The translations under genes and the position numbers were made by a program. Below the pieces are notes generated by a model that did not search any database, had not been told where the DNA came from, and saw only the letters and a program-made list of their open reading frames with translations. From Arcobacter acticola (GTDB lineage Bacteria > Campylobacterota > Campylobacteria > Campylobacterales > Arcobacteraceae), in assembly GCF_013177675.1 (NCBI RefSeq), contig NZ_CP042652.1, positions 2,232,001 through 2,296,000 of the forward strand: a DNA stretch of 64,000 bases, written 5' to 3'. Every line of letters begins with the position of its first letter. Position 1 is the first letter of the stretch. Shown here one piece after another: positions 1 to 64,000 of the stretch.

Positions 1-296
1 TTTTCAATTCTATAAAGATCTGTATATTTGATATTTTCATATTTATTTGTATTAATCATTGTTCCTTTTTTTAGAAAAGCCATAGTTGCGAATTTTTTCG
101 CTGGTTTCTTTTCTACTTTTTTAGTAGCTGTAACAACTTTTTTATCATTATTTACTTTTTTTGTTGAGCTTGAAGTTACTTTCTTTTCTTTATAATCCTT
201 ATAACTTATCATGTCAGGATCTTGTTGTTTAGCATATAATGAAGTTCCTATAAAAGCTATAATTGAAAATGTTATAATCATTTTTTTAATAAACAT
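1..296 (-). CDS. Exported Lys-rich protein, partial (3' end beyond window)
   Basis: The visible N-terminal 98 residues begin with a signal peptide (MFIKKMIITFSIIAFIGTSLYA, cleavage expected after the alanine), followed by a lysine- and threonine-rich stretch (residues about 35-70) that looks like a flexible periplasmic linker. The remainder of the gene lies left of the window. The ATG at 296 is preceded by AAAGGAATTATT, a reasonable ribosome-binding site. The family cannot be identified from this fragment; a basic exported linker followed by a folded domain is all that can be said. Confidence 0.7.
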   Translation of the reverse strand, partial: MFIKKMIITFSIIAFIGTSLYAKQQDPDMISYKDYKEKKVTSSSTKKVNNDKKVVTATKKVEKKPAKKFATMAFLKKGTMINTNKYENIKYTDLYRIE

Positions 297-350
297 AATA
301 ATTCCTTTTTATTTTTTACAATTTTATCAGATAAAAACTAGAAAGTAAAT

Positions 351-2825
351 TTAAATTTTTATATTTTTAGATATGGGTATTTTTATAGAAAACTTTGCTC
401 CTTTATAAGGCAGGTCTTCATAAATATAATTTTCATTTATTGCACTAATTTCACCATTCATATGTTTAGTTAAAATTTCTTCAACCATATATAAGCCGAT
501 TCCAGTACCAATACTTTTATGTTTTGTAGTGAAATATGGTTCAAATATTTTATCTATAATATTTTCATCAATACCTCCTGCATTATCAACAACATCTATA
601 TTTATATAACTACCTTCTATATAAACATCTATAAATATATATTTCTTTTCATCTAAAACTTTTTCAAGTAATACATATTTTGCATTATTAAAAATATTCA
701 TCATTACTTGCTTAAATTCATTTTCGCTTGCAAAAATATTATCAGATTCAATTCTTTTAAAAATAATATTTATTTCTTTATATTTAAAATCTGATGACAA
801 TAATTTCAAAGTCTTATTGATAGCATTTACACAATCAAAATCATTATTTTCAATATCTTGTGTAAAGAAATTTCTAAAATCATCTATAGTTTCAGATAAA
901 TATTGAGTAGAATTATTAATAGAATCAAGAAAATCTATGATTTCTTTTTCCCCATACGTTCCCTCATATTCGTGCCCCAGTTTAACAGCTCCAGCTGCCA
1001 CACTAATCACACTTAAAGGCTGTCTCCATTGATGGGCGATATTTCCTAACATCTCTCCCATTGATGCCATTTTTGATTGTTGGAAAAGCATTCTTTCTTT
1101 TTCTTTTATAATCTCTTCTTGTTGTTTTTGTTTTGAAATATCTGAAAAAATACCAATATAGTTTGTCAATTTATTTTTTTTATTATAAACAGCACTGATT
1201 GTAAGTTTTTCTACATATGACGTTCCATCTTTTTTCTTATTGACTATTTCACCATCCCAATAATTATTTTCTACTAACTCTTTCCACATATCTTCATAGA
1301 AATTTGGGTTATTTTTTTCAGATCTTAAAATACTAGGATTTTGATTTAGTACTTCTTCTAATTTATATCCTGTACAACGCATAAAAGCATCATTTACATT
1401 TATTATTTTATTTTTATCATCTGTAATCATAATTCCATCATGGGTGTTTTTAAATACTTGATAGGCTTGTATTAATTCTCGTTCATGTTCTTTCTTTTCA
1501 CTTATATCTCTTCCAAAAAGTACTAATTCTTTTTTATCATCAATAATAATTGAGTTAATAGTAATATCAATATATTTTCTTTTAGAATCTAAATTAGTTA
1601 TTACTAACTCTTTTTCAATATCGTTTTCACGATTTTTTATTGCATTTTCTAGCCAAATTTTACATTCATTATTAAAACAATATAAATCCCAAATATAAAC
1701 CCCTATGTAATTATCTTTAGTATTTCCTAAAAAAGACAATACTGTATTATTTATCTTATTGATTTTTCCATCTTCATTTAAAATAAAAGAAAAAAAATGA
1801 GTTTGTTCAAAAAGTATCTTAAATCTTTTTTGACTTTGTATTTTTAGCTTATGAGTTTCTATCTCTTCTTGCTTAGTTTTATCATTTCTTATTATAAAAA
1901 TTAATATCAATATAATAATAAACACCAAAAGAAGAGAGATAATAAATAAAAAATTTAATCTTTTTTCTTCCCAGTTTTCAAGGCTTTTTTCATAATCAAA
2001 ACGAAGTAATAGCGATAGTGGATAATCTTTTATATTTTCAATTGAAATAATATTTTTATTTACTGACTTAAATTCTTTAATTCCTAAATAACTATTTCTT
2101 TCATTTAAAACATCTAAAATCTCATCATCTAATAGTTTCTCACCTATTTTTATAAATTTATCATTTGAAAATAAAACTTCACCATCAAAATTTAAAACTT
2201 CCATATGAGCTGATTCTTTTTCTAAATTTTGATTATATTTATTTAAAAACTGCTCAATATTTAATGCTAATAAAACTATATAATTTTTATTCTCAAGATG
2301 AACAAGCTTCGATATAGGAAGGAAAAGAGACTCTTTATTTGAATACTCAAGCTGATTTGTTATCTCTTTACCTTCATAAAAATCTCTTCCTACAAAGGAG
2401 TTTCCAAATCGTAAAATATCTTTTTTAAAAATAGGTTTAGGGTAGAATTCATCTGTAACTACAAATAAACCTAAATTAGATTTATTTGTACTTTTAGTAA
2501 TTATTTCTTCATCTAAAATATTAATAGATCTAATATATGGATTTTCTCTTAAATATTTTAATAAATAATCATCAATGATTTTTTCATCTTCATTTTCTAA
2601 ATATATAACTTCCAGACCATTTATAAATAACTCAATATTATAGATACTATTATTAAAATGTTCAGAAAAAGTTTTATTATAAATATTTGCTATATTTTTA
2701 TGGGATTCTTCTGCATCTTTTTTTAATAAATTAGTTGTTGTTGAGATTATAGTAAGAACAATAATAAAAAGTATTAAGCTAATTAAAATTATTTTTTGTG
2801 AGGTACTTAGATTGTCTTTTTTCAA
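351..2825 (-). CDS. Cache/PAS sensor histidine kinase, 824 aa
   Basis: Membrane-bound two-component sensor kinase. The order seen is TM1 (about residues 12-33), a periplasmic Cache-like sensor region (about 35-290), TM2 (about 290-313), two PAS domains (about 330-450 and 455-575; the second has the ITDDKNKIINVNDAF signature), an H-box with phospho-acceptor His598 in the NIAHQWRQP motif, then a HATPase domain with N-box (NIFNNAKYVLL), G1 (DNAGGID) and G2 (GTGIGLY). The kinase core is complete. It lies 4 bp downstream of a periplasmic solute-binding protein gene on the same strand, so the two are probably cotranscribed and the binding protein may feed a ligand to the sensor. No response regulator is adjacent. 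The ligand is unknown. Confidence 0.92.
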   Translation of the reverse strand: MKKDNLSTSQKIILISLILFIIVLTIISTTTNLLKKDAEESHKNIANIYNKTFSEHFNNSIYNIELFINGLEVIYLENEDEKIIDDYLLKYLRENPYIRSINILDEEIITKSTNKSNLGLFVVTDEFYPKPIFKKDILRFGNSFVGRDFYEGKEITNQLEYSNKESLFLPISKLVHLENKNYIVLLALNIEQFLNKYNQNLEKESAHMEVLNFDGEVLFSNDKFIKIGEKLLDDEILDVLNERNSYLGIKEFKSVNKNIISIENIKDYPLSLLLRFDYEKSLENWEEKRLNFLFIISLLLVFIIILILIFIIRNDKTKQEEIETHKLKIQSQKRFKILFEQTHFFSFILNEDGKINKINNTVLSFLGNTKDNYIGVYIWDLYCFNNECKIWLENAIKNRENDIEKELVITNLDSKRKYIDITINSIIIDDKKELVLFGRDISEKKEHERELIQAYQVFKNTHDGIMITDDKNKIINVNDAFMRCTGYKLEEVLNQNPSILRSEKNNPNFYEDMWKELVENNYWDGEIVNKKKDGTSYVEKLTISAVYNKKNKLTNYIGIFSDISKQKQQEEIIKEKERMLFQQSKMASMGEMLGNIAHQWRQPLSVISVAAGAVKLGHEYEGTYGEKEIIDFLDSINNSTQYLSETIDDFRNFFTQDIENNDFDCVNAINKTLKLLSSDFKYKEINIIFKRIESDNIFASENEFKQVMMNIFNNAKYVLLEKVLDEKKYIFIDVYIEGSYINIDVVDNAGGIDENIIDKIFEPYFTTKHKSIGTGIGLYMVEEILTKHMNGEISAINENYIYEDLPYKGAKFSIKIPISKNIKI

Positions 2826-2829
2826 ATTA

Positions 2830-3615
2830 TTACTTTATTTTTACTATTGGATTTAATTCATTATGTTTAGCAATCTCATATAATCTACCATCAATCTTTA
2901 TATCAGAAATAAACTTTTCTATTCGATTATAAAACTTATCATCTCCATAAGCAAGAGTCCAAGCGTATGGTGTTAAATGATAAGTAGAACTAGGTTTAAT
3001 AAGTTTTGCCCAATCGGTTTTAGCTAACATTCTTTTTCCAAAAGGGTAATCAGTCATAAAAACATCTGCACGTCCTGATTGAACCTCTTGTTCTCTTGCG
3101 TGCATACTATCAACAACTAATAATTGAGCATTTTTTAATTTTTCTCTCATTACAGGCTCGTGGTATGTTCCCTTTGCAACAGCAACAATCACTCCTTCTT
3201 TATCAATATCATCCCAGTTTTCTATTTTTTTATTATTTTTTGTAGTAATTGCATAAATATCGCTTTGTAAGTGAGGTGTAGTAAATCTTACTTTTTCACG
3301 TCTAGATTCTGTATTTCCTATTGCAAACATTGCAATATCACATCTATCTTCAGTAATATCTGAAATAAATTTAGGAAACGAACTCGCTACAAACTCTAAA
3401 TTAACCTTTAAATCTTTAGCTAATTCTTTAGCTAAATCAACATCGATTCCAACAAGTTTTTGTGTTCTATTATCCAAATAACTAATACCAAAATATTCAG
3501 GCCAAACACATACTTTTATGCTCTTTTCTAATAATATTTTATCCAATCTACTCTCTTGTGCAAACAAAAAGAGTTGAAAGAAAAATAATGAAATAATAAT
3601 TTTTTTAAGAATCAC
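2830..3615 (-). CDS. Periplasmic solute-binding protein (SBP_bac_3-like), 261 aa
   Basis: A signal peptide ending at LFLFAQES is followed by the class 3 solute-binding fold: an early KVCVWPEYFGISY segment, then LVGIDVDLAKELAKDL, typical of polar amino-acid binding proteins. No ABC permease or ATPase gene is adjacent. Instead the next gene on the strand, 4 bp away, is a large Cache/PAS histidine kinase. That layout suggests a sensory rather than a transport role, although delivery to a distant transporter cannot be excluded. The length (about 260 aa) is normal for the family. Confidence 0.88.
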   Translation of the reverse strand: MILKKIIISLFFFQLFLFAQESRLDKILLEKSIKVCVWPEYFGISYLDNRTQKLVGIDVDLAKELAKDLKVNLEFVASSFPKFISDITEDRCDIAMFAIGNTESRREKVRFTTPHLQSDIYAITTKNNKKIENWDDIDKEGVIVAVAKGTYHEPVMREKLKNAQLLVVDSMHAREQEVQSGRADVFMTDYPFGKRMLAKTDWAKLIKPSSTYHLTPYAWTLAYGDDKFYNRIEKFISDIKIDGRLYEIAKHNELNPIVKIK

Positions 3616-3735
3616 TTTAAAGCCTTTTTATACTAATTAAATACATTATATATAAAAAAAGATTAAACAACTAAAAAGAAAATTTGTAGTTTTTATATTT
3701 CATTTAATATTAATATTTTGTCATTTCATCTTATT

Positions 3736-3903
3736 TTAGTCACTTGTAGCTTCATTTATTGATTTTTTAACAGATTTATATACACCTTTTGAAGTATCTT
3801 TTGTCACATTCCAAGCATCATTTGTATCTTGTTTTACACCGCTCCATGTTGCACATCCTTGAAATAAAATCATAAGAATAACTAATAATATAATTTTAAT
3901 CAT
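3736..3903 (-). CDS. Small entericidin-like lipoprotein, 55 aa
   Basis: This short gene has a strong ribosome-binding site (GAGGAGATATAAGC before the ATG). The product starts with a hydrophobic signal (MIKIILLVILMILFQ) and a lipobox FQGC, so Cys17 would be lipidated. The mature part (CATWSGVKQDTNDAW...) resembles the entericidin pattern C-x-T-x-SG-x-x-x-D and continues as a short charged helix. Entericidins are small cell-envelope lipoproteins connected with stress-induced lysis; the assignment rests on pattern similarity only. It appears to be monocistronic and divergent from the PLP-enzyme gene downstream. Confidence 0.7.
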   Translation of the reverse strand: MIKIILLVILMILFQGCATWSGVKQDTNDAWNVTKDTSKGVYKSVKKSINEATSD

Positions 3904-4013
3904 AGCTTATATCTCCTCAAATACTATTTTATTAATATACTTATATCATTTTTTTATATGAAATACAATTAAATTTTTTTCTCATTTTATTAATATGACT
4001 TTGGGTACAATTG

Positions 4014-4028
4014 CCTAAAAATTTTAGG
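4014..4028. promoter_or_regulatory. Perfect 15-bp dyad over the start region of the metB-like gene
   Basis: The sequence CCTAAAA-A-TTTTAGG is a perfect inverted repeat. It lies just after a possible -10 box (TACAAT, 4006-4011), and its right arm contains the AGG of the Shine-Dalgarno used by the ATG at 4035. It could be an operator or an RNA hairpin masking the ribosome-binding site. The role is inferred. Confidence 0.4.
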
Positions 4029-4034
4029 ATAATT

Positions 4035-5189
4035 ATGACTAAACAAATAGAAACATCTTTATGCCATATGGCTTCATTTGCACCATTTGATGATGTAAGT
4101 GGCGCTTCACATTTCCCAATTTATAACACAGGGACTTTTGATTTAAAAAAGCAAAAGGGTGATAAAATATATGATTATACAAGAAGTGATAATCCTACAC
4201 GTGAAGTTTTAGAAAACCTTTTCACTCATGTTGAGAGAGGTGCAGGATGTGTGTGTACACATACAGGAATAGCTTGTGTATCACTTTTATTTGAAACAGT
4301 TTTAAAAGCAAATTCTCATATTTTAGTGGAAGCTGATTGTTATGGTGGGACATTTAGATTATTAAAAATCTTTAAAGAAAAATATAATGTTACTGTTCAT
4401 TTTGCAGATTTTTTAGATTTTGAAAATTTAGAGCATATTTTAGCAACAAATCCTATTGACTTAGTTTTATGTGAAAGTCCTACAAATCCAGGTCTTAAAA
4501 TCATAGATTTAAAAAAAGTAGCAGATTTAACACATAAATACAATGCCCTATTTGCAGTTGATAATTCCCTTGCAACTTTTATTTCTCAAAGACCTTTAGA
4601 GCTTGGAGCTGATTTTTCACTATTTTCAACTACAAAATATATTTCAGGTCATGGAGCTGTGGTTGCTGGTGCAATCGTTGCAAAAACAGAAGAGCTAAGT
4701 GACAAAATCCACTACTATGCAAATGCTCACGGAAGAAGTCAAAATCCTATGGATGTCTATTTAATCAGTCTAGGAATTCCAACATTAAAAGTAAGAATGG
4801 CTGAACATGAAAAAAACTCTATATTAATTGCTAAGTTTTTAGAAGAGCAAGATTACATAGTAAAAGTAACTCATCCAGCTTTAAAATCACATCCTCAATA
4901 TGACTTAGCAAAAAGCCAAATGGCTTATATTCCAGGTCTATTTTGTGTAGATTTTAACAGTATTGAATTAGCTGAGAGTTTTATAGAAAATACAAAACTT
5001 TTTGGAGAAAAATGTTCATTTGGAAGTCCAGATAGCAGAGTTGAAATTCCTGCAAAAATTTCCCATGCATCTTTTTCAAAAGAAGAACTAGCTGCCATTG
5101 GAATAAGTGATAGTACGGTTAGATTTTCTATTGGTTTAGAAAATGTTGAAGATTTAATCGCTGATATAAAACAAGCTGTAAAGAAGTAG
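4035..5189 (+). CDS. metB: Cystathionine gamma-synthase-like PLP enzyme, 384 aa
   Basis: A member of the Cys/Met-metabolism PLP enzyme family (trans-sulfuration). The family features seen are YTRSDNPTREVLE, the phosphate-binding TGIACVSLL, the MetB-like DCYGGTFRL segment, the Asp of FAVDNSLAT and the Schiff-base lysine K201 in FSTTKYISGHG. The C-terminal RFSIGLENVEDLIADI is typical. DCYGG is closer to cystathionine gamma-synthase than to cystathionine beta-lyase, but O-acetylhomoserine sulfhydrylase or a bifunctional gamma-synthase/lyase cannot be excluded. The ATG at 4035 is preferred over the in-frame TTG at 4011 because it has an AGGA ribosome-binding site and the TTG overlaps a probable -10 box. 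A second trans-sulfuration-type gene follows 11 bp downstream. Confidence 0.88.
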   Translation: MTKQIETSLCHMASFAPFDDVSGASHFPIYNTGTFDLKKQKGDKIYDYTRSDNPTREVLENLFTHVERGAGCVCTHTGIACVSLLFETVLKANSHILVEADCYGGTFRLLKIFKEKYNVTVHFADFLDFENLEHILATNPIDLVLCESPTNPGLKIIDLKKVADLTHKYNALFAVDNSLATFISQRPLELGADFSLFSTTKYISGHGAVVAGAIVAKTEELSDKIHYYANAHGRSQNPMDVYLISLGIPTLKVRMAEHEKNSILIAKFLEEQDYIVKVTHPALKSHPQYDLAKSQMAYIPGLFCVDFNSIELAESFIENTKLFGEKCSFGSPDSRVEIPAKISHASFSKEELAAIGISDSTVRFSIGLENVEDLIADIKQAVKK

Positions 5190-5200
5190 AAAAAACATAG

Positions 5201-6691
5201 ATGAGTCAATCAATTTTTAGTCATATTCCTTGTGGACAAACATTACCTTTAAATAACATTCACGCAGTTTCTGTTTCTATGCCAGAACTTCAAGATGTTA
5301 TTGATTATGAAGAGCAAACACCAGAAATTTTAGAGAAAATAAAAAGTGCATATCCAAGATTTGTGATGCATCCATATTTAAAAATCCTAGCTTCTCATAT
5401 AAAAGAGAAATACAAAGTTTCAAATGCCTATGAAGTTGTACTTTTAAGCTCACAAAAAGCTGTTGATGTGGTAAGTAGCAAATATTTTATTCACAATAAA
5501 ATAGAAATAAATGAACCTTTTGGAGTGATTTTAGTTCAAAATGGAACAACACAACTACAAAAAGTTTTAAAGTTTATTCAACACGTTGGATATAACTTAT
5601 CTTCAAGACTAGCTCAAGATTATCTATTTGAAATTGGATTATTAAATAATATTCACCAAGAAGAACTTGAAAATAAAACTATTGCAAAAGAGATTGTTAT
5701 AAGTGAGTTAGCAAAGGCATATAAACAACCAAAACAAAATATCTGTTTAACACCATCTGGAATGAATGCAGTTTATTGTGCGCTAAAAGGATTAAAACCA
5801 ATCCAAGAGCGAAATGGCAAAAATAAACTAATTCAACTTGGATGGTTATACCTTGATACTATGAATATAGTTGAGCACTATTTTGATGAAAATAAAATCT
5901 TTTATGATATTAATAATCTTGATTTACTAGAAGAATATCTAAAAACAAATGGTCATACAATTTCAGCAATAATCACAGAAATTCCAACAAATCCCCTACT
6001 TCAAACGGTAGATTTAGTAAGATTAAAAGAGCTTTGTTTAAAATATAATATTGTTTTAGTAATAGATGCAACTTTTGCAACACCATACAATCTTGATTTA
6101 AAACCCTATGCAGATATTTATATAGAATCACTTACAAAGTTCGCTTGTGGGAATGCAGATGTTTTAATGGGTGCATTAATTTTAAATGAAAACTCAAAAA
6201 TCTCTATGATGTCTCAAGAGTTTTTCAAACACGCCGATGAGCCATATATCAAAGATATTCAAAGATTAGCTTTTCAAATAAAAGATTATGAAAAAAGAAT
6301 GAAAGTAATATCAAAAAATACAAAACTTCTAGTTGAGTATTTTAAAAAAGCACCTTTTATAGATGAGATTTTTTATTGTTTAAATCCAAAATATGCCTCA
6401 AACTATCAAAAACTAATGATTGATGAGAACTCTTTAACAGGTATTATTTCTGTGACATTTAAAAAAGATTTCAAAGAGATATATGACAAATTAAACTTTG
6501 CAAAAGGTCCTAGTTTGGGAACTGAATTTACACTTTTAATGCCTTATACTTATTTGGCACATTATGATTTGATTTTGACAAAAAGTGGAAATGAATTTTT
6601 AGAAAAAATTGGACTTCCAATAAATCTTCTTAGAATCTCTGTTGGATGTGAAGATATAAATGATATTATAAATGAGTTTGAGAGAGTTTGA
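5201..6691 (+). CDS. Second trans-sulfuration-family PLP enzyme with N-terminal extension, 496 aa
   Basis: This protein is about 100 residues longer than bacterial MetB/MetC. The first 170 residues have no recognisable PLP-fold motif. The fold then starts around CLTPSGMNAVYCALKGL, with the aspartate in LVIDATFATPYNLDL and the Schiff-base lysine K313 in ESLTKFACGNADV. The tail RISVGCEDINDIINEFERV is typical of the Cys/Met PLP family. The layout recalls long cystathionine gamma-synthase-like proteins carrying an N-terminal domain. Forming an operon with the preceding MetB-like gene, it may supply a consecutive or regulatory step in methionine/cysteine interconversion; the exact reaction is unknown. 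No strong Shine-Dalgarno is visible before the ATG, so translational coupling is likely. Confidence 0.8.
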   Translation: MSQSIFSHIPCGQTLPLNNIHAVSVSMPELQDVIDYEEQTPEILEKIKSAYPRFVMHPYLKILASHIKEKYKVSNAYEVVLLSSQKAVDVVSSKYFIHNKIEINEPFGVILVQNGTTQLQKVLKFIQHVGYNLSSRLAQDYLFEIGLLNNIHQEELENKTIAKEIVISELAKAYKQPKQNICLTPSGMNAVYCALKGLKPIQERNGKNKLIQLGWLYLDTMNIVEHYFDENKIFYDINNLDLLEEYLKTNGHTISAIITEIPTNPLLQTVDLVRLKELCLKYNIVLVIDATFATPYNLDLKPYADIYIESLTKFACGNADVLMGALILNENSKISMMSQEFFKHADEPYIKDIQRLAFQIKDYEKRMKVISKNTKLLVEYFKKAPFIDEIFYCLNPKYASNYQKLMIDENSLTGIISVTFKKDFKEIYDKLNFAKGPSLGTEFTLLMPYTYLAHYDLILTKSGNEFLEKIGLPINLLRISVGCEDINDIINEFERV

Positions 6692-6697
6692 CTAGAA

Positions 6698-6735
6698 AAT
6701 CCACAAGCTTTTTAAAACTTGTGGATTGTTTTTTA
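6698..6735. terminator. Bidirectional rho-independent terminator
   Basis: A 10-bp perfect stem (AATCCACAAG / CTTGTGGATT) with a 10-nt loop is followed by a T-run on the plus strand. It lies between the convergent PLP-enzyme operon and the type III restriction gene, and could serve both directions. Confidence 0.75.
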
Positions 6736-9636
6736 TAAGTCGAATAAATTCCCCGTAAATGTAGCTTCATTCATCTTTGCACTATTTGCCAAATCTTCAA
6801 TATCAGCTCCACTTTTTACTAGTGAGTAAAACTGCGTTTCACCTAAAAGTAAATAATTCCAAGTTTTAAACTCTCTTAAATCTTCACTTAAATTATTTAT
6901 CCTTTTTACAAAGTCTATTGTTGATTTTTGTTTTTGTTTTACATTGACATCTTTTAAATCTTTATCGGATTTTGTCTCCACTAAATATATATTTTTTTGC
7001 GTTTCTATCATAAAATCAGGATAATAACTAGCCATCAATCCATCATCTCTAAAGTAACTAATAGTTGCAAAATCGTGTTTGAACTCTAAAATTTTGATAA
7101 ATTTTAACACTTTGCTATCTTTATCCAAAAACTCTAAAAATGCTTTTTCAAATCCGCCTTTATTTGATGGATATGATGTTTTTTCATATATTGTTTTTTG
7201 TAAATCTAGCGAAAAATTTGCCCTCATATTTAAGCTACTAACTTTTGAAAAATATATTTTATTTACAAGTGGTTTTATATAAGTTGTACTATTTTGCATA
7301 TTGTAAATAAGTCTATTTATCTCATTTGTAATATGTGTTGTGATATTTGCATTTTTTAACATCAAAACTCGCCAACTCTCATCTAAAAAAGGATTAAACT
7401 CTTGTGCAAAAAGTTTGGTTCTTATATATTTATCCAAAACTCCTAAAAGTTGCGGTTGATATATTTGCATTGATGGTAAAGCTCGGTTATGTCCTCGTAA
7501 CTTTAACTGTCCCATTTTGTGGGTCAAAATCTCCAGTAATTTTTGCAAATATTCATTATAAGAGTTTGCACTAAACAAATCAGCACTGATACTATAATCT
7601 CCAAACGTTGTTTTAACAGTCAATTCTTCACTATGAAAAACTTCCCCTCTGACAGTCCATGATTTGAGTTGTTCTAAGCTATGATAAGTATAAGGTGGCA
7701 AATCATTTACATTTATATTTGGAGTGCTTAATTCTTCCTCTTCATCTTTTATAATCTCTAAAAAAGCCATATCAAAATCTTGATAATTCTCTTTTAGTCC
7801 TACTTTTATCATATCGCCTGTACTTGTTCCCTCAATTGGTTCATTTTCATCAAAACCAAATTCATCACTTGAAAGTAAATCACCATAAAACTGCGTAAAG
7901 GCAGGATGTTCAATGATACTTAAAACATCCAAATAAGAGCTAGGACTTAGTTTTTCTTTTAAAACTCTTTGTCTATTTTGTTGTTTTTCATCTTCAAATT
8001 CAGCTCCTCGATACATAAGTCGAAGCCCTCGACCAATAGTTTGTTCAAGTAAAATAGAAGATTGGTTTGACCTCAATGGCACTATCACACAAACATTTGA
8101 TACATCAAATCCCTCTTTTAACATCAAAACAGAAATTACAACTTTTGGATTTTCATAAACATCAAGATTAAAAAGTTTTTGTTTTAAACTAGCCCATTCA
8201 TCTTTTGCTATTTCTCCATTTTTTTTAGAATGAACACCCATAAATTCATCACTTTTAAGTCCAATTTCCACTAAAAAATCTTCTACAAATCTCACAACTT
8301 CTGTATCTTCACACATAATTAGCATTTTTGGATGTTTTGGATTGTCAAGTGTAGAAAAATCTTTTTCTAAAATATTTAGTTTTGTAAGTCCTGCTTGTAT
8401 CATGATTTTTTGACCATCACTTAGACCTATAACTTTATTTGAACCTTCATCTCTTAGGGCTTTAAAGTCTAACTCCAAAGTAGATAACTCTTTTCTTTTA
8501 TCAATGGTTATCATTTTTACTAAACCATCTTTTATGGCACTATTCAAATCAAAATCCACAACAACATGAGGGAAATAGTGTTTTGCCCTATTTTGCCCAC
8601 TTCCTGTAGTATCATAAGGCGTTGCTGAAAAATCTATTTGAATAAATTTAGTTCCCTTATTTTTGGCTATAAAATTCAAAGATTTTTGCCATTCTACCTC
8701 TTGAATTTCCCCTGCTGTTTTATTTTCATGGATATGATGTGCTTCATCATTCATAACAACTAAATCATCTAGCCCAGCTAAGTATTCTATTTCACCACCA
8801 CTAAAATAAGCATTATCAAGAGTTTCAAGACTATTTCCTGCACTTATTCCAGGACGTGCTGGAAAAATATCAGCTATCACACCGCTTGGGTCATCAAGTG
8901 GGCTTATCTCTTGGGCTTCTTCTTTTCCCATAAACAAATGCCAATTTGAAATAGCCAACATCCCATCACTTGTGATTTTTTTGCCTATTTCATCTTTGTT
9001 TACTACACTTGAAGATAAAAAAGCTTTGATTGTCATCTCATATTTTTGTGATACAAAAAGCTCTTTATTTTTGAAAATATCACTTGTATTTACATCTCTA
9101 CTTCCATCAACTCCCTGTTTTCCCATATAACTATCAAGCAATCTTTCATATACTATAAGCCCTGGAGCTATAAGCAAAAAGTTTTTTGAGTATCTTCCGC
9201 TTTTTTCTTTTTCAGCTCTTGCATTTAGATATTGCCAAATAAAAAGTGCATTCATAACCCAAGTTTTACCTGTACCTGTTGCCATTTTCATAGCGTATTT
9301 TGGGATATTGTATTTCTCTTTAGTTAAAAATTCAAAGTTTAGTTTTAAGATAAGTTCTTTGTCGCATTTTTCATAAATCTCTAAAACAGAGTTTATTTTG
9401 AGTATCTCATGTAGATAAATAGTATTTAAAATAGCTTGTTTTTGCCCTCTATGAAAATTTATTTCTCGTTGTGTTGTGTGAGGTTCACAAAACCAAAATT
9501 TTAATAAATCAGCACTTACAGGAGTAACAAGAGTTAGAAACTCTCCACTTTCCCAAAGTTCATTTACTATTTTTGAGATACTAAGAGCAAGTTTTAAAGG
9601 TATTTCACCTGTTAGAGTATTTATAGGCATAGGCAT
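6733..9636 (-). CDS. res: Type III restriction enzyme Res subunit, 967 aa
   Basis: ATP-dependent restriction subunit. An SF2 helicase core is complete: Q-like region with HRGQKQAI (about residue 63), Walker A MATGTGKTWV (about 118-127), DEAH in VVMNDEAHHIH (about 298), SAT in DFSATPYDTTG (about 334) and motif VI TIGRGLRLM (about 535). The C-terminus carries a PD-(D/E)xK-type nuclease motif, YYPDFMIE (about 868) with YLVETKSDK (about 885). It overlaps the upstream methyltransferase unit closely: the ATG lies 1 bp past the mod stop, and its GAGGAG ribosome-binding site is inside the end of mod. It needs the Mod subunit for site recognition. No frameshift is seen, so the enzyme appears functional. 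Confidence 0.92.
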   Translation of the reverse strand: MPMPINTLTGEIPLKLALSISKIVNELWESGEFLTLVTPVSADLLKFWFCEPHTTQREINFHRGQKQAILNTIYLHEILKINSVLEIYEKCDKELILKLNFEFLTKEKYNIPKYAMKMATGTGKTWVMNALFIWQYLNARAEKEKSGRYSKNFLLIAPGLIVYERLLDSYMGKQGVDGSRDVNTSDIFKNKELFVSQKYEMTIKAFLSSSVVNKDEIGKKITSDGMLAISNWHLFMGKEEAQEISPLDDPSGVIADIFPARPGISAGNSLETLDNAYFSGGEIEYLAGLDDLVVMNDEAHHIHENKTAGEIQEVEWQKSLNFIAKNKGTKFIQIDFSATPYDTTGSGQNRAKHYFPHVVVDFDLNSAIKDGLVKMITIDKRKELSTLELDFKALRDEGSNKVIGLSDGQKIMIQAGLTKLNILEKDFSTLDNPKHPKMLIMCEDTEVVRFVEDFLVEIGLKSDEFMGVHSKKNGEIAKDEWASLKQKLFNLDVYENPKVVISVLMLKEGFDVSNVCVIVPLRSNQSSILLEQTIGRGLRLMYRGAEFEDEKQQNRQRVLKEKLSPSSYLDVLSIIEHPAFTQFYGDLLSSDEFGFDENEPIEGTSTGDMIKVGLKENYQDFDMAFLEIIKDEEEELSTPNINVNDLPPYTYHSLEQLKSWTVRGEVFHSEELTVKTTFGDYSISADLFSANSYNEYLQKLLEILTHKMGQLKLRGHNRALPSMQIYQPQLLGVLDKYIRTKLFAQEFNPFLDESWRVLMLKNANITTHITNEINRLIYNMQNSTTYIKPLVNKIYFSKVSSLNMRANFSLDLQKTIYEKTSYPSNKGGFEKAFLEFLDKDSKVLKFIKILEFKHDFATISYFRDDGLMASYYPDFMIETQKNIYLVETKSDKDLKDVNVKQKQKSTIDFVKRINNLSEDLREFKTWNYLLLGETQFYSLVKSGADIEDLANSAKMNEATFTGNLFDL

Positions 9637-9637
9637 T

Positions 9638-11533
9638 TTATATCTCCTCTTTTACCATAGATTCAAAACCAAAAACATCAACAGCCTTAATACAAACAAC
9701 TCTTTTATCTTTTTTTGGAACCATTATTTTAGCACTATAAATCACATGAAGTGGATCACCATCATTTGCAGTATTTTCCCTATAATCTTGCCATTTACTC
9801 CTAAAAGTAACCCCGTCAAAATCAGGGTCAATACTCCAATACTCAATAAGTGCAAGAGGGTCTGTAGCCATAAGTTGTTGAAGAGATTTTTTATCATTTT
9901 CATCAAGGGGAATATTATCAGGACTTAAAAGAATATAGTTATCAAGTTTGATTATTAACTCTTCAATAGTATCATCATAAACTGTTTTTTCTATTGGTTT
10001 TATAGTTAAATATTGAAGTGAGCTAAATCTAATTTTTCCACTATCTACAAGTTTTTTATATGTGGCTTTTGATTTTAGTTTGTCAAGTAAATCAGGAGGT
10101 ATAACTAAAACTTCAAGTTTAGAGTCATTTAGTTCATTTATAGCACTACTTATATCATAGGCAAAATTCCATCCTAAAACTACAACTTTTTCCCAACCAC
10201 CCAAAAAGTTATCTCTAAATTCAATAGCTTTTTTCAAAGTAGCAAATCCAGTGAGGCGACTAGGACTATCTATAAAAACCAAAGTTTTTTTATCTTTGAT
10301 ATATCCCAAATTTCGTGGATGTTCATCTCCAAATCCCAAAGCACCAGAGCCACTATCATCACTAAAAAGTGAAATCACAACTTGTGATAAATCTCCGATT
10401 CGTTTATAAAGTTTGCTAGACTCAAATGCTTCTTTTTGATAATCGCCGATAGATTGATATAAAAATGGTTTCACTTCATTGTCAATCAGCCTTTTTCTTT
10501 GCACCATAATAGATGGTTTTCCAATATCACTACTTATCCATCTTCTGCCTAACTTTTCAGCAACCGATGCAGTTGTACCACTTCCTCCAAAGAAGTCAGC
10601 TACTATTGAATTTTCGTTTGATGATGCTTTGATAATTTTTTCTAATAATTTTTCTGGTTTTTGAGTTGAGTAATCTACTTTTTCTTTAGCCATACCATTT
10701 ATAGTTGCAATGTACCAAACATCAGTTGGTAAAGCTAATTCACTATCCCCTCTACCTTTATTTCCATCTGTGATTAATGCACCTTTATATTTTAATCTGT
10801 TTGCAGTTGCATCACTTATTTGTCGCTCTTCTAAAACTTCTTGTGCATTAAATATTATATTATCAGTATTTTTAGAATACATAAAAATATTATCGTGTTT
10901 TCTATTCCATCTGCTATCTGTTCTAATTCCCCAAGAATAATTCCAAATAATTTCATTCACAAAATTATTCTTTCCAAAAATATCATCAAGTAGAATTTTC
11001 ACATAATGCCCAACATGCCAATCAATATGCACATATATTGAGCCTTTTTCACTCAAAAGTTCTCTCATAAGTGCAAGTCGTGGATATATCATTTTAAGAT
11101 AACTAACCGTTCCATCTTTCCAAGTATCAGCATAGGCAAACTGCTCTATTACAGTTGGTTTTTGATTTAGATTTACATTTGGTAAAGTGATTTTTGTCCG
11201 ATAATCAGCCTTTGAGTCAAAAGGTGGGTCAATATAGATTAAGTCTATTTTTCCTCTCATACTCTTTAACCCACTTGCACTATCTCCCGCAAGAAGTCCT
11301 TGCATCACCAAAATATTATCCCCATAAATCAGCCTATTTTTCCACTCTTCATTTTCATCAACAGATGGAACCTCTCCACGATAAAGTCCGCTTATATCTT
11401 TTGAGGGTAAAACTAACTCATTGGTTTGTAAAGCCAAAGCATTTCCACTATTGATTCGTTCAAGTATTCGAGCAACTTCTGCCCGACCCTCTTTTACTAT
11501 TTTTGGTAACTCTTCTATTAATGATAAAGGCAT
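9638..11533 (-). CDS. mod: Type III DNA methyltransferase Mod subunit, 631 aa
   Basis: Adenine-specific methyltransferase and specificity subunit. Motif IV is DPPF in [13 protein letters not shown] (about residue 101) and the AdoMet-binding motif I is [16 protein letters not shown] (about 315-330). The order IV then I is that of the beta class, as in type III Mod proteins. The region between (about 170-300) is the likely target-recognition domain, and the C-terminal 280 residues probably contact Res. It is the first gene of a two-gene operon with res. No simple-sequence repeat tract is visible in the coding region, so there is no sign of phase variation. Its promoter region is shared with a small divergent HTH gene. 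Confidence 0.92.
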
Positions 11534-11621
11534 AATATTTTTCTCTTTTTTTAAGATTTGGGAAAAGATATTATCTTTTTATATCTTAAAAGGCAAATAT
11601 ATATTTTAAAGTTTAATTATA

Positions 11622-11638
11622 AAGCAAATATATTGCTT
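11622..11638. promoter_or_regulatory. Candidate operator between mod-res and the HTH gene
   Basis: A dyad AAGCAA-ATATA-TTGCTT (6-bp perfect arms, 5-bp spacer) lies in the 157-bp divergent intergenic region, 53 bp before the HTH start and 89 bp from the mod start. It is a plausible binding site for the small HTH protein. The link to that protein is inferred from position alone. Confidence 0.4.
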
Positions 11639-11690
11639 GTTGTTTAATTAATACTTTTGGGTTAATTTTTTACTAAAAAAGGTTAAAAAT

Positions 11691-11879
11691 ATGACACAAA
11701 GAGATATGGCAGGATTATTAAAAATTACCCCAATGACTTTAAGAAACTGGAAAAAAGAAAAACCAAAACTGTACGAAATAATAATGAAAGGCTTCGCATT
11801 TGAAGATGCCGTGAAAAAAGCTCAACAAAATGCCGATGAACTGAAAGCTTTAGAAGAAGAGTTTAAAACCAAGAAGTAA
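11691..11879 (+). CDS. Small HTH DNA-binding protein, 62 aa
   Basis: A helix-turn-helix occupies nearly the first half (TQRDMAGLLKITPMTLRNW, residues 2-20), followed by a charged helical tail rich in Lys and Glu. It has the size of a small regulator or adaptor. It is transcribed divergently from the mod-res operon, with an inverted repeat in between, so it may regulate restriction-modification expression in the way controller (C) proteins do. It lacks any clear C-protein family motif, so the role is inferred. Separated by 91 bp from the next plus-strand gene, which has its own -10 box. Confidence 0.65.
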   Translation: MTQRDMAGLLKITPMTLRNWKKEKPKLYEIIMKGFAFEDAVKKAQQNADELKALEEEFKTKK

Positions 11880-11937
11880 ATATTTATCCAAAACATTGCA
11901 ATTTGACATATTCTTTTGCTTTTATTATTTTTGGTGG

Positions 11938-11943
11938 TATAAT
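11938..11943 (+). promoter_or_regulatory. -10 box for the three-gene cassette
   Basis: TGG-TATAAT lies 27 bp before the ATG at 11971. It falls downstream of an alternative in-frame TTG at 11896, which argues that translation starts at 11971. The only TTGACA upstream is spaced too far for a normal -35. Confidence 0.45.
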
Positions 11944-11970
11944 TTAAGAAAATTCATTAGGAAATATTCA

Positions 11971-12690
11971 ATGATATGGGTCAATATTCTATTTCTAATA
12001 TTAGTATCTTCTCTACTCTTGAGTGATTTAACTTTTTTAAAAATCATTAATTCATCAAATATTATAACTGTTGTAACTGCATTTGCTGGTGCATTATCTG
12101 GTGCATGGGGAGCATATAAACTACAAATAAATAAAGAAAACAAAAAAGAAGAAAAACAAAAAATTAATTCACTTAATAAAGCATTATTTATTTTATTAAG
12201 GCAAATTAATGCAATGACAATGTTTAAAATTGATTTAGAAAAAGTAAAAGAAAAAGAACCTATCGTAAGAGCATTTCAAATACAAGCATGGAAAACAAAT
12301 CCATATAATGATTTAAAATTTAACTTTGAAGAACTATCTTTTATTTTAGATACCGAAGATTTAAATTTATTACATGAACTCTTTATCGTGCAAGAAAGTT
12401 TTGAACAAGCCATAGAAACAATAAATCAAAGGTCAATTTACTTTATCAATAAAGTCACTCCTGAGATGGAGTTAAAAGATATTGATAATAAAAAATTTAC
12501 ATTAGATGAATTAAAAACTGAAATGGATATTAATAAAATAAATGGATTAGTTTCAGGAACAGATTATATGTATATACATGTATATAGAACATATCAACAA
12601 TTAGAAGATGTAACATCAAAATTATTTAACTTTGCAAAATCACAATATCCAGATAAAAAATTTATTCAATTTGAAAAGAGTATATCGTGA
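11971..12690 (+). CDS. Membrane-anchored protein of unknown function (cassette gene A), 239 aa
   Basis: Two N-terminal membrane segments (about residues 2-22 and 31-49) are followed by a cytoplasmic, mostly alpha-helical domain of about 190 residues with a charged coiled-coil-like start (KENKKEEKQKINSLNKAL). No enzymatic motif is recognised. The ATG at 11971 is chosen because an AGGAAA ribosome-binding site precedes it and the nearest -10 box is just upstream. The gene overlaps the next by 4 bp (stop and GTG start share bases), which indicates translational coupling. It lies between a type III restriction system and a toxin-antitoxin module, so a defence role is possible but unproven. Confidence 0.7.
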   Translation: MIWVNILFLILVSSLLLSDLTFLKIINSSNIITVVTAFAGALSGAWGAYKLQINKENKKEEKQKINSLNKALFILLRQINAMTMFKIDLEKVKEKEPIVRAFQIQAWKTNPYNDLKFNFEELSFILDTEDLNLLHELFIVQESFEQAIETINQRSIYFINKVTPEMELKDIDNKKFTLDELKTEMDINKINGLVSGTDYMYIHVYRTYQQLEDVTSKLFNFAKSQYPDKKFIQFEKSIS

Positions 12691-13769
12691 TTGAAAATGT
12701 GTTTAAACTTTACTACACTGATAAAATAGACCTGTTTTCCAAAATAATTGAAAGTAGTATATTTGAGAGTATTTTCTTATCAATCATCGCTGCTGTAATT
12801 TTTAACCATATATTTGTAACCATACCATTTAATAAAAGAAAAAATAAACTCAGACCAATTATTGAAACTGATATGAGTTCTATATATTTTAATTTAACTA
12901 TTACTTTTGATCTCATTTTTAGACATTACGAAAAATCACCTTCTTATTATCAAGATAAAATGAGAGGAAATCAGCTATCAAAAAAAGATTTTAATATAGC
13001 TTTACAAAATAAGGTTTCAAATAATAATTTTTTACTCGATAAAAATTTGGCTCCATACATGATGATAATAGGGGATAAGCTAGAAGGTCATTTAAACAAA
13101 ATTAATGCTTTACTACAACATATTATTTCGCTTTATGATTATTGTTCAGTTGATGAAATTTTATTATTGAATAAATTAAGACAACAAATTGAAAAAATAC
13201 AATTGGATAAAACTCCACTATTTATCAATTATGAAAATAATAAAGTATTGCCAATACCATATTCTCTTGAATCTCAAACAAATAACTTTTATCAACTATA
13301 CTTATTATACATTGAATTAGTTACAACAATTATTTATACACATAAATTACTAGAAAAACTTAACTTTCAAAATAAGATAGTTTGCTTTTATTTTAGTAAA
13401 AATTATAAAATGTGTAAAAAAACTATTCAAGATTATAAAAGGAATTACCCAAATATGGATAGTACCTTTTTAGATTTATATCTTGCAAAATGTGAACTAA
13501 AATTAAATAATAATCAGAAATTTAAAAACTTAATATCTAGTGTAATCAAACAAAAACCTGAATTAATAGGACATAGATATATTTATGAAGAAATACTAAA
13601 TATTGATATTGTCAATAATTTACTAAAAAAATATTATTCAGATGAAGAAATCAAAAGATTAAATGATACTTTGGTAGAAGAAAAAACTCAAAAAGAAAAC
13701 TTTGAAAACCAAAATAAAAGCTTATATAAATATTTTCATCATAATAAAGAATACTCATTTAAAGAATGA
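12687..13769 (+). CDS. Membrane-anchored protein of unknown function (cassette gene B), 360 aa
   Basis: It starts with GTG, overlapping the end of gene A by 4 bp. One hydrophobic segment (about residues 25-47, IFESIFLSIIAAVIFNHIFV) should anchor the protein. The rest is a long helical cytoplasmic region; residues about 235-300 (NYKMCKKTIQDYKRNYP... DLYLAKCELKLNNNQKF) look like tetratricopeptide-like helix pairs. The C-terminal 40 residues are highly charged. No catalytic motif is seen. Codon use is very A/T-rich, like genes A and C, and the three appear to be one operon. Confidence 0.68.
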   Translation: MIENVFKLYYTDKIDLFSKIIESSIFESIFLSIIAAVIFNHIFVTIPFNKRKNKLRPIIETDMSSIYFNLTITFDLIFRHYEKSPSYYQDKMRGNQLSKKDFNIALQNKVSNNNFLLDKNLAPYMMIIGDKLEGHLNKINALLQHIISLYDYCSVDEILLLNKLRQQIEKIQLDKTPLFINYENNKVLPIPYSLESQTNNFYQLYLLYIELVTTIIYTHKLLEKLNFQNKIVCFYFSKNYKMCKKTIQDYKRNYPNMDSTFLDLYLAKCELKLNNNQKFKNLISSVIKQKPELIGHRYIYEEILNIDIVNNLLKKYYSDEEIKRLNDTLVEEKTQKENFENQNKSLYKYFHHNKEYSFKE

Positions 13770-13776
13770 CTTAAAA

Positions 13777-14649
13777 ATGGAAAGACTAGTAAATATTTTT
13801 GAGATAGAAAAAAACAATTTAATAACAGAAAATTTTGAATTAGAATATAAACTTAAAGAACTTGAGCAAACTATTGAGTATGCTAAATTTAGATGTTTAC
13901 CTACTTCTAAACTAATTGAAGAACTATCCAATTATCAAATAGACACTTTTGTAGAAAATTATTTTTACAGATTAAATGAGTTGAAATTAACAGTTAAAGA
14001 TTGTAATTTACTTATAGATTCTATAGATAAACTTATAAATAAATATACAAATTTAACGACTAAAGATAAAATAAAATTTGAAAATTTTATTAGACGATTA
14101 ATTGTATATCTACCATCACATCTAAGACATAAATATTTTGATATTTTTATAAATTCGACAAGAAAATCAGGAAGAAAAATTGCATATAAATCCATTTGTA
14201 AAGACTTGCTTACAAAAAATCAAATAAATTTACTTTTAGAATTATATTTAAAAAAAAGAGAAGAAGAATCTCTCAAATCAATTATTTTTTCTTCTGTAAA
14301 ACTTGATTTAGAAATTATTATATCTATTCTTGAAAAAACAGACAATAAATACTGGAAAGCAAGATTAATCCAAAATCTTATTCTCAATGAACAAAATGAA
14401 GTTTTAAAAATATATTCAATGTATCCATTTGAATTTGTACATGCAGTAGGCAGAATCGGTAATAAAAAATATATCAAAGTGATTAAAGAATTATTTGAAG
14501 AAAATAAAAATGATTTTGATTTTTTGTCAATTTATGCCTATTCATTAGGAAAACTGGGTGCAAAAAAAGAATTAAATAACCTTAGCAAATATATTAAAAC
14601 AAAAGGCAAGGCTTTAAATTGTCCCCAAGGGACGAGCAAAGAAGTCTAA
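13777..14649 (+). CDS. Helical-repeat (HEAT-like) protein (cassette gene C), 290 aa
   Basis: The ATG at 13777, 7 bp after the stop of gene B, is preferred over a TTG at 13702 inside gene B. The protein starts with a coiled-coil-like helix (KNNLITENFELEYKLKELEQ) and continues as repeated amphipathic helix pairs, of which FDFLSIYAYSLGKLGAKKEL near the C-terminus is the clearest HEAT-like unit. Such proteins usually act as scaffolds. The last dozen residues (KALNCPQGTSKEV) are encoded by a locally more GC-rich, hairpin-forming stretch unlike the rest of the gene, so the natural C-terminus may have been replaced by a dispersed element. Function unknown. Confidence 0.65.
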   Translation: MERLVNIFEIEKNNLITENFELEYKLKELEQTIEYAKFRCLPTSKLIEELSNYQIDTFVENYFYRLNELKLTVKDCNLLIDSIDKLINKYTNLTTKDKIKFENFIRRLIVYLPSHLRHKYFDIFINSTRKSGRKIAYKSICKDLLTKNQINLLLELYLKKREEESLKSIIFSSVKLDLEIIISILEKTDNKYWKARLIQNLILNEQNEVLKIYSMYPFEFVHAVGRIGNKKYIKVIKELFEENKNDFDFLSIYAYSLGKLGAKKELNNLSKYIKTKGKALNCPQGTSKEV

Positions 14650-14654
14650 ACTTC
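14621..14654. repeat. Two tandem hairpins, possible dispersed repeat element
   Basis: GTCCC-CAA-GGGAC (14621-14633) is followed after 7 bp by GAAGT-CTAA-ACTTC (14641-14654). Both are perfect stems and sit in a stretch of higher GC than the surroundings, spanning the stop codon of the helical-repeat gene. It resembles a REP-like or element-end sequence. No second copy occurs in this window. Confidence 0.4.
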
Positions 14655-14693
14655 CAGCCCAAATACTTAAAAATATTATAGGAAAATTTATCT

Positions 14694-14720
14694 AAAATCA
14701 CACAAACCCAATCTTTTTAG
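14694..14720. repeat. Tail repeat copy 1 (short)
   Basis: The 19-bp core AAAATCACACAAACCCAAT is shared exactly with copy 3 (16309) and differs at two positions from copy 2 (15307). On the minus strand it reads as the end of an open frame (KKIGFV-stop). It lies immediately 3' of the toxin-antitoxin operon. Confidence 0.6.
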
Positions 14721-14727
14721 AAAAAAA

Positions 14728-15012
14728 CTAAATTAATTTTTCCATATATTTGTTTATACCGATGATAATAATTTGATTTTTAGCAGTATCAATCTTATAA
14801 GGTACTACATATCCTTTAAAGATAAGATCTCTTATGTTGTTATTATTGAAGTAGATTGATTTTCTATATTTAAAAGGCATATTTGGAATATCATCTATAA
14901 TTTCATCCAACTCTACTTGAAATTTTATAGCCAGATTCACACTATCTTGTGCTATAAATTCCATGATAGATTGAAGTTTTTGAAGATAACTAATATCCCT
15001 AATTATTTGCAT
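14728..15012 (-). CDS. RelE/ParE-type toxin, 94 aa
   Basis: The length and pattern fit the RelE/ParE superfamily: an N-terminal two-helix region (YLQKLQSIMEFIAQDSVNLA), the mid-region PFKYRKSIYFNNNNIRDLIFKGY with basic residues, then VVPYKIDTAKNQIIIIGI, matching the usual 'Y-x-V-x-Y-x-I' core strands. It overlaps the upstream antitoxin gene by 14 bp, the common arrangement with antitoxin first. Whether it cleaves mRNA (RelE) or poisons gyrase (ParE) cannot be told from sequence. Confidence 0.85.
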   Translation of the reverse strand: MQIIRDISYLQKLQSIMEFIAQDSVNLAIKFQVELDEIIDDIPNMPFKYRKSIYFNNNNIRDLIFKGYVVPYKIDTAKNQIIIIGINKYMEKLI

Positions 15013-15265
15013 ATTTAGACTTGAGATTTTTCTTGAAGTTATTCATTTGATTTGTGTATTGTTCTTCTGATAGTAGCTGAGTATTACCATTTTCTATATT
15101 TTCTAAAGATTTCTGAAAATAGATTTTTGTTTGTTCAAAATCATCAACTACGAAATCTTCTTCTTTTACTGCAAGATTTTTAACCATACCCTTTTTTAGA
15201 CTTTTAATAATAGTTAAAAATGACTCATAGTTATCATCTTCTACTTGAAGCTGTATAGTTTTCAT
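14999..15265 (-). CDS. Antitoxin partner of the RelE/ParE toxin, 88 aa
   Basis: This is the first gene of the pair, with an AGAGGTAG ribosome-binding site. It is acidic and mostly helical (MKTIQLQVEDDNYESFLTIIKSLKKGM at the start, a long charged C-terminal half). It has no strong HTH or ribbon-helix-helix signature by eye, although the N-terminal strand followed by a helix could form a dimeric DNA-binding unit. The identification as antitoxin rests on order, overlap and size. Confidence 0.8.
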   Translation of the reverse strand: MKTIQLQVEDDNYESFLTIIKSLKKGMVKNLAVKEEDFVVDDFEQTKIYFQKSLENIENGNTQLLSEEQYTNQMNNFKKNLKSKYANN

Positions 15266-15306
15266 TTCTACCTCTTTTTTATTTTATTGTATCTTATTTT
15301 GAATAT

Positions 15307-15355
15307 AAAATCACATAAACTCAATTTTCTCAATCCCCTCTTTTACTTCATTTTA
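15307..15355. repeat. Tail repeat copy 2
   Basis: A 49-bp block identical to copy 3 (16309-16357) at 42 positions, all seven differences being transitions. Similarity continues about 10 bp to the left with one gap. On the minus strand it encodes NEVKEGIEKIEFM-stop, in a frame shifted by -1 relative to the ORF6N gene that ends at its edge. It lies 3' of the ORF6N gene and upstream of the antitoxin gene. Confidence 0.7.
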
Positions 15356-16262
15356 GCTTCTCTAAAACTTCCAAAGCTTCCATCTCAAACTTTGAAAAAG
15401 CAAACCATTTTTTGCCCAAGTCTTTAAGACTAGCTCCAACATGATAAATCTCTTTTTTATCAATAATAAGAAATCTATCATGAGCTTTTTTGAACTCTTT
15501 TAGTTCTATATTTTTATATTGAGAGCTATATTTTTGAAAGTCTAGATTCAACTGTTTTGAGATACTTTGGGTATATATTTTTATTTGCAAATTTTGATAT
15601 TTGCTGAAAAGTGTAAATACTGTATCATTGATATAATTATCTATTAGCAATACTTCACTTTTTGCACTTTTAAGTAAATCATTTATAAAAGCATAAGCAT
15701 CATAAATCTGTCCGTCATAAAATATCCCTTCACTAGGTTTTTGAGTTTTGTTTTCTAGTGCATTTAAAACTTGTTCTATTTTTGCATCTGTTTTAAGTTG
15801 ATAATAGATTTGTTGTTTTTCTAAAGTTTCTATCCTAGCGTATATTAAATTATTTGAATTGATGAGTTTTCGCATATTTACAAAAGCTCTCATAATATTT
15901 ATATGTATTTCTATAGCAATTTTACTTGTTAGCACAGTAGATAAAGAAGATACACCTTGCTCTGTAAAAACAAATGGTTTAGCTCCTCCAAAAGATTTTT
16001 TTGATGGTATCACAGATTGTGATACCAAGAAATCAATCTCCTCATCGTTTAGTTCAAACATAAAGTCATTGGGAAATCTATCAATATTCCTTTTTACCGC
16101 TTGTTTTAATGCTCTTGTTTCAACTTGATAAAGTACTGCTAAATCTCTATCAAGCATCACTTGAAATCCACGGATAGTGTAGATTTTATCTTGTAGGTTT
16201 TGTATATTTATTGTTGTTATTTGATTCATCTCTAAGTCCCAACTATTTATTTTTTTAATCAT
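15348..16262 (-). CDS. ORF6N-domain protein with PLD-like C-terminal domain, 304 aa
   Basis: The N-terminal half is an ORF6N DNA-binding domain as found in phage and island proteins (YTIRGFQVMLDRDLAVLYQV, RNIDRFPNDFMFEL, FVFTEQGVSSLSTVL). A helical linker follows (about residues 135-180). The C-terminal 120 residues have IDNYINDTVFTLF and HDRFLIIDKKEIYHVGAS, a single phospholipase-D-like half-site (H-x-[RK]-x4-D type) also present in the next gene upstream. Start choice is uncertain: the ATG at 16262 lacks a clear ribosome-binding site and an internal ATG at 16229 is possible. A regulator or nuclease-like effector of mobile origin is likely; the role is unknown. Confidence 0.8.
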   Translation of the reverse strand: MIKKINSWDLEMNQITTINIQNLQDKIYTIRGFQVMLDRDLAVLYQVETRALKQAVKRNIDRFPNDFMFELNDEEIDFLVSQSVIPSKKSFGGAKPFVFTEQGVSSLSTVLTSKIAIEIHINIMRAFVNMRKLINSNNLIYARIETLEKQQIYYQLKTDAKIEQVLNALENKTQKPSEGIFYDGQIYDAYAFINDLLKSAKSEVLLIDNYINDTVFTLFSKYQNLQIKIYTQSISKQLNLDFQKYSSQYKNIELKEFKKAHDRFLIIDKKEIYHVGASLKDLGKKWFAFSKFEMEALEVLEKLK

Positions 16263-16263
16263 A

Positions 16264-17208
16264 TCAAATGAATCTATTTTGATTTAAAAATATGACATTT
16301 TGCAATACAAAATCACACAAACCCAATTTTCTTAATCTCTTCTTTTGCTTCATCTTAAATATTTTATATATTAACAAATCCTTTACAGAAATATTCATCT
16401 TATTTACTGCAAATACTTTATTTCCCAAATCCTTGAAACTTGCTCCAAAATGATATACAATTTCATCACAAATCAAAAATCTATCATGAAAATTTTTAGT
16501 GATTTTTGCTTCAAGATTGGAATATTGTTTGTTATATTTTTGAATATCAAGTTGTAGTTCTTTAGAAATATTTTGAGTATAAATAGTAAATTTTACATTT
16601 TGATTTTTTGAAAATAGGTTTAATATAGATTCATTTATGTAATTATCAATTAAAATAATTGAAACTTTTGCACTTTTTATTAAATCTGATAAAAATACAT
16701 AAGCATCAAATATTTGTCCGTTGAAAAATATTCCGTGTTTGATTTCTATTGTATTATTTTTGATATGGGATTTAATAATTTGAATATCATTTTCAAGAAT
16801 AGTTAATCTTTGTTCTGTGATTTTATGAGTATTGATAGCATAACCATTTTGGATGTAGTTTTTAAGTACAGAAGTTGCCCATTGTCTAAAATGGATAGCT
16901 TTATTAGAACTTGTTCTATAACCTACTGCTAAAACAATATCTAAATTATAATACTTAATATCTCTTGTTTGTGTTTTATCTGATAGTGAACCATGTTTTG
17001 TGGTATGTGCAAAATTTGCACATACCACTTTTTCATCTAATTCATTATCTTTAAAAATATTTTTAATATGTTTTGATACAACACTTCTATCTATATCAAA
17101 AACTTTTGCAATATCATTGGTACTAGCCCAAATAGTATCCTTATCGGCAGATATTTTTAACTCTATCTCACCATTTTCATAGACTACTATATCTGATATT
17201 GTATCCAT
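16264..17208 (-). CDS. RhuM-like protein with PLD-like C-terminal domain, 314 aa
   Basis: The N-terminal 130 residues match RhuM-family proteins (TIWASTNDIAKVFDIDRSVV, HGSLSDKTQTRDIKYYNLD, AIHFRQWATSVLKNYIQNGY). The C-terminal domain is homologous to that of the neighbouring ORF6N protein (IDNYINESILNLFSKNQNV, HDRFLICDEIVYHFGAS). An AGGAG ribosome-binding site precedes the ATG. The last 30 or so residues (from KMKQKKRLRKLG on) are read through a copy of the tail repeat in a shifted frame and are basic, so the natural C-terminus was probably shorter. RhuM-type genes are frequent inside restriction and defence loci; the molecular role is unclear. Confidence 0.8.
   Translation of the reverse strand: MDTISDIVVYENGEIELKISADKDTIWASTNDIAKVFDIDRSVVSKHIKNIFKDNELDEKVVCANFAHTTKHGSLSDKTQTRDIKYYNLDIVLAVGYRTSSNKAIHFRQWATSVLKNYIQNGYAINTHKITEQRLTILENDIQIIKSHIKNNTIEIKHGIFFNGQIFDAYVFLSDLIKSAKVSIILIDNYINESILNLFSKNQNVKFTIYTQNISKELQLDIQKYNKQYSNLEAKITKNFHDRFLICDEIVYHFGASFKDLGNKVFAVNKMNISVKDLLIYKIFKMKQKKRLRKLGLCDFVLQNVIFLNQNRFI
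16309..16357. repeat. Tail repeat copy 3
   Basis: A 49-bp block matching copy 2 (42 of 49 positions). On the minus strand it encodes DEAKEEIKKIGFV-stop in the -1 frame relative to the RhuM-like gene, which reads through it. It separates the RhuM-like and ORF6N genes. Confidence 0.7.
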
Positions 17209-17302
17209 GTTTAATACTCCTAAATTTTATACGTACAAAACAATAACATAAAATTTTATTTTTATTAAAAAACATAACAAATTGCAATGTTTACAAAACA
17301 AA

Positions 17303-17328
17303 AAAGCCCCACCAAAAGGTGAGGCTTT
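17303..17328. terminator. Hairpin terminator
   Basis: AAAGCCCCACC-AAAA-GGTGAGGCTTT forms an 11-bp stem with one mismatch, flanked by A-tracts on the left that become a T-run on the minus strand. It probably ends transcripts of the oxidase operon that pass the first hairpin at 17368. Confidence 0.65.
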
Positions 17329-17367
17329 AAAATATCTATAATTAAAACTTAAAATCTCTTCTAAAAA

Positions 17368-17392
17368 TGCCAAAGAGAATATCTCTTTGGCA
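17368..17392. terminator. Perfect hairpin 3' of the oxidase operon
   Basis: TGCCAAAGAGA-ATA-TCTCTTTGGCA is a perfect 11-bp stem with a 3-nt loop, 18 bp after the last gene of the oxidase operon. A T-rich stretch follows on the minus strand (TTTTTAGAAG), so it may terminate transcription or stabilise the 3' end. Confidence 0.65.
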
Positions 17393-17409
17393 TATAACTT
17401 TAATAAAAA

Positions 17410-18603
17410 TTAAAGAATATTGTTAAATAGGATTGTCATACCCCAACCAAAATATATTACCATCCATAAAACCATAATAGCTAATGTATAATTTCCTAGT
17501 TTTGTTACAGCTACATCTTTTGAGCCATCAAAAATACCTTGATTTTTACCAACTTTCCACGCCATTGTTAATAACCAAGCAACTCCAACTCCTCCAAGAA
17601 CTACGAATGTAAGTAAAAATAATATAATACTTGGTAACTCAAGATTAACTGGATATTCGTAAATGCTATATCCTAATTTTGCCATAATATCAAATCTAAT
17701 AAGCTCTCTCATACCTGAGATTAATAAAGCCACCACAACCAATACTATTGTTGTAATATAACTATTACTATTTTTTGCAACCATCAATAATAATACAACT
17801 ACACCTACAATAATCGCAAGAGATAATGGATTAAATAAATAACCTATTTGAAGCATCCAAGCAACAAAACAAAGTGCACTTATGATTAATCCAATAACAC
17901 CCAGTTTAGTTCCAAGTGAAGCTGTGTATTTTATAAAATCAGGACTAAAATCTTCTCTTGTACTTAGAAATCTACTATAGTTTTGTAAAAAAATTCCAAC
18001 AACTGGAATAGCTAAACTTACCATAAATGCTAATCTTACAATATTCATATTAAATGTCCAACCGCTGTTATCAACAACACCATTTGGAGCATACATATTC
18101 ATCCACTCATTTGGCATAATAGAAGTAACTGCAAAGTTATGCATTAATATTCCGGCAAATACTAAAATTAAAAATGAAATAATACCAATAAGTTTTCCTC
18201 CACCTTCATTTTTTTTGTTTGCATAATAATACCAATAATACATACTGTAACCAACAACAAGTGTATAGATAAATATAAAAATCCACATACCTGATAATGT
18301 ATTGGCTACATACCAGTTTGGATCATAAATAACTTGAGTAAACAAAAGTGGGGCAACACCTAAAACAATCAAAATAGATATACTAATCTTTCCAGTTTGA
18401 AGTAAATGTGGTGTTAAAATTTTCCAATTTGAATCACTTTTTTGTTTAAAAGTTCCAAAAATAGATAAGCCCATTGAACCAAGTGCTAATAAAACAAAAG
18501 CTGCATGTAATGCCCATGTTAAAACATAAAGTGCTTGAAATACAACTGGATAGAAAGGAACCCCTGCTGGGTCTCTTAGTGCTAATAATACTGATGCGTC
18601 CAT
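17410..18603 (-). CDS. Second membrane subunit of a cytochrome bd-like oxidase, 397 aa
   Basis: Integral membrane protein with about ten hydrophobic segments, 10 bp downstream of the CydA-like heme c gene. The first helix, LTWALHAAFVLLALGSMGL, has a histidine in a position comparable to the CydA first-helix ligand. The region around VLGVAPLLFTQVIY and NTLSGMWIFIFIYTLVV aligns by eye with the CydA-like partner, but lacks its paired glutamates. It therefore looks like a degenerate CydA-type paralogue occupying the place of CydB, rather than a classical CydB. Its function is presumably to form a heterodimer with the heme-bearing subunit. Confidence 0.7.
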   Translation of the reverse strand: MDASVLLALRDPAGVPFYPVVFQALYVLTWALHAAFVLLALGSMGLSIFGTFKQKSDSNWKILTPHLLQTGKISISILIVLGVAPLLFTQVIYDPNWYVANTLSGMWIFIFIYTLVVGYSMYYWYYYANKKNEGGGKLIGIISFLILVFAGILMHNFAVTSIMPNEWMNMYAPNGVVDNSGWTFNMNIVRLAFMVSLAIPVVGIFLQNYSRFLSTREDFSPDFIKYTASLGTKLGVIGLIISALCFVAWMLQIGYLFNPLSLAIIVGVVVLLLMVAKNSNSYITTIVLVVVALLISGMRELIRFDIMAKLGYSIYEYPVNLELPSIILFLLTFVVLGGVGVAWLLTMAWKVGKNQGIFDGSKDVAVTKLGNYTLAIMVLWMVIYFGWGMTILFNNIL

Positions 18604-18612
18604 AATTCCTCC

Positions 18613-19950
18613 TTAATATTTCAATGACGCGATATATTCTGCAATCGCATCATATTCGTGTTCTGGTAGTTGAAGTGACGGCATATATGGCATTCCACCA
18701 CTTCCAATAGCATATAATATTGATTTAATTGCATCTTTATCCATACTTGCAAGTCTATCTTTAAGAGGTCTATATTTACCTGTTTTTTCCAAAGAGTGAC
18801 AATTTGAACATGCCATCCTTGTTAAAAGTTTCCCTGCTTCAAGTTTATTTTCTTCAGTTATTACTTTCAAATTTTCAGGAACAAATGGATTAACTTGTAA
18901 AAGACCTTTTTGCGCAATGATAGGTAATTCATTTTTAATATTTTTTCCAGGAACATCACGACTGATAATTTGATTTGAATAGATATATTGACCAGCAACA
19001 TAAGGTTTTCTCATGGATTCTCTAAGTTTCTCACCTGGCCAAATTCCTCCAATTAAGATAACTAAAACCATTACACCAGCTAATGGAGTAGATATAAATT
19101 GTGGTTTGAAAATAGCTATTAAGAAGTAGAGTGAGAAAACAGCAGTAAGAATAATTCTATTTTGAATTACTTCTGCTTTTGTTATATTAAATACTGCATG
19201 TGCATTATCAGGTAATGTTCCCATATACCACATAAAAAAGAATATAACTAAAAATCCACCTAACATACTGATATAACCCATTTTTTTAGTTAACTCTTTT
19301 GCAAGTTCTAATTTTGTTTTCTTCATGGCACTTGAAATTACCATTCCAATAACACCTGAAAGCATAATCATAAAACCAATTCTTAAGAACATGTGAGGGA
19401 AAGTATTCGTACCAAAGAAAGCATCACTTGCACTTCCTGTTGTATAGTAAGCTTGTGTTCCTGGCCACATCATAAAGCTAATAATCCCAATAATAAGTGC
19501 CAATGTACCAACAGAGGCTAATGCGAAAGAAAATGTCAGTTTTAAATGGGTTTTTTTATCAATTTTATCAATGAAATATACAAGAACAAATACCCCAATA
19601 ACTTCATAAACAAAAAATACCCACTCAGTTGCCCATACCCACACAAAGTTATGAATAAGTGCGCTAATACCCCTAGGACTTGCAGCTGTAGCTGTATACC
19701 AAATACCTGGGCCTGTTATTGAACCGATTACATATGAAAAAATCAGTAAGAACATACCGTATTTTTTCATATACGGATATAAATCACTTCTGTCTTCTTT
19801 ATACGCTTTATACGCTAAAAATGCAAAAAGCATCGCAGCACCAACAGAAGTATGTGACGCTAAAATATGAATAGTACCAGTCATACCCATCATCCAAGCA
19901 CTTCCATATTCTGGAAAATAAAACAATGGGAATTGTCCTATAATATCCAT
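18613..19950 (-). CDS. CydA-like oxidase subunit fused to a C-terminal cytochrome c domain, 445 aa
   Basis: The membrane part (residues 1-330) has the CydA layout: His residues in the first helix (GTIHILASHTSVGAAM), a GSITGPGIWY turn, and two glutamates spaced as in the heme b595 site (ATEWVFFVYEVIGVF). The quinol-binding Q-loop of classical CydA is not recognisable. The C-terminal 80 residues form a monoheme cytochrome c domain with CSNCH (about residue 383) and a Met ligand in GGMPYMPSL (about 422). A c-heme suggests electron input from, or output to, soluble cytochrome c rather than quinol alone. Known bd-superfamily members with a heme c tail exist; the physiological acceptor is not known here. 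Confidence 0.82.
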   Translation of the reverse strand: MDIIGQFPLFYFPEYGSAWMMGMTGTIHILASHTSVGAAMLFAFLAYKAYKEDRSDLYPYMKKYGMFLLIFSYVIGSITGPGIWYTATAASPRGISALIHNFVWVWATEWVFFVYEVIGVFVLVYFIDKIDKKTHLKLTFSFALASVGTLALIIGIISFMMWPGTQAYYTTGSASDAFFGTNTFPHMFLRIGFMIMLSGVIGMVISSAMKKTKLELAKELTKKMGYISMLGGFLVIFFFMWYMGTLPDNAHAVFNITKAEVIQNRIILTAVFSLYFLIAIFKPQFISTPLAGVMVLVILIGGIWPGEKLRESMRKPYVAGQYIYSNQIISRDVPGKNIKNELPIIAQKGLLQVNPFVPENLKVITEENKLEAGKLLTRMACSNCHSLEKTGKYRPLKDRLASMDKDAIKSILYAIGSGGMPYMPSLQLPEHEYDAIAEYIASLKY

Positions 19951-20108
19951 GAAGTCTCCTTTTTTAAATTAGAATGTGCAATTACAGCTAAAATAACAGA
20001 ACCATCAAAAGTTCTTCCATAAGATACAAAATTATGTATAATTGCATTTATTGCCATTAACACTCTTTGAACTATGAAAAACATTTCAAATATGGGGTAA
20101 TTAAACAT
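19938..20108 (-). CDS. Small protein preceding the bd-like oxidase, 56 aa
   Basis: An open frame with a very strong ribosome-binding site (AGGGAGGATTTGGGT before ATG) starts 158 bp upstream of the oxidase gene and overlaps its start by 13 bp. The product, beginning MFNYPIFEMFFIVQRVLMAI, has a hydrophobic amphipathic N-terminal half (residues 5-28) and a second hydrophobic patch (SVILAVIAH). The position and coupling suggest a small accessory subunit, comparable in concept to CydX of classical bd oxidases, or a translational leader. No homology to CydX is apparent. Confidence 0.55.
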   Translation of the reverse strand: MFNYPIFEMFFIVQRVLMAINAIIHNFVSYGRTFDGSVILAVIAHSNLKKETSWIL

Positions 20109-20203
20109 ACCCAAATCCTCCCTATATAATTTTTTGCTTTATGCAGAAAGCTATTTTAATGCTATGTTTGTTAATTGTTCGTTTGTATTTTGTTAATAAA
20201 TTG

Positions 20204-20872
20204 TTAATTAATAATATCTATTTTGTAACCATTAGATTTATGAGAAGTAATTAAATCATTTCCTAATAATTGTCTAATTTTGTGAATATGAAAACGAATT
20301 ACTCCATTTTTAGAGTTTGTATTTGCAGGGTAAACACCATTTTCAAGATTTTCAGAAGATACATAAAAACCTCTATATTTTAATAAGTAAGTAAGAATTA
20401 AAAGAGCTTTTTCACCTAAATTAATTTCATTCTTATTTATCAAAACTTTTTTATTAAATATCTCATATTTAATATTGTTTTTTAATGAAATGGAATCCGT
20501 ATAAACCTTGAATTGTCTTCGTATAAGTGCTTTAACGCGTAGGATAATCTCTTCTTCATCTATATTTCTGATAATACATTCATCACAACCAGATAAAAAA
20601 GAGGGTTTAATAATATCAGGAATAGAAGTAATCACCATTTTCATAGTCATATCTTTGTATTCATTTAATAATTGAATTAATTGAAATCTCGGAAGTGATT
20701 TTTCATTAATATCTATTAAATATAAATCATATAAATTATTATAAACTCGTTCTAAAAATTCATTATTATTTTTACAAATATCAATATTAAAATCATTTTT
20801 TCTTAAAATTTCTATAATCTGGGAAATTGAATTATCTGTACTTTCTAAAACTAAAATTTTTAATGCTTTCAA
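20204..20872 (-). CDS. OmpR-type response regulator (orphan), 222 aa
   Basis: The receiver domain (residues 1-118) is divergent but keeps the phospho-acceptor region (LYDLYLIDINEKSLPRF) and the KMVITSIPD strand. The C-terminal winged helix contains LGEKALLILTYLLKYRG and the recognition-helix segment NGVIRFHIHKIRQLLG, ending SNGYKIDIIN. The TTG at 20872 is preferred as start because GGAG lies 7 bp upstream; an upstream in-frame TTG at 20893 has no ribosome-binding site. The acidic pocket is weakly conserved (ESTD in place of EDD), so phosphorylation is uncertain. It is adjacent to and upstream of the bd-like oxidase operon on the same strand, and may regulate it. No kinase gene is adjacent. 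Confidence 0.8.
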   Translation of the reverse strand: MKALKILVLESTDNSISQIIEILRKNDFNIDICKNNNEFLERVYNNLYDLYLIDINEKSLPRFQLIQLLNEYKDMTMKMVITSIPDIIKPSFLSGCDECIIRNIDEEEIILRVKALIRRQFKVYTDSISLKNNIKYEIFNKKVLINKNEINLGEKALLILTYLLKYRGFYVSSENLENGVYPANTNSKNGVIRFHIHKIRQLLGNDLITSHKSNGYKIDIIN

Positions 20873-20974
20873 CAATATTCTCCAATTCAACAATGGGATT
20901 AATTTTAAAATAAATCTATTAATTATCTGTTAGTTAAACAGTGTATAATTATCAAAATTAAAGAAAGAAAAATT

Positions 20975-21529
20975 GTGATTACACAAGCAAAAAAACAAAA
21001 TAATATGAATCTTGCAATTTTAATCCATAATGCAATACACGATATTGCAAATACCCTAACGGGTGAAGGTGAAAAAGATAAAATATTACAAACTTTAAAT
21101 TTATATATTTCAATGGATATAAATAGATTAAGTTACAACAATATTTGGACTTATGAAATAGAAAATGAAATAGCAGGACTAATCTTAGCTTATGATTCAA
21201 ACAGAGTAAAAAAGCTTGATGGTGCTATTTTAGAGTATCTAAAAACGAAAAATATCTTTTTAGAATCATTTGATAAAGAGTGTTTTGAAGATGAATTTTA
21301 CATAGACACAGTAAGTGTTTTTGGAAAATTCCAAGGAAGAGGAATTGCAAAAGAATTATTTGCATTTATTGAAAATAAAGCCAAAGAAGAAGGCTTTGAA
21401 AAAGTATCTCTTTTAGTTGATTTTGAAAATCTAAAAGCTCTAAAACTCTATGAAAAAATAGGTTTTGAAAAAAACTGTATATTAGAAGTATCAAAACATA
21501 ATTATCATCATATGATAAAAATGCTTTGA
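20975..21529 (+). CDS. GNAT-family N-acetyltransferase, 184 aa
   Basis: Acetyl-CoA-dependent acyltransferase fold. The signature is in the second half: FYIDTVSVFGKFQGRGIAKEL (motif A with Q-x-x-G-x-G/A), then KVSLLVDFENLKALKLYEKIGF (motif B). The start is GTG with AAAGAAAG upstream. The N-terminal third (residues 1-60) is helical. It is monocistronic and divergent from the orphan response regulator. Substrate unknown. Confidence 0.88.
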   Translation: MITQAKKQNNMNLAILIHNAIHDIANTLTGEGEKDKILQTLNLYISMDINRLSYNNIWTYEIENEIAGLILAYDSNRVKKLDGAILEYLKTKNIFLESFDKECFEDEFYIDTVSVFGKFQGRGIAKELFAFIENKAKEEGFEKVSLLVDFENLKALKLYEKIGFEKNCILEVSKHNYHHMIKML

Positions 21530-21548
21530 TAAAAAATTTAAATCTAAT

Positions 21549-23024
21549 TTAAAAACTACTTGAATTTAATAAAAGTAACAATCCTAATATAAACATAAAA
21601 ATTGGTGCTACAATTTCTAAAATATTTTTGATTCTATTTGATTTTGAAGATACTTTCCCCAAAGAAACTCCCAAAAACGATGAAGCAAAAATAATCACTG
21701 CCATCCCAAGACTTATAGCAATACTAGCAAGTAAAACTGAAAAATATGTTTTCAATAAAAAAGCATAAACAAACAGTAAAACAGTTCCAGGGCATGGAAT
21801 AATTCCAGCTGTTAATACAAAAATTATATTTTGTTTTCTTTTTAATTTATTATCAAATATTGGTTTATTAGAACTTGTTTTTACAAAATTTATATTTGAT
21901 GCATTTATAGAGAAATTTGTCTTTTTTAAATCCACATTACAAGCACAACATGAAGATGATTTTCTACTTAGTTTTCTATATAAAATGTATAAAGCTAAAA
22001 GCATAATAACCAAAGCAGAAAATGAAGTAACATAAGAAATAGAATCTTCCATAAATTTATTTAAAACACTTTCCAATACAAATACAGAAACCAATACTAA
22101 AATCAACGCTCCTATAATATGAACAAAAGCCGTTCCAAGAGATACCATAAATGCTTCAAAATATGAACTTTTTTGAGCAGAAAAATATGAAAAGGCTAAT
22201 GCTTTTCCATGACCTGGTCCTAAAGCGTGTAAAACTCCATACAAAAAAGAAGCAATTAAAAGAAAAAATAGTGCATAATTATCTTCACCTTTTTCAATAT
22301 CTACCAAATATTTTTTCATATTGTAAGTAAATTTATCCAATAAATTTTCATTTTTTACTGTTTCTTCTACAATATTCTTTTCTTGTTTTTTTTCTATATT
22401 TTTTATTTGTTCATTAATTAGTTTTTCTTCTACTATCTCTTTTTTATCATCTTCTTCAAATATAGGTAAAGAGCTATCATTTATAGTAAAAGAAACATCA
22501 TTTATATTTGTTTTTTTGGTGATTTTATAAGGAATATTAAGTAACTGTTTTTTTTCATCAAAAATTATAAAAAAATAGTTTTCATTGTCAAAGATATGAA
22601 TATTTAAAATATTTTTATCATAAAGTTTATAATTTAAATCAATATTATATTCAAAACTTAAAACCGAATCTTTAAAAATCATTTTATAATTTTTTACTTC
22701 AAAAGGATTTGATTTTTCATTTATTTGTTTGTCATAAGAGATTTTAGTCAAGAAATTTTTAGGTTTTAAATATGCGATTAAGGCATCTTCAATCAGTTTT
22801 AACTCTTTGTCATTAAAACTAGTATCCAAATCTAAATCATATAGTTGTAAAAGCTCTTTTGTAAACTCTGAAGCAAAACTCCAATTAATCTTTAAGGTTT
22901 TGATATGTGTTTTATCAGCTTTTATAGATGTTGTAACGTGGGTTTTTGGTGTATATACAGAACATAAAGAGCATCCAAAAACAATGCTCTTTAAAAATAA
23001 TAATATTAATAAAAATCTTATCAT
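21549..23024 (-). CDS. NicO-family metal permease with N-terminal DUF1007-like domain, 491 aa
   Basis: A signal-like N-terminus (FGCSLCSVYTPKTHV, two cysteines just after the hydrophobic stretch) is followed by an extracytoplasmic domain of about 200 residues of the kind found with nickel/cobalt transporters (FNDKELKLIEDALIAYLKPKNF). Residues 190-230 are a charged linker. The C-terminal 250 residues form a six- to seven-helix NicO/RcnA-type permease with the signature LGPGHGKALAFSYF, a cysteine cluster (SSCCACNV) in a cytoplasmic loop, and AGIIPCPGTVLLF. Its ATG overlaps the end of znuA by 4 bp. With a Zur-like operator in front of the operon, a role in zinc handling is more likely than in nickel, but direction of transport is not certain. 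Confidence 0.82.
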   Translation of the reverse strand: MIRFLLILLFLKSIVFGCSLCSVYTPKTHVTTSIKADKTHIKTLKINWSFASEFTKELLQLYDLDLDTSFNDKELKLIEDALIAYLKPKNFLTKISYDKQINEKSNPFEVKNYKMIFKDSVLSFEYNIDLNYKLYDKNILNIHIFDNENYFFIIFDEKKQLLNIPYKITKKTNINDVSFTINDSSLPIFEEDDKKEIVEEKLINEQIKNIEKKQEKNIVEETVKNENLLDKFTYNMKKYLVDIEKGEDNYALFFLLIASFLYGVLHALGPGHGKALAFSYFSAQKSSYFEAFMVSLGTAFVHIIGALILVLVSVFVLESVLNKFMEDSISYVTSFSALVIMLLALYILYRKLSRKSSSCCACNVDLKKTNFSINASNINFVKTSSNKPIFDNKLKRKQNIIFVLTAGIIPCPGTVLLFVYAFLLKTYFSVLLASIAISLGMAVIIFASSFLGVSLGKVSSKSNRIKNILEIVAPIFMFILGLLLLLNSSSF

Positions 23025-23905
23025 TTACTATAACTATTTGCTATTTCTTTCGCACTTAAAAGTAAACTTTCATTCCATTTTTCATTCAAAGGATCAATTG
23101 ATATAACAGATGCTCCAATATTTTTCGATATTGTTTTTGCACTTTTTTGTGAAAATTGAGCAGATACAAAAACAATTTTTATATCATGTTTTTTTGCATC
23201 TTTTATAAGTTCTACCAATTCATTTGGTTTTGGCTCTTTTCCTTCAACTTCAACTGCAATTTGCTCTAAATTATATCTTTTTGCAAAATATCCCCAAGAT
23301 GGATGAAATACCATAAAAGCTCTATTTTCATAAGGTGCTAAAATAGTTTTTACTTGAGTATCTAAATTATCCAACTCTTTTAAAAACTCTTCATAGTTAG
23401 CTTTATAAAATTCACTGTTTTTTGAATCAATTTTAATAATAGCCTCATAAATATTTTTAGCTTGAACTTTTACTAAAATAGGATCTAACCAAATATGTGG
23501 ATCTAAAGCTTCATCTTCATGCTCATTTTCGTGTTCATGATTTGTATGAATTTCTTCTTCATCATGATGCCCATGTTTAGCCATTGCAAGTTTTTCTATT
23601 CCAATAGTTGTATCTACAAAAGTAGTGTTTTTTGCTGATAATTTGAACTTATCTAACCAAACTTTTTCAAATGAAACCCCAATATAAAAATAAATCTTAG
23701 AATTAACCAATGATTTCATTTGAGATGATTTTGGTTCATAAATATGTGGAGATGCACCTGGCAGGACCATTACATTTACATCAAATTTATCTTTTACTAT
23801 TTTTTCAACAAAATATTTTTGAGGTAAAATACTTACACTTAATTCAGCCTTTGATGCATTTAATACTGTAAACATTGCTATAAATAAAAATAATATTTTT
23901 TTCAA
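23021..23905 (-). CDS. znuA: Zinc-binding periplasmic lipoprotein-like ABC component ZnuA, 294 aa
   Basis: A class A-I metal-binding protein. It has a signal peptide (MKKILFLFIAMFTVLNA), the metal-ligand region VLPGASPHIYEPKSSQM, a histidine- and acid-rich loop (HGHHDEEEIHTNHEHENEHED, about 120-140) and DPHIWLDPILV, then FHPSWGYFAKRY and an aspartate-bearing end. The His-rich loop is typical of ZnuA rather than of manganese homologues. The TTG at 23905 is the likely start (AAAGGATAAA upstream); an upstream in-frame TTG at 23932 would place an operator inside the gene. It is followed by a NicO-family permease instead of the usual ZnuB and ZnuC. Confidence 0.88.
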   Translation of the reverse strand: MKKILFLFIAMFTVLNASKAELSVSILPQKYFVEKIVKDKFDVNVMVLPGASPHIYEPKSSQMKSLVNSKIYFYIGVSFEKVWLDKFKLSAKNTTFVDTTIGIEKLAMAKHGHHDEEEIHTNHEHENEHEDEALDPHIWLDPILVKVQAKNIYEAIIKIDSKNSEFYKANYEEFLKELDNLDTQVKTILAPYENRAFMVFHPSWGYFAKRYNLEQIAVEVEGKEPKPNELVELIKDAKKHDIKIVFVSAQFSQKSAKTISKNIGASVISIDPLNEKWNESLLLSAKEIANSYSK

Positions 23906-23928
23906 TATTTTATCCTTTTGTTTTCTTT

Positions 23929-23941
23929 GCAACTTAGTTGC
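23929..23941. promoter_or_regulatory. Candidate Zur/Fur-type operator 1
   Basis: GCAACT-T-AGTTGC is a perfect inverted repeat, 24 bp upstream of the znuA start. A near-identical copy occurs 33 bp further on. Both lie between the znuA operon and the divergent Fur-family regulator gene. Confidence 0.65.
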
Positions 23942-23973
23942 GATTTGGAATTTTAATTAATTTTTTCTTTAAT

Positions 23974-23986
23974 GCAACTTAGTTGT
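23974..23986. promoter_or_regulatory. Candidate Zur/Fur-type operator 2
   Basis: GCAACT-T-AGTTGT is the second copy of the palindrome, one base from perfect, 39 bp before the start of the Fur-family regulator. The two copies are spaced 45 bp centre to centre, suggesting autoregulation and co-control of both divergent units. Confidence 0.6.
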
Positions 23987-24024
23987 AAAAGTAAGTTTAA
24001 AAATAAATTGATATAATATTACCC

Positions 24025-24411
24025 ATGAATGAAATAAATAACTTAAACAATATTACAAATATCAAATTAACAAGTGCGAGAAAATCAATTTTGGAACTTT
24101 TGATAAATTCAAATAAACCTTTATCATATGAAGATATGAAAGATAATATTTCTATGGACAAGGCAACTTTTTATAGAAACATAACAATTTTTGAAGAAGA
24201 ATCTGTTATTAGTTCTTTTGAATCAAATGATAAAAAAAGATATTTTGAAATTTCAAAAACTCCCCATTCACACTTTATTTGTTCAAGCTGTTCAAAAATA
24301 GAGTGTATTCATAAAAAGATTGATTTTAATCTGCCTGAATATAAAATTGAAAATATAATTATAAAAGGTATTTGTAAATATTGTTTAAATAAAAAGGAAG
24401 AAAATGCTTAA
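24025..24411 (+). CDS. Fur-family metalloregulator, probably Zur-like, 128 aa
   Basis: The N-terminal winged helix (LTSARKSILELLINSNKPLSYEDM, then MDKATFYRNITIFEEESVI) matches the Fur fold, and the C-terminal dimerisation/metal domain has the HSHFICSSCSKIECI pattern: a regulatory histidine pair followed by the first CxxC, with a second CxxC in GICKYCLNK. It is divergent from znuA, and both promoters carry a shared palindrome, so a zinc-responsive role is likely. It overlaps nhaA by 8 bp. Confidence 0.85.
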   Translation: MNEINNLNNITNIKLTSARKSILELLINSNKPLSYEDMKDNISMDKATFYRNITIFEEESVISSFESNDKKRYFEISKTPHSHFICSSCSKIECIHKKIDFNLPEYKIENIIIKGICKYCLNKKEENA

Positions 24412-25684
24412 AAAGTTTTTAATGATCGAAGACTTTATCTCAAAAGAAGCTCTAAGTGGGATACTACTATTTATAGCTACCGTTGCTGCTGTAATTGTTG
24501 CAAACTCTAGTTGGGGACAAGCTTATTATGATTTATGGCATATGCCATTAGGAATGACTCTTGGTGAAAAATCTATATCAATGAGTTTAACATATTGGAT
24601 TGATGATGGACTTATGGCTTTGTTTTTTCTTATGGTTGGTCTTGAAATCAAAAGAGAAATGGTAATTGGTGAACTTTCATCAGTAGCAAAAGCATCTTTT
24701 CCTATTATTGCAGCTATTGGAGGAATGGTAGTTCCAGCACTTATTTATGTAGCTTTAAATACTGATAATCCATTAGGATTTGGTATTCCAATGGCCACAG
24801 ATATTGCTTTTGCCCTTGGTATTTTAATGTTACTAGGAACTCGTGTTAATCCAGCACTTAAACTATTTTTAGTAGCTCTTGCAGTTGTTGATGACTTAGG
24901 AGCTGTTTTAGTAGTTGCTACTGTTTATACAAGTGAAATAAAAGCTGAATACTTTTTACACGCAGGTGTTACATATGCTCTAATTTGGTTATTAAACTAT
25001 ATGGGTGTTAAAAAGATTTTACCTTACTTAATTTTAGGTGTTTTTTTATGGATATTTATTCATGAAATAGGAATTCACGCAACAATCGCTGGAGTTTTAT
25101 TAGCTTTTGCAATTCCTATTAGTTCTAAAATTGATGAGGATAAGTTTATTGAAAAAACAAGAGAATCACTTGATGAGTTTGAAAAACATAGAGATCCAAT
25201 TCCTGTTTTAAATCATCATCAAATAGATGCACTTGAAGGTATGGCTTATGGATATGATAAGGTTCAAAATCCATTAGTAAGACTTGAACATAATCTTCAT
25301 GGTTTATCTGCATTTTTTATTATGCCTTTATTTGCTTTTTCAAATGCAGGTGTTATTATTGATTTTTCTACAATAGATGCAAACTTAATGATTGTGTTAG
25401 GAGTTGTTTTAGGACTATTAATAGGAAAACCTGTTGGTATTTTTGGATTTACTTACTTGGCTACAAAAATCGGTCTTATCAAAAAACCAGATGATATTTC
25501 TTGGTATGATGTAATTGCAGTTGGATTCTTAGGTGGTATTGGATTTACTATGTCAATTTTTATTACACATTTAGCATTTAGTGATGAAACAATAATTGCA
25601 GCTGTTAAACTTGGAGTTTTTGCAGCTTCATTCATTGCAGCTCTTATTGGTGTAATGCTTATTATGATGAAGAAAAAAGCGTAA
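24404..25684 (+). CDS. nhaA: Na+/H+ antiporter NhaA, 426 aa
   Basis: About twelve transmembrane helices. The family core is visible: YWIDDGLMALFFLMVGLEIK, MATDIAFALGILMLLG, then LAVVDDLGAVLVVA holding the two ion-binding aspartates, and IATIAGV-type helix (IHATIAGVLLAFAIP). The length is slightly above the Escherichia coli protein. It exchanges sodium for protons and supports salt and pH tolerance. It overlaps the Fur-family gene by 8 bp (AAGGAAGAAA ribosome-binding site inside that gene), an odd pairing that implies partial co-transcription with zinc control. Confidence 0.95.
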   Translation: MLKKFLMIEDFISKEALSGILLFIATVAAVIVANSSWGQAYYDLWHMPLGMTLGEKSISMSLTYWIDDGLMALFFLMVGLEIKREMVIGELSSVAKASFPIIAAIGGMVVPALIYVALNTDNPLGFGIPMATDIAFALGILMLLGTRVNPALKLFLVALAVVDDLGAVLVVATVYTSEIKAEYFLHAGVTYALIWLLNYMGVKKILPYLILGVFLWIFIHEIGIHATIAGVLLAFAIPISSKIDEDKFIEKTRESLDEFEKHRDPIPVLNHHQIDALEGMAYGYDKVQNPLVRLEHNLHGLSAFFIMPLFAFSNAGVIIDFSTIDANLMIVLGVVLGLLIGKPVGIFGFTYLATKIGLIKKPDDISWYDVIAVGFLGGIGFTMSIFITHLAFSDETIIAAVKLGVFAASFIAALIGVMLIMMKKKA

Positions 25685-25701
25685 ATACGCTTTTTCTTCA
25701 A
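25671..25701. terminator. Rho-independent terminator after nhaA
   Basis: GAAAAAAGCG-TAAATA-CGCTTTTTC forms a hairpin that includes the nhaA stop codon, ending in a T-rich arm. Confidence 0.65.
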
Positions 25702-25759
25702 CTTTTAAAATAGCAATTTTATTCTATTTCTTATAATAATTATTTTGATATAATTCCCA

Positions 25760-26551
25760 ATGACAAAACTATTAAAAAATACCCTATTTGAAAATGTTAC
25801 ACATATCAACGAAAGCTTTTCAAAACATTATCATGATACATATACAGTAGGTCTTACTTATGATGGGGTATTAAAAACATATAATTCAAATAAAAGTTTT
25901 GACTTTTATAAATACTCAATTAGAGTAAATAATCCAAATGAAGTACATGAAGGAATCAGTCAACACTGGTCTCACTCAAACTTTTACCCTACAATTGAGT
26001 TATTATCAAATTTATATGAGCAGATATTTTTTGAAAAAAAAATACCATTTTTTGAAAATCATATTATAAATGATAAGGTTTTATTTTTTAAATTACATAA
26101 CTTTTTTGATTCATTTTTCAAAAATGAAGATGAAATTTTAATTGAAACTCTTTTGATTGATTCATTGTCATATTTAATACTACATTTTACAAACTATACA
26201 AAAAACTATAATGATATTTTTGATAATAAAATTATTGTAAAAAGATCTTTAGAACTTATAAATGATTGTATTGATGAAAATATAAGTCTTGATAAACTAG
26301 CTTTAAATTGTAATCTTAGTAAATACCATTTTTTAAGAGTTTTCAAAAAAGAAATAGGTCTAACACCCCACTCTTTTATTATAAATGAAAGATTAAACCG
26401 TGCAAATAATTTAATTAAAGAAGGAATTACCATTAGTGAAGCTAGTTTACTTGTGGGATTTAATGACCAGTCACACTTTACACGAAATTTTAAAAAATAT
26501 TTTGGATACACGCCAACTTTACTTCAAAAAAATAGCAATATTATTCTATAA
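25760..26551 (+). CDS. AraC-family transcriptional regulator, 263 aa
   Basis: The N-terminal half (about 1-150) is a cupin-like sensor region (SKHYHDTYTVGLTYDGVLKTY). The C-terminal domain has two helix-turn-helix units: NISLDKLALNCNLSKYHFLRVFKK and ISEASLLVGFNDQSHFTRNFKKYFG, followed by the family-typical YTPTLLQK. It lies 54 bp before a DMT exporter and an APC permease on the same strand and probably regulates them. The inducer is unknown. Confidence 0.9.
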   Translation: MTKLLKNTLFENVTHINESFSKHYHDTYTVGLTYDGVLKTYNSNKSFDFYKYSIRVNNPNEVHEGISQHWSHSNFYPTIELLSNLYEQIFFEKKIPFFENHIINDKVLFFKLHNFFDSFFKNEDEILIETLLIDSLSYLILHFTNYTKNYNDIFDNKIIVKRSLELINDCIDENISLDKLALNCNLSKYHFLRVFKKEIGLTPHSFIINERLNRANNLIKEGITISEASLLVGFNDQSHFTRNFKKYFGYTPTLLQKNSNIIL

Positions 26552-26605
26552 TTAATTACTTATTTTATATACAATAATCTCCTAAAAATTACAAAAAGAT
26601 AGATA

Positions 26606-27508
26606 ATGACACAAGCAAACAAAAATATATTTTATTTTATGATGGTTTTAGCAATGGCAGGATGGGGTGCATCTTGGGTAAATGCAAAAGTATTAAGTTC
26701 TTATATAGATGAATATCAGATGATGTTTTTAAGAAATTTTTTTACAATAATTACCTTAGCTCCAATATTAGTAATAACTAGAAAATATTTCTATTCAAAT
26801 ACCAAAAGTCTTATTTTAGCTTTTATTGCTGCTATTGTAATGATTGTTTATCTAAAATTCTATTTTTTAGGGGTAAAGTTTGGAACAGCAAGTCTTGGTG
26901 GAGCATTAGTTACTACTTTGATTCCTATTAATACATTTATTTTAATGGCCTTGTTTTTCGGTAAAAAATTACAAAAAAAAGATATATTTGCACTTATTCT
27001 TGGAATGTTTGGGGTTTTAACTATTTTAAATATTTGGAGTTTTTCAATTGAGCAAATATTTACAGAACATAATTTGTATTTTTTAGCTGCATCTATTTTA
27101 TGGCCTATTTTTACAATAATTTCTTCAAAATCGACAAAAACTTCGCCTTTAGTTTTTTCATTTTATATGTATGTTTTTATGACTATTTTACTTTTAATAT
27201 TTTTTGTAGAACCTACAAAAATGCCTTATGCAAATTTTGATTGGATTTTTTGGGCAAATGTTTTATGTGTGGCTGTTGTTTCAACTACCTTTGCCACATC
27301 AATTTATTTTATTGGAATTGAAAAATTAGGTACAAATGAAGTTAGCTCTTTTATATTTTTAGTACCATTTTTTGCAATTGTTTTAAGTGTAATTTTCCTA
27401 AAAGAACATATAAGTTATTCAATTATTTTAGGTACAATTATGACCTTAATTGCTGTAAAAATACTAAACAATATCAAAATATTCAAAAAGAAAGAAAAAA
27501 TTGCATAA
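26606..27508 (+). CDS. EamA/DMT-family transporter, 300 aa
   Basis: Ten hydrophobic segments arranged as two EamA repeats (MVLAMAGWGASWVNAKVLSSY at the start; FLAASILWPIFTIISSKSTK for the second). The family exports or imports small metabolites, including amino acids. The end of the protein (KIFKKKEKIA) is basic and cytoplasmic. It overlaps the APC permease gene by 8 bp, so the two are translationally coupled, with an AraC regulator upstream. Substrate not predictable. Confidence 0.88.
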   Translation: MTQANKNIFYFMMVLAMAGWGASWVNAKVLSSYIDEYQMMFLRNFFTIITLAPILVITRKYFYSNTKSLILAFIAAIVMIVYLKFYFLGVKFGTASLGGALVTTLIPINTFILMALFFGKKLQKKDIFALILGMFGVLTILNIWSFSIEQIFTEHNLYFLAASILWPIFTIISSKSTKTSPLVFSFYMYVFMTILLLIFFVEPTKMPYANFDWIFWANVLCVAVVSTTFATSIYFIGIEKLGTNEVSSFIFLVPFFAIVLSVIFLKEHISYSIILGTIMTLIAVKILNNIKIFKKKEKIA

Positions 27509-28703
27509 TCAAGAAAAAAAGCTAAATACCTTTACTCTTTCAGGACTTATTATTGGCCCTATTTTAGGCTCTGGAGTTATATTACTTCCATCTATGCTTT
27601 ATAATATGATAGGTAACTATTCACTTATTATTTGGGCTATAATTTTATCTTTGGGCTTTATTTTTGCACTTGTTTTTGGAAAACTAGCAATTTTATATCC
27701 AGGTGATGGTGGAGTTTCATTAGCAACTAAAGAGGCTTTAGGTAAAAAGTATCAACTACTTACTTCTTTTTATCTGATTTGTGCTGTATTTTTTGGACCT
27801 GTGGCTGTTTTATTAATTGCAGGGCAATTTATAAAACCTTATTTTCCCGATACTTCTGTGGTAACTTTGGGTTTTTTTATCTATTTAGTAACTTATGCTT
27901 TATTGCTATTTAGAATTGATTTTATTGGGAAATTAATGCTAATTGTAAGTTCTGCAATTACAATTATATTTCTAATTTCTAGTATAAATATCTTACTTCA
28001 AACAAGTAGTTTTTCTTTAGTGATTCCATCCCTTGAGTTTTCACAAATTGGCTACTCTTTTTTATTAGCCTTTTGGGCAATTGTTGGATGGGAAGTAATA
28101 GGTAACTATTCAAATGAAGTGAAAGAGACAAAAACTCTTACAAATGCTGTAATTTTTTCAGCAATCATAGTGTCATTGGTTTATATTTTGATTTGTTTAG
28201 CTATTTTGTTTGGAGATTTTGAGAAAAAAGGAATTGAAGCTTTTAAATTAATTTGGTTAATTGAGCCTATTTTTAAATCATATTCAAATCTAATATTATC
28301 AAGCATATCTATGATTTTGTGTGTTGGAACTTTGATTTTATTTGTAGGTGGAGTTGCAAGACTCATATCATCTTTAAAACTAACTACTTATACCTCAAAA
28401 CATCTAAGTAATAAAACACCAATTGGTGCTTTAAATTTATTATCAATGATTTATATTATTACACTTATTTTAGTGCATTTTGAAGTTTTATCACTTGATA
28501 ATCTAGTAGCTTTTGCAGATGGATTTTTTATTGCAAATGCAATTATTGGACTTATAACTGCTATTGTCATATTTAAAAAAGGATTTCTTAGAAATTGTTC
28601 AATATTTTTAACTTTTTTATTTTTTATAATACTTCTATTTTCAAATATTTTTATATTAGTGCTTATTATTTCACTTTTTATTTTCACATTTTTCAAGAAG
28701 TAG
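27501..28703 (+). CDS. APC-family amino-acid permease, 400 aa
   Basis: A 10-12 helix transporter beginning FTLSGLIIGPILGSGVILLP, which matches the first APC helix with its G-x-G-x-G substrate loop. FAFADGFFIANAI-like segments occur near the end. The start is TTG with AAAGAAAGAAAA upstream and it overlaps the EamA gene by 8 bp. The next in-frame ATG would remove the first helix. Substrate unknown. Confidence 0.85.
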   Translation: MHNQEKKLNTFTLSGLIIGPILGSGVILLPSMLYNMIGNYSLIIWAIILSLGFIFALVFGKLAILYPGDGGVSLATKEALGKKYQLLTSFYLICAVFFGPVAVLLIAGQFIKPYFPDTSVVTLGFFIYLVTYALLLFRIDFIGKLMLIVSSAITIIFLISSINILLQTSSFSLVIPSLEFSQIGYSFLLAFWAIVGWEVIGNYSNEVKETKTLTNAVIFSAIIVSLVYILICLAILFGDFEKKGIEAFKLIWLIEPIFKSYSNLILSSISMILCVGTLILFVGGVARLISSLKLTTYTSKHLSNKTPIGALNLLSMIYIITLILVHFEVLSLDNLVAFADGFFIANAIIGLITAIVIFKKGFLRNCSIFLTFLFFIILLFSNIFILVLIISLFIFTFFKK

Positions 28704-28716
28704 TAAATACTACTTC
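28697..28716. terminator. Hairpin between convergent genes
   Basis: GAAGTAG-TAAATA-CTACTTC is a perfect 7-bp stem that contains the stop codons of both converging genes. It lacks a long T-run, so it is a weak terminator at best. Confidence 0.4.
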
Positions 28717-30011
28717 TGTTGACTTACATACTCATTTGCAATTTTTTCACTTGTAGTTGAAAAGTTTGTTAATCTTTTCATAACTAAAGTTGCTGTTAAA
28801 TCCCCTGTTACATTTATAGTAGTTCGGCACATATCTAAGATTCTATCAACTCCTAGAATAAGGGCAATTCCTTCAAGGGGAACACCAATACTTTGTAAAA
28901 TTGTAGCAAGTATTACAATACCAACTCCTGGAGTACTAGGTGTTCCAATAGATGCTCCAACTGTTGTAAGTGCTAATACAAAAAGTTCTACAAAGCTTAA
29001 ATCAATAGAAAAAACTTGAGCTAAAAAAACAGCCGCACAAACTTGATAAAGTGCTGTTCCATCCATATTAATAGTTGCACCCAAAGGTATAACAAACTTT
29101 GAAATAGATGTTGGAACTTCAAGTTTAGTTTCTGCTGTATTTATAGACAAGGGCATAACAGCCGCTGAACTCGACGTTGAAAAAGCCATAAGCTGAACCT
29201 CTTTTATTTTTCCTAAAAACTCTAAGGGTTTCATTTTTGAAGCTAAATAAACTATTATTAAATAAAAACACAAAATTAAAACTAAACCAAAAATAACTGT
29301 AAATATATACATAAGCATTGAAGAAATAGCATCAAATCCGATTTTAATAGTAATACTACAAATCAATCCAAACACAGCATAAGGAGCTAATTTCATAGCC
29401 CACTCTACAATTTTCATAGAAAAAGCTTGCAAGGATTTAGATAAATCAATCAAAGGTTTTGATTCTTCCTCTTTTAGGCTCAAAAGTGCAACTCCAATAA
29501 AAATTGCCAAAATTACAAAGGCTAAAATATTTCCAGAAAGCTCAGCTTTTGCAACACTTACAGGTATTAAATCCACTAATAAATCAGGTATAGATATATT
29601 TTGAGCCTCTTTTACAACTTGAATATTTGCTACTGACATTTGATTTATCATCTCTTTTGAAACATAAGAACCTGGATTTATAAAAGTGGTAATCAAAATC
29701 CCTATACTTACAGCAAATAGCGTTGTAAAAACAAAATAAGGAATAATTACTAAACCTAGTTTTTTAAGAATTGCAACACTTTTTGCGCTTGTAATTCCTA
29801 AAATAATAGAACTTAAAACTAAAGGAATTACAATCATTTTTATTAAAGCTAAGAAAACATTTCCAATAAGTGCTATCCAAGGAGCTAATTTTAGTGCTAA
29901 CTCATTTGAAATTAAAGCAAAAGCAGAAGGAGAAAGAAGTAAACCGATTACTATTCCACTTATCATTCCAAGTATTACTTGAAACCACAATTTACCTAAT
30001 AGATTTTTCAT
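28710..30011 (-). CDS. DAACS dicarboxylate/amino acid:cation symporter, 433 aa
   Basis: Eight TM segments plus two hairpins typical of GltP/DctA-type carriers. The signatures are AFSTSSSAAVMPLSI (HP1 serine-rich loop), GATINMDGTALYQ (TM7 NMDGT) and ASIGTPSTPGVGIV (HP2), and DRILDMCRTTINVTGDL (TM8 with Asp and Arg-region). It uses Na+ or H+ to import dicarboxylates or acidic amino acids. It is the last gene of the RND efflux operon, 1 bp after the RND gene, which is an unusual partner. Confidence 0.92.
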   Translation of the reverse strand: MKNLLGKLWFQVILGMISGIVIGLLLSPSAFALISNELALKLAPWIALIGNVFLALIKMIVIPLVLSSIILGITSAKSVAILKKLGLVIIPYFVFTTLFAVSIGILITTFINPGSYVSKEMINQMSVANIQVVKEAQNISIPDLLVDLIPVSVAKAELSGNILAFVILAIFIGVALLSLKEEESKPLIDLSKSLQAFSMKIVEWAMKLAPYAVFGLICSITIKIGFDAISSMLMYIFTVIFGLVLILCFYLIIVYLASKMKPLEFLGKIKEVQLMAFSTSSSAAVMPLSINTAETKLEVPTSISKFVIPLGATINMDGTALYQVCAAVFLAQVFSIDLSFVELFVLALTTVGASIGTPSTPGVGIVILATILQSIGVPLEGIALILGVDRILDMCRTTINVTGDLTATLVMKRLTNFSTTSEKIANEYVSQQK

Positions 30012-30012
30012 T

Positions 30013-33000
30013 TTAAACCTTTTTTATTTTAAAAAATAATGCATATAAAACTGGAACAAAACCAAGGGTAAACATAGTTGATATCATTAAACCAAAAATA
30101 ATTGATATGGCCATAGGCTCCCACATAACTCCTCCACTATACCACAAAGGAACTAATCCTAATATTGTTGTTAGTGTTGTTAAGATAATTGGTCTAAACC
30201 TACTAATACTAGCTTCAATAATTGCATCATAAGAGCTAAAACCATTTTGCTCTTCTTCTATTTTTATTCGCTCTATTAATACAATTGCATTATTAATTAC
30301 AATTCCTGAAAGGGAAATAATTCCTAAAAGTGTCATAAAACCAAAATATGAATTTGTAATAAATAAACCAAATGAAACCCCAATTATTCCCAAAGGAATT
30401 GCAGTTAATATAATAAGTGGTTTTCTTACAGAATTAAACTGAGCAACCATTAAAAGTAATATTGCCATAAAAGCAATTGGAAGGTTTACAGCAATTGAAT
30501 CATTTGCTTTTCCAGAAGCTTCAAACTCTCCTCCAAATTCATAATAATATCCCAAGTCAAAAGATTTTGAATACTCATCAAGCCATGGTTTTATAGTTTC
30601 AAAAACAGCTAAAGCATTGTAACCATCTTTTATATCAGAACCTACAATTATTGTTTTTAACCTATCTCTTCTGATGATTTTTGATTCTTCATAAACTACA
30701 TTTACACTAGCTACTTGAGATAATGGAATATTTTTACCACTGCTTTGAGAATAAACATTTATAGTTTCTAATCTATTTATATCATCTTTTGTATTTTCAT
30801 TTGAACGAATAATTATCGGAATTAACTTATCTTCTTTTCTAAAAGTTGTTACTTCAAATCCACTAAGGCTTGTTTGTAAAGAAAGTGCAATATCAAGATT
30901 TGAAATTCCTTCTTTTAAAGCTTTTGCTTCATCTATTTGAATAGTTAATTTTTTATTTCTAAGTCCCCAATCATCTACAATATTTTTAACTCCATCTATT
31001 TTTGCTAATTCTTGTTTTATTTTTGAACTTAACTCAAAAAGTTTATCGGTATCTTTTCCACTAATTCTAATTTCTATTGGTTTTTTAACAGGAGGTCCCA
31101 TTGCTAATGTTTTTGCATTTACTTGCATATCAGGGAAATTTGTTTTTGCAAAATTTTCGATATCTTTTCTAATTGGTGTTAAATCACTATTCTCTTTTGC
31201 ATTTATTAAAATTGTACTATATTCAGCACTTGCAAGTTCTTGCTCATAAGATAACCAAAATCTAGGTGCACTCTCTCCTATAAATGAAACAAAGTTTACA
31301 ACTTCACTCTCTTGTGCTTTTGACATATATTTTTCTTTTATATATCTTTCAATTGTTTGTACATTATTTTTAGTAGTTTCAATAGCAGTTCCAACAGGAA
31401 GATTTATTTCAACAGTAAAAGTAGATTCACTTGATGGTGGGAAAAATTTCTTTGGAACATAATCTAAAAGTTTTAATGAAGCAACAAAAACAACTACTAC
31501 AAAAATCACTACCACTATTTTATTTGTAAGAACAAAATTTAAAAAGCCCCTATAAAAAATCTGAAAATGACTCTCTTTATGCTCTTTTTGTAAATCTTTT
31601 TTCAAAAAATATTTACTTAAAACAGGAGTTAAAGTAAGAGCTAAAACCCAAGAACATAAAAGCGTAATTGTTACAACTTTAAAAATAGAATTTGTATATT
31701 CACCCGTACTTGATTTTGCTAAAAATATTGGCAAAAATGCAGCTGAAGTAGTAAGTGCAGATGTTAAAAGTGGAATTTTTAATTCATTAGCACTTTGAAG
31801 TGATGCTTCAACTACATTTTTCCCCCTTTGCATTAAAACCATAATAGATTCACTCATTACAATAGCACTATCAACTAATAGTCCCAAGGAGATAATAAGA
31901 GCAGCAAGGGATACTTGGTCAAGCCAAATATCAAATATTGACATTATTATAAATGAAGTCAAAATTGACATAGGAATTAAAACAGCAACTATAAGACCAG
32001 TTCGTAAACCAAGAGAAAAAAGCATAACAATAACAACTAAAGCCATAGCTTGAAGTAGATTATTTACAAAATCCCCTACTATTTTTCCTACTATTTTTGG
32101 CTCATTAAAAAGTCTATCAAGTTTTACACCCAAAGGAAGTTTTTCTTGAATTTCTTTTGTAAGTTTGTCTATTTGCTCTCCAAGTTTAATAATATCTCCA
32201 TCTTTTTTCATAGATATTGCTAAAACCAAAGATGCTTTGCCATCTTTTTGTACTATAAATGAACTTGGATTTTTATACTCATATTTTATCTTTGCAATAT
32301 CTTTTAGATAAATTTGTTCTGATGTATTTAAAGGAATTATTGTATTTCCAATTTGAGTTACATTTTCATAATTTCCCGATGGTTCAATTGAAAGTCTATT
32401 TGTATCAACTTTTATATTTCCACCTGAAAGAACTATATTTTTGCTCTCTAAAATATTTTTTAAATAACTTGCACTTAAATTTAATCTCGCCATTTTAGAG
32501 TTATCAAATTCCACATACACAACTTGTGGTTGGATTCCTAAAATTTCAATTTTTGCAACATTATCAAGTCTTAAAAATATATCTTTAGTATCATTTGCAA
32601 TATCTTCAAGTTCTTTGGGACTTAATCCATCACTTGAAATAGAAATCATTGAACCATAAACATCTCCAAATTCATCATTTACTATTGGTTTTGATGTTCC
32701 ACTTGGAAGCTGTCTTGCCCCATCTTCTACTTTTCTTCGAAGACTATCCCAAATTGGTCGCATATTTTTATGTTTTTCTAAAATATTTACAAAAATAATA
32801 GATACACCACTTTTTGAAGTTGATTTAATAAAATCAATTTCACTCATTTGTTGTATCTCTTTTTCTAATTTATCAGTTACAAGTTGCTCAACTCTTTTAG
32901 CACTTGCACCTGGAAAATGTGTTACCACTGTAGCAGTTCTTATGATAAAACCTGGGTCTTTTGCCCTTGGTAAATCTAAAAAAGAGATAATCCCATAAAT

Positions 33001-33066
33001 AAAAAGTAATAGTGAAAAAACAATAGTTACCTTGTCATTTTTTAAAGCAAATGAAGTAATATTCAT
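30013..33066 (-). CDS. RND-family efflux permease, 1017 aa
   Basis: Inner-membrane pump of tripartite export. Twelve TM helices in the RND layout; the start MNITSFALKNDKVTIVFSLLLF and the TM4-like LAALIISLGLLVDSAIVMSES (with the proton-relay acids) are clear. Two large periplasmic domains lie after TM1 and TM7. The sequence is closer to the heavy RND 'HAE1-like, short' type with FPGASAKRVEQLVTDKLE and PPVKKPIEIRISG than to AcrB. It sits between its adaptor and a symporter gene with spacings of 1 bp each. Substrate unknown. Confidence 0.93.
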   Translation of the reverse strand: MNITSFALKNDKVTIVFSLLLFIYGIISFLDLPRAKDPGFIIRTATVVTHFPGASAKRVEQLVTDKLEKEIQQMSEIDFIKSTSKSGVSIIFVNILEKHKNMRPIWDSLRRKVEDGARQLPSGTSKPIVNDEFGDVYGSMISISSDGLSPKELEDIANDTKDIFLRLDNVAKIEILGIQPQVVYVEFDNSKMARLNLSASYLKNILESKNIVLSGGNIKVDTNRLSIEPSGNYENVTQIGNTIIPLNTSEQIYLKDIAKIKYEYKNPSSFIVQKDGKASLVLAISMKKDGDIIKLGEQIDKLTKEIQEKLPLGVKLDRLFNEPKIVGKIVGDFVNNLLQAMALVVIVMLFSLGLRTGLIVAVLIPMSILTSFIIMSIFDIWLDQVSLAALIISLGLLVDSAIVMSESIMVLMQRGKNVVEASLQSANELKIPLLTSALTTSAAFLPIFLAKSSTGEYTNSIFKVVTITLLCSWVLALTLTPVLSKYFLKKDLQKEHKESHFQIFYRGFLNFVLTNKIVVVIFVVVVFVASLKLLDYVPKKFFPPSSESTFTVEINLPVGTAIETTKNNVQTIERYIKEKYMSKAQESEVVNFVSFIGESAPRFWLSYEQELASAEYSTILINAKENSDLTPIRKDIENFAKTNFPDMQVNAKTLAMGPPVKKPIEIRISGKDTDKLFELSSKIKQELAKIDGVKNIVDDWGLRNKKLTIQIDEAKALKEGISNLDIALSLQTSLSGFEVTTFRKEDKLIPIIIRSNENTKDDINRLETINVYSQSSGKNIPLSQVASVNVVYEESKIIRRDRLKTIIVGSDIKDGYNALAVFETIKPWLDEYSKSFDLGYYYEFGGEFEASGKANDSIAVNLPIAFMAILLLMVAQFNSVRKPLIILTAIPLGIIGVSFGLFITNSYFGFMTLLGIISLSGIVINNAIVLIERIKIEEEQNGFSSYDAIIEASISRFRPIILTTLTTILGLVPLWYSGGVMWEPMAISIIFGLMISTMFTLGFVPVLYALFFKIKKV

Positions 33067-33067
33067 C

Positions 33068-34174
33068 TTAATTTCCTAACTCTTTTATATTTGCAATCAC
33101 AACTTCCATATTTTCAAAAACTTCACTCATTCCAGCTTTTAAAACTAAATCATTTTTATCTAAGCCTTCTGTTATTTCAAATCCTTCTTTTATTAGATTT
33201 GCTACTTTTATATCTTTTCTTTTTACAAAATATTTTCCATCTTGATTTTTTAATACATAAACAAAATAGCCATTTTTATCATTTAAAACAGAATTTGAAG
33301 GAACTAAATATTCGATTGTTTTTGTCTTATCTTCCACATCAAAATAAACATCAGCAGACATTCCAGCTTTTATTAGGCTTGAACTATCTTGCAATTTTGC
33401 AATTACTAAATAAGTTTTTTCAGTTTGTGAAGCATATTTTGATATTTCAGATATTTTTGCTTCAAAGGGTTTTGAATCAATAGAATTAAAAAGAACTTTT
33501 ACACTGCTATCTTTTTTTATTTTATTTATAAAAACTTCAGGAACTTGAATTCTTACTTCATCTACTAATTTATCACTTATTAAAATTATTGGTGTTCCAA
33601 GAGCTATATTTTCATTTTCATTTACATATTTTGCACTTATATATCCATTTATTGGAGCATATAAGTTAGTATAAGAAAGTTGTAATTTTGCATACTCTAA
33701 CTCTTGAGTAATATTTTTAACCTTTGCACTACTTGCCCAAAAAACAGCTCTTGCATTATCTATATCACTTACACTTGAGTTTTGATTTATATATAATTTT
33801 TTTGTTCTTTCATAAGTACTTTTAGCATTTTGTAAACTTGCATTTGCTTCACTTAATGCATATTCTATTTGAGAAACCCTTAACTCATAAGGTTTTGAAT
33901 CAAGTCGTGCAATTAAATCACCTTTTTTTACCTCATCACCTATTTGTGATTTAAAATAATTTAGATTTCCTTGTACTTTAAAACTAAGTTTTGTTTGATT
34001 ACTTGAACTAGCAGTTGCATTAAACACCCTATTTTGATTTTCATCTTTTAAAATAGGGTTAATTGCAAAAACAGATTTAACAACATCTTCAACTTTATTT
34101 TCCTCTTTTTTTTGGCAAGCTGCAAAAAATAAAACCAAAACTACTAATATATTTAATTTTAAAAACTTTCTCAT
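33068..34174 (-). CDS. RND periplasmic adaptor (membrane fusion) lipoprotein, 368 aa
   Basis: The signal ends with a lipobox (LVLFFAACQ, Cys about 20). Barrel-sandwich and hairpin: TKLSFKVQGNLNYFKSQIGDEVKKGDL, then a coiled hairpin (residues 100-165), then PINGYISAKYVNENENIALG. The C-terminal beta-barrel/MP domain follows (VKVLFNSIDSKPFEAKI, AGMSADVYFDV). It bridges the RND pump and the TolC-like channel. 3 bp separate it from the TolC-like gene. Confidence 0.92.
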   Translation of the reverse strand: MRKFLKLNILVVLVLFFAACQKKEENKVEDVVKSVFAINPILKDENQNRVFNATASSSNQTKLSFKVQGNLNYFKSQIGDEVKKGDLIARLDSKPYELRVSQIEYALSEANASLQNAKSTYERTKKLYINQNSSVSDIDNARAVFWASSAKVKNITQELEYAKLQLSYTNLYAPINGYISAKYVNENENIALGTPIILISDKLVDEVRIQVPEVFINKIKKDSSVKVLFNSIDSKPFEAKISEISKYASQTEKTYLVIAKLQDSSSLIKAGMSADVYFDVEDKTKTIEYLVPSNSVLNDKNGYFVYVLKNQDGKYFVKRKDIKVANLIKEGFEITEGLDKNDLVLKAGMSEVFENMEVVIANIKELGN

Positions 34175-34177
34175 TTA

Positions 34178-35947
34178 TTAACCTTTAATCGCATTTAATA
34201 TTTTTTCTTCAATCTCTTTTTTCTTATTTTCATCTATTAAAATATCTATTTTCCCACTAAAAAAGTATATTGATGATAAATCAACCAAATAATCAATAGT
34301 AGAAATATTTTCATTTAATTTTGAAACGATATAAGAGTTTTGAGCATCAAGAAGGGAGATGATATTATCTCTTCCATTTCGATACTTATCTTGTATCAAA
34401 TCATAATTCTTTTTTGAAAATTCTAAAGAAGTTTTTGCATAAGATATTTTTTCATAAGCTTTTAGAAGTGAGTCATAATCTTGTTCTACATTTTTTTCTA
34501 TCAAACTTTTTACATTATTGTATTGGAGTTTTAAATTTACAAGTTCAATCTCATTTTTTTCTATACCTAAACTTTTACTTCCACCTTCATAAAGTGGCAA
34601 AGTAAGATTTATTACAGCTTGATACTCTTTATCATCCCAGTATCTTGTACTTTGTGAACCCTCACCGTATCTATCTACAATTTTTTTAGCACTTCCTTCA
34701 AAGGCAATTGTTGGTAAATATCTTGAATTTTTATTCATTTTTAATTCTTGATTTTTTACATTTATTAACTCAGCAATCTGTTTTAATCGTGAATGGGAAT
34801 AAATAATATCATCTAAAAATAACTCTTGAACTTTTTTGTTTGAGATATATTTAATTGCATCACTATTTAAAAGTTTAAAATTATTTGAGTTCATTCCATA
34901 CTCTACAAAAGAGAACTCTTTTTCTATTTGAAGTAAATTTGACAACTCTATTTTTAAAGATTTTAATTGCTTTTTAGAGTTTGAAAGTTCCATATTTGCA
35001 TTTGCTAGTTCACTTTCCCATCTATAAACATCACTTCTATCTTGAACTCCTATTTCTACTCTTTGTTTTGCAAAATTTAGATTTTGACTTATAAAATTGT
35101 GTTTTATTTTTATAATATCATTGTAGTTATTTGCTTTTATTACATTTAGATACGTAACTAAAACTTTATAAAGTATCTCATCATTTTGAGATTTAATACC
35201 ATTTGAGTTTGATAATTCTAATAGTTTTTTGATTTCTATATTTTTCAAAATTTTATCTGAATAGATAACTTGTGTTAATTTCAAACCAACTTCAGCTGTA
35301 CCTTGACTATATAAACCATTACTATATTTTGCCCTATCTTCATCTATTTGAATTAAATTTGAATAAAAATCAATTTGTGGTTTATAATCACTAATTGAAT
35401 CATCTATATTAAGTTTATCAATTTTTGTGTTGTTTTTATTTTGTTGAATTTCAATATTATTTTCAAGTGCTAAAGAAAAAATATCCTTTAAATCTAAAGT
35501 TTTTTGATTGGCTGGAATTATCTCTTCTTCAAATATTTCTTCATTTATTTTATTTTCAATATATATACTATTTGATATTTTTTTCTCTTTTAAATACTCA
35601 AATATTGCTAAAGCAGAAGCTCTTATAAGTCTATTTTCATCATAAACAGAAGATATAAAATTGTATGAAACTATATATGAATTACTATTATTTGTATATT
35701 TATTTTTACTATTTAAAATTATTAGTTTTTTATCATTAAACTTTTTTTCACAATCATTCTTACAAATTTTAATATTATAATTTATACTATCATTACTTGA
35801 AAAAAGGCTATTTGCTTCTTTTTTTATTGCATTTATATATTTATTTGTATTTTCATCTAAAAGTAAATCAATATTATAACTTTGAGCAAAAGATGAAGTT
35901 GCACTTAATAATGCAAAAGATAATAAATATGATTTTAAATATTTCAT
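34178..35947 (-). CDS. TolC-family outer membrane channel with N-terminal extension, 589 aa
   Basis: A signal peptide (LSFALLSATSSFAQS) is followed by about 150 residues not found in ordinary TolC proteins, predicted to be a folded periplasmic-type unit with two cysteines (KICKNDCEK). The TolC fold then starts at LDLKDIFSLALENN (about 158) and shows the repeated pattern of helical hairpins, with KQRVEIGVQDRSDV and KYRNGRDNIISLLDAQNSY typical of the family. The overall length exceeds the usual 430-490 residues by the extra domain. It overlaps the TetR gene by 4 bp. Confidence 0.88.
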   Translation of the reverse strand: MKYLKSYLLSFALLSATSSFAQSYNIDLLLDENTNKYINAIKKEANSLFSSNDSINYNIKICKNDCEKKFNDKKLIILNSKNKYTNNSNSYIVSYNFISSVYDENRLIRASALAIFEYLKEKKISNSIYIENKINEEIFEEEIIPANQKTLDLKDIFSLALENNIEIQQNKNNTKIDKLNIDDSISDYKPQIDFYSNLIQIDEDRAKYSNGLYSQGTAEVGLKLTQVIYSDKILKNIEIKKLLELSNSNGIKSQNDEILYKVLVTYLNVIKANNYNDIIKIKHNFISQNLNFAKQRVEIGVQDRSDVYRWESELANANMELSNSKKQLKSLKIELSNLLQIEKEFSFVEYGMNSNNFKLLNSDAIKYISNKKVQELFLDDIIYSHSRLKQIAELINVKNQELKMNKNSRYLPTIAFEGSAKKIVDRYGEGSQSTRYWDDKEYQAVINLTLPLYEGGSKSLGIEKNEIELVNLKLQYNNVKSLIEKNVEQDYDSLLKAYEKISYAKTSLEFSKKNYDLIQDKYRNGRDNIISLLDAQNSYIVSKLNENISTIDYLVDLSSIYFFSGKIDILIDENKKKEIEEKILNAIKG

Positions 35948-36585
35948 CTCTTTTCCTTATCATTTTTTAAAACATTTAAAATGGTTTTTATTTGTTCATT
36001 TTCAAGGCTCTTTTTTGTTAAATATGGTTTTATAAAATAAAACATATTTAATGCACCTTTTTTAGCATTATCAATTAAATCATTTGATAATAGATTCCAA
36101 AAAGATAAATTATTACAAGCTATTATCCAAGAGTTTGAAACAAATAAATCGATTTCTTCATCTTGCATTTCTATAATGTATCCATATTTTATTTGGTGAT
36201 GTACAAGTTTTTTAATCATTTCTATTTCATTTTGAAGTTGCTCTTCCATTATTTTTTTGAAACTAGGAAAAGTCATTACTAAAAGGTTTAATTCAAGATG
36301 TAAAAATCTATATTTAATATCAGCTTCTAAATTATCTAATAAAAAGTTTTTTAACAAAAATATTTCATCTTGAGAATAATCTAAAGAACTCACCTCTTTA
36401 AATACTATTTCTAAATATTGCAAAAATATTGCAGTTAAAATCTCTTCTTTATTTTTAAAGTGGTAGTAAAGATTTCCAACACTCATATTAAGCTCATCTG
36501 CAATATGCCTAGTTGAAGTGTTTAGACACCCTTTTTCATTAAAAAGTTTTATTGATACTTCAATAATTTTATCTTTTGTAGTCAT
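35944..36585 (-). CDS. TetR-family repressor of the efflux operon, 213 aa
   Basis: The N-terminal HTH (IIEVSIKLFNEKGCLNTSTRHIADELNMSVGNLYYHFKNKEEIL) is an exact TetR-type unit. The C-terminal ligand domain is helical with a TetR_C-like FYFIKPYL segment. It is the first gene of the operon, overlapping the TolC gene by 4 bp, and two palindromes lie directly upstream, so it is very likely autoregulated. Ligand unknown. Confidence 0.93.
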   Translation of the reverse strand: MTTKDKIIEVSIKLFNEKGCLNTSTRHIADELNMSVGNLYYHFKNKEEILTAIFLQYLEIVFKEVSSLDYSQDEIFLLKNFLLDNLEADIKYRFLHLELNLLVMTFPSFKKIMEEQLQNEIEMIKKLVHHQIKYGYIIEMQDEEIDLFVSNSWIIACNNLSFWNLLSNDLIDNAKKGALNMFYFIKPYLTKKSLENEQIKTILNVLKNDKEKR

Positions 36586-36596
36586 TATTTTTTACC

Positions 36597-36614
36597 TTAG
36601 AACAAATGTTCTAA
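36597..36614. promoter_or_regulatory. TetR operator 1
   Basis: TTAGAACA-AA-TGTTCTAA, 8-bp perfect arms, 12 bp upstream of the TetR start codon. Centre at 36605.5. Confidence 0.75.
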
Positions 36615-36618
36615 ATAA

Positions 36619-36634
36619 TAGAACAATTGTTCTA
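36619..36634. promoter_or_regulatory. TetR operator 2
   Basis: TAGAACAATTGTTCTA is a perfect 16-bp palindrome sharing the AGAACA/TGTTCT arms of operator 1. The dyad centres are 21 bp apart (two helical turns), placing both on the same face of DNA and favouring cooperative repressor binding. Confidence 0.78.
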
Positions 36635-36649
36635 AATTAAGGCTTAAAA

Positions 36650-36674
36650 AAAGGTAGCCCTAAAAGCTACCTTT
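36650..36674. terminator. Terminator of the SDR gene
   Basis: AAAGGTAGC-CCTAAAA-GCTACCTTT, a 9-bp perfect stem, followed on the minus strand by a T-run (TTTTTAAGCC). It lies 25 bp after the SDR stop. Confidence 0.72.
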
Positions 36675-36698
36675 AAAAATTTATATATTTTTCTAAAA

Positions 36699-37403
36699 CT
36701 ATCTAGGATATGAGCAGTTATTTATATCTAAACAAATTCCGTTTATATATTCAGGACAATCAGTTGCTAACCAAACCATTGCTTTTGCAACTTCTTCAGG
36801 TTGTGCAAATCTTCCTGTTGCTACTGTTTTTTTGAACTCTTTTTTTCTCTCTTCGCTATTATCTTTTTGCATATCAGTTTCTGTAGGACTTGGAGCTACA
36901 CAATTTACAGTAATTCCATGAGCACCTAACATTTTTCCATAAATTTTTGTAGCATTAATAAGTGCTGCTTTTGCCATTCCATACCAAACATCTGGATGTC
37001 CAATTTGACCAGCTATTGAAGCTGTATTTACAATTCTTCCATAACCTCTTTTTTTCATTCCAACACTAAATATGTTCATTAATTCAACTGGAGTGTATAA
37101 ATCTACATTCATAATATGATCACGTGCTTCTTTTGGATAGTTGTCATAGGTATATTTTGGTTGCATATATCCAGCATTATTAATCAAAATATCTATTTCT
37201 CCTACTTCTTTTGCAAGGGCTGGAAGTCCCTCTACATCTGATAAATCATACTCAATAGCAGTTACATTTGCAACTCCAACTAAAGGACAAGTATCAAAAT
37301 CTCTAGCAACAATTATTATTTCATATCCAAACTCTAACATAGCTCTTGATACTGCTAATCCTATTCCTTTATTTCCACCTGTTATTAAAACTCTTTTTGA
37401 CAT
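36699..37403 (-). CDS. Short-chain dehydrogenase/reductase, 234 aa
   Basis: NAD(P)-dependent Rossmann oxidoreductase. The nucleotide motif is VLITGGNKGIGLAVSRAM (TGxxxGIG), the NAG motif is in DILINNAGYMQPKY, and the catalytic Ser-Tyr-Lys set is in TASIAGQIGHPDVWYGMAKAAL. The C-terminus VAKAMVWLATDCPEYINGICLDI is typical of the classical subfamily. It appears monocistronic. Substrate unknown. Confidence 0.92.
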   Translation of the reverse strand: MSKRVLITGGNKGIGLAVSRAMLEFGYEIIIVARDFDTCPLVGVANVTAIEYDLSDVEGLPALAKEVGEIDILINNAGYMQPKYTYDNYPKEARDHIMNVDLYTPVELMNIFSVGMKKRGYGRIVNTASIAGQIGHPDVWYGMAKAALINATKIYGKMLGAHGITVNCVAPSPTETDMQKDNSEERKKEFKKTVATGRFAQPEEVAKAMVWLATDCPEYINGICLDINNCSYPR

Positions 37404-37519
37404 CTTAAATCTCCATTTATTATCTTGAGACCATTATATATATTCATGGGTTTTAATCATCTTAATAACATTTGTTTTATGATAGAATAAACATTAAAAA
37501 GATAATAATTGGAATTAAA

Positions 37520-37579
37520 ATGACTTATAAAAATGAAAAACAATTAAGGGCACCTCTAAAAATTAGTCAATATTCATAA
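37520..37579 (+). pseudogene. 5' remnant of a gene cut by the insertion sequence
   Basis: ATG with a GGAATTAAA ribosome-binding site encodes MTYKNEKQL, then the insertion sequence left end begins (37548) and the frame closes 10 codons later (stop 37577-37579). The original gene cannot be identified from nine residues. Its other part is not present at the right edge of the insertion, so sequence was lost. Confidence 0.6.
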
Positions 37580-38891
37580 AAATTGAAAATATTCATAAAA
37601 TCACTGATGATGTATACTTTGCAATAAAGCGACAAAACCCTTTATGTAAGGCTTTTTGTAGGACTTTTTAGCTAAAATATCTATATAAATATAGGTACAA
37701 AGGTTAAAAAATGGCAGGACTATTTGACTACGAATTTCAATTGGAAAAAATCAATAAACATCAACCACCGCTACAAAAACTAAACAAGATTATTGATTGG
37801 GAGATGTTTAGAGAAACAATTGAATCAGCTTTAGAAAAAGAGGATAGAAAGTCAAATGCAGGAAGAAAGCCATACGATAAATTGCTAATGTTTAAAATTT
37901 TAATACTTCAACGATATTATAATCTTTCAGATGAACAAACAGAATTTCAGATCAAAGATAGATTATCATTTTTAGATTTTTTAGGATTGCAAATCGGTGA
38001 TGATGTACCAGATGAAAAGACTATATGGTTGTTTAAAGAGCAACTAAAAGAGAAAGGTTTATCCAAAAAATTATTTGAACTATTTACCTCTAAACTTATC
38101 TCAAATGGAATAGTTGCCAAAGAGGGGACAATCGTTGATGCTTCATTTGTAAATGTACCCAAACAAAGAAATACAAGAGATGAAAATAAACAAATCAAAG
38201 AGGATAAAATGCCACAAAGCTTTGAAGACAATCCAAATAAAAAAGCTCAAAAAGATTGTGATGCAAGATGGACAACAAAAGGAGGTCAAAGAGAATATGG
38301 ATATAAAGATCATGTAGCCTCAGATCAGAAAACTAAAATTATCACTAAATATGAAGTGACGCCAGCTTCAACCCATGATTCACAAGTGGTTAAAGATTTG
38401 ATAGATGGAGATGATAATACCCTCTATGCTGATAGTGCTTATAAATCTGAAGAGACTGAGCAATATCTCGAAAGTAAAAATGTGAAATCAAAAGTTATCA
38501 AAAGAGCCTACAGAAACAAACCCTTAACCAATGCCCAGCATAAAGAAAATTATAAACACTCTAAAACAAGAGTAAGAGTTGAACATATATTTGGAACACT
38601 TACAACTCAAATGCATAATGCACTTAATCTTCTCTCAATTGGAATAGATAGGATAAAGTCCACAATAGGACTTACGAACCTTACCTACAACTTAGTCAGA
38701 TACGAACAGATGGTTAGATTACAAAAGGTAAAATTGATATGAAAAGAGTTGGGAAATGGATGAAATATCCAAAATATTAGGGTGATTTCCACAAAATTCT
38801 TAGTAAAGTTCAGTTAGAATTGGGCTGAGATTTTTTAAAAATCAAAAAAAGTAAAAGTTGGGAGCTTTAAAAGGTATTTTTAGAGGTTCCC
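37548..38891 (+). mobile_element. IS5-family insertion sequence, 1344 bp
   Basis: One transposase gene inside terminal inverted repeats: left GGGCACCTCTAAAAAT, right (reverse complement) GGGAACCTCTAAAAAT, 15 of 16 matching. The size and DDE transposase fit the IS5 family. The flanks (TTAA on the left, ATAT on the right) show no matching target duplication, which indicates that one side was lost by deletion or recombination after insertion. Confidence 0.88.
37711..38742 (+). CDS. IS5-family DDE transposase, 343 aa
   Basis: An intact transposase. An N-terminal helical region (SNAGRKPYDKLLMFKILILQRYYNLSDEQTEFQ) is followed by the DDE core: first Asp in GTIVDASFV (about 153), second in LYADSAYKS (about 242), and Glu in RVRVEHIFGTL (about 294). 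The Y-x-x-K-like element and terminal TYNLVRYEQ are typical. A promoter-like region and ATG with AAGGTTAAAA precede it. No frameshift is seen, so the element could still be active. Confidence 0.93.
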   Translation: MAGLFDYEFQLEKINKHQPPLQKLNKIIDWEMFRETIESALEKEDRKSNAGRKPYDKLLMFKILILQRYYNLSDEQTEFQIKDRLSFLDFLGLQIGDDVPDEKTIWLFKEQLKEKGLSKKLFELFTSKLISNGIVAKEGTIVDASFVNVPKQRNTRDENKQIKEDKMPQSFEDNPNKKAQKDCDARWTTKGGQREYGYKDHVASDQKTKIITKYEVTPASTHDSQVVKDLIDGDDNTLYADSAYKSEETEQYLESKNVKSKVIKRAYRNKPLTNAQHKENYKHSKTRVRVEHIFGTLTTQMHNALNLLSIGIDRIKSTIGLTNLTYNLVRYEQMVRLQKVKLI

Positions 38892-39527
38892 ATATGAGAT
38901 ATTTGCATCTTTGTGTAAAGCACCATAATTTAGATTTTCTAAAGAATATTTTGGTTTTAATAAAATTTGTTTTTCTCCATCAGGAAAATCTACTAATACT
39001 TCATCAAAATCAATTTTCACTTTTCCTTCAAAATCAACTCCATGAATACCATTTATTGCCAATTGACTTCCGTAATTTGGTTCTGGAATAAAACCTTTTT
39101 TTTCTAATAAACTCTTATGTAAATCACTCTTAATTAAACTAGGTGAATCAATAGATAATCGAACAACTAAAGATCTAGATTCTACATTTTCATTAAAAAG
39201 CGTTCCTCTTCCATTTGCAGGATGACAAGAAACACAAGTATTTGCATTAAAAAGTGGTCCTAATCCATCTCTTGCTGTTGTAACACTTGGAGCTTCAACC
39301 CAAGGAATTACAAAAAAACTTCTTCCCAAAATAAACTCATCATACTGCTCATCATTTAAACTAGGAAAAGGTTTTAGTAATAAAGAACTATCTTTATCAC
39401 TTGATAAAAATTTACTATTACTATCAACTGCAAAAAGCCCTGTAGCAAAAATTGCTACAAGGCTTTTTAGAATAATAGTTTTTTTAAATAAATTAAATTT
39501 TTGTTTCTTCAGGATCAGTAACATCAT
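38880..39527 (-). pseudogene. Di-heme oxidoreductase, 3' truncated by the insertion sequence
   Basis: This reads as a 215-residue protein with a signal-like N-terminus, then a c-type heme site in NANTCVSCHPANGRG and GPLFNANTC, typical of the di-heme thiol-oxidoreductase-like family (DUF1111). Members are usually about 450-500 residues with two CxxCH sites; only the first is present here. The last residues and stop codon come from the right inverted repeat of the insertion sequence. It overlaps the end of the imelysin gene by 35 bp, the expected arrangement in iron-related clusters. It is probably non-functional. Confidence 0.82.
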
Positions 39528-40845
39528 CAGTACTTAAATCTATTTTATTAGCAGCAGCAACATTAACCATCTCATCACCTAGTTTTCTAAGTTCATTTTT
39601 TAGTTTTACAATCACTTTTGATTGAGCACTTTCAGGTCTTATTTGATAATCAAAATGCTCTTTAGTACGTGCAACCTCATCAATACTTGCAATTTTGGAT
39701 TCAATTGAAACCATTAATTTTTCAATTCTAGTTTTTGTTTCTTTATCAACAGCATCTAAAAGTGATTTACCATATTTTTTACCATTGTAAGAAGCTGTTA
39801 AAATATTTTTAAATCCTAAATAGTTAGTTGCTATGTCTCTATGTGTATTATCAGAAAAACAAGAGTGTTCATCTTCTTCACTTGGAGTTAAAACAGCAAC
39901 TGCAATTCTTTCATTTGCAAGTTCAGATTTTACGAATACACCCATTCCTGCAATAATTTGTTTTAAAGCGTCATTTGAATTTATATTTTTAGAAGCATTT
40001 TCACCTGTTAATTGACCTTTTAAAGCTGCTTGATATAAACCAGCATTTCCTTTAATCTCTTTTTGCCAAGCACTAGCGATTACTTCTAAATCATTTACAA
40101 CTTTTTGGCTTGCTGCTTGTAAATAAGCTAGTCTTCTATCTGCATTTTTTTCACTTGTAAAATCACTTAAAGCTCTATTTCCAGCAGTCATAGCTCCAGG
40201 AGTTACACTATCTTTTAAGAAGTTAGAATAATCTTGATCTTGTCCCCATAATAAAAACTCAACTGCATGGTACCCAGATGCTACATTTGCATCTCCACCA
40301 TTTTCATTTAAAGCAGAGATTGCATCAACTGTAATTTTTGTTACATCAACAGCACTTGATTCCTCTCCTCCTGGATTAAAAGTACCAACAGTGTCAATAA
40401 TATTTCCAGATGTTTTAGCACCATTTGCATCAATAGTATAATCAATCATATTTTCATCAAGTGGCCAAGCATTTATTTGCCCTTCTAATGCACCATAAGC
40501 TTCTGCAACCCAACCATCTTCTGCATCAATTGGTCCATTTGCAAGTCTGAAGATTTCTGTTTGACCATAAGACTCTCTTGAAGTTAACCAAGCCTTTTTT
40601 GCATTGTCAAGATTTGCTTGTGTTGGGCTTTTTGCAAAAGCATCAATAGCTGTTTTTAAAGATTTTGCATCTTTTAAAGCATCACTATAATTTGCTAATG
40701 CAATATCTGAATAAGCATCTAAAATAGAAGCACCTTTTACTACTTCTGATTTCGAAGTTTGTGTATTTGAAGCTGCATTAGAACTTATTGCAAGAGCTGT
40801 TACAAGAGAAAGCGATACTAATACCTTTTTAGTTAAATTAATCAT
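39493..40845 (-). CDS. Imelysin-family protein, 450 aa
   Basis: A signal peptide (VSLSLVTALAISSNA) is followed by an imelysin (peptidase M75-like) fold. Signature elements: RLANGPIDAEDGWVAEAYG, GQINAWPLDENMIDY and SGYHAVEFLLWGQDQDYS, the last being the GxHAxEFLLWG motif. Imelysins lie in the envelope and take part in iron uptake; they are not active peptidases. A Fur-box-like palindrome occurs upstream, and the downstream partner is a di-heme oxidoreductase, the usual neighbour. The C-terminal 60 residues are charged. Confidence 0.9.
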   Translation of the reverse strand: MINLTKKVLVSLSLVTALAISSNAASNTQTSKSEVVKGASILDAYSDIALANYSDALKDAKSLKTAIDAFAKSPTQANLDNAKKAWLTSRESYGQTEIFRLANGPIDAEDGWVAEAYGALEGQINAWPLDENMIDYTIDANGAKTSGNIIDTVGTFNPGGEESSAVDVTKITVDAISALNENGGDANVASGYHAVEFLLWGQDQDYSNFLKDSVTPGAMTAGNRALSDFTSEKNADRRLAYLQAASQKVVNDLEVIASAWQKEIKGNAGLYQAALKGQLTGENASKNINSNDALKQIIAGMGVFVKSELANERIAVAVLTPSEEDEHSCFSDNTHRDIATNYLGFKNILTASYNGKKYGKSLLDAVDKETKTRIEKLMVSIESKIASIDEVARTKEHFDYQIRPESAQSKVIVKLKNELRKLGDEMVNVAAANKIDLSTDDVTDPEETKI

Positions 40846-40932
40846 TTATTTCCTTTTTTTGTTTTAATATCAATATTAATATTAATTATCATTAAGGAAT
40901 TAAACCAAAACTAAACTTTCATTTTTCTTAAA

Positions 40933-40949
40933 ATGATAATAATTATCAT
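40933..40949. promoter_or_regulatory. Fur-box-like palindrome
   Basis: ATGATAAT-A-ATTATCAT is a perfect 17-bp inverted repeat resembling the Fur consensus. It lies between the divergent imelysin (84 bp upstream of its start) and rhodanese genes, and may control both. A partial ATTATCATTAA occurs nearby at 40885-40895. Confidence 0.7.
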
Positions 40950-41031
40950 AACAATATTTAAATTTATACTTTAATCAATAATTCAAGCTTTAAAACTTAT
41001 ACTTATTGAAACTAATTAGAAGGAAAATAAA

Positions 41032-41730
41032 ATGAAAAAGCTATTATTTATACTTTTTATTTCTATTTATGTAAATGCTGTAAATCCTATTTCATTGCAA
41101 TATATGGAAATTGATGTTGTACATACTTATTTAGATGGAAAAAAAGAAAACTATAAAATACAAAGGAATATAGATAAAAACTGTATGGATATACCTATGA
41201 GTCCTGAAAGTTTTAGTGGGGAAAATATTAAAGACAATATTTCAAAAGAGTGTAAAAGAACTTTTATAACAACAAAAGGAGTGATTCAGCCTCTTTATAT
41301 AAATGATAAAATCAAAACCTTAGCAGAAATAGAAGTACTAGACTTTATTTATAATAAGTCTTCAAAAGAACCAAATAAATATGCTTTAATTGATACTAGA
41401 AAGTTTTCATGGTTTGAAGATGAAACTATTCCTTCTGCTTTAAATGTGCCCTTTGAAGATTTAGTTTATGATGAAGACTTTAAAGATGAATTTGAAAAAG
41501 CATATTCAAATTTAGGTATAAAAATAGTTGATATAGAAAAAAATAAATTTGATTTTACAAATACAAAAACTGTAGTATTTTTTTGCAATGGCCCATGGTG
41601 CCCTATTTCTTCAAAAAGTATTGATTATCTTTTAAAACTTGGTTACCCAGAAAATAAAATGATGTGGTATAGAGGTGGGATGTTAGACTGGAGTGCTATG
41701 TCTTTAACTACAACAAAAAAAATGAAATAG
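41032..41730 (+). CDS. Exported rhodanese-domain protein, 232 aa
   Basis: A signal peptide (LLFILFISIYVNA) is followed by a 100-residue segment without recognised motif, then a rhodanese domain: ALIDTRKFSWFEDETIPSAL, VVFFCNGPWCPISSKSI with the active-site cysteine, and YRGGMLDWSAM. The loop after the cysteine (CNGPWC) is typical of periplasmic rhodanese proteins. The gene is divergent from the imelysin gene and shares its Fur-like palindrome, so iron regulation is possible. Confidence 0.85.
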   Translation: MKKLLFILFISIYVNAVNPISLQYMEIDVVHTYLDGKKENYKIQRNIDKNCMDIPMSPESFSGENIKDNISKECKRTFITTKGVIQPLYINDKIKTLAEIEVLDFIYNKSSKEPNKYALIDTRKFSWFEDETIPSALNVPFEDLVYDEDFKDEFEKAYSNLGIKIVDIEKNKFDFTNTKTVVFFCNGPWCPISSKSIDYLLKLGYPENKMMWYRGGMLDWSAMSLTTTKKMK

Positions 41731-41747
41731 AGAAAAACTCTATTTCA
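41723..41747. terminator. Hairpin terminator after the rhodanese gene
   Basis: TGAAATAGAG-AAAAA-CTCTATTTCA, a 10-bp perfect stem spanning the stop codon, followed by TAATATTTTATTTTT. It may also serve the convergent AsmA-like gene. Confidence 0.68.
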
Positions 41748-41760
41748 TAATATTTTATTT

Positions 41761-43842
41761 TTAGAATAATGATTTTAGATTTTTAATAAGCTCATTAGCT
41801 TTACCATCTTCAAGTTTTCCACCTAAAGCTTTATTTATTTTTTCTTCAATTTTATCTTTATTTTTTTCCAATTGTTTATCAATTTCATTTTTTAATAAAT
41901 CCTTTGTATCAAATGAAAATTTAGGATTTGAAGTATTTCCATTTACATTAATATTAAATGAAGTCTCTTTAATTTTTGCTTCTAATGTTGCATCAATAGT
42001 ATTATTTTGTGTATCAAAAACAGAGTTATTGATTGCAATCTCAGTATTTGCACTTTTCATATTTACAGTTGAAGTTAATATATTTTGATTAATATCACTA
42101 TTTATACTAACTGTTTCATAAATCTCTTTTGTTAAATCAAATTTTGCTAATTGGTTAATTAAAGTAGAAAATTCATTTTCTAGGAAATGCCCATTTACAA
42201 GGTTTCCACTTAATGTTCCTTTTTTAACTAATAAATTATAGTCTACCTTGAAAGTTCCTTTTGAATCAAAAATTTCTGGTTGATATAACATATAAGTTAA
42301 TTCTTTTATTCCAATATCACTAAGTGTTGCACTTAAATCATCATTCTTTAAATTAAAGTTTAATGCTCCACCTAAAATACTTGATTTCCCATCAACAATT
42401 AAAGAGTTTTCTTTACTTTGAATATTCCCACTAATATCCATAGCTCCTCTTAATTTTGTTTTTGTAAAATCTACTAAGTTAGTTAATGAAGCAATTTTTA
42501 CTAAGTAATCACTATTTAAAGAAGCTTCATTAAAATCAAAAACTGCTTGATTTATATTTAAATCTAATAAATTTGTATTTAAACTAGCTTTTGAAACAGC
42601 CTGATTTGGAACCAACGAAGTATCAACATTTAAATCAAAAGTTACTATATCTTTTATCTCTTGTTTGAAAACAGTATTTACAACTTCATTTATTATTTTA
42701 CCTTCAGTGATTTTTGTATTTATCAAACCATTTAAAGTTTCAATCTTAGCATTTTTGATATCTCCATCAATATTTAAATTTCCTGTTGCATAAACAGGTT
42801 CATTTAACATATGAAGAAGTTTTTCAATTTTTGCATCTTCTATTTTGAAATTTATATTTTCAAGATTTGAATCTTTTAGTTTTAGATTATATGTACTTGT
42901 ACTTTCAAAAATATTTGAATTACCAGCAATTGAAATATTAGAATTTTCTAGAAAAATATTTCCAGAAGTATAGAAGTCTCCATTTAATTTTTTACCAATA
43001 ACACCTTCTAACTTATTTAAATTTTTTACATCAATTCTATAATCACTAAAAGATTTATTTTTTTCTAAATCAATAACAGTTTTATCTAAAAATATATCAG
43101 CAACTGAAGATATCAATTCTGATTTTACTTCTACTTTTTTTCCTAATAAAGAAGCATTTATATTTGTTTCTATATTTATTGAAGTATTAATTGATTGTTT
43201 AAATTCTTTATTTACTACATCATTATTAATTTTACCTTTTGAAATATTTGCTTTTACAATACCGTCTAAGTTTGTAACATCAATATTTTTTATATCAGCT
43301 GTGATATTTAAATCACCAGTAGCATAAATAGGTTTATTTAATAAGCTCAATAACTCTTGAATTTTTGCATCTTTTAAATTTATATTTATATTTTTAGGCT
43401 CAAAATTAACTAAATTTACATGATAATCAGTTTGACTAAGTGCAATATTTGTAAAACCTTGAATAACTGCGTTATTCTTATCTCCAACAAATGTTCCATT
43501 TGTAGAAAATGGTCCTTTTAAATCTTGTTTTGTTAGGTTTTTTAAAGTTGCTAAATCATTTATTTTAATGTCATATTTTAAATCTACACTTTGTTTGAAA
43601 ATAGCTAAATCACCTGTGATTAGTATTTGAGAATCATCATTTATTTTTGCATCAAAATTTATTGTATTAAAAGTTAATCTAAAATCATTTACTTTTAATT
43701 TAACATCTTCTTGTCCATCATTTACTTTGTTTTCAATATAAGAAGCAATAATTCCGTTACCATATTTTGTAAATAAAGTCCCATAAACTGAACCTATTAT
43801 AAGAATAATTATAATCGTTAGAAATAAAAATAGCTTTTTCAT
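41761..43842 (-). CDS. AsmA-like envelope protein with internal repeats, 693 aa
   Basis: One N-terminal membrane segment (residues 4-23) is followed by a long periplasmic beta-rich region. About every 175 residues there is a related block: DAKIQELLSLLNKPIYATG (about 157), DAKIEKLLHMLNEPVYATG (about 332) and DIGIKELTYMLYQPEIFDS (about 505), each followed by a segment ending in a (GKI-N-x-VVN) pattern. The pattern and the DxxG-rich strands resemble AsmA/TamB-type proteins, which act in lipid transport or outer-membrane assembly. The C-terminal 60 residues are Lys/Glu-rich and coiled-coil-like. It is monocistronic. Confidence 0.75.
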   Translation of the reverse strand: MKKLFLFLTIIIILIIGSVYGTLFTKYGNGIIASYIENKVNDGQEDVKLKVNDFRLTFNTINFDAKINDDSQILITGDLAIFKQSVDLKYDIKINDLATLKNLTKQDLKGPFSTNGTFVGDKNNAVIQGFTNIALSQTDYHVNLVNFEPKNININLKDAKIQELLSLLNKPIYATGDLNITADIKNIDVTNLDGIVKANISKGKINNDVVNKEFKQSINTSINIETNINASLLGKKVEVKSELISSVADIFLDKTVIDLEKNKSFSDYRIDVKNLNKLEGVIGKKLNGDFYTSGNIFLENSNISIAGNSNIFESTSTYNLKLKDSNLENINFKIEDAKIEKLLHMLNEPVYATGNLNIDGDIKNAKIETLNGLINTKITEGKIINEVVNTVFKQEIKDIVTFDLNVDTSLVPNQAVSKASLNTNLLDLNINQAVFDFNEASLNSDYLVKIASLTNLVDFTKTKLRGAMDISGNIQSKENSLIVDGKSSILGGALNFNLKNDDLSATLSDIGIKELTYMLYQPEIFDSKGTFKVDYNLLVKKGTLSGNLVNGHFLENEFSTLINQLAKFDLTKEIYETVSINSDINQNILTSTVNMKSANTEIAINNSVFDTQNNTIDATLEAKIKETSFNINVNGNTSNPKFSFDTKDLLKNEIDKQLEKNKDKIEEKINKALGGKLEDGKANELIKNLKSLF

Positions 43843-43933
43843 TTGTATCCTTTTTTAATAATTGAGATGATTATAACAGAATTTCGTAAAAAATTAAATT
43901 ATAAATTTTAGCTTTTCTTTAGCTTAAGTTATA

Positions 43934-43939
43934 TATAAT
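43934..43939 (+). promoter_or_regulatory. -10 box of atpE
   Basis: TATAAT, 75 bp upstream of the atpE start. The transcribed leader of about 68 nt contains CAAAGT (43948-43953) complementary to ACTTTG (43982-43987), which could form a stem with a long loop (TAAGTAGGGATACGC...). Confidence 0.55.
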
Positions 43940-44013
43940 CATCGCCACAAAGTATTAAGTAGGGATACGCAAGCCGAACGGACTTTGAAACTAATAAAAT
44001 ATAAGGATCTAGA

Positions 44014-44328
44014 ATGAAAAAAATCGTTCTTTTAATGTTAGCTATTGCTGCTGTTGCATTCGCTGCTGATGGTGAAGTTGCTAACCAAACTTTAAAAGCT
44101 TACTCTGTAGTAGCTGCTGGAATTGGATTAGGTCTTGCTGCACTTGGTGGTGCTATTGGTATGGGTAATACTGCTGCTGCAACTATTGCTGGTACTGCTA
44201 GAAACCCAGGTTTAGGTGGAAAATTAATGACAACTATGTTCATTGCATTAGCGATGATCGAAGCACAAGTTATTTATGCACTTGTTGTTGCTATGATTGC
44301 ATTATATGCAAATCCATTTTTAGGGTAA
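44014..44328 (+). CDS. atpE: ATP synthase F0 subunit c, 104 aa
   Basis: The membrane ring subunit of the F-type ATP synthase. Two hydrophobic helices flank the polar loop GTARNPGLGGKL, and the second helix has the ion-binding glutamate in MIEAQVIYALVVAMIAL. The N-terminus (MKKIVLLMLAIAAVAFAADG) is an extra leader-like helix, usual for this bacterial group. atpE stands alone here; the rest of the atp operon is not in the window. Followed by a strong terminator. Confidence 0.96.
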   Translation: MKKIVLLMLAIAAVAFAADGEVANQTLKAYSVVAAGIGLGLAALGGAIGMGNTAAATIAGTARNPGLGGKLMTTMFIALAMIEAQVIYALVVAMIALYANPFLG

Positions 44329-44358
44329 TCTTTAAATCTACAGATTTAATAAAACTCG

Positions 44359-44395
44359 AAAGGTCAAGAAGTTTATCTTCTTGACCTTTTTTTTT
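44359..44395 (+). terminator. Strong rho-independent terminator of atpE
   Basis: AAAGGTCAAGAAG-TTTAT-CTTCTTGACCTTT is a 13-bp perfect stem with a 5-nt loop, followed by a run of eight or so T residues. Confidence 0.92.
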
Positions 44396-44459
44396 AGACA
44401 CTTTTTTAACTCTAAATTTATGTTATAGTATTCTTTTAGTTTAATCAAAAGGATTTACT

Positions 44460-46583
44460 ATGCAAGTAAATAGTATAAAATCAAAATTATTAATACTTCT
44501 TTTTATAAGTATCTCATGTTCATTTATTATATTGGGTTTTTATAATGCCTATAATAACTATAATTCAGAATATAATCTGATAAAACAAAAAGAGTTAAAT
44601 CAAGTAAAAGAAACATCAAAATCAATTAATAATTATTTACAGTCTAAAATAGATATAGTTGAAGCAGTAGCTCAAGAAGTATCTACATTACCTTTAGATG
44701 TAAAAAATAGTGAAATAGTTAATAAATTACGTTTAGGAAATCTAGCAGGTAATTTTTCTGGATTATATTTAGGAATTCAAGAAAATGGTAATTTCTTACA
44801 ATTTGATGGAACTTTCAGAACACCACAAACCCATGATTATGATTCAAGAGCTAGACCTTGGTATAAAAAAGCTATTGATGAAGATAAAGCAGGAGTTAGT
44901 GAACCATATATTGATTTTTCAACAAAAAAGTTAGTTATATCAGTATCTGCTCCTATAAAAAAAGATGGAAAAAATGTAGGGGTTATTGGTTCGGATATTT
45001 CTCTTGATACAGTTGTAAGTACAATTTTAAATATTTCTCTTGATGAAGAAGGGTTTGCATATCTTATTGATGAAAATGGTAAGACTATTGTTCATAAAGA
45101 TGATAAACAGTTTAATATCCAAAATAAAGTTTATGAACAAATTAAAAGTGACAATAGCTTACATTTTGCAGAAGCTTTAGATAATGGTAATTTACAACTA
45201 ATTGCTTATAATAGTATTCCTATCACAAATTGGAAGTTAGTAATCCAATTAGATAAAAATACATTATCAAAAAAAATCAATGAAAATTTATTAAAAGAAG
45301 TGTTTTTATATCTTATATTACTTATTATTATTTTAACTATTTTATTTTTTGCTCTTATTAAAATCTTAGTTCCACTAAAAACTCTTGAAAATGGATTAAA
45401 CTTTTTCTTCAAATATTTAAAAGGTGAAGAAAAAAATATTAATAAATTAAATATCAATACAAATGATGAGTTTGGAAATATGGCAGCAGAAATTGATAAA
45501 CAAATGGAAATAATTGCCAAAAATCTAGATCAAGATAGAAATCTAATTGAAGAAGTTAAAGAGATTGTAAATAAAGTAAAATCAGGTAATTTAAATTCTC
45601 AAATAATGTCTAAAACATCAAATACTTCTTTAGATGAATTAAAAAATATCTTAAATGATATGATAGGCACAATTAAGAACAATGTAAATGAAGATATAAA
45701 TGTGATTTTATTATCACTTGAAAAATATGCTAAATTAAACTTTGTTGATGAAATTCCAAATCCAAGTGGAAATGTTGCAAAAGGACTAAATAATCTTTCA
45801 AATATTATTAACCAAATGCTATTAGAAAATAAAAACAATGGATTAACATTAGATAAAAGCTCAAAAGTTTTATTAGAGAATGTTAATACTTTAAATAAAT
45901 CTTCAAATGAAACAGCTGTATCTTTAGAAGAAACAGCAGCTGCTTTAGAAGAAATTACAAGTACAGTAATAAATAATACCCAAAGAATTTCAACAATGGC
46001 AAGTCATTCAAAAGAACTATCAAGCTCAATAGAAGAAGGGCAAAAACTAGCTAGTATTACAGTTGATTCAATGGATTCAATAAATGAGCAAACAAAAGCA
46101 ATAGCAGATGCAATAAGTGTAATTGATCAAATTGCTTTTCAAACAAATATCTTATCTTTAAATGCAGCCGTAGAAGCAGCAACTGCTGGTGAAGCAGGAC
46201 GTGGGTTTGCAGTAGTTGCACAAGAAGTACGAAATCTAGCTTCACGAAGTGCAGAAGCAGCACGTGAAATAAAAGATTTAGTTGAAAATGCAACAAATAA
46301 AACTAACAGTGGTAAAAAAATTGCAGATGATATGATAAATGGTTATATAAAACTAAAAGAAAATATAGCTAAAACAACGAAAGTTATCCATGATATTTCA
46401 ATCTCTTCAAATGAACAAAAAACAAGTATAGAACAAATAAATGATGTAGTAAATAGATTAGATAGACAAACACAAAACAATGCATCAATTGCCACACAAA
46501 CTCAAGATATTGCTATAAATACCTCAAATATTGCAAAGAAAATTCTTGAAACAGTAAATGAAAAAGAGTTTAGAAACAAATAA
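44460..46583 (+). CDS. Methyl-accepting chemotaxis protein with Cache domain, 707 aa
   Basis: TM1 (about 8-29), periplasmic dCache sensor (about 35-275, with [15 protein letters not shown] and [14 protein letters not shown]), TM2 (about 281-304), HAMP (about 305-360) and a cytoplasmic signalling domain (about 470-707). The conserved hairpin tip is intact: [20 protein letters not shown] and [20 protein letters not shown]. No C-terminal CheR-binding pentapeptide is present. The (DxRxRPWY) signature suggests small amino or carboxylic acids as ligands. It senses and relays chemical stimuli to CheA. Confidence 0.95.
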
Positions 46584-46609
46584 ATCTCAACTTCTTTTAC
46601 AAAAAACTC

Positions 46610-46644
46610 ATCATAATACTTAATCTTAGATGAAGTATTATGAT
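46610..46644. terminator. Stem-loop after the chemoreceptor gene
   Basis: ATCATAATACTT-(11 nt)-AAGTATTATGAT, a perfect 12-bp stem 27 bp after the chemoreceptor stop. No T-run follows, so terminator strength is uncertain. Confidence 0.55.
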
Positions 46645-46700
46645 AGTAACATTTCAACCTTATTTTTAAAGCCTTAGAAGTAAATGCTTATAAATAATGT

Positions 46701-46785
46701 GCGGATATGGTGGAACGGTAGACACGCTACCTTGAGGTGGTAGTGCCCTACGGGTGTGCGAGTTCAAATCTCGCTATCCGCACCA
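46701..46785 (+). tRNA. tRNA-Leu (GAG)
   Basis: GCGGATA acceptor pairs with TATCCGC before A and an encoded CCA (46783-46785). The anticodon loop TTGAGGT between arms CTACC and GGTAG gives anticodon GAG, for CUC/CUU leucine codons. A long variable arm (class II, TGCCCTACGGGTGT) and T-arm GTTCAAATC are present. A T-tract and hairpin follow. Confidence 0.97.
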
Positions 46786-46798
46786 CATTGATTTTTTT

Positions 46799-46822
46799 TA
46801 AATCCCTATTTTATAGGATTTA
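46799..46822 (+). terminator. Hairpin after tRNA-Leu
   Basis: TAAATCC-CTATTTTATA-GGATTTA, a 7-bp stem behind an eight-T stretch just after the tRNA. Confidence 0.45.
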
Positions 46823-46941
46823 GAAGACTTTTTAAGATTCATAACAAAAAATTAATTCCAACCTATTTCCAACTTAAAACATCCAAAATAGAGAATTAAT
46901 TATAATAGTAAAACCTATGATTCATAAAAGTTTTTACTTAA

Positions 46942-47241
46942 TCATTTAATATCTTTAAATTTTCCTATTTTAATATCTTTAAGTTGTACTGCACCTACTT
47001 TATTTATAAAATCTAACTCTATTTCTTCATCCAAACTCATATAGTATATATCTAAAGGATAATAAACTGACAATTGATTTAAATCATTCTTCTTTTTTAG
47101 AAGCTCATCTTGAGATTCATATAAAATCAATAAATCTATATCATAAATTACATTCTTATTTTTTAAAATAGAACCAAATAAATATATATCATCGGAATAT
47201 GAATAACTTTTTAAAACTTTTAAAATTCCAACTACAGTCAT
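46942..47241 (-). CDS. Minimal nucleotidyltransferase-domain protein, 99 aa
   Basis: A compact polymerase-beta-like fold: YLFGSILKNKNVIYDIDLLIL carries GS followed by the D-x-D metal motif, with a third possible acid at PLDIYYMSLDEE. The size is that of the MNT proteins found with HEPN toxins, but no HEPN gene is adjacent. It is the last of three genes (4 bp after the unknown gene), so it may modify the partner proteins. It lies beside a tRNA gene. Confidence 0.7.
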   Translation of the reverse strand: MTVVGILKVLKSYSYSDDIYLFGSILKNKNVIYDIDLLILYESQDELLKKKNDLNQLSVYYPLDIYYMSLDEEIELDFINKVGAVQLKDIKIGKFKDIK

Positions 47242-47245
47242 AATA

Positions 47246-47881
47246 TTAACTATTCAATCTACCTAATAATTGTCTCCAAGTTAAAATTTTTAATCCTAAT
47301 TCTTTTGCAACATCGTTAGCAATACTACTAATTCTAGCATTAGGATTACTAGCCAAAATTACATCAAATGTACGATATTTACTTTTAGCTTCTCTAACTT
47401 TCTCAGCAGTCAAATCATAATTATTTAGAGCTAATATTGTATCTTCTTTAAATCCTATTTTTATAACCTTATATCTTCTATTATCAAGTCTTATTATACT
47501 ATATACATTCGTATGTTGCTTTAATCCTTCCATAATAAATTTAGTTTCTGGATTTTGATATTCTGTTAAATTTTCATTATTAATAGCTCTCATAATATCT
47601 CCAAATCCACCAATTCCAAATCTTTTTACTTCTGCATAAGCTAAAACTTCACCCTCTATTAACGGTTCCTTTTTTATATTAAATAAAAATTGTGTATTAT
47701 CTTTAATAACTTTTTCTATTAAATCCATTGTTATATATGATTCAGAGATGACTGCTACATTATACACCTCTGAATTCTGACATCTAATTTCTACATGATT
47801 ATCATCTATAATTTCAATACTCTCTACATTATCATTACTTGATACCTTTTCTTGACACCAATTTACTATCCAATTATTCAT
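47246..47881 (-). CDS. Unknown protein between hydrolase and nucleotidyltransferase, 211 aa
   Basis: No known motif is recognised. The N-terminal 90 residues mix strands and helices (VESIEIIDDNHVEIRCQN), the middle has RFGIGGFGDIMRAINNEN, and the end is YRTFDVILASNPNARISSIA then GLKILTWRQLLGRLN, resembling an alpha/beta domain finishing in a conserved-looking TWRQLL helix. It overlaps the hydrolase gene by 8 bp, so the stoichiometry is probably coupled. Function unknown. Confidence 0.62.
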   Translation of the reverse strand: MNNWIVNWCQEKVSSNDNVESIEIIDDNHVEIRCQNSEVYNVAVISESYITMDLIEKVIKDNTQFLFNIKKEPLIEGEVLAYAEVKRFGIGGFGDIMRAINNENLTEYQNPETKFIMEGLKQHTNVYSIIRLDNRRYKVIKIGFKEDTILALNNYDLTAEKVREAKSKYRTFDVILASNPNARISSIANDVAKELGLKILTWRQLLGRLNS

Positions 47882-48905
47882 TCAGGCTCCTTAATACATT
47901 TAATATTTCACGAGGGAATTGTTGTCCATTAAAATCTGATTTCCCCGTATGTTTTGCATTAAAATCTTTAGTATGAACTTTATAAATCTGAAATTCTTCT
48001 TTTTCTCTATCAGTTAAAAGAAAATAATTCTGTTCAAATAAATCAATAATCTTATGATTATTAGGAAGGATACAACTTTCTATTTTTTCTTTCCATGCAT
48101 GAGCAATTTCACTTTCTGCATTATATTTATAATCATTATTTGGACCATAAATACTTAATATAGATTTATTTTCATTAAAATAAGGTTCTAAATTATTAAA
48201 TAATTCTTTTCTTTTTATTCTTCTATTTAAAGAAATCTTTTTATTCTCTAAAAGAATTTGTTTTAAATCAAGAAAAGTCCTATCCTTTGAATTTCTTGGT
48301 TTTGCAATTCCATTACTACCCATGTGTGCTTTATCTGATATTTCTTTATATCCTTCATTCCATAATCCACTTGCACTTACTCTATCTACAACTCTATCTA
48401 AACTACCTATAATATAATTAAAATCAATATACTCAGATATACTTGATGAAATAAAATTTTTATTTAATTCTTCTAAAAAATCGCTATTTTTTCTTAATTG
48501 TGCTATTTGTGGATGAAAAGAATATACACCAAATGCTAAATCAGAACCTATATTAGGAGTTGCATACAAAACTACTTTAGTTACTTTTATTTCATTTAAC
48601 TTTATCATTTCCAAATTGTCAACTAAATACTTTTTTGCAATAAGTCCACCCATACTATGGCAAACTAGCACTATTTCATTATAATTAGAAAAGTGTGCAT
48701 TAATTTCACCTTCCAAATCTTTACTTAAAGATTGTATTTTAGGGTATTTATTAAAATAAGGTACATGAATTAAACTAGTTGGATATTCATAGAACGCAAC
48801 ATCCCAAGAAGACAATTCTTCATCTTCATTAATAAACTGTTTAAAATTACCAAATGATTCTTTAGTTCCACCTAAACCATGTATAAATAATATTAATTTT
48901 TCCAC
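47874..48905 (-). CDS. Alpha/beta-hydrolase (lipase-like) with extra C-terminal domain, 343 aa
   Basis: The fold starts LILFIHGLGGTKESFG (oxyanion HGLGG) and has the nucleophile elbow VLVCHSMGGLIAK (serine about residue 86). The catalytic histidine is likely in KAHMGSNGIAKP (about 200). The first 210 residues fit DUF676-like lipases. Residues about 215-343 form a separate charged domain (NNDYKYNAESEIAHAW, VHTKDFNAKHTGKSDF) of unknown role. First gene of a three-gene operon. In anti-phage systems, similar hydrolases act as membrane-damaging effectors; that is an inference here. Confidence 0.78.
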   Translation of the reverse strand: MEKLILFIHGLGGTKESFGNFKQFINEDEELSSWDVAFYEYPTSLIHVPYFNKYPKIQSLSKDLEGEINAHFSNYNEIVLVCHSMGGLIAKKYLVDNLEMIKLNEIKVTKVVLYATPNIGSDLAFGVYSFHPQIAQLRKNSDFLEELNKNFISSSISEYIDFNYIIGSLDRVVDRVSASGLWNEGYKEISDKAHMGSNGIAKPRNSKDRTFLDLKQILLENKKISLNRRIKRKELFNNLEPYFNENKSILSIYGPNNDYKYNAESEIAHAWKEKIESCILPNNHKIIDLFEQNYFLLTDREKEEFQIYKVHTKDFNAKHTGKSDFNGQQFPREILNVLRSLNE

Positions 48906-48964
48906 ATATACTCTTTTTATTAATTAATCTAACTCTCAATAACTATTATAATACATAGTCAGTC

Positions 48965-49450
48965 CTATAAAAAAGGCTTATTAAACTCTTCTTTTTTCCA
49001 CTTTTTACAAAAGTCAATAAACTCTTGAGCATCATTATCTATTTTTTGAGATTCTTCAATTGCAAGTTTCATCACTTCCGCTAAAGCTTTAATAAATTCT
49101 GTAAAATTAATTCTTACAATATTTGAATCTTCATCAATTGAAAAATAATCAATACATCGAGATACTTTAGTTTCATATTTTTCGCCATTTTCATCTTTTT
49201 TTGTTCTTGTAAATATATCTTTTATAGTTATTTTTCCATCAAGTATACATAATGAGAAATTATCATCTGATTGCAGCCAACTACCACAAAAATAATCTTC
49301 TGCTTTAATATTTACTTTACAACTTGTATCTGAAGTAGTTATATCTTTATCAAGATTTTTTTCAAGTTCCAAAATCAGTGCAAAAAGTTCTTGAAGGGCT
49401 TTTCCTGTTATTTTTTTTCTATTTTCTAATTTTTCAATTAATGTTTTCAT
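48965..49450 (-). CDS. Unknown protein, 161 aa
   Basis: Helical N- and C-terminal parts (KTLIEKLENRKKITGKALQE at the start, EFIDFCKKWKKEEFNK at the end) flank a strand-rich centre. Contains several cysteines (TSCKVN, YFCGSW, SLCIL, SRCIDY) but no CxxC. Not recognised. 59 bp separate it from the hydrolase gene, on the same strand. Confidence 0.6.
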   Translation of the reverse strand: MKTLIEKLENRKKITGKALQELFALILELEKNLDKDITTSDTSCKVNIKAEDYFCGSWLQSDDNFSLCILDGKITIKDIFTRTKKDENGEKYETKVSRCIDYFSIDEDSNIVRINFTEFIKALAEVMKLAIEESQKIDNDAQEFIDFCKKWKKEEFNKPFL

Positions 49451-49613
49451 TTGTATTTTGTATAAATGAAACTATTAAGCATAAAATAAGATAGTACATA
49501 AGTTTAGTATAATAGAAATTAGATTATTTCATATTTTGATTTTTGCTTTTACTTATACAATAAGCCTAATAACTATATAATTGCTTTCGCAATAAATCCA
49601 TAAGGAAAACTCT

Positions 49614-51500
49614 ATGTTTCAAAAACTTTTATTAAAAATATTAACTATTTTAATAATTCCAATATTCTTATTCTCAGATAATATTCCAGAGACTCCAATT
49701 AAATTAATAGGTAAAGATACCTCTGTTACAAAACCAACAATAGAACCCACAATAGTTACAGAAGATACAACAAAAAATTTAGAAAATCAAATAGATATTC
49801 AAAATAAATTAATTAATGAAGTTATACTTAATATAAATAATGAATCATATCTAACATCCTTACCTGAAAAAAGTTTTTATGAAAATGAAATTTTATTTTT
49901 AACAAATAAAATCAATGCAAACAATATTCAAAATAACACTTTAGCTGCACAAAGAGATGAATTAAAAGTTGCTTATTTAGATGAAAAATCTTATTATGAA
50001 AATACCCTAAAAGATATAATTATCGGAAAGCAAGAGTTTAAAAATAAAAAATACTTTGAAGAAATCTTACAAAATAATATAAATAAAATACAAAAGTTTA
50101 AACTTGATCCTTATACACTAATTTATAATAATGAATTAAAAAATGATTCTAAAGTATCTACAGAATTTATAGATAGTTATATAGAGTTATATAATCAAAA
50201 ACATACTCAATTATTTGTACTTCAATACTTATATTCAAATATGCAAAAGATTAGAGCTTCAAATTTCTTTATTGATGAATTTAATCTTAAATATATAATA
50301 AATAAAATTGACAATATAAAATCAATTTCTTATTTTTCATCACTCATTTCTTATCACTTAAATTTTTCTATTGGTGAAGCTTCTGTTGTACTTTTAATTA
50401 TCATATTTTTTAGATTATTAAATAGATACTTAATTGCTTTAATAATAAATTTTATTTCAAAAATATTATTTAAAAATGATCAAGAAGCCGAAGAAAGTGT
50501 ACTTTACTATTTAAAAGAGGCAATTAATTCCCCTTTGATTTATAGTTTATACCTTTTTTCAATACAAATTTCTATTTTTATTTTAATAAAAGACCAATCA
50601 TTAATAAATCAGATAATGCCATGGATAAATACAATTTATATGGCTCTTTTAACATGGGCTATGTATTCTATTCTAAATAATAGTATTTCAATTTATGCTC
50701 AAAACTTACTTGAGAAATATCAAAATGTAAGAAAAGAGATGATTGTTTTTATTTTAAAGATTGTCAAAGTTCTACTTATTTTAGTTGTAATTCTTTTTTT
50801 ATTTACCCAACTTGGAATTGATGTAAAAGCAATCGCTGCATCACTGGGAGTTGGGGGTATTGCAATAGCGCTTGCTGCTAAAGATACTCTTGCTAATTTC
50901 TTTGCTTCATTAAATATTATGACAGATAACTCATTTTCCCAAGGTGATTGGATAAAAACAGATGATTTTGAAGGAACTGTTGTTGATATTAGAATGAGAA
51001 CAACAAGAATTAGAACATTTGATAATGCAATGATAACTGTTCCAAATACTCAAATTGCAAATGCGCATATTTTAAACTGGTCAAAAAGAATAATAGGAAG
51101 AAGAATAAAAATGAGTATTGGAGTAACATATGAAAATAAAATGTCAGATATTGTATGTTTAAAAAATGATATCTTAGATATGTTATTAAATCATCCAAAT
51201 ATTGCTTCAAACAAAAATATAGATATTTCAAGAACAAAAGCCTTTGAAGCAATAAAAAGAGAAGATTTAGAAGGTATTAAAAATACTCTTTTAGTGTATA
51301 TTGATGAATTTGGAGCAACATCTATAAATATCTTAGTTTATTGTTTCTCAAGAAGTCCTGTATGGGAAGACTGGCTTGATACAAAAGAAGATGTAATGAT
51401 AAAAATAGCTAGATTAGTTGAGAAAAACCATTGTGAGTTTGCTTACCCTACTCAAGTTGTACATTTAAAACAAGAGCAAAAAATAGAAGACTTAAGTTAG
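49614..51500 (+). CDS. Mechanosensitive channel (MscS family), 628 aa
   Basis: A signal peptide is followed by an extended periplasmic region (about 20-240), then several TM helices, of which the pore helix AIAASLGVGGIAIALAAKD (about 400-420) carries the Gly/Ala pattern of MscS, with the beta-domain LNIMTDNSFSQGDWIKTDD after it. Large members like this are akin to MscK/YbdG types. It opens under membrane tension and releases solutes. A hairpin ATTGC-TTTC-GCAAT (49580-49593) lies in its leader. Confidence 0.9.
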   Translation: MFQKLLLKILTILIIPIFLFSDNIPETPIKLIGKDTSVTKPTIEPTIVTEDTTKNLENQIDIQNKLINEVILNINNESYLTSLPEKSFYENEILFLTNKINANNIQNNTLAAQRDELKVAYLDEKSYYENTLKDIIIGKQEFKNKKYFEEILQNNINKIQKFKLDPYTLIYNNELKNDSKVSTEFIDSYIELYNQKHTQLFVLQYLYSNMQKIRASNFFIDEFNLKYIINKIDNIKSISYFSSLISYHLNFSIGEASVVLLIIIFFRLLNRYLIALIINFISKILFKNDQEAEESVLYYLKEAINSPLIYSLYLFSIQISIFILIKDQSLINQIMPWINTIYMALLTWAMYSILNNSISIYAQNLLEKYQNVRKEMIVFILKIVKVLLILVVILFLFTQLGIDVKAIAASLGVGGIAIALAAKDTLANFFASLNIMTDNSFSQGDWIKTDDFEGTVVDIRMRTTRIRTFDNAMITVPNTQIANAHILNWSKRIIGRRIKMSIGVTYENKMSDIVCLKNDILDMLLNHPNIASNKNIDISRTKAFEAIKREDLEGIKNTLLVYIDEFGATSINILVYCFSRSPVWEDWLDTKEDVMIKIARLVEKNHCEFAYPTQVVHLKQEQKIEDLS

Positions 51501-51510
51501 AAAGTCTTCT
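51485..51510. terminator. Terminator between convergent genes
   Basis: AGAAGACTT-AAGTTAGA-AAGTCTTCT is a perfect 9-bp stem spanning the stop of the channel gene and the edge of the minus-strand gene. Confidence 0.55.
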
Positions 51511-51925
51511 ATCTTTCAAGTAATATATCAGCTTTAGTTCTAAGTTTTTTTTTATACAAAAACTCTTTTTCTCTAGCTGTAAATTTCTCCTCTTTTTTCT
51601 CTTCAACTTTTGTTTCTTTTTTTTGCTCTTTCTTAAAATCTTTTTTTGAATCTTTCTTAGAGTTTATCTCTTCTTCTTTTTTAAACATAGTTAAAAGTAA
51701 ATAAACAGAAAAAACTATATTAAACACTATTATTAGCCATTTTGAAATAAGTGCTATTTCTAAAAAAGCTAATTTATCTTTTAATTTTAAATACTCAACA
51801 ACATCTGAATATATAGCATTTGCAAATAATGCAATAATCAAAAGTAAAACAATTAAGATTACCCTTCTTCTGAATTTAAATAAATAGTACCAAAAAAGTG
51901 CAGATTTAACTTGTTTAAACATCAC
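51509..51925 (-). CDS. Two-TM membrane protein of unknown function, 138 aa
   Basis: Two hydrophobic segments (about 22-42, IVLLLIIALFANAIYSD; and about 63-83, LIVVFNIVFSVYLLLTMF) are followed by a very Lys/Glu-rich cytoplasmic tail (NSKKDSKKDFKKEQKKETKVEEKKEEKF cut short here for length; residues 88-118) ending in an KFTAREKEFLYKKKLRTK segment. Likely cytosolic tail interacting with nucleic acid or protein. Unknown function. 6 bp after another small gene, so these two are an operon. Confidence 0.65.
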   Translation of the reverse strand: MMFKQVKSALFWYYLFKFRRRVILIVLLLIIALFANAIYSDVVEYLKLKDKLAFLEIALISKWLIIVFNIVFSVYLLLTMFKKEEEINSKKDSKKDFKKEQKKETKVEEKKEEKFTAREKEFLYKKKLRTKADILLER

Positions 51926-51931
51926 ATATTC

Positions 51932-52246
51932 CTAAACAAAGAAATTTAAACCAAGAGCAGCAAGGGCAACTACAAGGGATTTTGTTTTTAAATCATCTAC
52001 AATTTTTCTCTCTTCATCTGCAATTATTATTTCAAGTTGTTCATCTGTGTAATCATCAAAACTTTTGTGATTTTCAACAAGTCTAGCTTTTGTTGCAAGT
52101 ACAGCTTTTTCTCTTATTTTTAAGTTTACAGCCTCTTTTATTTGTAGGCTTTTTATTTTTGGATAATCAAATGCTTTTGTAGCATTTTCACTTGCTATAT
52201 TTAATAATTTGTTTGAATTTTCTTTTAAAGTATCTTTTATTCCCAT
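51932..52246 (-). CDS. Small helical protein of unknown function, 104 aa
   Basis: Predominantly helical; starts MGIKDTLKENSNKLLNIASE and ends in a short hydrophobic stretch (SLVVALAALGLNFFV), which could be a C-terminal membrane anchor. No motif recognised. First gene of a two-gene operon with the 138-aa membrane protein. Confidence 0.65.
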   Translation of the reverse strand: MGIKDTLKENSNKLLNIASENATKAFDYPKIKSLQIKEAVNLKIREKAVLATKARLVENHKSFDDYTDEQLEIIIADEERKIVDDLKTKSLVVALAALGLNFFV

Positions 52247-52357
52247 GATTTTTCCAATTTATTTTCTTTTATTTTATCATTTAACTATTAATGAAAACAT
52301 AATCAAGAAAATATCAATACAACTTTGATAAAATAAAAAGAAAATATAGGGTTAAAA

Positions 52358-52639
52358 ATGTCAAAAGCAACAGCAAGACACATTCTTCTAAATAATGAAA
52401 AGTTAGCAAGAAAACTAAAAAAAGAGATAATCAACAATGAAATTACCTTTGAAAAAGCAGCAAAAAAATTTTCAAAATGTGGTTCTGCAAAAAGAGGAGG
52501 GAGTCTTGGGACTTTCCAAAAGGGAGATATGGTTAAAGAATTTGACAATATAGTCTTTACTCAAGATTTAAATAAAATACACGGACCAATAAAAACTCAA
52601 TTTGGTTTTCATCTAATAGAAATAATGGCTAGATACTAG
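52358..52639 (+). CDS. Parvulin-type peptidyl-prolyl isomerase, 93 aa
   Basis: A single stand-alone PPIC rotamase domain: the ARHILL start (KATARHILLNNE), then AAKKFSKCGSAKRGGSLGTF and FGFHLIEIM. All core residues of a parvulin are present (the histidines of ARHILL and FGFH). No signal peptide, so it is cytoplasmic. Its size equals E. coli PpiC. It catalyses cis-trans proline isomerisation. Confidence 0.94.
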   Translation: MSKATARHILLNNEKLARKLKKEIINNEITFEKAAKKFSKCGSAKRGGSLGTFQKGDMVKEFDNIVFTQDLNKIHGPIKTQFGFHLIEIMARY

Positions 52640-52647
52640 CCATTATT
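52621..52647. terminator. Hairpin terminator after the parvulin gene
   Basis: AATAATGGCTAG-ATA-CTAGCCATTATT, a perfect 12-bp stem that spans the stop codon. Confidence 0.68.
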
Positions 52648-52693
52648 AAAAATCCTCAAATACTTTTTTAAAACTTAATATTTCTAAAAAATC

Positions 52694-52807
52694 TTATAAA
52701 ACATATTCCCATCTTGGATAAACAGAAGCAATAGTCTTCATATCATCAATTTTAAACACATTAATAATCTTAAATCTACCACTTGTTAAAAATGCTTTTA
52801 TTCTCAT
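52694..52807 (-). CDS. Possible micro-protein, 37 aa
   Basis: A frame with the ribosome-binding site AAGGAATACAAA before ATG encodes MRIKAFLTSGRFKIINVFKI followed by 17 more residues ending in YPRWEYVL. Basic at the start and compact. No family is known. It occupies the only gene-free stretch of this area. Confidence 0.4.
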   Translation of the reverse strand: MRIKAFLTSGRFKIINVFKIDDMKTIASVYPRWEYVL

Positions 52808-52871
52808 TTTGTATTCCTTGATTTTTCTAAATAAATTATAGCCAAAATTTTATAATATTTTACTTAATTTT

Positions 52872-52919
52872 ATATGCATATATATATTTATATTATTTTT
52901 ATGATATACTTATGCATAT
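52872..52919. promoter_or_regulatory. Repeated TATGCATA motifs before the HTH gene
   Basis: TATGCATA occurs twice (about 52874-52881 and 52911-52918), spaced 37 bp, in a very A/T-rich promoter, together with a likely -10 (TATACT, 52904). It may be an autoregulatory site of the small HTH protein. Weak evidence. Confidence 0.35.
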
Positions 52920-52935
52920 TTTTAATTGGAGCCAA

Positions 52936-53154
52936 ATGGATAAAGATAATTTTAAATCATTATTAAAAAAAGCTAATTTCAATAAACGCACCTTTTCAGA
53001 ACATTTAGGATTGAAATATCAAAGTGTAAATTCATGGGGAAACAACGGTAGAAGCGTTCCTTATTGGGTTGAATCATGGCTGAATTTATATATTGATAAT
53101 CACAAATGCAAGCAAATAAAAGAGATGTTAAAAAATACAGGAGTATGCGAATGA
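52936..53154 (+). CDS. Small HTH protein upstream of thiD, 72 aa
   Basis: MDKDNFKSLLKKANFNKRTF, then SEHLGLKYQSVNSWGNNGRS, which is a helix-turn-helix with a well formed recognition helix, followed by VPYWVESWLNLYIDN. The ATG at 52936 is preferred because GGAG precedes it, over the ATG at 52912. Its stop (TGA) shares bases with the thiD ATG, so it is coupled to thiD and may control it. Similar small proteins are widely found in this group, but the ligand is unknown. Confidence 0.68.
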   Translation: MDKDNFKSLLKKANFNKRTFSEHLGLKYQSVNSWGNNGRSVPYWVESWLNLYIDNHKCKQIKEMLKNTGVCE

Positions 53155-53912
53155 AAGTAGTTTTATCGATAGCCGGAAGCGATAGTGGTGGCGGTGCTGG
53201 AATTCAAGCTGATATAAAAAGTGCTCAATATCATGGTGTTTTTATGACAACTGCAATTACAGCTGTAACTGCTCAAAATACAAAAGGAGTAAGTGGAATA
53301 TGTGTGCTTGAACCCTCTTTTGTAAAAGAACAAATAAACAGTGTACTTAGTGATTTTAAAGTTGCAAGTATAAAAATAGGAATGCTAGGTTCAAAAAAAT
53401 TAGTTTTAGAAATAGAAAAAGCTATAAAAAATTTAGATATTCCTATTATTTTAGATCCTGTTTCTATTTCAAGGGCTGGATCTAAATTAATAGATGAAGA
53501 AGCTGTAAATAGTTTAAAAGATTTATTTAAATATAGTTATTTAATAACACCAAATAAATATGAAGCAAAGCTTTTTTTTGATGTAAGTTGCATTGAAGAT
53601 ATAAAAAAACTTCAAAAGCCACAAGCAAATATTTTATTTAAAAATATGATTGAAAGCCAAGATAAAACAGTTGATGTTTTATTAACAAAAGATGGAGAGA
53701 TTAAAGAGTTTGAAAGTTCAAAAGCAAATGAATTAAATACCCATGGAACAGGTTGTAGCTATAGCTCTTCAATAGCTTCTTTAATTGCTAAAAACTACTC
53801 TTTAGAAGACGCAATTAAAGTATCTAAAGATTATATTTACAATGCTATAAAAAACGCGCCTAATCTTGGAGCTGGAAATGGACCTATAAATCACTCACTT
53901 AATGATTTATAG
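53151..53912 (+). CDS. thiD: Hydroxymethylpyrimidine/phosphomethylpyrimidine kinase, 253 aa
   Basis: Ribokinase-family enzyme of thiamine synthesis that phosphorylates HMP and then HMP-P. Seen: VLSIAGSDSGGGAGIQADIK at the start (substrate-binding), KIGMLGSKKL, DPVSISRAGSKLI and the anion-hole NTHGTGCSYSS, with the catalytic aspartate nearby. The ATG at 53151 is preferred, since AGGAG lies in front and the upstream in-frame ATG at 53106 would overlap the HTH gene by 49 bp. No TPP riboswitch is visible. Confidence 0.94.
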   Translation: MKVVLSIAGSDSGGGAGIQADIKSAQYHGVFMTTAITAVTAQNTKGVSGICVLEPSFVKEQINSVLSDFKVASIKIGMLGSKKLVLEIEKAIKNLDIPIILDPVSISRAGSKLIDEEAVNSLKDLFKYSYLITPNKYEAKLFFDVSCIEDIKKLQKPQANILFKNMIESQDKTVDVLLTKDGEIKEFESSKANELNTHGTGCSYSSSIASLIAKNYSLEDAIKVSKDYIYNAIKNAPNLGAGNGPINHSLNDL

Positions 53913-53977
53913 GCCATAGCAAAGCCTTATTTAAGCAGATTATACATAAAATACGCAAATCAAAAAAGGGATAAAAT

Positions 53978-54277
53978 ATGGAACCACAATATGACAAAAT
54001 AATAGTACTACTAATTGTACTAACAGCAGCATTTTTAACATGGAAAATGGTAAAAGATTTTTATATCACAAAATTACATAAAGTTTTCGCACATTTAATT
54101 GCTGTAATAACATCATCCTTTATGTTATTGTCATCTATGTTTTTATTTTTACCAAAAAATTACCAAAGAGGTACAGGTCCAGAAGTTGAAATAACATTTA
54201 CAGGTATTCTAACAGTTATAGTAATGCTTGGTGTTTTATATTTATTCTTCAAATATGTACCTAATAATAAAAAATAA
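53978..54277 (+). CDS. Small three-TM membrane protein, 99 aa
   Basis: Three hydrophobic segments (IIVLLIVLTAAFLTWKMV at 8-25; FAHLIAVITSSFMLLSSMFLF at 37-57; ILTVIVMLGVLYLFFKYV at 76-93) with a short extracytoplasmic loop (KNYQRGTGPEVE). Unknown function. It precedes proA by 30 bp. Confidence 0.7.
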   Translation: MEPQYDKIIVLLIVLTAAFLTWKMVKDFYITKLHKVFAHLIAVITSSFMLLSSMFLFLPKNYQRGTGPEVEITFTGILTVIVMLGVLYLFFKYVPNNKK

Positions 54278-54307
54278 AATTAAAAAATAAATGATATAGG
54301 AATAGAA

Positions 54308-55540
54308 ATGCAAACATTTTTAGAAGAGGCAAAAAGAACTAGCCGAACTATTGCAAACCTAAGTACTGCCGTTAAAAATAAAGTACTAAACGATATGGCT
54401 GATGCTTTAATGCATCATTGTGATTTTATAATTGAGCATAATCAAAAAGATATGAGTAATGCAATATTAAATAATTTAGATGATGCCTTACTTGATAGAC
54501 TTCTTTTAACAGGTGATAGAGTTCAAGGAATGTCAGATGCAATTAGACAAATAGCATCACAAATGGAACCTGTGGGAAGAATACTTGATGGTTGGGTTAC
54601 AAAAGATGGTTTAAATATTCAAAAAGTATCAATTCCAATTGGTGTAATTGGTATAATTTATGAAAGCCGACCAAATGTAACAAGTGATACAGCAGCTTTA
54701 TGTTTTAAAAGTGGAAATGTATGCGTGTTAAAAGGGGGGAAAGAAGCAGAACACTCAAACAAAGCAATTGCTGTTGTTTTAAAAGAAGTTTTAGCTAAAA
54801 ATAAACTTCCAGAACAAGCTATTTCACTTTTACCTGATTCATCAAGAGAAGGTGTTGCAAAACTTATAAAACAAGATAAATTTGTAGATTTAATAGTGCC
54901 AAGAGGTGGAGAAGAGCTTATAAAATATGTAAGTAAAAATTCTTCAATTCCTGTTATTAAACATGATAAAGGACTTTGTCATATTTTTGTTGATAAAGAC
55001 GCAGCTCCTGCAAAAATCATAGATATAGCAATAAATGCAAAATGTCAAAGACCAGGTGTTTGTAATTCAATGGAAACTTTATTGATTCATGAAGATATTG
55101 CACCATATATTTTACATGGATTAGAAGATGCATTTAGTGAATATGGGACTATTTTAAAAGGCTGTGCTGAAACACTTAAATTCATAAAAGCAATTCCAGC
55201 GACTCTTGAAGATTATGACACAGAATATTTAGCAAATATACTAAATATTAAAATAGTAAAAAATGTTGAAGAAGCTATTGTTCATATTCAAAGACACGGT
55301 TCTGGACACTCTGAATCAATTTTAAGTGAAAATTATACAACCGTAAACAAATTTTTAAATGAAGTTGATGCAGCTTGTGTTTATGCAAATGCAAGTACAA
55401 GATTTACAGATGGTGGAGCTTTTGGATTAGGTGCTGAAGTTGGGATTTCAACAAATAAACTTCATTCAAGAGGACCTATGGGAATCAATGATTTAACAAC
55501 ATTTAAATACAAAATTTATGGTTCTGGTCAAATCAGATAA
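54308..55540 (+). CDS. proA: Glutamate-5-semialdehyde dehydrogenase, 410 aa
   Basis: NADPH-dependent second step of proline synthesis. Seen: GVIGIIYESRPNVTSDTAAL, CVLKGGKEAEHSNKAIA, LIVPRGGEELIKYV and the catalytic cysteine in CQRPGVCNSMETLLI, and the ends SASTRFTDGGAFGLGAEVGI and RGPMGINDLTTFKYK. Full length. Confidence 0.97.
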   Translation: MQTFLEEAKRTSRTIANLSTAVKNKVLNDMADALMHHCDFIIEHNQKDMSNAILNNLDDALLDRLLLTGDRVQGMSDAIRQIASQMEPVGRILDGWVTKDGLNIQKVSIPIGVIGIIYESRPNVTSDTAALCFKSGNVCVLKGGKEAEHSNKAIAVVLKEVLAKNKLPEQAISLLPDSSREGVAKLIKQDKFVDLIVPRGGEELIKYVSKNSSIPVIKHDKGLCHIFVDKDAAPAKIIDIAINAKCQRPGVCNSMETLLIHEDIAPYILHGLEDAFSEYGTILKGCAETLKFIKAIPATLEDYDTEYLANILNIKIVKNVEEAIVHIQRHGSGHSESILSENYTTVNKFLNEVDAACVYANASTRFTDGGAFGLGAEVGISTNKLHSRGPMGINDLTTFKYKIYGSGQIR

Positions 55541-55601
55541 TTTTTAGATAAAATGTTAGAAATTTGTGTTTAAACAAATAAAATAAATTAGTAGAGAGAG
55601 A

Positions 55602-57473
55602 ATGACAAAAAAATTATTATTAACACTTTCAAGCGTAATTGCTGCGGTACTATTTTGGTACTATTTTGGAGCGGTATCTATATTAAAAGATGATACTAGC
55701 TCTTTTTCAAAACTTCAATGTGTATCTTATGCACCTTTTGCAAAAGATGAATCACCATTTTTATTTGATAATGGTTTGGTTATTTCAAGCAATAGAGTAA
55801 GAGAAGATCTAAAACTTTTATCTAAATATACAGATTGTATTAGAACTTATTCAACTGTTGGATTAGAAATGATTCCAGCAATTGCAAGAGAAAACAACTT
55901 AAAAATGCTTATGGGTGCATGGGTTAGTAAAGATAAAGTTCAAACAAAACAAGAGTTAGATACTTTAATTAAACTAGCAAGCGAAAACCAAGATATTGTA
56001 AAAGCAGTTATTGTTGGAAATGAAGTTTTATTAAGAGGTGATACATCAGATGTACAACTTTTAGAGTATTTAAAACAAGTAAAAGCAGCACTTCCAAATA
56101 TAAAAGTTACATATGCTGATGTTTGGGAATTTTGGTTAAAACATCCAGCAATTAAAGAAAGTACAGACTTTGTAACTATTCATATTCTTCCATATTGGGA
56201 AGATGAACCAATGGGAATCAAAAGAGCAATTAATCACTTAGCAGATGTTAGAGGTGAAGTCGAAAGTATCTTAAAAGATAAAAATATCTTAATAGGAGAA
56301 ACTGGTTGGCCATCTGAAGGAAGAATGAGAGAAGATGCACATCCAAGTAAAATAAATCAAGCTTTATTTGTAAGAGAGTTTGTACAATTAGCAGTTAAAA
56401 ACAACTGGGATTATAATATCATTGAAGCATTTGATCAACCATGGAAAAGAGTAAGTGAAGGTGCTGTTGGTGGTTTTTGGGGATTATTTGATAAAGATAG
56501 AAATGATAAAAATGTTTTTGCAGGAGATGTATCAAATTTTCCTAACTATAAATATTTAGCATTTGGAACACTTGCACTTATATTATTGTTCTCATTTTTA
56601 TTAAAAAATAAAGAAATATCAACAAAAAGATTAATAGCATTTTCATCTGTAAATACTATATTTGCAATACTATTTGTTCTACAAATTGAACAATATAATT
56701 TAACAACAAGAACATTTTTTGAAGAAATATGGGCATTGTTGATTTTAGCAGTACATATTGCTATTTACTATTTCTTCCTATTAAATATTGTAAAAAATAA
56801 AGAAAATGACTCAATTCCTATTTCATTATTTTATTCATCAGCAATATTAATGCTAATTACAAATATTGGTTTAGCTTTTGATGGAAGATATAAAAATTTT
56901 GAAATATATGTATTTATGATTTCTGCTATTTCATTTTTATGGGCTTACAGAAATAAAATTTCAGAATTAAACTTTGGTAAATTTGAAAAAGTATTATCTT
57001 TACTTGTGATAATCTCTTCAGCTTATACTATTTACAATGAAACCATTGTAAATATTTTCTCTAATGTGTGGATTATTATTACTTTAGTTTTTGCATATAT
57101 TTTAAATAGAGGAAGTAAAAATATCTCTTTTTGTCAAATTAGAGAATTAGCTATTTATATAGGAATTTTCTTTGCTGCATTTTTAGCTTTAAAATATGGA
57201 TTTGTGGATAATAAAGCAATCGCTACACAATGTAATCTTTATGCAGGAACATTAACTTGTAAAGTAAAAGATTTTATTGGAGCATTCTTATACTTTGGAT
57301 ACTTAGGAATAACAGCATTTGTTGTTGCCTTAATAGCTCTTGTTTTAAATAAAAGAACTACTACAATCATAGCTCTTGCGGTTAGTTCATGTGCAATTGT
57401 ATTATCTAATCCTTTCTTAGGATCAATTGCATTTATTATTTGTATTTATCTTCTTACAAATAAAAAAGATTAA
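55602..57473 (+). CDS. Membrane-bound GH17 glucanase/transglycosylase-like protein, 623 aa
   Basis: One N-terminal TM (about 5-25) then a family 17 glycoside hydrolase domain (about 35-310) with acid/base E141 in VIVGNEVLLRG and nucleophile E233 in LIGETGWPSEG. The second half (about 325-620) contains about eight more TM helices. This fused layout resembles bacterial proteins for beta-1,3/1,6-glucan modification (NdvC-like). No glycosyltransferase gene is adjacent. Terminal hairpin follows. Confidence 0.86.
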   Translation: MTKKLLLTLSSVIAAVLFWYYFGAVSILKDDTSSFSKLQCVSYAPFAKDESPFLFDNGLVISSNRVREDLKLLSKYTDCIRTYSTVGLEMIPAIARENNLKMLMGAWVSKDKVQTKQELDTLIKLASENQDIVKAVIVGNEVLLRGDTSDVQLLEYLKQVKAALPNIKVTYADVWEFWLKHPAIKESTDFVTIHILPYWEDEPMGIKRAINHLADVRGEVESILKDKNILIGETGWPSEGRMREDAHPSKINQALFVREFVQLAVKNNWDYNIIEAFDQPWKRVSEGAVGGFWGLFDKDRNDKNVFAGDVSNFPNYKYLAFGTLALILLFSFLLKNKEISTKRLIAFSSVNTIFAILFVLQIEQYNLTTRTFFEEIWALLILAVHIAIYYFFLLNIVKNKENDSIPISLFYSSAILMLITNIGLAFDGRYKNFEIYVFMISAISFLWAYRNKISELNFGKFEKVLSLLVIISSAYTIYNETIVNIFSNVWIIITLVFAYILNRGSKNISFCQIRELAIYIGIFFAAFLALKYGFVDNKAIATQCNLYAGTLTCKVKDFIGAFLYFGYLGITAFVVALIALVLNKRTTTIIALAVSSCAIVLSNPFLGSIAFIICIYLLTNKKD

Positions 57474-57482
57474 AAGAGTTTT

Positions 57483-57508
57483 ACTAGCTTGTAGAATTAC
57501 AAGCTAGT
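57483..57508. terminator. Hairpin terminator after the GH17 gene
   Basis: ACTAGCTTGTA-GAAT-TACAAGCTAGT is a perfect 11-bp stem with 4-nt loop, followed by AGCTTTT. It may also end the convergent minus-strand gene. Confidence 0.72.
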
Positions 57509-57521
57509 AGCTTTTAAGTAG

Positions 57522-58229
57522 TTATTTTTTTGATTTTTCAGATTGTTTAATAAGATTTGAAATAGTTTTATTTTCTTCTTCAATACTTGAAGATGAAGCT
57601 TCTTCCGTATAATTATCTCCAATTATTTCTTCCATTGCTTTTACTGGAAAAGGTGGCAATTTAAATTTATCTTCTTTAATTGTTATATTAAATACTGCAA
57701 GTTTTGCCTCTTGAATTTGAACAAGACCTAGAGATTTTGTGATTAATTTTAAAGGAACTGAATTATAAACCCAAATTCTATCTTCACCTAATTGCCAAAC
57801 ATCACAATCATAACCTAAAACTTTTTCAACACCTAAATTTTTTGCACCCATTGAAATAAATGCTTCTTTGTTTTTTACATTTAACGTAGGTTCTTCATCA
57901 TCTATAACCATTTTTTGAGTATATGTTACTTCATCTGTAAAATCTACGTTATAGATTTTATCTCCCATAATTTTAGTAACTGTTCTTTCTTCTTCTATTT
58001 CTTTCATTACAGTTTGTTGAATCTTTTCATCTGTTAATTCAACATTACCAAAATCTTTGAAATAAAGTTTACTTGTTCCACTCAAAGCAGCAGAATTCCC
58101 ACCAACATCACCTTCTCCTACAATTTCGTATTCTACCATACCTGATTTTATATCATATCTATTTGCAGCAGCAAATAAATTAACAACACCTACTAACAAA
58201 AATATAAATATATATTTTGATTTCTTCAC
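57522..58229 (-). CDS. Exported protein of unknown function, 235 aa
   Basis: The GTG at 58229 is chosen over an ATG at 58295, since AGAGGATGAAAAG precedes it and it opens directly with the signal peptide (VKKSKYIFIFLLVGVVNLFAAA). The mature part is strand-rich (YDIKSGMVEYEIVGEG, GTSKLYFKDFGNVELTDEKI, GYDCDVWQLGEDRIWVY), a lipid-carrier-like pattern comparable to DUF4412-type proteins. Ends in a Ser/Glu-rich tail. Function unknown. Confidence 0.78.
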   Translation of the reverse strand: MKKSKYIFIFLLVGVVNLFAAANRYDIKSGMVEYEIVGEGDVGGNSAALSGTSKLYFKDFGNVELTDEKIQQTVMKEIEEERTVTKIMGDKIYNVDFTDEVTYTQKMVIDDEEPTLNVKNKEAFISMGAKNLGVEKVLGYDCDVWQLGEDRIWVYNSVPLKLITKSLGLVQIQEAKLAVFNITIKEDKFKLPPFPVKAMEEIIGDNYTEEASSSSIEEENKTISNLIKQSEKSKK

Positions 58230-58379
58230 CTTTTCATCCTCTAATAAATTGGCGGAAGTATACAGATAATAAGATAATTTTGCAATAGATTTCAAGCTAT
58301 TTTTTTTGATAAATTTAAAATAAATACCACCAAAGGAACACCATTTTTTATTAGCATAAAAAAAACAAAGGAGTTTTAT

Positions 58380-59693
58380 ATGTCTTATTCAAAAAAAAGA
58401 TATTTAGTCTATTTTTTTATTACCTTATTTATTATGGTAATACCTTTTATCACACTAAATAATAATCACTTATTGTTGCTATCTTTTGATAAATTACAGT
58501 TTCATTTTTTAGGTATAGTTTATAATGTAAGTGAACTTTATGTAATGCCGTTTTTACTTATGTTTTTATTTATTGGTATTTTTGCCATTACTTCTATTTT
58601 TGGTAGAGTTTGGTGTGGTTGGGGCTGTCCTCAAACTATTTTTAGAGTTATATACAGAGATTTAATAGAAAGTACAATTCTTGATTTAAGAAGAATAAAA
58701 AACAAACAAAAAGATATTAATTATAATAAAAGAAGCAATCAAATCAAAAAATATATAGCTATAGTTTTATGGAGTATTATTTGTTTGATCATAGCTTCAA
58801 ATTTTATGCTTTATTTTGTAGCAAGTGAAGATTTTTTTACATATATTCAAAATCCAAGTGAACATAGTTTTATGATTATATTTATTATATCAATTGCTGT
58901 TTTTTTAATATACGATATTGTTTTTATGAAAGAAAATTTCTGTACTTACATATGTCCTTATTCAAGAATACAATCTGTTTTATATGATGATAATACAAAA
59001 CAAGTAAGTTATGATTATACAAGAGGTGGAAAAATCTATGAAAACAGTGTTAAATCAATATTTAAATTAAAAGATTTAAATGCCAATGATGAGTGTACGA
59101 CCTGTGAAGCCTGTGTTAAGATTTGCCCTACTCATATAGATATAAGAAAAGGTTTACAAGTTGAGTGTATAAACTGTCTAGAGTGTAGTGATGCTTGTGC
59201 TAATGTTATGAAAAAGTTTGATAAACCATCATTAATAAATTGGGGAAGTACAAATAAAGTAATAAATAAAAAAAATATATCAATTTTTACAAAAAGAAAT
59301 ATCACATATTTTAGCTCTTTATTTTTATGTATATTTTTAGCATTTTATTTTTCTTTAGATAAAGAGGATTTTTTAGTAAATGTAAATAAAACAACACAAC
59401 TTTATAAAACAAAAGAAAATGGTGTAATTGCAAATAACTATGTTTTAACATTTCATAATACTCAAGATAAAACTCTAATTTTTCATATAAAATTAGAAGA
59501 TGAAAAAAATTATAAAATCAAAAGATTTGAAAGTTTTGCATTAGATGCTGGCAAAAAAATCAAAAAAGTTCTAATTATTGAAACAACAAAAGATTATGTA
59601 AAATCAAAAGATAATGCAAATATTAAAATAGAAATAAAAACTTTAAATGAAAGTTTAAAAGTAATTAAAAATATATCTTTTATTCATCCATAA
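58380..59693 (+). CDS. ccoG: Cytochrome c oxidase maturation protein CcoG, 437 aa
   Basis: Membrane-bound iron-sulfur protein involved in copper delivery to cbb3-type oxidase. Seen: TM segments near 10-30, 50-75 and 135-160; motifs GRVWCGWGCPQTIF and ENFCTYICPYSRIQ; and two ferredoxin-type 4Fe-4S clusters in CTTCEACVKICPTH and CINCLECSDAC. The C-terminal part is an immunoglobulin-like periplasmic domain. The cbb3 oxidase genes are outside the window; it stands alone. Confidence 0.94.
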   Translation: MSYSKKRYLVYFFITLFIMVIPFITLNNNHLLLLSFDKLQFHFLGIVYNVSELYVMPFLLMFLFIGIFAITSIFGRVWCGWGCPQTIFRVIYRDLIESTILDLRRIKNKQKDINYNKRSNQIKKYIAIVLWSIICLIIASNFMLYFVASEDFFTYIQNPSEHSFMIIFIISIAVFLIYDIVFMKENFCTYICPYSRIQSVLYDDNTKQVSYDYTRGGKIYENSVKSIFKLKDLNANDECTTCEACVKICPTHIDIRKGLQVECINCLECSDACANVMKKFDKPSLINWGSTNKVINKKNISIFTKRNITYFSSLFLCIFLAFYFSLDKEDFLVNVNKTTQLYKTKENGVIANNYVLTFHNTQDKTLIFHIKLEDEKNYKIKRFESFALDAGKKIKKVLIIETTKDYVKSKDNANIKIEIKTLNESLKVIKNISFIHP

Positions 59694-59695
59694 AA

Positions 59696-61027
59696 TCAAA
59701 GAGCTTTTTCAATAAAGAGGGAAAACACAGCCCCCTCTTTTTGGTTTTCTACACTTATTTTTCCCAAGAAACTCTCTTCAATTATCATTTTACTTAAATA
59801 TAAACCAATTCCAAATCCTTGCTCTTTTGTAGAAAAATATGGCTCAAATATCTTTTTTATATTTTTACTTTTTATTCCACCACCATTATCTGCTAAACTA
59901 ATAGTAACCTCAGCACTATTTGAAAAAACAAGTATTTTTATTTTTGGATTTTCAATATTTTTTAAAACATCAATTGCATTTGAGATAATAGAGAGTATAA
60001 CTTGAGTAAATTCACTTTTAACTCCAAAAATTTCCACCTCTTCAAAGGTATCAAATTTTAAATCAAGTTCTATATTGTTACTTTTTAAATCAGCCGATAA
60101 AATTGTAAGAGCATTTGATATTGCTTCTTTTACAGAAAAGTTGTTTTTATCTTTTGAATTTGTATAAAACTCTTTAAAATCTTCAATTGTTTTTGATAAA
60201 AATTCAAGTTGGTTATTTGCTTGAATAAACTTCTTATCAAAATATATTTCATCTAAACTATTATTTTCAAACTTTTTCTTTAGATTTATTAGAATATAAG
60301 AGATGTTATTTAAAGGTTGTCTAAATTGGTGGGTTATATTTGCTATCATCTCTCCTGATTTTACAAATTTAGATTGCTGTAAAACCATTTTTTCAAAACT
60401 TTTATTTTGATTTTTCAAATCATTATATTTATACCCAACCGAAATAGTAAATAAAATTGCTTCAATTGCAAATACACTTAATACAATATCAAAATACCCT
60501 TTTTGTATGTAGTAATTTTTAAAATCAAAAGCAAATAATAAAATACAAAAAATCGACCAACCAAGAACATATATAAGTGTTGGTTTAAAACCTTGCTTTA
60601 AATTAAAAACAATAGATATAAATAAAATTGCATATATAATAGTATAAGGAATATACTCAAAAAGCATATAGTGATAAAAAGCTGTTAATATAACCACATT
60701 TAAAAGTAAGGTATTAATTATTAGCTCTTTATAGTTTGAAATTTTTGGCAAAAACTTACCTTCATAAAAAGTAATTGCAAAAAGTACAGCACTAATACTA
60801 GCAATTAATAAAGATAATTCTTGAATAAAACTACTAATTTCAAAAAGATTGCTAAATGCTGCAATATAAACTAAAGAAAAAATCTGCATAAAACAGTAAC
60901 TTATATAAAATATCTCTTTTGAGTATATATATCTAATAAAAGTATATACAATAGTCATTATTAATATTCCAAAAGTAATCCCATAAAATAAGATTAAGTT
61001 GATATCATATTGCAATTTTATATCCAC
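59696..61027 (-). CDS. Sensor histidine kinase with 7-TM region, 443 aa
   Basis: About seven membrane segments (residues 10-205) with no periplasmic domain of size, followed by kinase core: H233 in NITHQFRQPLNNIS, N-box (VILSIISNAIDVL), G1 (LADNGGGIKSKN) and G2 (GFGIGLYLSK). The membrane region resembles 7TMR-DISM-type sensors without the extracellular part. The start GTG at 61027 lies 23 bp inside the response regulator gene and lacks a clear ribosome-binding site. It is the cognate kinase of that regulator. Confidence 0.88.
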   Translation of the reverse strand: MDIKLQYDINLILFYGITFGILIMTIVYTFIRYIYSKEIFYISYCFMQIFSLVYIAAFSNLFEISSFIQELSLLIASISAVLFAITFYEGKFLPKISNYKELIINTLLLNVVILTAFYHYMLFEYIPYTIIYAILFISIVFNLKQGFKPTLIYVLGWSIFCILLFAFDFKNYYIQKGYFDIVLSVFAIEAILFTISVGYKYNDLKNQNKSFEKMVLQQSKFVKSGEMIANITHQFRQPLNNISYILINLKKKFENNSLDEIYFDKKFIQANNQLEFLSKTIEDFKEFYTNSKDKNNFSVKEAISNALTILSADLKSNNIELDLKFDTFEEVEIFGVKSEFTQVILSIISNAIDVLKNIENPKIKILVFSNSAEVTISLADNGGGIKSKNIKKIFEPYFSTKEQGFGIGLYLSKMIIEESFLGKISVENQKEGAVFSLFIEKAL

Positions 61028-61685
61028 TATTTGTAAGATTAAGAATTAAATCTTTTGGTATTTTTGTTTTTATATTTTTTACTAATGTTTTTAAAGCATC
61101 TTTTGTCATAACACTATCATTCCAAACATAGTTTTCAATTTCTTCATAACTTACATATCTATTTTTATTTTTAATTAATAACTCTAAAAAATTCAACTCT
61201 TTTGCTCTTAGTTTTACCATTTCATTAGATGAAATAAGATTTTTATTAAAAGTATCAAAAAAGGTAATTTCATCTAATTGAATAATATTTGTTTCATCTT
61301 TTTCTAGAGCATTTATACATAAAAACAAAGCTTCTTCAAACTCTTTTTCACGTACAGGTTTTACTAAATATTTTACTAAACCTAACTCAATTGCTTTTAG
61401 TAAATAGTCTTTATCACTAAAAGCTGTAATAATTATAACTTGAGTTTTTTTATCTTTTTGTCTAATTCTTTTTACAAATTCTAAACCATTTAATTTTGGC
61501 ATTTGAATATCTGTGATTATAATATCAGGTTTGTATTTTTCATATAATTGTAAGGCTTTAATCGCGTCACTAGCATCGTAGATTAACTCAAAATAGTTTT
61601 CTAAGTATTCTATACCATTTTCTCTAGCTATTTCATCGTCTTCCACATATAGAATTTTTATATTTTTGTAGTATTTTTTTAACAT
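61005..61685 (-). CDS. OmpR-type response regulator, 226 aa
   Basis: Receiver domain (about 7-125) with acidic pocket VEDDE, phospho-acceptor D59 in IITDIQMPKLNG, the switch TAFSDKDYLLKA and lysine KYLVKPV. The C-terminal winged helix has LRAKELNFLELLIKNKN and SVMTKDALKTLVKNIKTKIP. First gene of a two-gene operon with the kinase. Target genes unknown. Confidence 0.92.
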   Translation of the reverse strand: MLKKYYKNIKILYVEDDEIARENGIEYLENYFELIYDASDAIKALQLYEKYKPDIIITDIQMPKLNGLEFVKRIRQKDKKTQVIIITAFSDKDYLLKAIELGLVKYLVKPVREKEFEEALFLCINALEKDETNIIQLDEITFFDTFNKNLISSNEMVKLRAKELNFLELLIKNKNRYVSYEEIENYVWNDSVMTKDALKTLVKNIKTKIPKDLILNLTNSGYKIAI

Positions 61686-61726
61686 ATAATATTATATCTT
61701 ATATATGATTATGTTAATATTCCATT

Positions 61727-62260
61727 ATGAGAGAATATAAATCACAAACAAAAGAAATAATAGCAACAACAACATTTTCAACACCTATTGGTGAAATGTT
61801 TGCAGCAGCATCCAAAAAAGGCATTGTAATGCTTTGTTTTTTCACACCATTTAATATAGAAGCAAAGATTCAAACACTAAAAGACACACTAAATGCGGAT
61901 GTTATTCCTGCGAATAGTGAGATATTTGATGCTTTAAAACAACAATTAGATGAATATTTTAATAAACAAAGAACTACATTTGAAATTCCATTACAGTTAA
62001 TCGGTTCTCCTTTTCAAGTAAAAGCGTGGAAAGAACTATTAAATATTCCATATGGAAAAACAATATCTTATAAAGAACAAGCTTTAAATATACAACAAGA
62101 TAAAGCCCATAGAGCAGTAGCAAATGCGAATGCACAAAATATGATAGCAATATTAGTTCCATGTCATAGAGTAATTGCAAGTAATGGAAAACTTAGTGGT
62201 TACAATGGTGGAGTTGAGAAAAAAGAATTTTTATTAAAATTAGAATCAAATAATGATTAA
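61727..62260 (+). CDS. ogt: Methylated-DNA-protein-cysteine methyltransferase, 177 aa
   Basis: DNA repair protein that accepts the alkyl group of O6-alkylguanine. The active-site VPCHRVIASNGKLSGYNGG is intact, with the preceding FQVKAWKELLNIPYGKT helix-turn-helix region. An N-terminal domain of about 80 residues is present, as in Ogt rather than Ada. It overlaps the phosphomannomutase gene by 8 bp, an odd partner. Confidence 0.93.
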   Translation: MREYKSQTKEIIATTTFSTPIGEMFAAASKKGIVMLCFFTPFNIEAKIQTLKDTLNADVIPANSEIFDALKQQLDEYFNKQRTTFEIPLQLIGSPFQVKAWKELLNIPYGKTISYKEQALNIQQDKAHRAVANANAQNMIAILVPCHRVIASNGKLSGYNGGVEKKEFLLKLESNND

Positions 62261-63665
62261 TAAAATTATTTTTAGACAATATGATATAAGAGGTATTGTT
62301 AATAAACAACTAACAAAAGAAAATAGTAAATTAATAGGATATTATCTAGGTCTTACTATAAAAGAAAAATATCCTCAAATCACACCATATATAATAGTTG
62401 GTTATGATATAAGAACTCACTCACAAATGCTTTTTGAAGCTTTGATTTCAGGAATAAATCTATCAAATTGTAAAGTTTTAGATATAGGACTTGTAGCAAC
62501 TGGAGTAAACTATTTTGCTTCATTTCAAGAGTATGAAATAAATAATAAAACTATAAAACCAACTGCTTCTATTATGATAACAGGAAGTCACAATGCAAAA
62601 AAATATAATGGCTTTAAAATAACAATAAACAATGAACCTTTTTTTGGTGATGAATTAATAGATTTATATGAAAAAATATCAAAAGACAGTGAAATAAAAA
62701 TAGCTGATAATTTTGATGTGATTAAAATAGATGCAAAATCTTTATATATAGATTATATGTTAAATCAATTTTCACATTTAAAAGACTTCCCTATTCCTTT
62801 TATAATTGATTGTGGGAATGGCGTAGCAAATACTGTTTTATGTGAAGTTTTAGATAAATTGAATCTAAATTATAAGGGTTTACACCTAGTTCCTGATGGA
62901 GAATTTCCAAATCATCATCCAGATCCAACAAATGAAAAAAATCTTGAAGATTTAAAAGTATTACTAAAAGATGAATATAATCTGGGATTTGCCTATGATG
63001 GAGATGCAGATAGAATTGCAGTTTTAACTCAAAAATATAATATCAAAGGTGATATGTTAGCTTTACTTTTTTCAAAAACTATGAAAAATCCAGTTATTAT
63101 TGGGGAAGTTAGTTACTCGCAAAATATCTTTGATGAAATGAATCAAACAACAAAAACTATTATGGATAAAACAGGTTATTCAAATCTACGATTAAAACTA
63201 AAAGAGTTAAATGCAGACCTAGCAGCAGAAGTATCAGGACATATATTTTTCAATGACAGATATTATGGCTTTGATGATGCGATTTATGCAACATTTAGAG
63301 TATTAGAATTAATACAAAAAGGTATAGATTTAGACAAAGAACTAGATAAACTTCCAAAAGTGTATACAAGTTCTAATATAGAGATATCTGTGTCTGAAAG
63401 TAAAAAATTTTTAATCATTGAAAAAATTGAAAAGAAATTAAAAGAAGTTCAAAGGGGATTTCCAATTATCAAAGATATTTTACAAATAGATGGTCTTAGA
63501 ATAAATTTTGAATACGGCTGGGCTTTAGTTCGTGCTTCAAATACAAATGCTCTTATTATGACAAAATATGAAGCTACAACAGAAGCGACAGCTATTGGTT
63601 ATCAAAAAGCTGTTGAAAATTTAATACAAGAGGTAAGAGATGAACTTAATTGCATTACAAATTAA
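62253..63665 (+). CDS. Phosphomannomutase/phosphoglucomutase, 470 aa
   Basis: Alpha-D-phosphohexomutase. The four active-site elements are seen: phosphoserine loop SIMITGSHNAKKYNGFK, metal loop FAYDGDADRIAVL, sugar-binding loop (AEVSGHIFFNDRYYGFDD) and phosphate-binding tail (VRASNTNALIMTKY). It converts hexose-6-phosphate and hexose-1-phosphate for cell-envelope sugars. Overlaps both the ogt gene and the next gene. Confidence 0.93.
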   Translation: MINKIIFRQYDIRGIVNKQLTKENSKLIGYYLGLTIKEKYPQITPYIIVGYDIRTHSQMLFEALISGINLSNCKVLDIGLVATGVNYFASFQEYEINNKTIKPTASIMITGSHNAKKYNGFKITINNEPFFGDELIDLYEKISKDSEIKIADNFDVIKIDAKSLYIDYMLNQFSHLKDFPIPFIIDCGNGVANTVLCEVLDKLNLNYKGLHLVPDGEFPNHHPDPTNEKNLEDLKVLLKDEYNLGFAYDGDADRIAVLTQKYNIKGDMLALLFSKTMKNPVIIGEVSYSQNIFDEMNQTTKTIMDKTGYSNLRLKLKELNADLAAEVSGHIFFNDRYYGFDDAIYATFRVLELIQKGIDLDKELDKLPKVYTSSNIEISVSESKKFLIIEKIEKKLKEVQRGFPIIKDILQIDGLRINFEYGWALVRASNTNALIMTKYEATTEATAIGYQKAVENLIQEVRDELNCITN

Positions 63666-64000
63666 AACAAGTCCTAATTTTGAAGAAAATCTAATACACT
63701 TAAAAGAGCTTATTAATTCATGTGAAGAAGATTCACTTATTTTAGCTCCTGAGTTAGCTTTAAGCGGGTTTTCTTATGACAGAATGATTGAAACTTCTAA
63801 CTTTTCATTAAAGGCTGTAGAGGATATAAAAGCCCTTAGTGTTAATAAAATCATCGCTTTAACATTTATAACTCAAAAAAATGATAGTTTTTTTAATACT
63901 TTACATATTTTTCATAATCAAAAAATTGTTCATACACAATCTAAAAGGCAACTTTTCCCACTTGGAAATGAACTTGAACATTTTAATGCAGGTAATGAAA
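63640..64000 (+). CDS. Carbon-nitrogen hydrolase family protein, partial (3' end beyond window)
   Basis: The visible 120 residues begin MNLIALQIKTSPNFEENLIH, with the catalytic glutamate in LILAPELALSGFSYDRM and the catalytic lysine in HTQSKRQLFPLGNELEHFN, matching nitrilase-superfamily amidases. The cysteine is beyond the window. The start overlaps the phosphomutase gene by 26 bp, with AGAGG as ribosome-binding site. Substrate unknown. Confidence 0.85.
   Translation, partial: MNLIALQIKTSPNFEENLIHLKELINSCEEDSLILAPELALSGFSYDRMIETSNFSLKAVEDIKALSVNKIIALTFITQKNDSFFNTLHIFHNQKIVHTQSKRQLFPLGNELEHFNAGNE

Follow-up and report, generated by a model that had tools for sequence, protein, structure and literature searches.

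Genes A, B and C of Arcobacter acticola occupy a slot with defined borders and a shared promoter, and the corresponding slot of related type III restriction-modification (RM) islands is filled with unrelated genes. The cassette was analysed within a stretch of 64,000 nucleotides (contig NZ_CP042652.1, positions 2,232,001 to 2,296,000), hereafter called the window. We propose that A-B-C currently fill an exchangeable slot of a mobile type III RM island. They probably represent uncharacterised accessory anti-virus cargo and not one conserved three-part machine, since the related islands share the restriction enzymes and the borders of the slot with the window but carry other genes inside, some of them membrane-bound. 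The fuller reading, in which the slot cargo of this mobile island also acts as a membrane-anchored, abortive-type defence, is in our judgement plausible and on balance probable; its slot part alone is much firmer.

The A-B-C cassette and its genetic surroundings

The coordinates of the cassette and of the neighbouring island parts are presented in Table 1. The TATAAT box (TGGTATAAT) begins at position 11938, where the region of the preliminary description starts, and is the -10 box noted there; the ATG codon of A (position 11971) is preceded by AGGAAA. A and B overlap by 4 nt (GTGA, 12687-12690) and a gap of 7 nt (13770-13776) separates B from C, in keeping with the coupled operon described earlier. 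When the same 2.8 kb were resampled 1000 times with a first-order Markov model, no stop-to-stop frame exceeded 147 aa, compared with the 239, 360 and 290 aa of A, B and C. The ratio of dN/dS (Nei-Gojobori) between B and its relative in L004, a contig of a metagenome-assembled genome (MAG) of Sulfurimonas sp., is approx. 0.20, which indicates that purifying selection acts on B.

Table 1. Features of the type III RM island in the window.
Feature	Position	Strand	Characteristics and basis
Res, type III restriction subunit (left flank)	6733..9636	-	Pfam ResIII 2.1e-12
Mod, type III methyltransferase (left flank)	9638..11533	-	PADLOC MTase_III 1.7e-76; Pfam N6_N4_Mtase 1.7e-44
HTH, 62-aa helix-turn-helix protein, divergent from Mod	11691..11879	+	Pfam HTH matches only below cut-off
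Slot operator-promoter (AAAYATTGCAATTTGNCATATT ... GGTATAAT) and left border	11880..11967	+	Alignment with L117, L115 and L004; L148 copy
A	11971..12690	+	239 aa; N-terminal membrane segment; no family
B	12687..13769	+	360 aa; membrane anchor 28-46; no family; separable component
C	13777..14649	+	290 aa; alphaRep/HEAT-like stretch 218-276; last 16-25 residues read from right border
Right border of slot	14573..14720	+	Two-hairpin element 14618-14669, then AAAATCACACAAACCCAATC; blastn to other islands
ParE-like toxin	14728..15012	-	Pfam ParE_toxin 2.2e-8
Small partner of ParE-like toxin (right flank)	14999..15265	-	No Pfam family above cut-off
ORF6N protein (right flank)	15348..16262	-	Pfam ORF6N 5.2e-32; PADLOC PDC-S05 6.3e-114
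RhuM-family protein (right flank)	16264..17208	-	Pfam Virulence_RhuM 1.1e-19; PADLOC PDC-S05 1.2e-91
Second slot-operator copy, upstream of RhuM gene	17271..17292	-	Operator scan of window

The cassette stands, as previously stated, between a type III restriction system (Mod and Res) and a ParE-like toxin with its small partner; "ParD" is used here as a label for the latter, which has no Pfam match above the cut-off. The HTH gene located between mod and A was missing from the preliminary description. It is probable that the 62-aa HTH protein is the regulator of the slot; it has no WYL match in Pfam.

Kyte-Doolittle analysis identified the N-terminal membrane anchors that had been attributed to two of the products: clear membrane segments are located at residues 2-20 of A, where a borderline stretch (1.44) follows from residue 31, and at residues 28-46 of B, while no segment of C exceeded the limit of 1.6 (maximum 1.46). 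Basic stretches were recognised by eye behind both anchors and, according to the positive-inside rule, would place the remainder of A and B in the cytoplasm. The two proteins show no detectable relation to each other, and their AlphaFold2 models, with low mean pLDDT values (40.4 and 39.7, respectively), lend no support to the helical cytoplasmic domains suggested for them earlier. The suggestion that C is built of helix pairs is consistent with the similarity of residues 218-276 to designed alphaRep chains (phmmer, 3.3e-6), but the match of C to Pfam HEAT_2 (E 0.18) fell below the cut-off.

A and B may be inner membrane proteins with cytoplasmic C-terminal parts, forming a second, abortive-type line of defence that would act if restriction fails, possibly by membrane damage or growth arrest, and C may serve as a helical-repeat adaptor or sensor.

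Borders and cargo of the slot in related islands

The HTH protein was matched in 52 of 218 genomes of the order, and no relatives were found in plasmids or viral contigs. From the listed HTH places 17 loci (designated L and a number) were taken, with the HTH gene labelled by the ORF picker in 14 of them. Three (L115, L117 and L123) lie beside the same type III Mod/Res, three others (L113, L122 and L124) beside weaker Mod relatives with no Res match, and the remaining 11 beside neither. When Mod was searched for in the L115 genus, 49 genomes yielded three loci: L115 itself, L148 (80%) and L149 (43%).

Five islands were compared, i.e. those of the window, L004, L115, L117 and L148, whose Mod, Res and HTH proteins are 81-86% identical to those of the window. 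The identity amounts to 83-86% for Res (in L004 over 787 aa, up to the contig end), 81-83% for Mod and 81% for HTH. L004 contains two HTH genes: a more distant copy adjoins mod, a PemK-like gene follows, and the second, 81% identical copy precedes B. The RM relative in L123 is more distant (54-66% identity; Mod 66%), and this locus carries the HTH gene with no slot cargo or ORF6N gene within 8 kb. Both L123, with its HTH gene and no such slot, and L149, where no HTH gene was labelled nearby, were counted against the preferred reading.

All five islands retain a recognisable slot promoter. Its operator pattern is found with no differences in the window, L117 and L148 and with three in L115; the L004 copy differs at more than three positions, but retains ATTGCAAT, CATATTATT and GTATAAT. 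Further operator copies precede the ORF6N genes of L115 (position 1794) and L148 (position 8996). The window contains two matches, compared with a mean of 0.22 expected, and two were reached by 4 of 100 dinucleotide shuffles. Scattered matches with up to three differences occur elsewhere, e.g. at window position 62478 and in L111, L130, L140, L141 and L147 (background of the scan: 0.4 per mononucleotide shuffle). Since the operator is present both at the cargo promoter and at the promoter of the RhuM gene, the two may be controlled together, and the small HTH protein could be the factor responsible.

The homology of the left flank (blastn) ends at position 11967 in the comparison with L117 and at 11966 with L148, 3-4 nt before the ATG of A. 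It runs on to window position 11973 (first HTH gene) and 12007 (second HTH gene) in the comparison with L004 and to 12170 with L115, and we counted against the preferred reading that this end is not sharp everywhere (L115, L004). On the other side, homology resumes at 14573 in L115, L117 and L148, within the last codons of C; in L004 it resumes at 14615, after the PemK-like gene. The C-terminal residues 266-290 of C (275-290 as a minimum) are read from the border, as the same sequence constitutes a non-coding border in the other islands. The preliminary description lacked the observation that the end of C lies inside this border repeat. C is possibly truncated by the border, so that the A-B-C set could be partly decayed, which was likewise counted against the preferred reading. 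One further blastn alignment, extending past the stop codon of B to position 13856 in the comparison with L004, was read as over-extension in AT-rich sequence.

The idea that the cassette is a decaying recombination remnant with no present function would accommodate the ending of C in border sequence and the lack of clear relatives of A and C. We nevertheless regard it as very unlikely, since the three frames are uninterrupted and greatly exceed the length expected by chance, B shows the low dN/dS ratio given above, and A is preceded by a promoter and a ribosome site.

The genes held in the slot differ from island to island. L115 encodes a 198-aa protein in which two membrane segments were detected, and may contain a 58-aa ORF as well; L117 encodes proteins of 249 aa and 410 aa, the latter with a membrane segment; L148 encodes a 504-aa protein, TPR-like by eye, with a weak PADLOC match to PDC-M71B (2e-5, over 54 residues). 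In L004 the slot comprises (i) the PemK-like gene (1.4e-8), (ii) the second HTH gene, (iii) B and (iv) a HEPN-like ORF. No membrane segment above the limit was detected in C, the 249-aa protein of L117, the 504-aa protein of L148 or the PemK-like protein; that not all cargo is membrane-bound was counted against the preferred reading. In an all-versus-all phmmer comparison of 11 cargo and neighbour proteins the B-B pair was the only one detected at E values up to 1. No slot cargo of the other islands showed a relation to A or C, and specifically none was detectable between A and the cargo of L115.

On the far side of the slot, the ParE/ParD-like, ORF6N and RhuM genes of the window have counterparts in L115 (ORF6N and ParD relatives, along with a KilA-N gene, 4.3e-22) and L148 (ORF6N and ParD relatives); L117 contains ORF6N fragments, and the L004 contig ends before this region. 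The small partner is 78% identical in L115 and 76% identical over 62 aa in L148, while the ORF6N proteins of these two loci share 46-48% identity with that of the window. With the exception of B in L004, conserved flanks enclose unrelated cargo, as in a variable hotspot.

On its left side the slot is delimited by mod, the 62-aa HTH gene and the operator-promoter behind the latter; on its right side stands a terminator/hairpin border, and beyond it the ParDE-like and ORF6N/RhuM genes. The conserved flanks, the differing cargo and the abrupt ends of homology indicate that cargo is exchanged by recombination in the shared borders, with homologous recombination as the presumed agent.

The islands have no fixed chromosomal position. 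Stretches of 16 kb or 15 kb around the MetB2-like gene were inspected in 12 of 30 genus-mates, and relatives of Mod, Res, HTH, ORF6N, RhuM and ParD/E were absent (at E 1e-4) from all 12. In L131, the closest of these, the MetB2-like gene adjoins an acetyltransferase-like gene, which in the window lies beyond the cyd genes (by eye), and L140 and L141 contain cydAB-like genes without the island (gene names by eye). The surroundings of the islands of the window, L115, L117 and L148 all differ, again by eye. The absence of the island from the genus-mates, the differing surroundings and the differing cargo together suggest that whole islands move and that cargo moves within them. The dS values between the window and L004 are 0.88 for B, 1.95 for Mod and 1.48 for HTH, the larger values being near saturation; the lower value of B compared with Mod fits a later movement of B.

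Distribution of A, B and C

No curated family matched A, B or C above the cut-offs of Pfam, PADLOC, NCBIfam and PHROGs. In PADLOC-DB 2.0.0 no match had a usable E value (A none; B, CARF_TM at E 0.26; C, AriA at E 0.037), which was also counted against the preferred reading. The family phrog_21267 was considered for A (9.5e-8) and set aside as a family of unknown function; apart from A itself, its profile gave a single, partial match in 248 genomes, and this one contains a stop.

A was matched in its own genome and once more among 348 genomes of the order (E 0.0099, read as noise), and no relatives were found in plasmids, phages or viral contigs. For C, the same 348 genomes gave 13 other matches, all partial, with E values of 2.1e-4 or worse and internal stops in 8 of them; they were read as noise, and plasmids and viral contigs contained no relatives. 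Among 31 genomes of the genus the only match to B was B itself. A three-row profile of B, run against 346 genomes of the order, recovered B and six weak partial matches (E 6.4e-4 or worse; stops inside three), also read as noise, and phages and viral contigs gave none.

B has two clear relatives: one in L004 (71% identity over 343 codons) and one in a Pseudomonas aeruginosa plasmid (NZ_CP095924.1; 33% identity over 353 columns). The residues KLRPIIE, located behind the membrane segment, are invariant among the three B sequences. A and C are absent around both within the available sequence, which in L004 ends 569 bp after B, another ORF already standing behind B before that end. This ORF is frame-broken and HEPN-like, with a match to the PADLOC candidate PDC-S64 (4.2e-17) and a Pfam HEPN_Apea match below the cut-off. 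The plasmid carrying the second relative is conjugative, with recombinase and transposase genes around B. No recognised defence system was found in the 25 kb of it that were inspected, a further observation counted against the preferred reading. The ORF upstream of the Pseudomonas B was considered as a remnant of A and rejected, there being no detectable relation; nor was any detected between this ORF and the HEPN-like ORF of L004. It contains an RxxxxH motif recognised by eye and has no Pfam match above the cut-off.

The persistence of B elsewhere without A and C identifies it as a separable component. The preliminary description had presented the three genes as a candidate undescribed defence system, to be refuted if their homologues were found mostly apart from each other, and this is what was observed for B. 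What stands is that the uncharacterised genes lie in an island of defence type (type III RM, PADLOC candidate PDC-S05 genes, toxin-antitoxin), where they fill the variable slot; the recurrence of B in two places without A or C gives no support to one conserved three-protein system. A stricter form of the latter, in which A, B and C constitute an obligate membrane complex inserted as a unit, would agree with the translational coupling and single promoter, with an insert spanning A, B and C, and with the plausibility of a complex of two membrane-anchored proteins and a repeat protein. It appears rather unlikely, given the two B relatives lacking A and C, the placement of B in L004 directly behind the slot promoter with another partner, and the origin of the end of C from border sequence.

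The cargo could also work as an addiction or toxin-antitoxin-like module; it would then stabilise the island, and defence would be no more than a side effect. Toxin-like genes do occur in the slot or at its border, namely the PemK-like and HEPN-like genes of L004 and the ParE-like gene of the window. A, B and C are large for classical toxin-antitoxin pairs and show no toxin or antitoxin signature in Pfam, PADLOC, NCBIfam or PHROGs, which makes this explanation unlikely. With the accessory cargo reading preferred, formerly isolated genes become the contents of a defined slot, whose occupants can be gathered from further genomes in a guided search for new defence genes, and B, not the trio, is the first unit to test.

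Comparison with known systems and the two-hairpin border element

Variable defence cargo between conserved flanks is a known kind of arrangement. In P. aeruginosa the hotspots cDHS1 and cDHS2 hold highly variable defence genes between conserved flanks, and transfer via recombination in these flanks has been proposed; there the hotspot lies at the same chromosomal region in all isolates, whereas the surroundings of the islands described here vary (by eye) and the flanks themselves are defence-type genes (type III RM, HTH, ParDE-like, ORF6N/RhuM) (PMC10250203). The multilevel HEPN/R-M/RhuM loci resemble our islands in combining R-M with RhuM-like genes, RhuM being linked to R-M loci and ApeA HEPN genes being embedded in R-M operons of epsilonproteobacteria; relative to these loci, as presented in the sections available, the membrane proteins A and B, the exchange slot and the border elements are additional (PMC3710099). 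BrxR/WYL regulators are likewise DNA-binding proteins co-localised with defence islands; compared with them, the regulator here is a 62-aa HTH protein lacking a WYL match in Pfam, with a predicted role and binding site (PMC9122601). As far as titles and abstract openings show, the novelty lies in flanks formed by a type III RM island and in shared module borders; at this level, neither the island nor the slot was reported in the literature searched.

The right border contains a two-hairpin element (14618-14669) over which Rfam gave no match; elsewhere Rfam matches were below gathering scores, the best at 17283-17399 (E 0.0013). This folded element could explain module movement or regulation. 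Its core TTGYCCCCAAGGGRCGAGCAAAGA was found, with up to four differences, in 10 copies in 8 of 41 sources (583,602 bases), three of which, L128-L130, had been fetched because they held the element; three mononucleotide shuffles contained none, nor did viral contigs. A DNA search of 348 genomes gave six with a match at E 0.001, the own genome (one strong copy) included, two of the six matches being short and partial.

In an alignment of the seven copies that contain a second hairpin, all 62 cells are standard pairs and four of 10 pairs change on both sides. Slid versions of the structure reached at most 58%. Among 500 shuffle controls, none attained the pairing or the covariation score, and 29 attained the count of doubly changed pairs, with the structure drawn from the same rows that were scored. 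Not included in this alignment were three shorter copies, found at the cargo borders of L115, L117 and L148, which have no second hairpin and reach 26-38 bits with model R1.

In an integron gene cassette a folded element stands at the 3' end of the gene. A comparable order is seen at four unrelated loci, where the element follows a PemK-like gene by 4-9 nt (L004, L128 and L130) or overlaps the end of the PemK-like ORF (L129); the likeness concerns the folded 3' element, and no integrase was noticed among the genes of the island. This link is biased, as the loci were found via the element and PemK-like genes without it lie outside the sample. A broader and improbable reading would assume an economy of exchangeable defence modules, with a shared 5' operator-promoter and 3' two-hairpin element, beside type III RM, BREX and other loci. 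A-B-C would then be one such cargo, a new membrane-bound abortive system with B as its core, and the 3' element might act as a recombination site or a regulatory RNA, e.g. an RNA partner of the PemK-like toxin. Among the loci with the element, BREX is represented by L128, in which the PemK-like gene lies between brxC and pglX. The homology among L004 and L128-L130 starts from -5 to +21 nt of the PemK-like gene start and ends from -4 to +35 nt of the element end.

Two-hairpin element and PemK-like genes

The exchangeable modules contain, at their 3′ border, a two-hairpin element, which displays covariation and has no match in Rfam. In four unrelated contexts the element follows a PemK-like gene; it could constitute a recombination site or, alternatively, an RNA partner of the PemK-like toxin. 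The BREX locus L128, which carries one such gene, also contains two RhuM-like genes.

Positions of the elements and associated genes
Feature	Locus	Position	Location
Two-hairpin element	window	14618-14669	
Two-hairpin element	L004 (Sulfurimonas sp. MAG)	5174-5223	
Two-hairpin element	L128 (BREX locus)	9068-9115	
Two-hairpin element	L129	9214-9263	
Two-hairpin element	L130	6583-6630	
Two-hairpin element	L115 (island)	1206-1254	
Two-hairpin element	L148 (island)	9515-9565	
PemK-like gene with 3′ element	L128	8654-9058	between brxC and pglX
180-185 aa protein, two membrane segments	L111	7045-7587	behind small HTH gene
180-185 aa protein, two membrane segments	L112	5831-6388	behind small HTH gene

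Small HTH gene ahead of other cargo

In L114 the small HTH gene precedes an apparent antitoxin-toxin pair (6851-7744; recognized by eye), so this gene may stand in front of different cargo in other genomes of the order. Its arrangement with the 180-185 aa protein occurs in two genomes (L111 and L112) without adjoining RM genes.

Additional ORFs

In L004, a HEPN-like ORF (6614-7157) is located 3′ of the relative of cargo protein B. The apparent frame break near its start may reflect either a genuine lesion or a mistake in the assembly. The window contains a transposase-like ORF (37711-38742; identified by eye), approximately 20 kb from the island.
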